DNA of 41,235 nucleotides, from positions 1-41,235 of the forward strand of contig JAKSYS010000573.1 of assembly GCA_022925895.1 (NCBI GenBank). Direction: 5' to 3'. Shown piece by piece: positions 1 through 41,235 of this stretch; within the stretch, counting starts at the first letter, position 1, and each line of letters starts with the position of its first letter. Position numbers and translations under genes: made by a program. The notes beneath the pieces were generated by a model. It ran no database searches, had not been told where the DNA came from, and was given only the letters and a program-made list of their open reading frames with translations. This DNA is from Fragilaria crotonensis. Lineage: Eukaryota; Bacillariophyta; Fragilariophyceae; Fragilariales; Fragilariaceae.

Positions 1-5
1 ATGAG

Positions 6-57
6 AAAGCTTAGCGTCTAGATATTTCGATCTATTTAGAATCTATATCGAAGATAA
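6..57 (+). repeat. Left terminal inverted repeat of the MITE-like element
   Basis: Starts AAAGCTTAGCGTCTAGATAT and pairs with 1120-1171. The mismatches are a G/A at the ninth base and a T/C near position 41 of the repeat. Confidence 0.8.
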
Positions 58-1119
58 GTATATACTTTGTATACATTCATCTTCATTTGTCCTTCAGCCC
101 CATGGACGTCATCAGCTTTGTTCGTTCACCAATCAGAGTGCTAGTTGAAAGGGTGTTCGCAAGTGCGCGCTGGCACGGTTGCCAAATTTTTGTTTAACAC
201 ATCCGATGATCACATGTGATGAATTGATGAATACCAGCAGTTGAAACATGTGTTGTGCCTCCAGTGGGTTGTGCTAGCTAGTACTCCGCGCACGAAGTAC
301 AAGTACGATACCCACGTACAACACAGTTCCATCAAAATCAGGCATCCCCATTTTTCTTGGAGACAAACCTACAACGGTTTTAATACTGAAAGTCTACGAG
401 TTGCTGTTAGCGTTGGTACTACTGGTACATCGGACATCCCCGAGAGTATAAAATTCGAACAACGATAGTTCGGAATTCATCGTAGATTCTACGTGCATCC
501 CAGTACTCTGAGTGCTCCAGCGGCAGTCGAGATTTTATACTGCACACTACAATACTGAAGTGCTCCGCGTACTCGATTCCACTACTACAGTGGCGGTATC
601 ACGATACCGGTACGCCAGTGAGCTTTCTTTGTCATGAGGCCCTTCTCAAACAATGCTTTGAAAGTCAATCAAAACAGACATGTTCACTCCTATGGTCTCT
701 ACTACTGACTACAATTGGTACATGTGCTAAAGACACACAGATTGGAGAGTAAAGAAGGAGAACTACAGAGATATTACAAGCAGATTGTCTGCAGTGGAGG
801 GTCCATTGTCCAAGTTTGAATTGTGGAATTTGTGATGATATTGTGCATTTGGCGTTCCAAATGCATTCAGGTACATCGTCTACCGTTTCTACTTACCTGC
901 GTAGGTGTATACCAGACCTTCCGTTGGTTTCAACTTCGGATTTGGGCGCGGCTAAAACGAACAAATGATTCAAAAGCACCAACGTAGAAGTCAAAGTACC
1001 CCAAGTATGACATATTTGGACTTATCGATGCACATGGAATGAGATTTTAAGTGAACCGAGGGGTTCGTATCGATGACGTTCACATGACGTTATAATCATC
1101 TGTTCGGGAAGGGTTACTT

Positions 1120-1171
1120 TTATCTTCGATGTAGATTCTAAATAGATCGAAATATCTAGACGTTAAGCTTT
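1120..1171 (-). repeat. Right terminal inverted repeat of the MITE-like element
   Basis: The reverse complement starts AAAGCTTAACGTCTAGATAT, nearly identical to the left end over 52 bases. Homology stops abruptly beyond 1171, which sets the element boundary. Confidence 0.8.
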
Positions 1172-1724
1172 ATCGTCGCTCATGGCTGGCGACCGGCAAC
1201 CGCCGCAGGGGTGATCGTCTTCCACCAAGCAAGGAGACCTGACATCCCGATGCAGAAGCGTTAGGGTTACACCCACCAGACACTGACAAAAATACGATAC
1301 TATCGCTGCTGTACCCCCGGTAGTACAGTATGCATACATAGAATGAGTACTGGCATTCTGCTGGCGGCAGTATGACGTATGCATACAGTGACAATACCTC
1401 CCAATTTCGAACACTGCATGACGAACCAGAGTACAGACTACAGACTACAGACTACAGACCTCTCCTGAACGCATCTACCACCTTTACCTATCATCCTATT
1501 TTCGAAGTATGGTGCGGGACATTGTTGAGATATGTTGATAGTAACTTGGGTGTAACTTCTCTAGAAAGCTGGCACTACATGCATTATTCGACTTTCAAGT
1601 CTAGACAACAGTGGCATGTTCATTTCACCGATGCGGGCGGTGGTGAGTGCTGCCACACCTCGTCTTGGAAGTTGGGGTTGTGTGCAGTTGCTAGGCCTGA
1701 TTGACGGTGCAAATCTAGGCATAT
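1172..1724. other. Intergenic region, no gene seen
   Basis: Lies between the MITE-like element and the 3' end of the amino-acid transporter. It holds a short tandem run of the heptamer ACAGACT (about 1434-1460) and a near-palindrome around 1330-1385 with TATGCATAC on both sides. The ORFs crossing it have no protein-like composition. Confidence 0.5.
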
Positions 1725-3177
1725 TTACTGACCGAAGAACGTGTTCGCGATTGCATTCCCTGTAGAAACAAACATAAGAGGAACAAAGATTCCCAGAAGA
1801 GTGAAACTAAGGAATCGAGAGAAAGAATTCTTTTTCCCTCCATTCACAAGGACTAAATATGATCCACAGGGAAGCAAGAAGGAAAGCAGTATTGACAAGG
1901 AACTTCCAACAAGCGTCAACACAACATTTATGCTTGACACACAACAGGCGACGCCAGCGCTAGACCACAACACGACAATAGCAACTGCCAGTCGTTGCAA
2001 CATTGGCGGCGGCGCTCCTTCAGCAAGGGGCACATACCCCCTCTCAACAACCGACAGCTGCTCCTCCAAATTTATGTCCTCGGCAATCTCTTCTCTTTCG
2101 AAATGCTCCTTAAACGATCGCAGAACGATATCGCGTGCCGGAATTGTGAGCATCGGAAGTGCAAGCGTTATCGTCATGGCCAAGCAAAGTCGACCCACCA
2201 ACAACAGCGGGTCCGAGTCATCAAAGGACAGCAAGATGTTGCCAGTAATGTGCCCGTCCGGGGTACAGGCGGCGTACAACGATCCCGAAAAGCCGATTGC
2301 CATGTAATAGCTCGCGGCGCTCCATGTTGTGAGGCGTATCCATCTCGACACACGCCTTGGAGTCGGATCCTTCAAGTCATTGTGGACAGGATGCACGTTG
2401 TAGTGGCAAACGAAACAAGAGATAAAGAGAGGCGCAGAATTGAGGAGCATGCGAGGGGGACTCGGGCAGAAGCTTGATATCCCAGTGACCTGTGTTTGCC
2501 ACGCACTGAAAGGATCTGATCATGACACAGGTGCCCAAGATCAACACGGAGAACATCGCCGCGGCGCCAAACTTTTCCAAACTCGTGAGATTCTTCAACG
2601 CACAGAGGGGTGTCACGAGCAAGACCATTGCCAACATGCCCAAGTTACGCGTCGTGCGAGGTGAATCTTGTCTGATGGCATCCGAGATGGGTTCGAGCAT
2701 ATCCCGCAACAATACAGCATATCCGATGTTACCGAAGAAGCACATGAAGAATATCAAGAGCATCGTAGCAACGCGTGCTTTTGACCCAAAAGCTGCATAG
2801 CTGATGGACTCGAAAGAATTTTCACCTCGCTGCTCGTGATTTGGGGAAGGAGCAGATTCGACAAGAATTCTGAAAATAAAGCCGGTGATGAGTGTCGTTA
2901 GAATGAGCACAAGCGGCGCGACGAGTCCATTTCCAGCTTGTTGGAAGGCAAGTGGTAGAGCCAAAGACCCTCCGCCCACCATGGTCGACAGGAGATTGAA
3001 ACATGCCGATGAGATTGTGCCCTTGCGGTTCGCGGGTTTGGCATGTCGCTCGTCTGGACTTGCGGTGATAGCGACATCGATCACGTGATCACAATCGTCA
3101 CCTCGAATGCATGCATTCCTATCAAGTTCCAGCGATTCAGTTCTTCCAGCTTCAGTCACGGGGTTGGTTTTCATCAT
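1725..3177 (-). CDS. Amino-acid transporter, AAAP/SLC38-like (one frameshift)
   Basis: Encodes a multi-pass transporter of the amino acid/auxin permease family (PF01490), about 482 residues when both frames are combined, a normal family length. The first part (3177 to about 2456) has a polar N-terminus followed by the family hallmark TM1 with STMVGGGSLALPLAF. The second part (about 2450 to 1725) has FISCFVCHYNVHPVHNDL, which matches the conserved cytoplasmic CH-N-P motif of this family, then further TM segments. Such proteins move neutral or cationic amino acids across plasma or vacuolar membranes; the substrate cannot be assigned here. The reading frame shifts by one base at a five-G run (2455-2459 on the plus strand). 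Reading four bases there joins the two parts at the expected place. No GT-AG intron explains the shift. It is either a sequencing error or a recent null allele. Confidence 0.8.
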
Positions 3178-3770
3178 TGCTCATATTTATTTGTATGCTG
3201 CCGGTTTACCTCCTGCAGCTGATCGAGCAAGTCTCCGAAGAGAACTCAGAGTGCAAGCAAACCAGTTGTATCACGAGGTGTGATCCTTACTGTCATGATT
3301 TTGCCATCGCAAACTCACGACTTACGACTCACATCACACGAATGTCATCATCACGAATGTTGTGTCTTGAGTCTTGAGCGTTCATCAGGCACCGTGAGTT
3401 ATGTGAGAAGTGAGACGAGGCTACGACTGTGCCGGTGTGCCGGTAGAATGCGAGAATCCGAGAGTGTCTCCGTATACTGTATACCGGTGCGTGCGTGTCG
3501 GAGTATATACAGTACAAGAGACAAAATAAGTGGGTATCATACTGTTGAGAGTTTTGGAGGTCGTCACGTACAAGTAGTCCAGTAGATTGTACCAGGTGCT
3601 ACGTACTAATGCTGTAGGATGTAGCCAGTAATGTGAATCCATTATTAGGGCGTAGTACTAGTACTGGAGTACGAGGTTACAGTACTACAGTGTACGGGTA
3701 ATATTACGGGTTCTGGCCGTGCCTGACACTTGCCAAGCTATCATGCGAGCTAACTCAAACATTGCTCTTT
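3178..3770. other. Intergenic region rich in GTAC/CAGTACTG motifs
   Basis: Separates the transporter (its 5' side) from the DOMON-like gene (its 3' side). From about 3640 to 3700 the sequence is dense in short palindromic words (GTACTAGTACTGGAGTAC, CAGTACTACAG). No coding sequence is supported. Confidence 0.5.
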
Positions 3771-4307
3771 TCATATCTTTATAACAAAGCTGTCCCTCCG
3801 ATGGAAGTCAGCTTGATTGGTGGTATGAATAAGAGCCCAAAAGCTTTGATCACCATCCAATGCATTCTCAACAATTGCAGTCACCCCCAGTTCGAGTGTT
3901 GCATGAGGTTCAATCTCGAATGGCGCCAAGGGCACGATGGCCACGAGCGTCTTATCCATCGGACGGATTTCTATTGATGATATTTTGGCTTCCTGCCTCA
4001 TGCCTTCTCTGTAGCCGTCAAAATGATAAACATTCCAATCTTTGGACGGCGATAGATTGACTTCCCAGTACTTCATCGATTTTGATTCACTGAAAAAGAA
4101 TTCGAGGCATGTTGTTTTCCACAAATTATCTTTCCTTGATGGATTCCGAGATTCACTTGGCCATTTGACCAAGTTTTTTGGGTCATGAAGGTGGTACTTT
4201 ATTGTCAGTGATGTCCTTGTGCGTTCTATTGTCCCTGTAACCTTAATGGGAGGAGCTGCATCCCCAAAAGGAACGAGAGAAAAGGCCATCACATTGGATG
4301 TCGCCAT
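3771..4307 (-). CDS. DOMON-like / CBM9-like domain protein
   Basis: A 178-residue protein matching, by motif recognition, the DOMON-like type 9 carbohydrate-binding-module fold found in many cyanobacterial and proteobacterial proteins. The diagnostic stretch is LWKTTCLEFFF, followed by YWEVNLSPSKDWNVYHFDGY and a C-terminal WALIHT. That family forms a beta-sandwich that may bind sugars or haem; no enzymatic residues are evident, so the role is unknown. The frame stays open for 30 codons upstream of this ATG (4308-4397) and encodes RRRR followed by a hydrophobic stretch (SFFITLCGLIVLW). This suggests the true protein has an N-terminal signal anchor and that the real start is in an unseen exon or across an indel. 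An origin from the plastid ancestor or from bacteria is possible. Confidence 0.7.
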   Translation of the reverse strand: MATSNVMAFSLVPFGDAAPPIKVTGTIERTRTSLTIKYHLHDPKNLVKWPSESRNPSRKDNLWKTTCLEFFFSESKSMKYWEVNLSPSKDWNVYHFDGYREGMRQEAKISSIEIRPMDKTLVAIVPLAPFEIEPHATLELGVTAIVENALDGDQSFWALIHTTNQADFHRRDSFVIKI

Positions 4308-5005
4308 CAGGGACGAGATTCTCCAAAGGACAATAAGACCACAGAGGGTGATGAAGAATGAACGGCGACGGCGTAACTTCTCACTCGACGCATTCAGTCA
4401 ATGATGACGGTGTCATACTTCGTCGTCACAAGCAGCAGTGGCGAATGATTGATGCAGGATTTGTAAGTATTGTCCCTTTCTATTTGCCACATGCCCGCCC
4501 ACGCATGCCCGCTTTCATGCAGTAAAATGTGGCGAATTTTATCTTATACACAGTACGGTCTGCCAGTGTCACGGGAGTAATAGTATCATTACTGTAATAC
4601 TACCTTGTATTTGTATTGGAAGGGTAAAATACTTCAGGACTGGTAGATGCATAGACATCGTGCTTGGTGCTTGTACACGTAGCTTGTATTGTAGGACCCA
4701 GCAATCAGGGCAGTTTGTCCGGGTATTTCGCATGATCACACATCCTAATTCCTCATCTAGCACACCTTCCGTTCGAAGCTTTGAACCAAGAGTCTAAAAG
4801 TTCCCCAGTAGATATTGAAAACACGATTTTTGTTTCTCCTTCTCCTACCGGTAGAATGAAACCATGATCCACCTGACAAGGCTGACGCAGATACTCATCT
4901 CAATTGATAACACGACGAAGACTATCGGCCGAAGTCTAGATAATACGAAACAAATGAGGTTAAGGAGATTAGCCTTAGCACCACACATAAATGAACAAAT
5001 ACGGG
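4308..5005. other. Intergenic region with possible 5' coding extension of the DOMON-like gene
   Basis: 4308-4397 is an in-frame, ATG-less extension of the DOMON-like gene with a basic-hydrophobic signal-anchor composition; a TGA at 4398-4400 closes it. The rest, up to the stop codon of the flavoprotein gene at 5006, shows no gene. Confidence 0.45.
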
Positions 5006-7918
5006 CTATTGGTCTTTCTTGGACTCGATGTCTCCTGCGGGTTGTTCATCCACGTCTACCTCGGTTTCAGCAAGCCGTTCGACGGTTTTCGGTGTGTAGG
5101 GAACGGCGAGGTCCTCCTCCGTACGATCAGGTGGTTCGATGAAACGCGCCAAATCAGTAGTGATATTCTTCTTCAAAAAGAGGTGGTCCACAGTTGCGTA
5201 TCCCATCACAGCATTCGCTGTCAACCATCCAGCTACAATTCCTCCAGAAAAGGAGTCACCGATGGTGATGTCCGATCCACCAACGAAGAGGTTTGGATAT
5301 AGCGTGTCAGGGCGAATACCTTTGGCAGCATACCTCTCAGGGGTGTGACTCAGCCCGGGACTGAAAGGCCCACGAATCTCGCAATGAGCCACCTTCCCTT
5401 CCAACTGTGGGTAGATCGCGACTAAATCCTTCATAACACGCTCCATTAGACGCTGTGTCGCTTCAGAATTTTCAACTCTTTTCGCGACTGTAGAGAACAG
5501 CCTTGGTTTAGAGTCGAACAATGTAACAAAGTCATCGTCGGCTTCGATAGTGACGACGCAAGTGCTCACGTTGCCGTGACGTTCGGCAAATGTTGGATCT
5601 TTTGCGGACGGGAATGAGATCTGCATCCATGATTCGCCGCTGAAAAACTTCACTCGCCCTGACTTCTTCGGCCTGTCAGTCTTCTCAGCTGATGATTCCG
5701 CCGAGGGTGCATTGATCACATCTAGTGAGATATCCTCGACATCGTTCTTGTCTTCTTTACCCCCAATCATTCCCAAGGTAACTGCACCGGTTTCAGGGTC
5801 GACCTCATCGTATGCCAAAGAAGCGTTGGGCAGGCGGTAGAAATCGGCGCCAGGGATGTCAAGATCTTCCGCCGTTCCAGTCAGTGCGAAAAGCACCTTC
5901 CAAAGCGGTCGCCGTTCAGAGAGCGCAGGGAGGCCGCGAGGAACTTGGAACTTCTCACGAACTCCTACTGGCATGAGTCGAATGAAAGTGTCAATAAAAC
6001 CGGTGGTAGTAATAACCGCAAAATCCTGCAACGTATCCTTGCTTTGCGCTCTCGTCTGAAATACAATTTTACGGTCATCAGCAAGCTTTATACCCAAACA
6101 CGCTGGGGGGCTCGCAACGGCCTCACCCTCCTTGTCGTTCGTGGTCCTGCCACTCTCCTCAAAAACAAGTTCCTTCCAATTCACTCCGGTGAACACCTTG
6201 CCACCACACTGCTCAACAACAGTCGCAAGAGCATGACACAATGCTCGTGGCCCGCCGATGGGGTAGTGCAGACCTTCACCATTGACAACCGCGCACACAT
6301 TGGTGACATGGGCACCCATACTTGTCTTGCTGGGCTTCAGATTCTCTCCCTTCATGCCAATTCCCGCAAAGAGGGACCGGACATGGGCATTAAGAGGGAG
6401 GCACTGATCCAAAAAACTTGATGCGTATCGGATTGACGCTTCTTGGTAGGTAGATCTGGAACGCAATTCGTTGGCATTATCGGGGATGACTTTGGAAAGG
6501 AAGTACTCACTCGCGCTTGCGTTCATTCCAAGGCACGCGGAGACATAAGCACCCGACAACGAGTTTCCGACATCGCCATCAAATCCTGGCCAACCGTCGC
6601 CCAAGTGGCTAGCGGTATCATCCATTAATCCAGCTAGTCCACCGCTGGCTCTGAGGACAAAGGGGATTTCGTCACCGGGCTTCGAAGTACCCATACCCGG
6701 AATGGAAAGCACCTCAAACGCGTACCCGTCAGCCTCGGTTCCAATCTGAGCAAATCGAATACCTCCTTGAAAGTCAGTGGACGTACAAAGAGCTGGAACC
6801 AATAGCTCCTGCTGTCGAGCAACGCGAGAAACGTTTGATGATTCAATGTCGAACGGAACGTGACGGAACAATTTCTCAACCGTCGTGGAATCCTTAAAAT
6901 ACGCAAGATTCAAGCAGCCACTGGCGTCGTCCATTTGCGACAACACCAGCACCTTTCGACCAGCTCGTGACAGCAAGGCAGCCGTGTACAGTGCAGAAGG
7001 ACCACTGCCTAGGATCATTGTATCAAACTCGGATGTGTCGACGACGCTCTCTGGAAGTTTCTCGCCGACGGGCTCGAAGAGCTTGTCTTCCTTCTTTGAG
7101 CTATTCTGGTAGTAAGGCTGGATAATGGGAATATCTGCCGAATCCATTTTACCCATCACTTTTCGTCGCCGCCTCTCTAGCAAGCTATGAAAGATGGCGA
7201 CCACAACTACGAGCGCCCACGGCTGGAGCCCAACAAGCAAAAAGAGGGTCGCCAGCACCAAGATTTGCCACGAAACTTGGTTTCGTTGCATCATGAATAA
7301 CAAAATAACCGAAGTAGATCTTGCAATTGGAGGTCCATTCGGTCGTAAGGGAGAAAAGTGGCCCATAGCCCACTTGCGTTGGACTCCTCGCACCAGGGTT
7401 TCAATCTCAGGATGATTGGTAATGAAGGGTCTAAATATTCCATACTTCTCATCCAAGCGACGCTCAAACTTTGCAGCATTCGCGTGAATCTTCCATCCGT
7501 TCAGAGTTGAAAAGTGCTTTGCAGTTTCTTCCAGTGTCTCCTTAAAGTCGTCAATCACGTGCTGAGAATGAAAAACCGGGCGTTTTGGTTCTTCCGGAAT
7601 CTCAACATATGTGTCTGGATTGAGCTCTGCTTCCTTGACAGCGTCGTGAAAATCAATCTTTTTCTGAATGTAATCTTCCATAGACTGCTGGGCCATATCC
7701 TCCCAGAGCGGTAGGTAGACAGAGTTGATCAGATTCGAAGATACCTGACCAACTACCAATCCTGCGGAGGAAAACTTGGGGCGGCTTGCACGATCCGGAT
7801 AGTTTTTGCCAATGCGCTCTCGCTTGGCGAGCTTCCCCATACGTACCATGATCTCGAAGGTTGGATTGTGACGGACCTCGTCCCGACAAGCTGAAGCACA
7901 GGGATGAAGATAAGGCAA
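5006..7918 (-). CDS. RetSat/CRTISO-like FAD-dependent oxidoreductase with N-terminal extension
   Basis: A 970-residue flavoprotein of the carotenoid isomerase / all-trans-retinol 13,14-reductase type. Residues about 1-200 form a hydrophilic extension without recognisable domains. About 203-247 is hydrophobic and likely membrane-anchoring. The dinucleotide-binding motif is ILGSGPSALYTAALLSRAGR around residue 304. The C-terminal flavin signature (about 870-905) reads NLFVGGSDITIGDSFSGG, as in RetSat and prolycopene isomerases. These enzymes isomerise or saturate conjugated double bonds of carotenoids or retinoids; the actual substrate is unknown. The ORF is continuous, without introns. Met24 or Met27 (MVRMGKLAKRER) are alternative starts. 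No obvious plastid presequence is visible at any of these starts, so location in another membrane, such as the ER, is more likely than the plastid. Confidence 0.75.
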   Translation of the reverse strand: MPYLHPCASACRDEVRHNPTFEIMVRMGKLAKRERIGKNYPDRASRPKFSSAGLVVGQVSSNLINSVYLPLWEDMAQQSMEDYIQKKIDFHDAVKEAELNPDTYVEIPEEPKRPVFHSQHVIDDFKETLEETAKHFSTLNGWKIHANAAKFERRLDEKYGIFRPFITNHPEIETLVRGVQRKWAMGHFSPLRPNGPPIARSTSVILLFMMQRNQVSWQILVLATLFLLVGLQPWALVVVVAIFHSLLERRRRKVMGKMDSADIPIIQPYYQNSSKKEDKLFEPVGEKLPESVVDTSEFDTMILGSGPSALYTAALLSRAGRKVLVLSQMDDASGCLNLAYFKDSTTVEKLFRHVPFDIESSNVSRVARQQELLVPALCTSTDFQGGIRFAQIGTEADGYAFEVLSIPGMGTSKPGDEIPFVLRASGGLAGLMDDTASHLGDGWPGFDGDVGNSLSGAYVSACLGMNASASEYFLSKVIPDNANELRSRSTYQEASIRYASSFLDQCLPLNAHVRSLFAGIGMKGENLKPSKTSMGAHVTNVCAVVNGEGLHYPIGGPRALCHALATVVEQCGGKVFTGVNWKELVFEESGRTTNDKEGEAVASPPACLGIKLADDRKIVFQTRAQSKDTLQDFAVITTTGFIDTFIRLMPVGVREKFQVPRGLPALSERRPLWKVLFALTGTAEDLDIPGADFYRLPNASLAYDEVDPETGAVTLGMIGGKEDKNDVEDISLDVINAPSAESSAEKTDRPKKSGRVKFFSGESWMQISFPSAKDPTFAERHGNVSTCVVTIEADDDFVTLFDSKPRLFSTVAKRVENSEATQRLMERVMKDLVAIYPQLEGKVAHCEIRGPFSPGLSHTPERYAAKGIRPDTLYPNLFVGGSDITIGDSFSGGIVAGWLTANAVMGYATVDHLFLKKNITTDLARFIEPPDRTEEDLAVPYTPKTVERLAETEVDVDEQPAGDIESKKDQ

Positions 7919-8581
7919 CTAACCAAGAAAGATCAACCTGTGATGTGTGAATTGAAAGGCTTACTATTTTTCGTCTGATTTTGTGTCAATCTGTCGTACG
8001 TGTCATCCACTAATCCCTCTGATAACTCCCGCCTCCCGTGTATCATACTGAGTACAGGCTGTAGGAAACAAATGTACCGGAGTACTACAGTGGTTGGTAT
8101 TGCATCTGTGCATCACGATGCCGCGTGGAGCTCAGAATCCAATCTTGGGCGTTGTGCCCGCATTGTTATCCAGTATCCAGTACAACCAGCTACAGGAGTT
8201 CAAGGAGTACTGTACAGAACCTTTGCCGTCCAGAGTCAAGAGAGTTCAGGGCACAAGTACAATCGTACTGTGCCCGCATTCCATCTCGAGTACTACAGTA
8301 CCGTGTGCAAGGTGCTCCAGTACACCAGTACTGTACGATGCGCATTACTCAGTACACTCTGATTTGATTGAACGACCTGACATCCTGACATAGGACATAG
8401 GACCGACTCTATGTCATAGAGCTAGTGTAGCACGCTTCTCTAATCTATCTACTATTCAGCTGGCTACCGCAGTAATCTTGAAGCTGAAAACCAGGTATTT
8501 GCAGGCGCTCTACCCGATCCCTTTATAAACCTTTTTCAATATCGTGCAACCTCTATCTGAGACGCTACGACATCACTTACC
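7919..8581. other. Intergenic region, GTAC-rich
   Basis: Promoter side of the flavoprotein gene and 3' side of the TPR-Aha1 gene. Between about 8075 and 8365 there are many CAGTAC, GTACTG and GGAGTACT words, the same class of motif seen in other intergenic regions of this window. Overlapping short ORFs here look like chance reading of that repetitive sequence. Confidence 0.5.
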
Positions 8582-10414
8582 CTAGTAATGTCCATTGAAG
8601 TCGTTCACAAAATCCTGAACGCTCACTCGGACAGCCTTAAACAAGTCTGCTCGCACAGCCACTGCCTGCACTTGAAATTCCAAAGAAGGAGTCACCTTCC
8701 AGGCACCGACTTCGATCTCAAAATCAGTGTAATTGGCGCTATTCACGTCAGGCAGCCGAATGCTACCCGCCGCAACGACGTGATCCATGCCGTCATTGAT
8801 TTCAAATTCGACATCACCATGGAAATCAAAGATGTAGCGCTTCCGACCTCCAGCGACGGCCACAGACGCATCGCCCAGCAGATTCGGCACGGTGGTAATT
8901 GTCCCTACAAGAGATTCCTTTGTCGCCAACGCGGCAGTCGTCTCCAGTAGGCGTAAGCGCAACTGCGATCTGGCCCACTCGGTAGCATCCTTTTCTTCCC
9001 ACGTGACGCCACCTGCGTTCCACGCAGACGCTTTGCCCTTTCCTTGTTGCGGGGCGGACGACGTTGCATCCTTTGACATGGACAGCTTGGCCGGACCAGA
9101 TGGACCAATCAGTTCGCCGTTTTCGTCTAGTCGCTGCGGTGTGATATCGCCAATGATTTTCATGTCGTGCTCAGAGGCTTCTCGGTGGAAATAGCTAGTC
9201 ACCGTTCCATTTCGTGTCTTCTTGTATCCTCGAAACTGCGACAATTCTGATTCAGTCAGCTTCTCGTCATCATCGTCATCGTCTTCATCTGCTTCGGCCT
9301 TACGCCGTTCCTCCTCCTTCTTCTTCTTGGCCGCCTGTTCCATCTTCACTTTTTCTTCGGCCTTACGTTTTTCTTCCGCCAACAAGCGTCGCTCCTCTTG
9401 TTTCTTGGCCTTTCGATCGGCCTTTTCCTTCTTTTTCCGTTGCTTATCCCATTCTTCAAAGGACAAGATCTGAGTCGCTGAGCCGTCGCCATCACCACCA
9501 CTTTCTTGAGCCATGCGCCGCTTTTGCGCGCAGTCCTCCTCCCATTCTCGTTTTCGCTGGGCCAACAATTCTTCTTCTTCTCGTTTCTTACGCTCCTGTT
9601 CTTCCTTCTTCCTTTCTTCTTCTTCGTGCTTGTCATCATAGAGTGACGTCGATTTCTTATCAAATGAAAAGACTGCTTGAGCTGCCTTCTTTTGTCGTTG
9701 GTGAGTGTCGTGCAGGTATTTGACGATGGAGTGGAGCTCCTTCTGCACCGTCTTGTTGGTAGGGTCGCATTGATAGGCGACCTTCAAATCTTGCTTTGCC
9801 TCCTTCAGGAGTCCCAATTTCTTGTATCCCATGGCACGACGGTAGTATGACTTGGCATTGGTGCCATCCACGGCAATAGCCTTGGAAGCAACGTCCACCG
9901 AGAGTTTCGGTTTACCCTGTTGCAGGCACAGCATGGATAGATTGTTGGAGAGCGTGACCATGAGCGATTTGACTCTCTCGTCGTGTGCATGATTTTCATC
10001 GGATTGGAGTGGTTTTAAGATCGAGACGCCCTTCTTGTAAGATCGGGACGCACGGACCAAGTCGCCGTGTTTATAGTAGTCATTTCCAGTCTCTTTGTAT
10101 TCTGCAGCAGTGGACACGAGTTCGGTGACGTCCTTATCGGGATCGTAGCCCGAATCATTCTCATAATCCGACGCGTGAAACGACGATTCATCAGATGCGA
10201 CGGATTCCTTGCCCGAATCGCTGGCGTCGTCCTTATCTTTTTCACCTTCTTCGCCATCGTTGTTGTCAACATCGTCATCGTCCGCTAAGGGTTCCTCCGC
10301 CGCGGCTGCATCGTTCTCCTGCCTATCAATGTCTAACGCCATCGATTCCGTCTCCATTGTGATTACTGGATCCATGGAAACGGAGGGTTTCGCGGCAGCT
10401 TCTACTTCCGACAT
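8582..10414 (-). CDS. TPR-Aha1_N fusion, predicted Hsp90 co-chaperone
   Basis: A 610-residue protein. Residues 1-95 are acidic and disordered. Three TPR units occupy about 100-235 and carry a complete set of two-carboxylate-clamp positions (K107, N111, N158, K188, R192) of the kind that grips the C-terminal EEVD of Hsp70/Hsp90. A long charged, probably coiled-coil segment follows (about 262-395). A conserved linker (GYKKTRNGTVTSYFHRE) precedes an Aha1 N-terminal-type domain (about 475-605) starting at WNAGGVTWEEKDATEWA. In Aha1 this domain binds the Hsp90 middle domain and stimulates its ATPase. Joining a clamp TPR to Aha1_N would give two Hsp90 contacts in one polypeptide; this is inferred from the motifs. 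The protein lacks the Aha1 C-terminal (Bet v1-like) domain. Likely cytosolic. Confidence 0.8.
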   Translation of the reverse strand: MSEVEAAAKPSVSMDPVITMETESMALDIDRQENDAAAAEEPLADDDDVDNNDGEEGEKDKDDASDSGKESVASDESSFHASDYENDSGYDPDKDVTELVSTAAEYKETGNDYYKHGDLVRASRSYKKGVSILKPLQSDENHAHDERVKSLMVTLSNNLSMLCLQQGKPKLSVDVASKAIAVDGTNAKSYYRRAMGYKKLGLLKEAKQDLKVAYQCDPTNKTVQKELHSIVKYLHDTHQRQKKAAQAVFSFDKKSTSLYDDKHEEEERKKEEQERKKREEEELLAQRKREWEEDCAQKRRMAQESGGDGDGSATQILSFEEWDKQRKKKEKADRKAKKQEERRLLAEEKRKAEEKVKMEQAAKKKKEEERRKAEADEDDDDDDEKLTESELSQFRGYKKTRNGTVTSYFHREASEHDMKIIGDITPQRLDENGELIGPSGPAKLSMSKDATSSAPQQGKGKASAWNAGGVTWEEKDATEWARSQLRLRLLETTAALATKESLVGTITTVPNLLGDASVAVAGGRKRYIFDFHGDVEFEINDGMDHVVAAGSIRLPDVNSANYTDFEIEVGAWKVTPSLEFQVQAVAVRADLFKAVRVSVQDFVNDFNGHY

Positions 10415-10735
10415 GAGTGGGCTCTTTGGATCTTATGGATATCGATGGATTTCTGGAAAGTTCTCAGCAACAAAGGGACTTGCATGCAAACAGGGCCGCG
10501 GCTCGAGGGGAATGCCCGCTATGACATTTGCATATGTCGCATTTATGTCAGTATGCATAGTCATGTTATAGTTGTCTCGTATGGTCTTACGGGGATTGGA
10601 CGATGGAGGACGATCGGTAGATCATAGTACCTGGTACAGGTATGAATAGTCCAACAACAGCGGTGTCTGTACTCCGAGTACGATGGTGCGGTATTGTCGT
10701 ACAGTGGTATGGTACCCGGTACTTTCATATGTAGG

Positions 10736-10784
<49 letters not shown>

Positions 10785-10847
10785 GCTCCGAGTACAATAC
10801 AAGTACAGTACATAGATTGGAGGTAGGTCTACTATGCATACAAATTT
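10415..10847. other. Intergenic region between the TPR-Aha1 gene and the LINE
   Basis: Contains the 5' flank of the TPR-Aha1 gene, two GT(A/G)CTCCGAGTAC near-palindromes (10669-10681, 10783-10795) and the heptamer microsatellite between them. In principle ORF1 of the LINE could be extended upstream into this region, but the extended residues come from the microsatellite and are not credible. Confidence 0.5.
10741..10782 (+). repeat. Heptamer microsatellite (GTATGCA)6
   Basis: Six perfect tandem copies of the 7-bp unit GTATGCA. A GTACTCCGAGTAC motif lies about 60 bp to its left and a GTGCTCCGAGTAC motif abuts its right end. Confidence 0.95.
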
Positions 10848-10904
10848 ACAGGCAGCGACTAGTAGAGCGACTATCATGCGCCACAACACACACAATTGTT
10901 TGTA
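10848..10904 (+). repeat. 5' copy of the direct repeat flanking the LINE
   Basis: Starts ACAGGCAGCGAC and ends ACAATTGTTTGTA; the same blocks, with ATCATG-GCCACAA between them, recur at 29383-29429. This copy is longer by an internal ~10-bp stretch. It is a candidate decayed target-site duplication of the LINE. Confidence 0.6.
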
Positions 10905-10990
10905 GGCACCAGGTACATATCAAGTTAAAATCTCTTACTAAAATCTCTACGGGTTACGTACGTAGCCCTTCGTATCAAGTGCTCTCGGCC

Positions 10991-12856
10991 ATGTCGAATC
11001 ATCCCGTCGCCTTTAACCATGACCCTCCTGACTTAACTGATAAACCAGCTAGTCATGATGACATGTCTGAAGTTACAGCAAATTTGGGAAGACGTGCGGA
11101 AGGAATTGATCAAGAAATGGCCTCAAAAGTCCTAAAGTTCAGTTTCGTCTATTCGGGAACAACAAACCACAAAGTTGCACCAAATGTCATTCACACCCAT
11201 TGGATGCAAGCCGCACAAGAGTCTCTTGGAGATGACATAATCATTATCAACAACCAAAATTGTCCAGTGGAACAAATCAGCACTTTAAAGTGGACCGATC
11301 CCAATATACATCAGAAGCAGTTCAAGCTTTATCAGAAAACAACCGGGCAAGCCGACCGTCGAACCACAACATATTACATCTTGCATCGCATTCAAACTAA
11401 TGAAACGATTAGCAGCATCAAAGCACTCCCTCGAGTTCGCAGTATTATGAAAGAGTACAATTGCTATGTTACGGATCATCAATGGACAGAGACACAGTGG
11501 GACACAACGAGAATTGGATTTGTTACCAACTATGATCCAAGTTTCTTTAACAGGACACAGGCAGCAGCGAAGTTCAATGAATTCTTGCACTCGATGCAAC
11601 TGGCAAAGAAAACAAAGGTACCATTGTTCCGAATGGTATTCACGTCACCACATGTTAAACACGTCACTCACACGGTATCAACAAAGGCTTATGCAATCGA
11701 GGTATTACAAGAAGATTCTCTACAGATGTTACAGGTTTTGAAGACTCTTCTTAATGCGACACCAGCGTTTGTGCCATACTCCATGAGAAGGAAATATCCA
11801 GAAGGATATGAGAAAGCTATTCGTTACCAGACTCAGCTTCTTACCACATCTATGGTGGTGATCCTCCAAAATATAACAACGGATATGATGTTTTATCTAC
11901 AACCCAGATTAGGACAAGTTACCGGAGTGCGAGATATGCTTCCATCTCCGAAAGGAGATGATATTGGACGGTACAGCATGTTGGTCGATAAGAAATCCTT
12001 TGCTCAAGTTCGAACGACGATAATGAAGGGGTTACCACAATGGATCCGTACAGACGTACCGAGCGATGCGATGCCGCCAAACGGTTATTTTACAGGACCA
12101 GCTCGAGTCAAACCATTGTACGACGATGGACTCTCGAGCGGAGAGAACTCTTGGATGACGCAGAGTAATGCCAGCTTCATGTCAATGGATCTTCCGAGCG
12201 GGCAAGATGACGATTATTTTCGAGAGAGTATGAATGCAAATCAAGTTTTCACGTATGCAGATGTTGTGACGCAAAGCCCCAACAACACATATGGGAGCAA
12301 TGACACCACCACTACTACCAAAGCATCGATATCTGAGATAACAGCGACACGAACAGAGACTGAATTAGCACAACAACAAGCGATCGAAATGTTGACTAAA
12401 CAACATCAACAGGAAGCAGAAAAGGCGGAAAAGATCATAAATGCTCAACGACAAGAAATTGAAAAGCTCAAAGCACAACGTCTTGAAGATATTCAAACTC
12501 GTCATCAAGAAGCGCAGGTGGCGCAAGCAAAGGTCCAGGAACAAGATGAGGCAACAAATTTGCTGAGGAACGAATCGGTGCAAACAAAACTCGAAGTTGG
12601 TGAACTTCGTAAAGAAATGCAGTCTATGATGCAGCAGATGATGGCAGCGCTTTCGACAGTGTCGGTTCACCAGCAAGATAACAAACGAAGTAATGATAAC
12701 AAAGAAGAAGACAGCTCCCCGAGTGAGAAGCGACGAGACGTTCGCTCGACTCCGGGAAAACAGTTGTTCCCCGATGAAAAGGATCTTAGAGATTCGCACC
12801 AGTACCTGGACGCAATGGATGCGGACAGTACAAACGATCGGACAACTCATGAGTGA
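10991..12856 (+). CDS. LINE ORF1 protein
   Basis: A 621-residue protein from the ATG at 10991; upstream in-frame codons lie in repeats and are ignored. The central part (about 40-380) is globular and unrecognised. The C-terminal part (about 440-560) is rich in Gln, Glu and Lys with heptad-like spacing and probably forms a coiled coil, as LINE ORF1 proteins do for trimerisation and RNA binding. A charged tail (SPSEKRRDVRSTPGKQLF) follows. No CCHC knuckle is visible. Its stop codon overlaps an ATG in another frame (12849), which may be the real ORF2 start. Function as an RNA-packaging partner of ORF2 is inferred from position and composition, not from homology. Confidence 0.75.
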   Translation: MSNHPVAFNHDPPDLTDKPASHDDMSEVTANLGRRAEGIDQEMASKVLKFSFVYSGTTNHKVAPNVIHTHWMQAAQESLGDDIIIINNQNCPVEQISTLKWTDPNIHQKQFKLYQKTTGQADRRTTTYYILHRIQTNETISSIKALPRVRSIMKEYNCYVTDHQWTETQWDTTRIGFVTNYDPSFFNRTQAAAKFNEFLHSMQLAKKTKVPLFRMVFTSPHVKHVTHTVSTKAYAIEVLQEDSLQMLQVLKTLLNATPAFVPYSMRRKYPEGYEKAIRYQTQLLTTSMVVILQNITTDMMFYLQPRLGQVTGVRDMLPSPKGDDIGRYSMLVDKKSFAQVRTTIMKGLPQWIRTDVPSDAMPPNGYFTGPARVKPLYDDGLSSGENSWMTQSNASFMSMDLPSGQDDDYFRESMNANQVFTYADVVTQSPNNTYGSNDTTTTTKASISEITATRTETELAQQQAIEMLTKQHQQEAEKAEKIINAQRQEIEKLKAQRLEDIQTRHQEAQVAQAKVQEQDEATNLLRNESVQTKLEVGELRKEMQSMMQQMMAALSTVSVHQQDNKRSNDNKEEDSSPSEKRRDVRSTPGKQLFPDEKDLRDSHQYLDAMDADSTNDRTTHE

Positions 12857-13056
12857 ATCAATCATGGATGACAGTTGTCGGGTTCAAGCAATCGTTGAAC
12901 ATGACAATGACGACTCTATCACATCAGTAAATATACACGAGTCTAATCAATCATTCCCCGTTTTAAGTCCAACCCAGCATAACCAACTCCAAATAACCAA
13001 CAGTCCATCTCCCCGCACACACAATCATCACCAACAGCACCATTACTGCAAGTCAC

Positions 13057-16000
13057 ATGCAGGCGTCACTCAATCCAAGGCCACCGATGTTATTGACACC
13101 GATTCAAGTCATATGCCAGACAAACCAGGTATACGGTCTAAACCCAGCACTTCCAACAGCGATAACAAATCAAATACCGGCAAGAGAAAACGTCATCAAC
13201 ACCGCGTTACAACAAGCTCAAACTCAGTGGAGAGACCTTTTCCAAAACAGATCCTCAGAAACACTTCAGCAAAATGATCCCGCAGCGCGACCATTGGCGA
13301 TGACGGTAGAAAATCAACGACAAAATGAAGCATGGGGAGATATCTTGCAAGACAAAACCCAAACTGATACACGGATCTATGCAATGAATGTTAATGGCTT
13401 ACGATTGGATAGACTTGGGGGACAATTTCATAACCAATGTCAAGTACAAAAAGAAGTACAGGCGGACATTTTCTGTGGACAAGAGCACAACCTGGACTCC
13501 GATCAGACACAAGTGCGAAGTATATTGCACGAGACAGTACGCCAACATTGGCCCAAAACACGCATCTTATTTGGAACAACACCGATCCCCTTTTCTAACA
13601 TGTACAAGCCAGGCGGAACTTACATGGTTAGTACAGGCGACATCACAGGACGCATCATGCATCAGGAAAAGGATAAATGGGGACGGTGGGTCAGTCAAAC
13701 CTTCAGAGGTCAGGCTAACCGTCATATTACGGTCATTTCAGCATATCAAGTGGTTGGAAAACCGTCATCTCCTGGTTGTATTACAGCGGCTTCTCAACAG
13801 CAAAGTTTACTACTTCAATCCCAGGACCCAACGTCAAATCCTAGAACTGCGTTTCGACGAGACCTGTCACGGTATCTCAAACAGCAAAAGGAGAAAGGCC
13901 ACGAGATCTTATTGGTTGGAGACTTCAATGAACCGTTTGGAAGTGATCCCGATGGAATGGAGAAGATTGCAGCAGAGGCACAGCTGCTCGATTTGATGAG
14001 CATTCGGCACTCCAATCGTCCTCCAGCAACGTACGCCAGAGGTCGAACCCGCTTGGATTACGCTCTCGCTACAACACATGTCGCGGCAGCACTTACTAAA
14101 TCTGGATATGAGCCATTCAATGAAAGATTCCACACCGATCATAGAGCGTACTTCCTGGATTTTAACACAGCGCAACTCTTCGGTGCCTCAACTCCGAAAC
14201 TTGATTCGTCATCTCGTCGAATTTTGAAGTCAAATAATGTCGCTCAAGTCACACAATACTTGAAACTCAAGTATGATATGCTGCTAGCTCATAATGCGTT
14301 CGAGCGGGCAAACGCATTATCCCAACCAGGTGATCGTCATGCATTTGCAGAACGCTTAGACAAAGACATGGTGGCTGCGAGCCTTGCCGCGGAATCAAAA
14401 ATGAAACAGGTAGGAGAACCGGCATGGTCAGTCGCCTTGATGAATGCAAGGCAACTTGTTACAATTCTTTCGAAATGTCATTCGATGTTGAGTACAGGAT
14501 TGGATCACCGACCCCAAATCCAACAATACATAAAACTATCAAAGGATATCATGTTCGTCGCCCCGACTACACGACAAGAGAGTAATCAACGCCTTCGCCT
14601 TGCAAAACAAGTCGTACTGGCACTGGTAAAGACAAGTTTTGAACGAAGAGATTTAGAACGAAACCAACGAATCAAAGAACTGGAGACGTCCATAACAGGA
14701 GGAGCGAAAGTACAGGCGAAAATTCTAAGACGTATTCGAAAAGCAGAGGCATTGAAGAAGGTGTTTGGTAAAATCAGAAACCTTCGAAATCCTCATCTCC
14801 GACAAGGTCTTACACGCATCGAGATACCAATCCACCAAGGAGAAGATCCAAGATCGTGTGTTGAGTGGAAGCAGATCGACGTTCCAACAGAAGTATTATT
14901 TCACATACAGCAAAGGAATCGGGAACATTTCGGGCAAGCGCAAGGGACACCATTCACAATAAACCCTTTGGCGGAAGAACTAGGATTTCAAGGGAACGGC
15001 GTTGCAGCGGTCGATATCTTGAAGGGCACATATAGTGCACCATACAATATGGATCCGAATGTTGCCTTACTGTTGTCACACTTACAGCAGACAGAGCAGA
15101 TGGCAGCCCTCGAGTCACAACCAACTATCTCGGAAGAAGATTATGTGAGTAAGTTGTTAGTATGGACAGAATCCACCACAACGTCACCTTCAGGCCTTCA
15201 CTTGGGGCATTATAAGGCACTGACGGCGAACCATCAGTATTCCAATGTGGACAATGAGGGAGGAGAAGAAACCGAGGACTCACAAAATCAAACACAATGG
15301 AATCACATGCAAAGTCGAATGCTAACCCTACACGTGCAAATGCTGAATTATGCGTTGGAGCGCGGGTATTCGTATACACGATGGCAAACAGTCATCAACA
15401 CCATCTTGTTTAAAGATATGGATAATGTTCGAATCCATCGAACCCGAGTTATCCATATATACGAGGCAGATTACAATTTGACTTTGGGGATCAAATGGCG
15501 AGCCGCATTATACAAAGCAGAGGAATTAAAGGAGTTAAATGCAGGCCAGTATGGATCGCGACCGTATCGCAATGCCGTAGATCCAGTTCTCATAGAAGAA
15601 CTACAGTTCGAGATATCCAGAGCATCTCGGAAAACAATGGTACAAACAAACTATGATGCAATGTCTTGCTACGATCGTATTATCCCCAATTTGGCCATGC
15701 TCGTGAGCAGAAAGTTTGGAGTCTCGGACAAAAATACAACGACAAATGCGAGTACATTGGAGAAAGCAACATATCACATTCGCACGGAGATGGGGGTGGC
15801 AGAAACTGGCTACGGGCATACACCAGAGTGGCCCATTTATGGAACTGGACAAGGAAGCGGGAACTCACCGATGATCTGGTGTTTCCTGTCATGTGTTTTA
15901 TTTGATTGTTACGATATACAATCCCATAAAGCAAAGTATTGCAATCCTGACAGGAGCGAACCATTGGAACTTGGGATGATCGGTTTTGTTGATGACTGCA

Positions 16001-17484
16001 ACGGTCAAACCAACGAATTTCACGAGGATGAGACAAATCAAACTATACCAACAATTCTTCACAACCTTCAAGCCAATGCGCAGCTGTGGGCGAATCTACT
16101 TGGAGCCAGTGGAGGGGCATTGGAATTATCTAAATGCTCGAGTCATATAGCCAAATGGCAATTTTCTATCCAAGGAGATCCGATCCTCACAAGTGTTCCG
16201 CAAATTATACAACAACCGATAACAGTTGTGGATCCCAATACAGCAGCAGCGCATGACATGTCATTTTTGTCCCCTTTTGAAGCACATAAAACATTGGGCC
16301 ATTACAAAGAACCAGCGGGCAGTCAGCAAGAGCAATTCAGGCGCCTCCGGACAAAAAGCGACAGTTGCACGGAATTCTTGTGGCAATGCCAAATGACTCA
16401 CGAAGAGTCATGGACATTCTACTATGCGTGCTATTTGCCAAGTATTGGCTATCCACTGTCATGCTCCTCGTTAACTTTTAAACAATTGGATCGTGTCCAA
16501 AGGAAAGCAATGGGAATCATTGTCGCAAAATGTGGTTACAATCGGAATACGAAGAAGGAAATTCTGTACGGGCCATTGTGTTATGGAGGAGCGAATTTCC
16601 GCCACTTGTATGTGCAACAAGGAGTCGGTCAAGTTACCACTTTCTTGAAGCACTGGCGAGCAGGGACAGTGGTGGGAAACCTTTTGCGATGTGCGTTGGC
16701 TTGGACACAAAATACAGCAGGAACTTCATGGTCTATGTTGCACGATGTAACAACAGCCCTTCCACATCTCGAATCAAAATGGTTGGCATCACTCCGAACA
16801 TTCTTGGCTACCATTCGAGCTCGAATTGAAGTCGATCACCCGGGAATTCCGAGTAAACAACGCGAACATGATAGCTACTTGATGGATCATATCCTTCAGT
16901 CGGGACAATTTACACCAAGTCAAATCCGGCGGCTCAACTATTGTAGACTGTACTTGCAGGCGGTTACGATGTCAGATATTACTGACATTTCGGGGAACAA
17001 ATTGGATGTTAGTATTCGTCAAGGTATGCCATCAGAGAAGAGCAGTACAACACAGTGGCTTCGCGTTAATCAAGATCGCCCATCGGACGCAATCTGGAAG
17101 CTGTGGAAGAAAGCAAATCTCATATGGAGTACTGTCGAAGGCAAGTTGCTTCAACCACTAGGAAAATGGCTAATCCCAAGTGCGGCTCAACGCAATCGTC
17201 ATTTTGCATACACTTATGGTGACCAGTTAGCAATCCGAAGCGGCGATGGTTATCACATCTACACAACGATTCCACCATTACAGTGTTACTTTTCTACCGA
17301 CACTATCTTATCTTTTAACCAGCTCCCGGCGGACGCTCACCCTCGAGAATCTCACTATTGTGCGTACACTCGCACGTGGCGACTTCTAGCATCAGCATCT
17401 GCTCCCCTATATGACCCCCGGACCCGCCAACACTTATCCAACGTTCGCAACCTACATCACAAAGTTCGAAGTATGGGAATATGA
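13057..17484 (+). CDS. LINE ORF2: EEP endonuclease and reverse transcriptase
   Basis: 1475 residues from the ATG at 13057. Residues about 105-375 are an endonuclease/exonuclease/phosphatase domain: AMNVNGLR, GQEHN with E143, LLVGDFNEP with D289 and N291, and FHTDHR with D361/H362. The reverse transcriptase domain (about 690-1080) has motif A TNYDAMSCYDRI (D867), a GTGQGSGNSP motif B-like stretch and motif C FVDDCN (D979, D980). All expected catalytic residues are present. The frame ends at 17484, but the neighbouring frame continues with RNase H from about 17420. A one-base change in the five-C run at 17415-17419 would join them. Upstream, an open frame starting at ATG 12849, overlapping the ORF1 stop by 8 bp, may supply the true N-terminus. 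Confidence 0.85.
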   Translation: MQASLNPRPPMLLTPIQVICQTNQVYGLNPALPTAITNQIPARENVINTALQQAQTQWRDLFQNRSSETLQQNDPAARPLAMTVENQRQNEAWGDILQDKTQTDTRIYAMNVNGLRLDRLGGQFHNQCQVQKEVQADIFCGQEHNLDSDQTQVRSILHETVRQHWPKTRILFGTTPIPFSNMYKPGGTYMVSTGDITGRIMHQEKDKWGRWVSQTFRGQANRHITVISAYQVVGKPSSPGCITAASQQQSLLLQSQDPTSNPRTAFRRDLSRYLKQQKEKGHEILLVGDFNEPFGSDPDGMEKIAAEAQLLDLMSIRHSNRPPATYARGRTRLDYALATTHVAAALTKSGYEPFNERFHTDHRAYFLDFNTAQLFGASTPKLDSSSRRILKSNNVAQVTQYLKLKYDMLLAHNAFERANALSQPGDRHAFAERLDKDMVAASLAAESKMKQVGEPAWSVALMNARQLVTILSKCHSMLSTGLDHRPQIQQYIKLSKDIMFVAPTTRQESNQRLRLAKQVVLALVKTSFERRDLERNQRIKELETSITGGAKVQAKILRRIRKAEALKKVFGKIRNLRNPHLRQGLTRIEIPIHQGEDPRSCVEWKQIDVPTEVLFHIQQRNREHFGQAQGTPFTINPLAEELGFQGNGVAAVDILKGTYSAPYNMDPNVALLLSHLQQTEQMAALESQPTISEEDYVSKLLVWTESTTTSPSGLHLGHYKALTANHQYSNVDNEGGEETEDSQNQTQWNHMQSRMLTLHVQMLNYALERGYSYTRWQTVINTILFKDMDNVRIHRTRVIHIYEADYNLTLGIKWRAALYKAEELKELNAGQYGSRPYRNAVDPVLIEELQFEISRASRKTMVQTNYDAMSCYDRIIPNLAMLVSRKFGVSDKNTTTNASTLEKATYHIRTEMGVAETGYGHTPEWPIYGTGQGSGNSPMIWCFLSCVLFDCYDIQSHKAKYCNPDRSEPLELGMIGFVDDCNGQTNEFHEDETNQTIPTILHNLQANAQLWANLLGASGGALELSKCSSHIAKWQFSIQGDPILTSVPQIIQQPITVVDPNTAAAHDMSFLSPFEAHKTLGHYKEPAGSQQEQFRRLRTKSDSCTEFLWQCQMTHEESWTFYYACYLPSIGYPLSCSSLTFKQLDRVQRKAMGIIVAKCGYNRNTKKEILYGPLCYGGANFRHLYVQQGVGQVTTFLKHWRAGTVVGNLLRCALAWTQNTAGTSWSMLHDVTTALPHLESKWLASLRTFLATIRARIEVDHPGIPSKQREHDSYLMDHILQSGQFTPSQIRRLNYCRLYLQAVTMSDITDISGNKLDVSIRQGMPSEKSSTTQWLRVNQDRPSDAIWKLWKKANLIWSTVEGKLLQPLGKWLIPSAAQRNRHFAYTYGDQLAIRSGDGYHIYTTIPPLQCYFSTDTILSFNQLPADAHPRESHYCAYTRTWRLLASASAPLYDPRTRQHLSNVRNLHHKVRSMGI

Positions 17485-17652
17485 GCTTTTACGGCACGTC
17501 AATATCACCACCGATCCGACGACATTCTGTGACAGCCTAACCCAAGGCCTCCGAGCCGTTAGTGATGGCTCAGTAAGATACAATACCCAAGGAGCGTACG
17601 GATGGAGTTTGAGTACAGCCAGTGGTGAACGAGTCGCAACAAATATGGGCCA
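17485..17652 (+). pseudogene. LINE RNase H domain, 5' fragment
   Basis: In the frame one base on from ORF2 the sequence reads VSDGSVRYNTQGAYGWSL, the first beta-strand of RNase H with its catalytic Asp. It breaks off at NMG where the DNA transposon begins at 17653. The matching remainder starts at 27777. Confidence 0.85.
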
Positions 17653-17676
17653 CATCAGAAGGTGCGTTTTGTTTAG
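17653..17676 (+). repeat. Left terminal inverted repeat of the 10.1-kb transposon
   Basis: Begins CATCAGAAGGTGCGTTTTGT. It matches the reverse complement of 27753-27776 with one mismatch, then diverges. Confidence 0.92.
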
Positions 17677-18291
17677 GAAGTCATATTTTGTTTAGATATT
17701 TTGCGACTTGTAACAATTTTTGTTTTGTTTATGATTTAATATGTTTAGATCACATTGGTTTTTTGTATATTTGTTTTTAATTTGGTTTTAAGGAAACGTC
17801 AGATGTTTGTTTCATAATATTTATTTGTCCTTTATCATTACAATTGTGTTGCATATCATATTTTACGTTCTCATACAACATATGACAAAAAATACTTGGT
17901 GTCTTTCAAGCATTAAATAAGGTAGATAAAACCAAACTGTTTTATTATCCAAACCCAACTGTTTTATTGTAGACGTTGGTTTATTGTTTGTAACAACTTA
18001 TAATGTATCCTGAACTTTGGTTGTCTACTGCAAGCTTTTTATTGTTTTTACTAACCGTACTGCTTTCCTCTCAACGACCAATGCTTTTTTTACTCAACGT
18101 GTTTTGTTTTATCTTCATCATTGATATGTTTTTGTATGTGCTTATGAAAAAACAAACACACTCATTTTCACTTTCTTTTTTCCCGAGTCACCAGCACTGT
18201 GTGTTTCTCTACCAATGTTTTGTTTTTTAACATTGCTTAACATCAGTTGATCAGCACCTTATTGCTACTTTATACCTAATATTGTATCATC
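17677..18291 (+). promoter_or_regulatory. AT-rich subterminal region and transposase promoter
   Basis: No gene. It repeats TTTGTTTAG/TGTTTAG several times near the end (for example about 17690 and 17742) and contains TAACAATTTTTGTT near 17710. A close relative, GAACAATTTTTGTT, occurs at the other end in inverted orientation (about 27670-27685). Such subterminal repeats are transposase-binding sites in CACTA-type elements, so the same role is inferred. The region must also contain the transposase promoter; no clear TATA assignment is made. Confidence 0.55.
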
Positions 18292-21200
18292 ATGTCCTCA
18301 GGTGCCTCCGGTGTCCTTGAGGAATGTGCTGGTTGCCATAAAACCTTTAAGAGGCTTGCAACTCATATTGCTCAAAGTCCGACGTGTGAGCAGGTCTACG
18401 CAACATGCCAAGATGATATTCCTCCTGACTGTGGTGAAAGCAAAACGTCAACACGACGCGCCTCAACAAGGAGTACAAGATGGGTTTCCTCCGACTTGTT
18501 GCCCCGTGAAACCAATGGTGCAGTGATTTGCAATGATGTGCCATTGCCTTCTGGCAACGCATCAGCTGGTGTAGGCACCAGCACTATTCAGCCGCAAGAA
18601 GTGCAGGTACACAACGACAGTGGACAGCATCATGACAACGAGGATTGCGGATTTGCATCGTTGGATGACCCATTTCCTCTGAGTGACGAGGATGCTGACA
18701 CTTCTTTTGTTAAGGAAGGGGAACCTGATAAATGCGTCATGAAACTTTACGAGGAACTGCTTGAGTCACGAGCAAATCCACTTGGCCTAGACAGGTTTTC
18801 TTGCGAGGAAAAAGTTCATATTGAGTTGTTACACCTTCTGAAGGTGCTGAATGCACCTCTGATAGCCTTTACTCATATTCTGAAATGGGCTGCACAGGCC
18901 AATGATAGTGGACATGTATTCCAGGTAGACTGCCAACCATCCCGAAAGAACGTCGTTCAAAAGTTGTACTGCAGGTACAACATGAAGGGGTTGATACCAA
19001 AGGAGAAGCTGCTTTATCTGCCATATTCAAAGAGATTGGTGTCAATGATATATTTCGATGCCTCACAAGTCTTTGCCTCACTCCTGTCATGTCCTCTCCT
19101 GAATCGTGATGAGAATTTTATGTTTCATGAGCACAGGGACCCTTTTGTTGTGCCTTCCAGGTCTGCTGACATTGGCGACATCAACACCGGTCGATGCTAT
19201 CGAAAAACGTACAAAGCATTGGTGAAGAACAGGGGTGTCGACATGATTTTACCAACAATCTTTGCAATGGACAAGACACAGGTAGACACATATGGTCGGA
19301 TGCAGATGGAACCGATGACCATGTCACATGGCCTTCTCAAGCATGAAGTTCGATCAAAGCACAGTGCAATGCGAATCCTTGGGTATATATGCCAATTTCC
19401 TGCTCACAAGCCAACCTCCAAGAAAGGTACAAACTCTGCAGTTGCTGTCCCCCAGGCCACAGACCTGCCCAATGGCACTGTTGTCGGTGATGTTTCATTA
19501 CTCAAGCAAATCCCAAACGTAAGCTGGTCCACCTATCTCCTTAATGAGATGCACATGCAGATCAAGTTTATCCTTGAAGAATCGGGATTCCTTGAATTGC
19601 AGCGCAATGGTTTCAAGTGGATGCTACATTACAATGGGAAAATCCATCCCATTGTCCTGCACCCTTACATTCCATTCATAATTGGCGATACGGAGGGCCA
19701 CGATCGCCTTTGTGGGCACTACACTGCCCGCTTCAGCTCGGTAAAGCAACTTTGTCGTGTGTGTGAATGTCCCACCCTCCAGTCTGGGTGGTCAAAGGCA
19801 AAGTATCGCCACCGGAAGCCAGCAGTTATCAACAAGCTCGTGAGGTCAGGTGACTTGATAGGACTGAAAGACATGTCACAGAACTATCTGGTCAATGGGT
19901 TTGACCAGGTTCGCTTTGGCCTACACAATGCGAGGGGCATATTTGGTGCGTGCCCTGGCGAGATGTTGCATCTCATATCCTTGGGCTGGTTCAAATACTG
20001 TCTGGATGCCTTCTGTGCGCAAGCAGGTGGCAGCACCTCATTAGCGTTAAAGCAGTACGACTCCTTATGTGCCTCGATTGGGAAGAGATTGTCAAGGCAC
20101 AGCGACCGTGATCTGCCGCGAATGAACTTCCCAAAGGGCTTCTCTTCTGGAGCGAATCTGATGGGTCATGAAATAACTGGGTGTCTCTTGGTGAAATTGT
20201 TTGCACTTCACACCACCAGATTCCGACAGATTTTCTCTCCGCCGAACAAGAAGTCAAAGAAGTCAAAAGGTGATGACCCCGGACTGCAAAGGCTGAGCAA
20301 CGCTGCACATGTTGAGGATTGGAAGCTCATTGTTTCATCGCTCCTCCAATGGCACCAGTGGATGAAGCAGCCGACCATCTCCAAATTGCAAGTAGGGAAA
20401 TCACATTGTGCTGTTCAGTGGCTTATGCGTCAAGTAGGGCGTGTTGCTCCCAGACCTAAGGGCATGGGTAGTAACACTATCAAGACCCACCTGGTCCTCC
20501 ACCTCAGCGAAGACATTCTTGATCACGGTGTTCCAGATAATGTTAACAGTGCCTACGCCGAATCAGCACACATACCACTATCAAAGATAACTGCAAGGAA
20601 CACACAAAAACGTGCATCAACATTCACTCTGCAGGCGGCCAACAGGTATGTTGAAAACATTGCAATCGCAGCAGCATGGCAAGACATGCAGCAGGATATC
20701 ATGGCCAACAATGAACTAGCAGGCAACAGTGACACAACTCCAACACCTGACAATGATGCAACTCCAACACCGTCTGGAACATTGTCTGGCCGAGGATTTT
20801 CAATCATGTGGAATGCTGGTGATCTGAGCCCAAGCTTAGTCTGGAATCGTACATATCCAACTGACAATTCTGGAGGTGACTCCCTTTTGCTCAACGTGAT
20901 GCGCTTCCTTGGGCGACAGTGTTTGCCGCACATGACTGATGGTAAGCTTCCATGTTACACAGAGTTCATCTGTGCAAATGGACACAAGTACCGGGCACAT
21001 CCAAGTGTGTACAATGGCAAACCTTGGAATGACCACGCCATGGTCAAGTGGCATGGGTACGCTTATCCACTGCCGGGATTAATTCACGCCTTTGTAGACC
21101 TTCGCCAGCTGTCTCCTGGTGCAAGGATTATCCTCCGAGAATCAGGACAGCCTTCGATAACTGCAGCAGGGGTGTATGCAGTCATACATTCCTTCTCCCC

Positions 21201-21759
21201 CCTCGACAATGAGAGGGAGTTTTCCAACACTATGATTGGCCATTACAAGCTTGATCGCAATGGTCCTGAACGTTCATTGCCAACATTATACATGGTTGAC
21301 GCGAACAATCTTGTGGCACCAACAATAGGAATTCGTGACGTTGGCATGTCAGAAGGCTTGCGTGTCGAGGATGAACATTATCTTTTCCTCTTTCGGAGGA
21401 AAGATGACTGGGTTTCATCTTGGGACTCAATGATCAACAAGTGTCATCAATCCAGAGATTCACCAACTGACGAAAGTGAGTATGATGATTCCACCCACGA
21501 ACTTGATGCCAATGAGGATCTCATTGGCATTGAGGAAGATTCCGACAACAATGCCAATGACGACAAGGATGATGCCGTTGAAAAGGAGGAAGATCATTCA
21601 GATGATGACAATTGTGATGGGGCAGATGTGGACAGCGAGGAAGAGGAGGCGGTAGACGAGGAGGAAGCCGCTGATGAGGAGTTTGCTGACGGAGAAGCAT
21701 CTGACGAGGAAGATGTTTGCCCACCGCCACCAACAAAGAGGAAGAAGCAAAGGAGGTAG
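18292..21759 (+). CDS. Plavaka/CMC-like DDE transposase
   Basis: A 1155-residue protein. The N-terminus has a CCHC zinc finger (C12, C15, H25, C32). The catalytic core has D327 in FAMDKTQVDTYGRM, a second acidic cluster in IIGDTEGHDRLCG (D466, D471) followed by CRVCECP, the motif CPGEMLHLISLGWFKY, and E757 in YAESAHIPLSKITARN. This order (DKTQ; GD; P-D/E-xLH; E-x-HI-xx-K) is that of fungal Plavaka-type transposases, relatives of CACTA/CMC elements. A C-terminal module with YRAHPSVYNGKPWNDHAMVKW is also typical of that group. The tail is a long Asp/Glu-rich stretch ending in TKRKKQRR, a likely nuclear localisation signal. It would cut and rejoin the element at its inverted ends. The candidate DDE triad is D327/D466 or D471/E757, inferred from alignment by eye. 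Its stop lies 35 bp from the stop of the convergent gene. Confidence 0.75.
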   Translation: MSSGASGVLEECAGCHKTFKRLATHIAQSPTCEQVYATCQDDIPPDCGESKTSTRRASTRSTRWVSSDLLPRETNGAVICNDVPLPSGNASAGVGTSTIQPQEVQVHNDSGQHHDNEDCGFASLDDPFPLSDEDADTSFVKEGEPDKCVMKLYEELLESRANPLGLDRFSCEEKVHIELLHLLKVLNAPLIAFTHILKWAAQANDSGHVFQVDCQPSRKNVVQKLYCRYNMKGLIPKEKLLYLPYSKRLVSMIYFDASQVFASLLSCPLLNRDENFMFHEHRDPFVVPSRSADIGDINTGRCYRKTYKALVKNRGVDMILPTIFAMDKTQVDTYGRMQMEPMTMSHGLLKHEVRSKHSAMRILGYICQFPAHKPTSKKGTNSAVAVPQATDLPNGTVVGDVSLLKQIPNVSWSTYLLNEMHMQIKFILEESGFLELQRNGFKWMLHYNGKIHPIVLHPYIPFIIGDTEGHDRLCGHYTARFSSVKQLCRVCECPTLQSGWSKAKYRHRKPAVINKLVRSGDLIGLKDMSQNYLVNGFDQVRFGLHNARGIFGACPGEMLHLISLGWFKYCLDAFCAQAGGSTSLALKQYDSLCASIGKRLSRHSDRDLPRMNFPKGFSSGANLMGHEITGCLLVKLFALHTTRFRQIFSPPNKKSKKSKGDDPGLQRLSNAAHVEDWKLIVSSLLQWHQWMKQPTISKLQVGKSHCAVQWLMRQVGRVAPRPKGMGSNTIKTHLVLHLSEDILDHGVPDNVNSAYAESAHIPLSKITARNTQKRASTFTLQAANRYVENIAIAAAWQDMQQDIMANNELAGNSDTTPTPDNDATPTPSGTLSGRGFSIMWNAGDLSPSLVWNRTYPTDNSGGDSLLLNVMRFLGRQCLPHMTDGKLPCYTEFICANGHKYRAHPSVYNGKPWNDHAMVKWHGYAYPLPGLIHAFVDLRQLSPGARIILRESGQPSITAAGVYAVIHSFSPLDNEREFSNTMIGHYKLDRNGPERSLPTLYMVDANNLVAPTIGIRDVGMSEGLRVEDEHYLFLFRRKDDWVSSWDSMINKCHQSRDSPTDESEYDDSTHELDANEDLIGIEEDSDNNANDDKDDAVEKEEDHSDDDNCDGADVDSEEEEAVDEEEAADEEFADGEASDEEDVCPPPPTKRKKQRR

Positions 21760-21794
21760 CACGTAAGCAAATGATACCAGTACGTCCTAGTAGT

Positions 21795-24020
21795 TCAATA
21801 TGTAGACCATCCTCTTTTTTTCTTTGGTATCCGGTACTTCCCACCCACCTCCAAGTCCTCAACACACACCATGCCACCACCATCAACCTCTCCTTCCAAC
21901 ACAGGACATACAGCAGCTGCGCCAGCATCACCTGAAGCAGCAACGTCCCCACCCTCCGCACAACCAACAGCCCCGACATCAGAGAAATCGGCAACAGCAC
22001 CGCCCCCCCTTCGCCTCTTCTTCTTCCTGCGGCGGCGCCTCCTCCTTTTGGTAGTAGGTATTCCATCAGAACTGTTGGACGAATCATCAGAGCCCATGGA
22101 GGCGGGAGGGGGACAGGGTGGTTTACTTGCCGCTGCAGCAGCACACTGAAGTCTTCCAGCCTGCACAACCCTCTCTTTTGCGGCAGTGAATGTCCCATAA
22201 AGATGGTTCTTGAAACAGTTCCTTCCATCACCGACCCTCTTGCCATCAATCCCATCCGGCATAGAGAGAGAAGTGCAATGTCTGATAACTCGACCATCCC
22301 AGCTTATGGTGACACCATGTGAGAGCCTTATGGCAACGCCTGCAAATGGGCGACCATCTGGTCTCATTCCATGCAGATTTGGCATTACAAAATACCAATT
22401 GACACCAAGGCCACGGATCTCCTCAGTCCATACACTGTATCCCTGAGAAGCATCATGGACATCAAAGTGCGAGGAATTTCCAAGGTTGACACTCATGTCA
22501 ACTGTGTACCCAGCATGACATCCAGCTGCACCATCCATAGGAGGCACCGGCAGGAGACCTGAATCAGATTCCAAATCCCTGATCACAGCGTAAACCTGAG
22601 GAAAACAGTGACGGCCAATTCGAGACAAGGACACGACCATGCGCCGAAGGAGTCCTTCCGAAACGTAGCCGTTTGCTGCGTAGGGCAGAGTGCCAACCCT
22701 GTCCAAGTCCACCAGCGTTCCAATTGCGTGCATCGTTCCAACATCACCACCCTTTGCCCTGGCACTGCCCTTTGATGACCGCCTGCGCAATACCTCATTG
22801 TGCAAAGTGATGTCGTTCAACACACCCTCGTCACCGTCACCGAAGAATGCATTCCGGATCATCACAACCGACTGACGGTCCTTAAACTGACCCATTTTCG
22901 CCACATCAACCATCAAGTCGACATTGTTCATCATTTTTGGATCGATGATCCAACATCGTTCCGGTATCCGGAAATGGTGACAAGATGGAGCATAGTGTCG
23001 GCCGTCCTTCCTGGCGCTGTTGGCACCCGCCAGCCGTTTGTTGTACTCTGCAGCGAGGTAGTCATGCGGCCAGGAGGCACAATCCTCCCCAAGAAACACA
23101 TCAGGCGCCAGCATAGGACCATCGCTGTCGGAGCATTGCTTCACCCTGTACATCACGCGTTTCTTCCTGAAGTCAGATGTTCTCCTCCTAGAAATCCTCC
23201 ATGCAGATACCGAGCACACGTGCTCCTGGTGAAATCGCTTCACGTACCCACCCTCACCAAAAGTATACAACACAGATCGGCCAGCAGGCCCCTCCTCCCT
23301 TTCCAGACGTAACCAGCTCATATCAAGTGGGACAAGTGATTTTGGCACTCCAACACACTCATCACGCCGTTCCCTCGCACAGTAAAAAACACCACACTGA
23401 GGGAGGAACAGGATCATGGCCCTGAATTTGTGGTCGTTCTTGTCAGCCTTGTCCTCGGGCTTGTATGAGCGCACCAACCTGACACAATCCTCTGCCTCCC
23501 CCTCCCTGTTCAGGGAGGGAGGAGGTGCACCATCATTGTCCCCAACCTCGTTCCCATCCTGACCATAGGGACACCGATTTAGGATGACGTCCATGAGGTA
23601 GAACTCGTCGAGGTACTCGGACACTGTTCCGGATTCCCGGAACATCTCGTTCATGTGTGTTAATTGGAAGGGATAATCACATTGGTAAGCCCTTGAAATC
23701 CAATTGAGCGGAGTCTTGCCAATACAGGCATCATCTGGACGCTCCTCCTCCCCAGTTGTTGCCACATCCTGAAAGCGCCTCTCAAATTCGCTGCGCTCCT
23801 CGGGAACCACAGCCCTTGACAACAATGCCATAATTTGCTGCTGGGATGGGAGGAACTTCCGAGGTTTCCGATCAGGAAGTGTCACGACAGTTGACGCCCC
23901 CGATGCTGACGCACGACTTGTCCGTTCCAAGTTCAGAAACGTTGTCTTGCACGGAGAAGTTCTTCTGTTGTCAGCAATCCGATCACGGTCACTTCTTCGA
24001 TCGATTTTTTTGCGCGACAT
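21795..24020 (-). CDS. 2OG/Fe(II) dioxygenase-like protein (TET/JBP-like?) carried by the transposon
   Basis: 741 residues. The N-terminus is basic (SRKKIDRRSDRDR). Residues about 60-480 are globular and cysteine-containing without a recognised domain. The C-terminal part has the layout of a double-stranded beta-helix dioxygenase: SSHFDVHDASQGYSVWTEE with H518 and D520 as the proximal metal ligands, then NWYFVMPNLHG, then HGVTISWDGRVIRHCTS with H581 as the distal ligand and R595 or R599 as a candidate 2-oxoglutarate-binding Arg. H-x-D-x-H-(D/N) followed by a polar strand resembles TET/JBP enzymes, which oxidise 5-methylcytosine or thymine in DNA. The tail is basic (RRRRRRKKKRRR), a nuclear signal, then acidic and low in complexity. 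The catalytic call is motif-based; TET/JBP placement is tentative, and another DNA- or protein-directed 2OG enzyme is possible. Confidence 0.6.
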   Translation of the reverse strand: MSRKKIDRRSDRDRIADNRRTSPCKTTFLNLERTSRASASGASTVVTLPDRKPRKFLPSQQQIMALLSRAVVPEERSEFERRFQDVATTGEEERPDDACIGKTPLNWISRAYQCDYPFQLTHMNEMFRESGTVSEYLDEFYLMDVILNRCPYGQDGNEVGDNDGAPPPSLNREGEAEDCVRLVRSYKPEDKADKNDHKFRAMILFLPQCGVFYCARERRDECVGVPKSLVPLDMSWLRLEREEGPAGRSVLYTFGEGGYVKRFHQEHVCSVSAWRISRRRTSDFRKKRVMYRVKQCSDSDGPMLAPDVFLGEDCASWPHDYLAAEYNKRLAGANSARKDGRHYAPSCHHFRIPERCWIIDPKMMNNVDLMVDVAKMGQFKDRQSVVMIRNAFFGDGDEGVLNDITLHNEVLRRRSSKGSARAKGGDVGTMHAIGTLVDLDRVGTLPYAANGYVSEGLLRRMVVSLSRIGRHCFPQVYAVIRDLESDSGLLPVPPMDGAAGCHAGYTVDMSVNLGNSSHFDVHDASQGYSVWTEEIRGLGVNWYFVMPNLHGMRPDGRPFAGVAIRLSHGVTISWDGRVIRHCTSLSMPDGIDGKRVGDGRNCFKNHLYGTFTAAKERVVQAGRLQCAAAAASKPPCPPPASMGSDDSSNSSDGIPTTKRRRRRRRKKKRRRGGGAVADFSDVGAVGCAEGGDVAASGDAGAAAVCPVLEGEVDGGGMVCVEDLEVGGKYRIPKKKRGWSTY

Positions 24021-24029
24021 GATAACCTT

Positions 24030-24790
24030 GCACCAGTCCTATTGTCGAGGCACGAACACTCTCGTAGACGTTCGCAGCACGTTGTGAACAGCAGTCGCTC
24101 AACCCACTGTATGGCAGGGAGCAACCGCACGAACAAACGTTGCGAACGATCAGACGATAACGATGACGACGATACCAGTCGTATGGTCGAGACACAAACG
24201 CCGCTCTCGTAGACGTTCGCAGCACGTTATGAACAGCAGTCGCTCAACCCACTGTATGGCAGGGAGCAACCGCACGAACAAACGTTGCGAACAATCAGAC
24301 GACAACGATGACGACGATACCAGTCGTATGGTCGTGGCACGAACGCTCTCGTAGACGTTCGCAGCACGTTATGAACAGCAGTCGCTCAACCCACTGTATG
24401 GCAGGGAGCAACCGCACGAACAAACGTTGCGAACGATCAGACGATAACGATGACGACGATACCAGTCGTATGGTTCAAACGCTCTCGTAGACGTTCGCGC
24501 GTTATGAACAGCAGTTGCTCAACCCACTGTATGGCAGGGAGCAACCGCACGAACAAACGTTACGAACGATCAGACGACAACGATGACAACGATACCAGTC
24601 GTATGGTCGCGGCACGAACGCTCTCGTAGCCGTTCGCACGAAAACGACAACGAGGACGACGATACCAGTCGTATGGTCGTGGCGCGAACCCTGTCCTCGT
24701 AGACGTTTGCACGACGTTATGAGCAGCAGCAGCCAGTCACTCAACCCACTGTATGGCAGGGAGCAAGAACTGCACGCTCAAACGTTTGCA
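24030..24790. repeat. Tandem array of ~140-bp CpG-dense repeats
   Basis: The marker CTCGTAG(A/C)CG recurs at 24061, 24206, 24348, 24484, 24623 and 24696, giving unit lengths of about 145, 142, 136, 139 and 73 bp; the array is partly decayed at its right end. Each full unit contains ACTGTATGGCAGGGAGCAAC, AAACGTTGCGAACGATC and GACGACGATACCAGTCGTAT. Hand counting gives about 18 CpG in one 142-bp unit, far above the flanking AT-rich DNA. Within a unit, GACGTTCGCAGCACGTT and AAACGTTGCGAACGATC form an imperfect inverted pair. The array begins about 10 bp upstream of the dioxygenase-like gene's start codon and lies between two divergent genes, so it may act as a shared regulatory or protein-binding array. 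Confidence 0.9.
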
Positions 24791-25650
24791 GTTCCTGGGC
24801 TTCTTTCTTGTTTAAACTACAAGTTGTGACCACAGCGTGCTTGCTGGTTGAGTCTAGTGTGAAATGTACACGGAAACGACGTACATTGCATACTAGACTC
24901 AAAATTTGGTGTACGGGAAGGACTCACTTTACTATCATGCATTCTAGAGGTAACCTGTCATAGAACTTCACTCAAAAAATAATAAAGGGGCAAATCACTC
25001 TAAGTACTTTCAGTACTTATTGGTCTTGGGAGTGGAGCATGAATACCATATATATATCAATGAGTTGTAGGTACGTATACGTAATCGACGATCACATATA
25101 TGCTACCCTTTATTTTTATTAAATGTAAAACAAGATAGAATAGTGTTAAATATCAATATACATGACACATTCAAAGCAGAATTAATATTATGCGTCATCT
25201 GGGTTAATTGTACTACTACGCGTACGAAGAAGTATTCTTCACGAACGGAGATACTCCTACTAGTACTATGCCAACGACAACTCTACTACAACGTACTATT
25301 CGCATTAGAGTACACGCCTGGCAATCACGTTTATGAATCACAAGACAAAAGAGCATGTGATTTAACCAAAATAGAGCGTGAAATACAATTGCATGCAATT
25401 TATAGCAATGATCACCATGTATTCAAACAATACACATGTATAACTAAATCATGAATACGGGTGTTCTCAATATACAAGGTTATATATGTGTACTTTCAAA
25501 ATGTACGTAGCCGTGATTTGAAAACGACTACTCACCAAACAAACTTCACAACCTACACAAAAAATAGAGTGAAGCAAACACGTATTGCACCTGTTCACAA
25601 CACAAAACTCATACAAATTCCACTTTCTCCTGAAGTCGTCAACATCAACA
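24791..25650. other. AT-rich spacer inside the transposon, promoter side of the 578-aa gene
   Basis: No gene is seen. Composition changes sharply from the CpG-rich array to AT-rich sequence. It holds a palindromic ATATATAT-type stretch near 25050 and the presumed promoter and 5' leader of the gene starting at 25651. Confidence 0.5.
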
Positions 25651-27387
25651 ATGGCTCCTCCAACCCCTCCAACACCACCTCCACCAGCACCGCAACAACC
25701 AAAGGAAGTTCGCAAGTCTCCTCGCACCCTTAAAAAGGAAGAATTAGAGAGAAGAAAGGCAAGATATGAGCAGGCTGCATTAGAGTACGAGGCTCACGAG
25801 AAGCTGGTAGCTGCAAGGAAGAAGCTGAATAAAAAAGCGGGCCCCAAGAAAACAGTTGGAAAAAAGACAGGGAAAAAGCGTGTGAATGCGACACACAAGA
25901 GGAAGAGGAATCCACCGCCAGGTAAGCCAAACAAAAATCGTGCGAAAAATGTGGAGTTTGATTTGCTTGACGATGGTGGCGGCGACAATGATAACGATAA
26001 CAATAATGATAACGATAACGACGATAATGACAATGATAACGACAACGACAATGGCAACGACAATGGCAACGGCAGCTGGAACAACTATGACAATGGAAAT
26101 GACAATGGCAATGACGACGACGACGATGACGATGATGTTGGAGGGAAAAACGATGGTAACGATGATCATGACGGCGTCAAGATCGTCGGCAAGCGCAAAG
26201 TTGATGATGACGACGATGATGACGAGAGCTATCATGACGATGGCGAAGATATGGATTTGGACGAGCCTTTAGAAGGGGTGGTTGACGATGATCTGGATTC
26301 GGATGATGATCAGGATTCGGTCAGCACTTCAGGCCAACACGGAGAAAATGAGATGCAGAGAAGGGATGGGGAAAGGCGGGGGGTGTCGACCAGTACCGGC
26401 CATACAGCCAGTGCGGTACAACCAATTCCGGTTGTCAGAACACCAACACCTGCGGACTCATCACTTCTGAATATAGATGGACTGCTCCACATTCGTGGAA
26501 TGTCGAGGTCGGAGTCGCTAAAATGCCGACAGAAGTTTGTGACTCAACGAGTCAACACATTTGTCAAAGCAACACTATTCCGGAAGATCAAGTTCATCAA
26601 CACCGATAACAGTTTCCAAAGGGCAATGAAGTTGGTGATGGATCACGAGGATGTGCCGCCTCAACATCGTCTCAATTTCCAGAGGACATATGAGAGTGTT
26701 TTTAATGAAGCACTGAATTCAAAGAGGAGTGCCTGCGAGCAATCGGGCGGAAGGATTGCTCGCAAAACCATTGCTGAGTTTGAGACATCTGGAGAGGCCT
26801 TCTTCACCATGGATGAAGTCTCAAAGCTAAGAAGAGCAAACACGGACCGAGAACGGAAGGCTTTCTTTTGGTTCTTCGGAACGTTCTTGGAATGTGTGAG
26901 TGGAAAAAGACATTGGGGAGGAAAGAAGTACCTTGAGTTGGTTTCAAAAGCGAAAGATAAAGATGGTGGTGGTCGAAACAATGTTGTCACAAAGAGCGAC
27001 GAGGCATTTGCATTGCTGATATTTGAGAATTACGTAGATAAGTGGATATTGCAGGTACAAGGAACCGTTCCCGTGAATGCTGCCAATGCTGGTGGTAAGC
27101 CAAGGATGAAAGGTAAATACACTGGAAAATCGAGTGGGCACTGCAAATATGGTGGGTGGAGTCCTGAAGGAATTGTACGGTTCAATGAACTAAAGAAACT
27201 GGTGGAGGAAGACAGAGTATGCCCGCAAGCAGAGACAATGGAAAAGGAATTGCTGGAATTTTCCAGGAGTCAACAGAAAGGTGGAGGCCGTGGAGGGAAC
27301 ACACAAGGAGAACAGGGGAACAATGCTGCAAGGCCTGAAGCAATGGAGTCGTTTCTTGTGGAAGCTGCATGGGATTCAGATGAGTAG
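25651..27387 (+). CDS. Transposon accessory protein with basic, acidic and globular regions
   Basis: 578 residues from the ATG at 25651. The start MAPPTPPTPPPPAPQQP leads into a Lys/Arg-rich segment (about 20-105) that could bind DNA. Then comes an Asp/Asn-rich run (about 110-250) made by GAC/AAC-type codon repeats. The C-terminal globular part (about 280-540) includes LRRANTDRERKAFFWFFGTF, a block ending VDKWILQVQ, and a C-terminal YGGWSPEGIVRFNELKKLV. I recognise the last motif as typical of uncharacterised algal proteins associated with mobile elements, but I cannot name a domain. Position inside the inverted repeats says it moves with the transposase. A role as a DNA-binding partner is inferred from composition only. 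Confidence 0.7.
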   Translation: MAPPTPPTPPPPAPQQPKEVRKSPRTLKKEELERRKARYEQAALEYEAHEKLVAARKKLNKKAGPKKTVGKKTGKKRVNATHKRKRNPPPGKPNKNRAKNVEFDLLDDGGGDNDNDNNNDNDNDDNDNDNDNDNGNDNGNGSWNNYDNGNDNGNDDDDDDDDVGGKNDGNDDHDGVKIVGKRKVDDDDDDDESYHDDGEDMDLDEPLEGVVDDDLDSDDDQDSVSTSGQHGENEMQRRDGERRGVSTSTGHTASAVQPIPVVRTPTPADSSLLNIDGLLHIRGMSRSESLKCRQKFVTQRVNTFVKATLFRKIKFINTDNSFQRAMKLVMDHEDVPPQHRLNFQRTYESVFNEALNSKRSACEQSGGRIARKTIAEFETSGEAFFTMDEVSKLRRANTDRERKAFFWFFGTFLECVSGKRHWGGKKYLELVSKAKDKDGGGRNNVVTKSDEAFALLIFENYVDKWILQVQGTVPVNAANAGGKPRMKGKYTGKSSGHCKYGGWSPEGIVRFNELKKLVEEDRVCPQAETMEKELLEFSRSQQKGGGRGGNTQGEQGNNAARPEAMESFLVEAAWDSDE

Positions 27388-27752
27388 TATAATCAATTAA
27401 CAACAAACTTATACAATGCCGTCTAGGGATCAATTAGACAACAGCATCAACATGGATGGGGAATCAACATATTTGGCTACAACGGAACCATATGTTATCA
27501 ATCAGAGTGTTTAAATAAACCAAAGAAAGATCACTTGCATCAACATTTTGTGTCAGTAGAAATGAAAAACGTCCACATAAACGTTTTAATTATACCAAAT
27601 TTGGTGTACAGATTGTTTGCTACTGACCTTTTATTGTTTAGATATAACGATATTTAGTTACATAACAAAAATTGTTCAAAACTAACCCTCGAAATTTATA
27701 TAGACATCGAACGTTTGATCCTAAAATGTTAGTACTAAACATTGAATAAAAA
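27388..27752. promoter_or_regulatory. Right subterminal region of the transposon
   Basis: AT-rich and non-coding. Inverted relative to the left end it contains GTTTAG words (about 27651, 27734) and GAACAATTTTTGTT (about 27670-27685), echoing the left end. These are candidate transposase-binding sites. Confidence 0.5.
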
Positions 27753-27776
27753 CTAAACAAAGCGCACCTTCTGATG
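27753..27776 (-). repeat. Right terminal inverted repeat of the 10.1-kb transposon
   Basis: The reverse complement begins CATCAGAAGGTGCGCTTTGT, one mismatch from the left end. The adjacent CA (27777-27778) duplicates 17651-17652. Confidence 0.92.
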
Positions 27777-29225
27777 CAAGTGTATAGCCCACGTCCTCAA
27801 TCCTTCCGAGCAGAAGGATATGGAATGCTGTCCTTTCTTCGGTTTCTAATCCGAATGGCGGAGTTTTCCTCGTATGCCGAGCCATGGACGGGTATTATCG
27901 GCACGGATAGCCAGAGCGTGTTAGATACGTTGGCAGGTAAAGCACCGGAAGGGGAGACTCGACAACAGCGATTACAGGAGCCAATTCACATCACGGGAGA
28001 TACAGTAACTCTTGATCCCCTGTGCGCAGATTGGGATGTATTGATCGAGATCCAATATGCACTGCAGCAACTTCCAGGCCTCAGTATACAATACGTTAAG
28101 GGACATCAAGATCGGACAACCGCAGTTGGTAGGTTGCCATTAATGGCACAGTTGAATGTCGAAGCAGATTCAATGGCGTCCCTCTACCAGGATTTGCATG
28201 GCGATTATCGTCCGATAGTAGGGTTGACCCCACGATCTCGCGCACATCTGCACTTCACGTCCGGAACCATTACATCAGCATATCCAGCGGCTATACGACG
28301 GGAATATAGTGGCGATTCATTACTTGAACATATTCGCATTCGAAATAAATGGACTGAAGAGATCACCCAGTCGGTAAACTGGGACTCCCATGGAACCGCC
28401 TTGAGTAAGCATATTCAAGGACGACTTCATTACTCAAAACTGGTTCACGACATTCTCCCGACATTAGCATTCTTAAATAAACAAGACAAAGGAAAGCGAT
28501 TGTGCCCATGTTGCAACCATCCAAATGAGACGCGAGATCATATACTGCGATGCACAGCTCCTTCACGGAATCGGTGGCGCCACGCGTTCTTGACTTCCTT
28601 GGAAAAATTCTGTATTGAACATCACACAGCACCTGAATTGCAGAACTTGTTACTCGAAAGCTTCCGCGGCTGGCTGTACCATGATGCGGACAGCGACTTC
28701 ATGCCCAACCCACTGCAATATCCACCGTCGATACGATCTCTTATTGCACAGCAGACAGCAATTGGGTGGCGTCAATTGTTTAATGGAAGGTTTGGAGTCC
28801 AATGGAGCATTGTCCAAGAAACATATGTACGTCGCACTCAGATAACCCAGACAGGAGCAACACGAAGTCTCACTGGACAAAAATGGCAGACACAATTGAT
28901 CTTGTTCGTATGGGAAAGGTGGAAAGGATTATGGAAGCTCAGAAATGAAAGCTTACATGGGAAAGACAACGCAGCGCAAGCCGAGGCAGAGACCAAGGAA
29001 GTCAAGCGCCGTTTGGTAGAAATCTATGATCTCCGAGCTCAAATGGAACCGAGCGCCCAGGAGTTGCTCTGCCAAGACCTTCAGCAGCATATGTTAAAAC
29101 CAACATGGGCAACAACGAATTGGCTAAACATCCATCGCCCACTGTTTCAGGCAAGCCTTCGACGAGTAAAGACCCGAGCAATACAAGGAGTCCGAAACAT
29201 CCGGACATACTTTGCCCCCATCTGA
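27777..29225 (+). pseudogene. LINE ORF2 C-terminal fragment: rest of RNase H and CCHC knuckle
   Basis: Continues the RNase H domain broken at 17652: QSFRAEGYGML supplies the catalytic Glu, GIIGTDSQSVLDTL the next Asp, and LNVEADSMAS the last acidic residue. A 270-residue C-terminal region follows with a zinc knuckle (CPCCNHPNETRDHILRC: C-x2-C-x7-H-x4-C), usual at the end of LINE ORF2. No stop or shift occurs within this part, so the domain was open when the transposon landed. The first ATG after the junction (27774) is formed partly by the transposon end and should not be read as a gene start. Confidence 0.9.
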
Positions 29226-29926
29226 GGCTCTCACGAGTCGGACAAAAAAATCCAGTGTCTAAGTGGCACTGGCGTACTGGACGTTCTCCATTCGTGGAGG
29301 ATATCTAGTCGTGTGGGTCGACTGCTCCTAATCATGAGCAACGCGACAGCACGTAAAATAGATTTCTGGTTTTTTTTTTCATACAGGCAGCGACATCATG
29401 GGCCACAATACAAACAACAATTGTTTGTATCGTATCATAGGTACAATTGGTACTACTACCTGGTACCTTGTACGTTGTACTCCGAGTACATACGTCGTCA
29501 GGCTACGTACTCGGAGTATATCAAATCTCAAAAGCGCAGCTTCGAAAGAGTGTTCGCCACGAGCTGCGATCACGTCTAGGAATCCAGCCGAACACAGCAT
29601 TACTACCGGTAGCATAACTCTACATATTTTTTCTAGTACACAGTACTGGTCATTGCATACTGGGTACTGTAGTACAAGGTACAAGTACCGTACTTCACCT
29701 GCAAGAAGCATTAAGGGCATATTCTGCCTCTCCAACATTATAACACTCCACTCCTCGTTCCATTGTACTGACGTACAAGAACAACTCTATCCATCGTGTT
29801 TTACGTCGTCTCCGTTGCCATTGACGCGTAGTTGATAGCTCCACATCTAATTGCATGGTATAGTAGAAGCAGGGGAAGACAAGAACGAGGAACCAAAGAT
29901 AGCCTACATTCACAAAGTCTGTGACT
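29226..29926. other. LINE 3' tail, flanking repeat and intergenic DNA
   Basis: 29226-29382 is the LINE 3' untranslated tail with a T10 tract near 29371. 29383-29429 is the 3' flanking repeat. Beyond it lies GTAC-rich DNA with a pair of near-palindromes facing each other: GTACTCCGAGTAC at 29477-29489 and GTACTCGGAGTA at 29507-29518. No gene is seen before the Kelch-BTB start. Confidence 0.5.
29383..29429 (+). repeat. 3' copy of the direct repeat flanking the LINE
   Basis: ACAGGCAGCGAC and ACAATTGTTTGTA are identical to the blocks in the copy at 10848-10904; the middle differs by indels and substitutions. Confidence 0.6.
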
Positions 29927-31780
29927 ATGTCGGATGTGATGCGATGGTCCGAACCCTCGACTCCACATGATGATTCCGGTCCTCCAACCATTAAAAATCA
30001 TTCTGTCACCTACTTTAATGGTTATTTGTACTGCTTCGGTGGATACGATGGTCGTCGCAATCACATGACGCTCTTGTTGTATTCTCTCAAGGATCAAGTC
30101 TGGCTCCCACCAAACCACCAAATGGACCCACCACAAACAATACCAACAATCACAACTCGACCGCATCAACATCAACGTCCAACAAAATGGGCCGGAAAAT
30201 CATTACGGTGGAGGGGACACCTCCACCAGGACGGAACGGTCACACGGCCACGCTTGCAAAAGACGACGACGAAGGAGGAGGAGCAGCTGGTCGAATCATC
30301 ATCATTGGCGGGTGGTTGGGTTCAGGGCCTTTGGCGGCGTCAGATGTACATGTTTTGGAATTGCACTGTGGAACAAACAATGACTGTGACAACCGTAATA
30401 ATGACGTTGACCGTCGCAGCAGCAATAATAACGACACCATGTCCCTTCGCTGGTACCAACCACCGATGATGGGAGTTCCTCCCGGACCTTGTAACATGCA
30501 CAGTGCGGACTTTGTGCCCAAACGTCGGGAGGTTTATGTCTTTCGTGGTGGCAATGGCCGAGAATACTTGAATGATTTGCATGCTCTGCACGTGGATACC
30601 TACCAGTGGCGTAGAGTACAAACGACCGGTGAGATTCCCCAGCAACGGGCGAATCATTCCTCTGCGTTCTTGGAAGAGACTGGAGAGCTCTTTGTCTTTG
30701 GCGGCTGGAATGGAAGAGAGAGATTGAATGATATACATATTTTGGATACAGAAACGTCGAACTGGACTCGACCAGATGTTGGTGGGTGCTGCCACATCCA
30801 AGGGCTGGAATGACCCTCACAGCGCTTCGGGGCCGACTTTTCTCTTCGGAGGGTCCGGCACGAGTAGCAAGTGCTTTCAAGATTTACAAATATTGGATCG
30901 GAAGGAAATGGCATGGTTGGATGTGGCGCAGAGCGAAGGACGGAACGCAAGTCGTCCCAATTATGATAACGGTGGAGATCAGTCGGAATTTGATTCTCTC
31001 GAGACAGCTCGAAATGGGAACACTGGAGGAGGCGGTTGCGCTCGCATTGGGAATGCGGGTCTCACAGATTGGAGGTCCCGGGATCCTACCACCGCCACCA
31101 CTAGGACGACCCCTAACCCCAACGACGAAGAATCCGTACCCACTATTGTTGTACAAGGCGATGGTCCTGGTCGAAGAGCTGGACACACGGCGACAGCTGT
31201 GAATCGACGCCTTTACGTCTTTGGTGGTTCTTGTGGGAGTGATTATTTGAACGATTTCTTTGTATTGGACACGGATCCCTCGCCGCGGGCCGTTGTGTCG
31301 GAGCCCGCATCGGTGCAGCTGCTTGAACGACGATTGCGTCATTTTTGGAATGATGAGGAGTTTTCTGACGTAACCTTTGTCGTTGAAGGACGACGGGTCT
31401 ATGGACACAAATTGATCCTATCCATCGTTTCGGATTGCTTCCGAGCCATGTTCATGACTGGCTTTCGAGAATCCGAGGCGAATGCCGAGATTGAAATTCC
31501 GGATTCATCTTACGATGCCTTCATGGCCATGATGGAATACATTTATACTGGTCGGATATCTCAGAATTTGGTCGACATGCACCTCATTTGTGATTTGTTG
31601 GAGCTGGCTGATCAATTCTTTTTGGATCACTTAAAACAAAAATGCGAAATCCTGTTGCAACCCGAAGTGAACCTCGATACCGTTGAGTACCTCAGACAAG
31701 TGGCACAAAAGACGAATGCAACGCAATTGTTGAGTATCTGTACGCATTTTCAAAGAAACGAAGCGAATCGAATTGAATAG
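29927..31780 (+). CDS. Kelch-repeat protein with C-terminal BTB domain (three frameshifts)
   Basis: About 618 residues when all frames are followed. Six Kelch motifs are visible (GYLYCFGGYDG; GRIIIIGGW; EVYVFRGGNG; ELFVFGGWNG; the split RAGMTLTALRGRLF / FLFGGSG; RLYVFGGSCG), which would form a six-bladed propeller. A BTB/POZ domain follows (about 470-570: FSDVTFVVEGRRVYGHKLIL), then a short helical BACK-like tail. This Kelch-then-BTB order is that of LZTR1-like adaptors, which recruit substrates to cullin-3 ubiquitin ligases; that function is inferred. The frame changes at about 30105-30129, at 30784-30786 (GGG) and at 30838-30841 (TTTT). Each is explained by one missing base in a homopolymer and interrupts an otherwise perfect domain, so assembly error is more likely than pseudogenisation. 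Confidence 0.8.
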
Positions 31781-31980
31781 GAGGCGACAAGAGGACGATG
31801 TAGCAAAGTTCGAATTTAGTTAATGTACTGTCTAGGGAATTTGGTTCGATGTGCAGCATGCGTGTTCGCTTGTCGTGTCTCAAAGTGCGCAATCGCCATG
31901 GCTGCTTTTTAATTCAAAGTCTGTTGTGTTGTTGCCCATTCCGCGAGGATGGTAAACTGCCTGCCAATTCAACTACACCG

Positions 31981-32583
31981 TTATTCATAGTCACTAAACA
32001 TATCCATCTCCTTCTTGGATGTTACCGCAGTAGCAGCGGGAGCTGACGCGACGTCATCGTCACTTTTGCTTCCACTCAATATCGTTTCTGGAATGGCAGA
32101 ACTTGGCAACTTCTTTCCATTCTTGGCTTCCAATTGTCTCAATATTTCTGTTCCTTGAATCCTCTCTTCTTCACTCAACCCTCTCCAAAACTCTTCATCA
32201 TTCCCTTGTTGCATGTACGAATCAGCCACAACGTTGGCATATAAGTCACCCTTTTCCAAAATGAATCCCAAAATGATGGCCGATAGGACGCCACCAAACA
32301 TGACCAAAATGCCACCCATGAAAATGGGAGCGAATTCATTGTCGGGAATGTTGGCAATGTCGGCGTCAATAGTTGCAATCCATTGAGACGATTCGGGGGG
32401 AAATAGTGACAGAGATGTAAATGATAATGGCGTTGTAACGGCGTCAGAAGGAGCAGGAGTCTTGACAATACCCGTAACGTGACGATTCACCAGTGATGCA
32501 CGATGTTGTGGGAGGTTGACGATGAGTGAGTAACCCACGGTGATCAATGAAAACATTATTGTTAATTCCAAGAAGGCCTTCAT
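31981..32583 (-). CDS. Small membrane protein with signal peptide, possibly plastid-targeted
   Basis: 200 residues. The N-terminus (MKAFLELTIMFSLITVGYSL) is a signal peptide or anchor. A single strong membrane segment lies at about 88-111 (FAPIFMGGILVMFGGVLSAI, then LGFILEKG). It is followed by a soluble helical part with EEERIQGTEILRQLE and a Ser/Ala/Asp-rich tail. I do not recognise a named domain. The signal-peptide-plus-Ser/Thr/Pro region could be a plastid presequence, but the usual ASAFAP-like Phe is not evident. It is divergently transcribed from the plastid carrier gene, with about 750 bp between starts. Function unknown. Confidence 0.7.
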   Translation of the reverse strand: MKAFLELTIMFSLITVGYSLIVNLPQHRASLVNRHVTGIVKTPAPSDAVTTPLSFTSLSLFPPESSQWIATIDADIANIPDNEFAPIFMGGILVMFGGVLSAIILGFILEKGDLYANVVADSYMQQGNDEEFWRGLSEEERIQGTEILRQLEAKNGKKLPSSAIPETILSGSKSDDDVASAPAATAVTSKKEMDMFSDYE

Positions 32584-33332
32584 TTTGATGGATGACGCGT
32601 GTTGTGTGCTGTATGGGACGTTTGGTGTTGGAAAGAGGAATGAAGATCTCTAGAGTCGCAAGTAGAAAGGGCGACGGCTCAAGGTTTGTTTTGAGCGTCG
32701 ATGGTGATAAATCCTGACTTGGAACAGGGAATGCCCTGCCAGGAAGATTCGTGGTTCCAGTTCCAGGTGGTGTGTCAAGTGTCAAGAGTCAAATCATATC
32801 GTCCAAACGTTGTCAGCGCTCAACTTGAAGTTCTCACGTTTCAATCATCGGGGCCGTCGTCTACCTATCTTCCATCAGGGAGGTCCGGTAAAATGACGTT
32901 TCTTCTCGTAGCTTCTACATGCAATTAATACCAAGGAGAGGTGCGTGGCCGGACCTTCCAGCGCGTCGAACGTCTAGTACATAGTGTACGTGGTGGTACT
33001 CGCTCGTCGGAGTTAAATGACGTTTTCCATCTGAAGTGAAGAATGCTACATTTTTAAGTTGGACTTTTTCTGTGTCACCCGTCGCACCACAGTCACCACC
33101 ATGAAGAAGAATCATTGAGCAGATTGAATCTTGTTGTTGTGGAGAAGGAAACTCCAAATTGAGCATTTTAAACTTTTATCATTTTGTCACAATAATGTTG
33201 ATGTCGAGAGAGAGCGGCATCGATTGTTGTACGATTGCGCGGAAACGATGGAGATATATAAGTCAGAGTCGACAATGCGAATCTCCTAAATATCTGGTAT
33301 CACACAGACGATGGAAACGATGCCAACAAGCC
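32584..33332. other. Divergent promoter region
   Basis: Shared 5' region of the small membrane protein (-) and the plastid carrier gene (+). In-frame codons upstream of 33333 (for example ATG at 33195) could extend the carrier protein but would bury its signal peptide. No separate gene is seen. Confidence 0.5.
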
Positions 33333-35219
33333 ATGATGTTTGGCTTGTTGCTCGTATGTGCATGTCCAGGCGCCTGCGAGGGCTTCACTGCTCCGCTGGA
33401 ACTGCGTCAACGCCATGCACTACTGCAAAACTCCTTTCCGTTAAGCGCCATAAAACGGCATCGCTCTGAAATGGTGAAGTCAACGACTTCGTTGATTAAT
33501 CGCCGAGATGCTCTTATCGCAGGAATTCTCTTGTCGGCTGCAGTAACAGCTGCTCCCTCAACTGCGCGCGCCGACGTTGATTCTTGCGGATTGGAAGACC
33601 TGGTCATTGGCAATGGAAGATGGATCAATACCAAGCGGGTGACTCCCGCCCAATCTGTAGATGCGTCGGCTCCATCGTCGTTTCTCTCGCATGACAGAAA
33701 CGTTCCCGCCACATTTTCGACATATGCGGCGCGATTTCTTCTCCACTACGATGATGGCGTCTCCTCCTGGTGGAAGACTGTTTTGGAGTCGTGTTCTCTC
33801 TTGTCGGATGAAGGACGATGTGACAAAGTTGGTGCTTGTTTTGGATGCCTGGCACGATCGATTCAAATTGCCATTGAGACGTCAATACAAGGAGCCCCAA
33901 CTGTGCAAGAGGGATATCAAAATTTGATGTCCACCTTTTTACAGCACTACGGCAACGACAAAGAGGCACGACGGCATATTGGATTGCTCTTTGCAATGTT
34001 ACCACATGATAATCAACCCACCAAACTCTTAGAGCAAGTCTCATCCAGGATAGTGTCGACGAACGTGGTAGCAACGACAGGCGCCAATATGCCACCTCCA
34101 GCCATGATGAAAGACTTCACAGTCCTGTTTCCACCCATCTATGAATGCGCTCACGTCCGGGGGACGGACTCATTCACGATATATCCACCTATCTCACTCT
34201 ATGAAAATACGATCAAGGACGATCTCGGCCGAACTGCAGTGAGGACTGCGATTGGTCCTCTGGGGACCCTTCCTTTGCAACGAGAGCGTCCCCATTTGAG
34301 TAGTCTCATTTACGCATTGTTTGGGATTTCGGGAGCCGCCGGATGTGCCTTGACCCATACTGTTGTGATTCCACTCGATGTTGTCAAGACGCGTATGCAA
34401 ACCGATGGACAGCTGAGCGGTGAGTCGATGCTCGACAGTGCCTCGAGCATTTTGCAAAAGGAAGGCATGGCGGGGTTTGTGCTTGGCTTACAGGCTACAA
34501 TTGTTGGGTACATATGGTACGGTCTTTCCGTCTATCCTAGTTACGCATTTTTCAAACGATGGATTGGACAATCCCTACTCCGCCCTGAGTTTGTCATGAT
34601 TCACACCAACGAGATCGCTTTATGTGCTGGAGCATTGTCGGCCGTGATTGCAAGTCTAGGATTGACACCAGTGGAAGCCGCGCGAATTCGAACTGTGGCC
34701 AATCCGGATGTGTATCGTTCCAAGGGGTTGATAGGTACATTGCAATCAATTGCGTCCGAAGACTCAACATTAGGCTGGAAAAATCTCTATGCCGGCTTTC
34801 CGTCCTTGGTGACACGCCAAGTCATTTTTGGGTCCGTCAAGTTTTTGGCCTTTGAACGTGCCTGCGAAGCCATCTTTCACACTTGGCCATTTCTTCACGA
34901 CGAAACATGGACTTCGTTGATGGTGAGCCTGGTAGCGGGCGGGTTGTCGGGGTGCCTGTCCAGTGTTGTGTCACAACCGGCAGATTCTCTCTTGACGTAT
35001 GTGGCACAGAACAGTAATGTTGGCCTTCTGGAGGGATCTCGGATTATGGTTGAAAAAGAGGGAGTCGGATCGCTTTATCGAGGTCTGGGAAGTAGATGCG
35101 TTTGGGCCGGATCAATAATTGCCGGTCAGTTCCTTTTGTACGACGTTTTTCGGACCTATTTTGGTGTGAATACCAATGATCTCTCCCAAGTCTTCGAGAT
35201 TGTCATCTCACCAGGTTAG
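33333..35219 (+). CDS. Plastid-targeted phosphate-carrier-like SLC25 protein with lumen-type presequence
   Basis: 628 residues from the ATG at 33333, chosen because it puts a signal peptide (FGLLLVCACPGACEG) at the N-terminus, cleaved before F18 (FTAP), the diatom plastid import signature. A second signal follows: twin arginines R57-R58, a hydrophobic stretch and ARA at 78-80, like a thylakoid Tat signal. Residues about 81-310 are an unrecognised soluble region. The C-terminal ~300 residues are a mitochondrial-carrier fold with three repeats: PLDVVKTRMQ, PVEAARIRTV and QPADSLLTYV. Wording such as GCALTHTVVIPLDVVKTRMQ and SQPADS is closest to the phosphate carrier (SLC25A3/PHT3). It probably moves phosphate or another anion across a plastid membrane. 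A Tat-like signal ahead of a multispanning carrier is unusual. Confidence 0.75.
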   Translation: MMFGLLLVCACPGACEGFTAPLELRQRHALLQNSFPLSAIKRHRSEMVKSTTSLINRRDALIAGILLSAAVTAAPSTARADVDSCGLEDLVIGNGRWINTKRVTPAQSVDASAPSSFLSHDRNVPATFSTYAARFLLHYDDGVSSWWKTVLESCSLLSDEGRCDKVGACFGCLARSIQIAIETSIQGAPTVQEGYQNLMSTFLQHYGNDKEARRHIGLLFAMLPHDNQPTKLLEQVSSRIVSTNVVATTGANMPPPAMMKDFTVLFPPIYECAHVRGTDSFTIYPPISLYENTIKDDLGRTAVRTAIGPLGTLPLQRERPHLSSLIYALFGISGAAGCALTHTVVIPLDVVKTRMQTDGQLSGESMLDSASSILQKEGMAGFVLGLQATIVGYIWYGLSVYPSYAFFKRWIGQSLLRPEFVMIHTNEIALCAGALSAVIASLGLTPVEAARIRTVANPDVYRSKGLIGTLQSIASEDSTLGWKNLYAGFPSLVTRQVIFGSVKFLAFERACEAIFHTWPFLHDETWTSLMVSLVAGGLSGCLSSVVSQPADSLLTYVAQNSNVGLLEGSRIMVEKEGVGSLYRGLGSRCVWAGSIIAGQFLLYDVFRTYFGVNTNDLSQVFEIVISPG

Positions 35220-35807
35220 TCGGCGTTTAACATCACTAGAATCACCGTATAACCTGCGTGTCAATGATGAAACCGTGTTGCAGTTACTCATTTTCAGTGC
35301 CTTGACACCGTGCCTCGATGAAGTAAGTGCTTTTCATTTTGGGAAGTCGTTCCAGTCATGGTAGGACATCGTGCCTTGAAGTGAACTGCGATGCCCGTTT
35401 TAGAGGTACTGTACGTTGGCGATGGTAAGATCGATACTAGTTGTACTTGTACTTGTACCTCTCGTATTCCAGAATTCTGCGATACGAGTGTACTGAGTAC
35501 TGAGACCAACGTAGAAGCTACACCATCCCGGTTTTTGCCTAATGGCTCTTGGAGCACCTGGGATTGACCTGTGACTGGTCTATGAATCACCTGTAGAAAC
35601 TACGCCTCGGCACCCGGTTTTTGCTTCCTTCTCGTGCTAATATTTCCTTCTAATCGTGCTTGAGGGTTTCGCACACGAAGCGTGGGCTCTCGAGGTTTGA
35701 AATTGCTTTTCACAATAATTCGAGTGTTATACCCAGCTCACAAAAGTTCTAATCATCGCAACGAGTGATTGCAAAACGTGGCGTCAGAACAACGTCGCAT
35801 TCCAACA
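35220..35807. other. Intergenic region, no gene seen
   Basis: 3' flank of the carrier gene and 5' flank of the DUF6824 gene. Near 35400-35520 there are runs of TTGTACTTGTAC and GAGTACTGAGTACTGAG-type sequence, the GTAC-rich class seen elsewhere. Confidence 0.5.
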
Positions 35808-36497
35808 ATGTCATTCATGCCAACTTCCTCTTTCAGTGCACGTCATGGGCGTGCACTCCCTTCCGACTTTGTCCCTGGACCTTTCGATGTACTTTGTTCC
35901 CATGGCGTGGAGGCACACAGACAAAATTCGAAATTTCGAACTACAGTTCAAATGCATTTGTCAATGTATATTGCCGCCACATCTTCTCACGCCAAGAGAA
36001 ATGTCATCGACAAGGTGATTAACGTGTTCCGTCAACGAAGTCTAAATGGTGGCTTCGTCGGAATAGACCCTGCAAGTGGACTGTATTTTGAAGTTGGTGA
36101 CATTCAAGCTCGGCAAAAGGTGTCTCGAGCATTCGCAACAGCGGTTCGGAACGAAGCCCCCAAGCGTCATAAACGCCGCATTCGATGCATAGTGAAACCA
36201 GTCGAAGAACCTCACTGCGAGGTAGAGGATGATATGGAGGCAGAGATGCCGTCGCCGCCCATCACGTCATTCACGTCTACTCACGTCTCGTCGTCTTTTC
36301 GACCATTTGATTTCAGAATGACGTACTCCAATCGGGACTTGCTTGGTGAAGATGATGTTGACGAGGACGATCATAGAATATCTTTCTCCACTCGGGACTT
36401 GTTGAGTGAATTTGATAACAACGGAAACGGGATTTCCGAAGAGGAACCCTCGTTCGATGTTTTACGCTTCCAGAGTACTATGGCCGCATTCAGCTAA
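35808..36497 (+). CDS. DUF6824-domain protein
   Basis: 229 residues from the ATG at 35808. The domain begins at VPGPFDVLCSHGVEAHRQNSKF and continues through a block with KRNVIDKVINVFRQRS to LYFEVGDIQARQKVSRAF, matching DUF6824, a family greatly expanded in diatoms and thought, without firm proof, to act in the nucleus or in DNA binding. The usual CGRG of the motif is CSHG here, a divergence from most members. After the domain come a basic stretch (KRHKRRIR), an acidic stretch and two copies of an S-x-RDLL motif (YSNRDLLGE, FSTRDLLSE). The function is unknown. Confidence 0.75.
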   Translation: MSFMPTSSFSARHGRALPSDFVPGPFDVLCSHGVEAHRQNSKFRTTVQMHLSMYIAATSSHAKRNVIDKVINVFRQRSLNGGFVGIDPASGLYFEVGDIQARQKVSRAFATAVRNEAPKRHKRRIRCIVKPVEEPHCEVEDDMEAEMPSPPITSFTSTHVSSSFRPFDFRMTYSNRDLLGEDDVDEDDHRISFSTRDLLSEFDNNGNGISEEEPSFDVLRFQSTMAAFS

Positions 36498-36633
36498 GAC
36501 GTTTGGGCATAAAAGAACTAATACTAGTTTCCATCCGGTATAAAAACTCGTGGTCTGCTTGACCTGTCTGGTAAATCAGGATTTCACAGCCGCTTGCGCA
36601 CTAAGACTTGTTGTTGCAACAGGCATTGTCCAC

Positions 36634-37415
36634 CTATTTACGGCGGCACTTATGAAAATCAAGTCCTCCGCAAGCAGATGATGCTGCGAAGAAAATCACA
36701 ACCACAGCCAAAGTGCCCAAAAAGATGTAGCAACGCATTCGCTTCCACCACATGGACCTTCGCAAGTTCCGAGACGAGGCTTCGAATCGATACGCCTGTT
36801 GATTCAATCGATCAGTCTTGTCGACGAGCAACTCAATCTTTTCACCTCGTTCCAAAACCTTTTCAATGTTTTGCACCATAACACCCTTGACTTCTTCAAT
36901 TTGCGACTTGACTGCACCGATCGTATCCACGGTCAAATCGGCCGTGTCGGAATTATAAAATTCCATTCGATTGGAAATAATTTTACTAAATTCTTCATTG
37001 AGCGAGAAAGCAATTGCTGTTTGTGGCATGTCAGTTCCATAGCGAGTCAGGAACTGCTCCTTCATATCGTTCAAAAACGCGTATGGGATGCGATGCTTAT
37101 TGGGTTCATCGGACATGCACAGAAAACAAATTCCACCTTCGACAATGTAGTGAAAAGTGTAATTATCGTACACATAAGTCATTTTACCATCTTGAGGAGG
37201 AATCTTGGCCAACAAGACGCGAGTCACCGTGGGGAAGTTTCCTGTCGCTGAGGCGTTAGAGTGAGTCATTTGGGAACAATTGCTCGTACTCGTACCGCGT
37301 TTCTTTCCCTCTTTGCGTTTCTTTCATTTCACTCCACAACTCACTCACCGGAAGTGGCAGTGTATTCTGCCAACACTGTCTTTTGACGTGATACAAGAGC
37401 GTAAACGATGGTCAT
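36634..37415 (-). CDS. VAMP7-type longin R-SNARE (two exons)
   Basis: Exon 1 is 37349-37415 and exon 2 is 36634-37241; the intron (37242-37348, 107 bp) starts GTGAGT and ends ACAG. The spliced product is 224 residues. Exon 1 encodes MTIVYALVSRQKTVLAEYTA, the first strands of the longin domain, which exon 2 alone lacks. The R-SNARE coiled coil (about 125-190) has the zero-layer Arg in NIEKVLERGEKIELL. A C-terminal anchor (CYIFLGTLAVVVIFFAA) and a short lumenal tail follow. VAMP7 proteins drive fusion at endosomes, vacuole and plasma membrane. A second acceptor 6 bp upstream (CTCAG) would add two residues in frame. Without splicing, an ATG inside the intron (37267-37269) would give a longin domain lacking its first strands. 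Confidence 0.9.
37242..37348 (-). other. Intron of the VAMP7-type gene
   Basis: GTGAGTGAG donor and ACAG acceptor, 107 bp. It joins phase-1 codons so that TATS is followed by GNFPTVTRV, as expected for longin domains. Confidence 0.85.
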
Positions 37416-37992
37416 GATGTGTTGAATCCCTTGAACTAATTCCTATACGTCGTTTCGAGAACACTCGTTGCGGTCGATTGATTCGTGTTGTTCATTTCAG
37501 CCCCTCTCTCCACTCGAAAGCACATCGAGAGAGAGTTCGGAACATTCGTTCGCGTACTTTGTACGTCGTACTGTACTGCATACAAGATGCAAGTACACAA
37601 GGTACAGTACCGCAGTTGCTACAAGTACGAACGAGTACTTGAGTTCTGTACGCTGTACACTGTAGATTCCAACGTCCGTTACACGATGTGGTCTACCGGT
37701 CGAATACATGTGATTCTTTCATTGTACAGTAGCAGAGGTGATGCCAGGCTATGAACATGAGGACACTAGAAATGAATGCTGCACAACTAAAGCAGTAGAT
37801 AATCATAACCCAACAAGAAAATTATGCCAGCTATACTAGGTCAATGACGTGGATGTTGTAAGTCATGTAGGTATGTGATGTCAAATGGGCTTAGAGTTTA
37901 TGCATCACGCGTCATGTCCGACAGGAGATAGATTTCAAACTGTCGGTGCGAACAAACGAAGAAGACGATCATACATCGCAAGGAAGAGGGAT
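37416..37992. other. Intergenic region, GTAC-rich
   Basis: 5' flank of the VAMP7-type gene and 3' flank of the nucleotide-sugar transporter. 37555-37735 is packed with GTAC words (TTTGTACGTCGTACTGTACTG and relatives). No gene is supported. Confidence 0.5.
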
Positions 37993-39096
37993 TTACGCCT
38001 TAACAGGAGCTGACATTTCGGCGCTGTTCCCCTTCTCAACCTCACCGTCATCGTCAGATTCAACATGAGACTGCTTGCTCGATGGCGCGCTGTTCCCCTC
38101 ATTCATTTTCACGAGAGTGTAGATAAGGGATCCTCCCAAGACGGTAAAAATTCCCAGAACTCCAAAAAGAGTAGCTGGATTTCCCCAAATGTAGAAGGCC
38201 ATCATGGACTGGACGGCGGCCTTGGCGGTACCTGAGATGTTGTGTGAGAGGGGAGATGTGGCCTTGATCTGAAGGACTGTTACTATACCAATGGAGAATC
38301 CAAAGAATCCAGCGACAGTCATTGCGGCCCAAAACGTCGTCGAAACAAGCTGCTTTGAGGCGGCATCCATAACAGCGCTGCCTTCAAAGTACGCGATGAG
38401 AGGGATGAACAGGATACAGGCGTTGATGTTGTTGTAGTATGTCAAGCGCCAGTGGTTGTCGTCAACAGCTGGAAGAACCATCTTGGTGTAGATGGAGTTC
38501 AGTGAGACGAAGAGAGACGACAACACCCCAGCGAGGGTACCTTTCAAAGAGAAATCAATTTCTCCGTGAGATCCGAGAAGGAATCCAAACACAACAATTC
38601 CAAGACAAAGGCAAGTCTTCGTGGATGTGGGGATTCCAAGCAAGGCGTAAGAGAAAAAGACATTGAAGACGATCGTGAGCGATCTCGCAACGTTGTAGAA
38701 TGACACTTCCACCCATTTAAGACAGAGATTGTTAAAGGTAATCATGCCCACGAAGACCAAACTGAGAGGAAACACCCGTCTTGCTACCCCAAGGTTGTAC
38801 TCGGCCTTGGGAAACTGGGCCAAAAAGGACGGCTTCGCCTGTTTAGCACCCTCGTGTTCGTCCTGAGCCAATGACGAATAGTTGGAACTCGGAAGTCTTC
38901 TTGCACTCTCACCGCATCTTCCTGCAGCAATGCAAATTACAGCTGTGACGACGCATTGATACCATGTGACGAAAAGAGGTGCGGGGATGGACACACCATC
39001 ATTTGACATGAGGACCTTGTTCAAGTAGACCATGCTGATCGACACAAACCAATAGGTTGCGACCACAGACGCGACGTAAATCGTATTGTCGTTCAT
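37993..39096 (-). CDS. Nucleotide-sugar transporter, SLC35C1 (GDP-fucose)-like
   Basis: 367 residues from the ATG at 39096; an upstream in-frame ATG (39234) would add 46 residues of doubtful quality. About ten membrane segments are visible. Family signatures: YWFVSISMVYLNKVLMS in TM1, FNNLCLKWVEVSFYNVARSL, LTYYNNINACILFIPL, and IKATSPLSHNISGTAKAAVQ near the C-terminus. These are close to the Golgi GDP-fucose transporter SLC35C1 and distinct from plastid triose-phosphate translocators. It likely imports GDP-fucose or a related nucleotide sugar into the Golgi for glycan synthesis. The C-terminal tail is acidic and soluble. A 40-residue polar loop (about 60-100) lies between the first transmembrane pair and the conserved FPKAEYNLGVARRVFPLS. 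Confidence 0.85.
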   Translation of the reverse strand: MNDNTIYVASVVATYWFVSISMVYLNKVLMSNDGVSIPAPLFVTWYQCVVTAVICIAAGRCGESARRLPSSNYSSLAQDEHEGAKQAKPSFLAQFPKAEYNLGVARRVFPLSLVFVGMITFNNLCLKWVEVSFYNVARSLTIVFNVFFSYALLGIPTSTKTCLCLGIVVFGFLLGSHGEIDFSLKGTLAGVLSSLFVSLNSIYTKMVLPAVDDNHWRLTYYNNINACILFIPLIAYFEGSAVMDAASKQLVSTTFWAAMTVAGFFGFSIGIVTVLQIKATSPLSHNISGTAKAAVQSMMAFYIWGNPATLFGVLGIFTVLGGSLIYTLVKMNEGNSAPSSKQSHVESDDDGEVEKGNSAEMSAPVKA

Positions 39097-40287
39097 TTTC
39101 TTTTCTTTCAATGGCTTGCGTGGGATCCTTGTTGCGAGATTGATCCAGCGAATGATGCAAACAAATGGAATCAAGTGCGGATCGAGCAGTGGTGTTGAGA
39201 AGAAAAGCAGCAAAGCACGTTCGAGTACGTTCACGCGTATGAGATGAAAATGACTCTTGCCGCCACTGCGGCAGTGGGGTTCGAGAATATCTTTGTTTAC
39301 TTATGTATAATCCACTATTGCACTGTACCAGCTAGATGTGCATGTCCGGAACCCCATCGCAACACAAGTCGATACCGTCGCCGCATAGCCTGATAAGAAT
39401 AAATGACCACCAAAAATGACCAGGTCATTTGCCATTACGGAATGCTTCTCTCGCCACTGTGATTCCAAATTCCAATCCGGACGACGTCGACAGAAGTGTT
39501 CAAGGCAGGGATTGGAAAAATAATACTGTCCCACGTTGAATCTGGTATTACAGTCCTCCAGTAGGTAGAATGGTATTGTGCTGTTGCACTGGGAGGTATT
39601 TTGGTATTGAAAAATCCTTCAGTCCGGTTTGAATATAACTTCTCTTCATTTTTCCAATCGCAGTACTTACTCGGTTCCATTGGTTTCGTCCGGTAGGTAT
39701 AATGGTAGTAAAAACACTACAGTAACAGTAAACTTCAGTACTACAGTACAGAAATGAACCGTAAACACACTGATGCAGGACAGAGCATTTATGGAAATTC
39801 CGACTGGTATTCCCGAACACCGGAATTCAAAATACTACCGACTAAACTCAGTAGAAAATAACCAAGGGTCTTGGTTACTGGTTGGTAGCATATTGCAGTA
39901 CTAGTAACCAGTTATTGGGCATTTTAAAAATCACAGTAGTGGTACAGTAAAATACCATCGGTATTTAGTTACCGGTACCGGTGGTCATTTATTCCAATCC
40001 CTGGTTCAAGGAGCCAGGAGTCACGTAAGTCGATGGAGTCCGTCATCCGTCCCCGAGTCCTGAGTCCCGAGTTCCGAGGATGACGAGGTGTCAAAGATCT
40101 TGACGTGACACCGAACACAACCGGTATAATTCCTACTGTGAAACCATCAAGAATGAGAACGTTCTCACAATTCTCATTCGAATCGCAAGAGATCAAGATA
40201 TACGTGCAAATCGTTGACTGTTTGTGTCATCTTACTGCGCTTTAACATCTGCCTTATACAACAACAAAAGTCAACAAATCAAGCATT
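39097..40287. other. Long intergenic region with decayed repeats and a hairpin
   Basis: No gene is seen. It contains near-direct repeats CCAGTAGGTAGAATGGTATT (39558-39577) and CCGGTAGGTATAATGGTAGT (39690-39709), many GGTA/TACC and CAGTACTACAGTA words, and an imperfect 90-bp inverted repeat at 40020-40109. The pattern suggests layers of old, short non-autonomous elements. Confidence 0.5.
40020..40109. repeat. Imperfect ~90-bp inverted repeat
   Basis: The ends GTCACGT (40020-40026) and ACGTGAC (40103-40109) pair, as do GTCATCC (40042-40048) and GGATGAC (40078-40084). The loop is rich in GAGTCC/GAGTTCC. It could fold as a hairpin, or be a tiny MITE or a regulatory dyad upstream of the gene at 40288. 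Confidence 0.55.
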
Positions 40288-40833
40288 ATGACGACCGGTA
40301 TGCTCTCTCCCCTCGCTCCACCCTTCCACCCCATCAGCTCCATGGAGTCATTCCAAATCTTCAACGATGGAATTCCTTCCCTGATGCCTCTTCAAGGCGA
40401 CATAATTCGTGGCTTCTCGGATGAAACCCTTGATGAGTGCTTCCCTCCATCCCCAGAAGAAGCCGCCGAACTCGACGCGGTCGAAGACTTCATTTGGACG
40501 CTAGTCCAGCTCGAAATGCTTGAGGAACGCGAAGAGCGCGTCCGTCACGATTACACCATTTTACCTAAACGCTGGGCGGTCCGACGCGAGTTGCATGGCC
40601 GTCCACGTGCTGCTAGATCCACCCCACCTGTGGTCCATCTTAAGCGGTCGCCAGAGGATGAACTCAAGCTTATTGTGTACGAGCGCAAGCTTCGTGACTT
40701 CAATTCCGAAAAGATGGAACATCATCATAGCCACAAGGACGTTATCAATTCGAAACGCCAGGTGATGAGATGCAACAAGGCATTGAATGGCAGACCAACC
40801 CGACCCATCATTCAACCCCGCAAGGGATTTTAG
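40288..40833 (+). CDS. Unknown 181-residue protein
   Basis: The N-terminal 40 residues are rich in Pro, Ser and Met. An acidic segment (ETLDECFPPSPEEAAELDAV) precedes a helical part with VQLEMLEEREERVRHDY. The C-terminal half is strongly basic (KRWAVRRELHGRPRAARS; HHHSHKDVINSKRQVMRCNK). There is no signal peptide, membrane segment or recognised domain. Balanced codon-like composition, an ATG in good context and a clear stop support a real gene; the charge distribution would suit a nuclear or RNA-associated protein, but that is a guess. Confidence 0.6.
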   Translation: MTTGMLSPLAPPFHPISSMESFQIFNDGIPSLMPLQGDIIRGFSDETLDECFPPSPEEAAELDAVEDFIWTLVQLEMLEEREERVRHDYTILPKRWAVRRELHGRPRAARSTPPVVHLKRSPEDELKLIVYERKLRDFNSEKMEHHHSHKDVINSKRQVMRCNKALNGRPTRPIIQPRKGF

Positions 40834-41235
40834 GTGACGACGACTAAGAAATCTATTGCTCCACCATTTCCAAACAACTGCATGGCGACAGCGATCGCAA
40901 GTGTTGATCGTGTAAACCCAGAAAAATTGAATATGCCTTTTCGCATCATGCATTTCAGCCATCCACATGCTCACAATAATAACGTACTGTACTGCCACAA
41001 GCATAGGTCAAGGGTTCCTAAACCCCCAAAAATACTAATTCGTTATCATGTTTATCAAACTATTCATTGAGTAACGACACCATGCGATCAAAGTCGTTAA
41101 CCCTTTGGCATGTTCATTTGCTCCTCGATCTGTACAGAAGTATCATACGTGGCACCTGGATTTTCGGCTGTCAAGTCTATTGACATCGGGAAGATGCTTG
41201 TTACGCTCAAGTAACAACAGAAGACTTCCTAGTAG
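40834..41235. other. 3' flank of the last gene, no gene seen
   Basis: AT-moderate sequence with no convincing ORF. A short ORF at 40834-41070 has no protein-like features. Confidence 0.45.

Follow-up and report, generated by a model that had tools for sequence, protein, structure and literature searches.

A PlavakaB-type transposon of the diatom Fragilaria crotonensis encodes a predicted TET/JBP-fold dioxygenase, a candidate anti-silencing gene

Why would a cut-and-paste transposon carry a dioxygenase of its own? The question is raised by a 41,235-base contig (C529) of the Fragilaria crotonensis genome (62.1 Mb in 881 contigs), the whole of which we analyzed and refer to here as the window. 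Positions 17653-27776 hold an element in which a sequence-only reading had seen three genes within one pair of inverted ends, accompanied by a CpG-dense repeat array: a Plavaka/CMC-like transposase, a dioxygenase-like protein (D in what follows) and a companion. The ends, a CA target duplication, the three open reading frames and the tandem array are all there (Table 1). Our preferred explanation, to which we give a probability of roughly two in three, is that of an autonomous PlavakaB-type transposon in which a TET/JBP-fold Fe(II) dioxygenase serves to counter silencing. Host genes are also present in the window, for a TPR/Aha1 domain protein (8582-10432, minus strand) and a mitochondrial carrier (33105-35219, plus strand).

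Table 1. The element, its insertion site and its oriented motifs, in window coordinates
Feature	Position	Strand	Details and evidence
Interrupted target, 5' part: non-LTR-retrotransposon-like open reading frame, outside the element	12997..17484	+	Exo_endo_phos PF03372 over cut-off
Target site duplication CA (2 bp), left copy	17651..17652	.	Flanks identical on both sides
Left terminal inverted repeat	17653..17676	+	Starts CATCAGAAGG
Plavaka DDE transposase, 1155 aa	18292..21759	+	Pfam PF18759, 31.8 bits against a cut-off of 26.3
TET/JBP-fold dioxygenase D, 741 aa, H518xD520 and H581	21795..24020	-	Predicted structure, motif
CpG-dense tandem array	24032..24714	.	Repeat search; starts 12 nt upstream of D start codon
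Motif CTGTATGGCAG, copy 1	24107..24117	+	
Motif CTGTATGGCAG, copy 2	24252..24262	+	
Motif CTGTATGGCAG, copy 3	24394..24404	+	
Motif CTGTATGGCAG, copy 4	24527..24537	+	
Motif CTGTATGGCAG, copy 5, just beyond array	24749..24759	+	
Companion protein, 578 aa	25651..27387	+	Open reading frame
Interrupted target, 3' part	27750..29225	+	zf-RVT match below cut-off; stop-to-stop frame that takes in the element's last bases
Right terminal inverted repeat	27753..27776	-	Finishes CCTTCTGATG
Target site duplication CA (2 bp), right copy	27777..27778	.	Flanks identical on both sides

The two inverted ends are 96% complementary over 24 nt. Allowing up to three mismatches, the end sequence matches the genome 44 times, 22 forward and 22 reverse, against none for its reversed control in the same genome-wide search. 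Identical 2-bp flanks accompany nine of ten end pairs (CA, TG, TA, TC, TA, AG, TA, GA and TC), a count that leaves out C109, C331 and C87:95206. At C741:5-9935 there is a three-gene copy at a contig edge with 2-bp flanks that differ; rearrangement or an assembly artefact is a possible cause. When the joined flanks of the window's element were compared with the genome, one diverged sequence (C727, 68%) crossed the junction free of any insert (query 8-166, junction at 124), a weak candidate for the element's empty site.

Profile searches, which the sequence-only reading had proposed, bear out its Plavaka/CMC-like transposase by a match to the Plavaka family PF18759 above cut-off. The residues D327, D466 and E757, and the pairs C488xxC491 and H733xxxH737 that lie between D466 and E757, each have a frequency of 1.0 in an alignment of 104 rows (rounded, and taken over the rows with a residue at that position). 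Termini in the PlavakaB style, CATCA..TGATG, are present as well. Judged by its sequence (profile, DDE motifs, ends and target duplication), the element is probably an autonomous cut-and-paste transposon of PlavakaB type.

The three genes keep company across the genome. Searching with tblastn gave 89 matches to D, 63 to the transposase and 84 to the companion; these are best-scored candidates, and presence lists made from them are lower bounds. Grouped by place, they form 14 clusters with all three genes, 14 with companion and D, seven with companion and transposase and three with D and transposase, the remainder being 30 of D alone, 14 of transposase alone, 37 of companion alone and 12 of ends only. 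At C123, C872 and C242, D is absent from the tblastn list yet present in the fetched middle. Gene order is identical in every one of the 14 complete clusters, with transposase and companion pointing forward and D, between them, in reverse. The co-occurrence that the sequence-only reading had asked about is seen in all eight end-paired copies of 9.9-11.0 kb, several with broken genes and the longer pair C197 left out of the count; no full-length copy lacking the dioxygenase was found among them. Elsewhere, C98 (7.5 kb) has a partial transposase, D and the companion, and C197 (14.7 kb) has pieces of transposase and companion. Three shorter end pairs (C37:19690-26362, C331:32727-39778 and C87:95206-98313) bear CATCAGAAGGTGGGTTTTG-type ends, with no D or transposase among the matches listed; they are perhaps non-autonomous or of another subfamily.

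In our protein collection, six pairs of proteins belonging to different genes of the three come from contigs of equal size: D with companion in P0005/P0234 (25362), P0031/P0233 (5544), P0063/P0248 (10751) and P0043/P0265 (6320), D P0033 with transposase P0096 (9029), and P0066 with P0164 (7954). These pairs suggest the same linkage in other genomes. The companion itself has an N-terminal helix and basic region, an acidic disordered linker and a conserved all-helical domain at about 285-545. The MAG of a Culicoidibacterales bacterium includes one of its relatives, P0225, which is probably a eukaryotic contaminant there.

What kind of enzyme is D? Profile and sequence searches gave no convincing match to any Pfam or NCBIfam family or to any PDB sequence. 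Tet_JBP (PF12851) has no match anywhere in the genome at E<=1, and when 56 members were searched for known families it was not one of those they matched. Compared with solved structures, the predicted structure of D has as its best 16 rows only TET2, NgTET1, CcTET or CMD1, at 6-14% identity over aligned residues; the double-stranded beta-helix that the sequence-only reading had implied is the core of these TET/JBP enzymes. The HxD..H metal-ligand motif is kept in 64/67, 63/68 and 61/64 rows (>90%), and dN/dS for D is 0.26 in the one informative copy pair. We call D TET/JBP-like by predicted fold, outside the Tet_JBP sequence family PF12851. Neither of the two refuting checks proposed with the sequence-only reading, on other full-length copies and on the predicted structure, went against it.

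The assembly has 13 matches to C5-methyltransferase, the best at 5.9e-67, and one of them lies on C869, a contig that also has a Plavaka transposase match. Across five pairs of copies, substitutions at CpG sites number 98 where resampling expects 62; the excess is significant alone in one pair, with P between 0.09 and 0.25 in the other four. This agrees with CpG methylation of the elements, short of proof.

The anti-silencing explanation rests on the ends, the target duplication, the three collinear genes, the predicted fold, the metal-ligand motif, a dN/dS below 1 and the array. As we picture it, the host would methylate the element's CpGs, and D would oxidize 5-methylcytosine, or a mark related to it, in the DNA of the element. 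Its chief target would be the CpG-dense array, which is probably D's own control region. Lying beside D, the array may be the place where this action is sensed or aimed. The oriented CTRNATGGCAG sites described below would recruit D or a partner, for example the companion, and so direct demethylation to copies of the element itself. The transposase, for its part, would cut and paste at the CATCA/TGATG ends. Both the action of D on DNA bases and the escape from silencing are steps that we infer.

In the window the array has periods of 142 (4.3 copies, 24032-24638) and 70 (24574-24714), and a CpG observed/expected ratio of 1.3-1.8 in 300-nt bins. Many of 20 D loci have tandem repeats upstream of D, with periods including 121, 123, 116, 112 and 88; they are mostly CpG-rich, the longer arrays having ratios from 1.07 to 2.15, and L040 is the exception at 0.81. 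We sorted the 20 upstream regions into 12 groups by DNA similarity and looked for shared repeated words. The standout was CTRNATGGCAG, which reads on the other strand from D. In the 12 representatives there are 26 exact copies antisense to D, none sense upstream and none elsewhere in the loci. Eight of the 12 groups have at least two exact copies, which dinucleotide shuffles (200 per representative) never produced. Two further groups carry variants, CTGTATGGCAA three times and ATGTATGACAG six times, and the remaining two (L038 and L050) have no such motif array upstream.

The word was discovered on the same upstream regions in which it was counted, and genome-wide tests were added. CTRKATGGCAG occurs at 380 places, against 77 for its reversed control. 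Of these, 100 were listed, 71 falling into 21 same-strand clusters and 29 being singletons. Among the places listed, 20 of the 21 clusters have an opposite-strand D within 3 kb on the predicted side (19 D genes, since two clusters on C109 share one), and none of the 29 singletons has a D at the predicted position. Eight of the clusters were without a D in the tblastn list; when the seven of these with at least three motifs were fetched, D was present in six. The exception is C14 (L067, C14:95080-97580), where four motif copies have transposase-like open reading frames on the predicted side, and no detectable D. We also built a quick tree from 26 D rows. A motif variant is known for 23 of these rows, and the tree accounts for the six variants with 5 changes, the minimum; it came with a warning of long branches, and such agreement between motif and D clade is also expected if both are merely inherited together.

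How far can the array be taken? We entertain, at somewhat less than even odds, the idea of a demethylase that targets its own element. A TET-fold enzyme would be inherited along with an oriented array specific to the element, joining VANC-like addressing to TET-like oxidation, and the array's motif would have diversified with the D clades. The main rival to the anti-silencing explanation leaves D its TET/JBP fold and takes the array to be only D's promoter, bound by a host transcription factor, with any demethylation untargeted. A promoter would sit where the motif clusters do, 5' of D and in fixed orientation, in an array that begins 12 nt from the start codon, and we regard this rival as a serious prospect that falls a little short of an even chance. 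Weakly against it, the layout is that of VANC target arrays (PMC5735166), and having the motif five or six times within long CpG-dense tandem repeats (window, C137/C76) seems excessive for a promoter. This argument is weak, as some loci bear just two or three motif copies.

Dioxygenases often have a 2OG-binding basic residue about 10 residues past the second H. In D, position 591 (10 past H581) is variable, and the nearest conserved basic residues are K615 and R623. This makes 2OG only a candidate co-substrate of D. That gap at the usual 2OG-binding place, and the appearance among D's structural neighbors of CMD1, whose product is 5-glyceryl-methylcytosine made with vitamin C (PMC12730594), favor a second rival, in which the product of D is a modified base (hydroxymethyl, glyceryl-methyl or a modified thymine) whose role is to control excision or to mark the element and not to erase silencing; we think it unlikely. 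A third rival, that D does nothing for the element and is there as a passenger or as a capture in decay, is very improbable: many D loci are decayed or without a detected transposase, and 30 clusters hold D only (presence lists being lower bounds), but its place and orientation are constant in 14/14 three-gene clusters, it is in 8/8 copies of 9.9-11.0 kb, its one informative pair gives a dN/dS of 0.26 and its catalytic motif is kept in >90% of rows.

D may not be confined to Plavaka elements. Ulp1-type (C48) peptidase open reading frames adjoin it at L043:48-965 and L047:3-812 (both minus strand, PF02902 over cut-off), loci without a detected Plavaka transposase, and in copies L047 and L048 the match ends after ..GTAATTTCCCC, unlike the Plavaka end. 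Because of these neighbors and this boundary, we take as a lead that D and its motif array may travel between transposon types. Fungal TET genes do move between transposon types, according to Kojima (PMC12730594).

How does all this compare with what is known? D shares its predicted core fold and HxD..H motif with TET2, NgTET1, CcTET and CMD1, from which it differs in being only 6-14% identical and missed by the profiles we used. TET-carrying PlavakaB transposons are known in fungi, where their enzymes are of the PE type with HxE (Kojima 2025, PMC12730594). That paper credits the association of Plavaka with TET to Iyer 2014, describes all fungal TET-carrying Plavaka as PlavakaB, and gives PlavakaB CATCA..TGATG ends and 2-3 bp duplications. 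Our element has the same C2C and H3-4H transposase, the same termini, duplications of that length and an internal TET/JBP-fold gene; it differs in its diatom host, HxD in place of HxE, the conserved companion and the oriented array upstream of D. The text of Kojima 2025 that we examined mentions no upstream motif array and no Plavaka companion, and the word 'diatom' is absent from its text. Outside fungi, a Plavaka transposase is described in the methylated giant repeats of Amoebidium, clusters of repetitive genes of up to 50 kb with many tyrosine recombinases (PMC11244446); the likeness to our element is a Plavaka transposase in a non-fungal host, and the text examined mentions no dioxygenase in those repeats. 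A green-alga paper (PMC12633428) mentions Plavaka once. The sequence-only reading had supposed a separate case: the diatom host is new as far as we searched, and for a Plavaka element that carries a TET/JBP gene there are fungal precedents (PMC12730594).

Our search of the open-access literature (Plavaka, TET/JBP, 2OG dioxygenase, diatom and algal transposons) found no report of the diatom case. As far as we searched, four things are new: the diatom case, a D family with HxD to which structure prediction led, the conserved companion and the array of motifs. The range of transposon-borne TET-like enzymes is widened from fungi to a diatom, with a family invisible to the sequence profiles we used. 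A small-motif array aiming a demethylase at the element's own copies also makes a testable model: if the motif recruits D, nature would have supplied a compact TET system addressed by sequence, and if the self-targeted reading is true, each element family would have its own erasing system.

Two plant systems invite comparison here. Maize Spm/En, of the CMC transposase clade, has a GC-rich control region and an element-coded factor tied to demethylation; our element likewise has a related transposase, a putative GC-rich control region and a candidate demethylation-linked factor of its own, which in Spm is TnpA, not an oxygenase, and here would be an oxygenase. VANDAL is a MuDR-type element, and VANC is not known as a dioxygenase. 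In Arabidopsis, VANC21 binds a motif of nine bases and causes methylation to be lost locally; the motif recurs many times in the same direction in tandem repeats that are noncoding (Hosaka 2017, PMC5735166). Likened by layout alone, our element shares with VANDAL a short element-specific motif, repeated many times in one orientation within its noncoding tandem repeats, with an oxygenase in the place of VANC.
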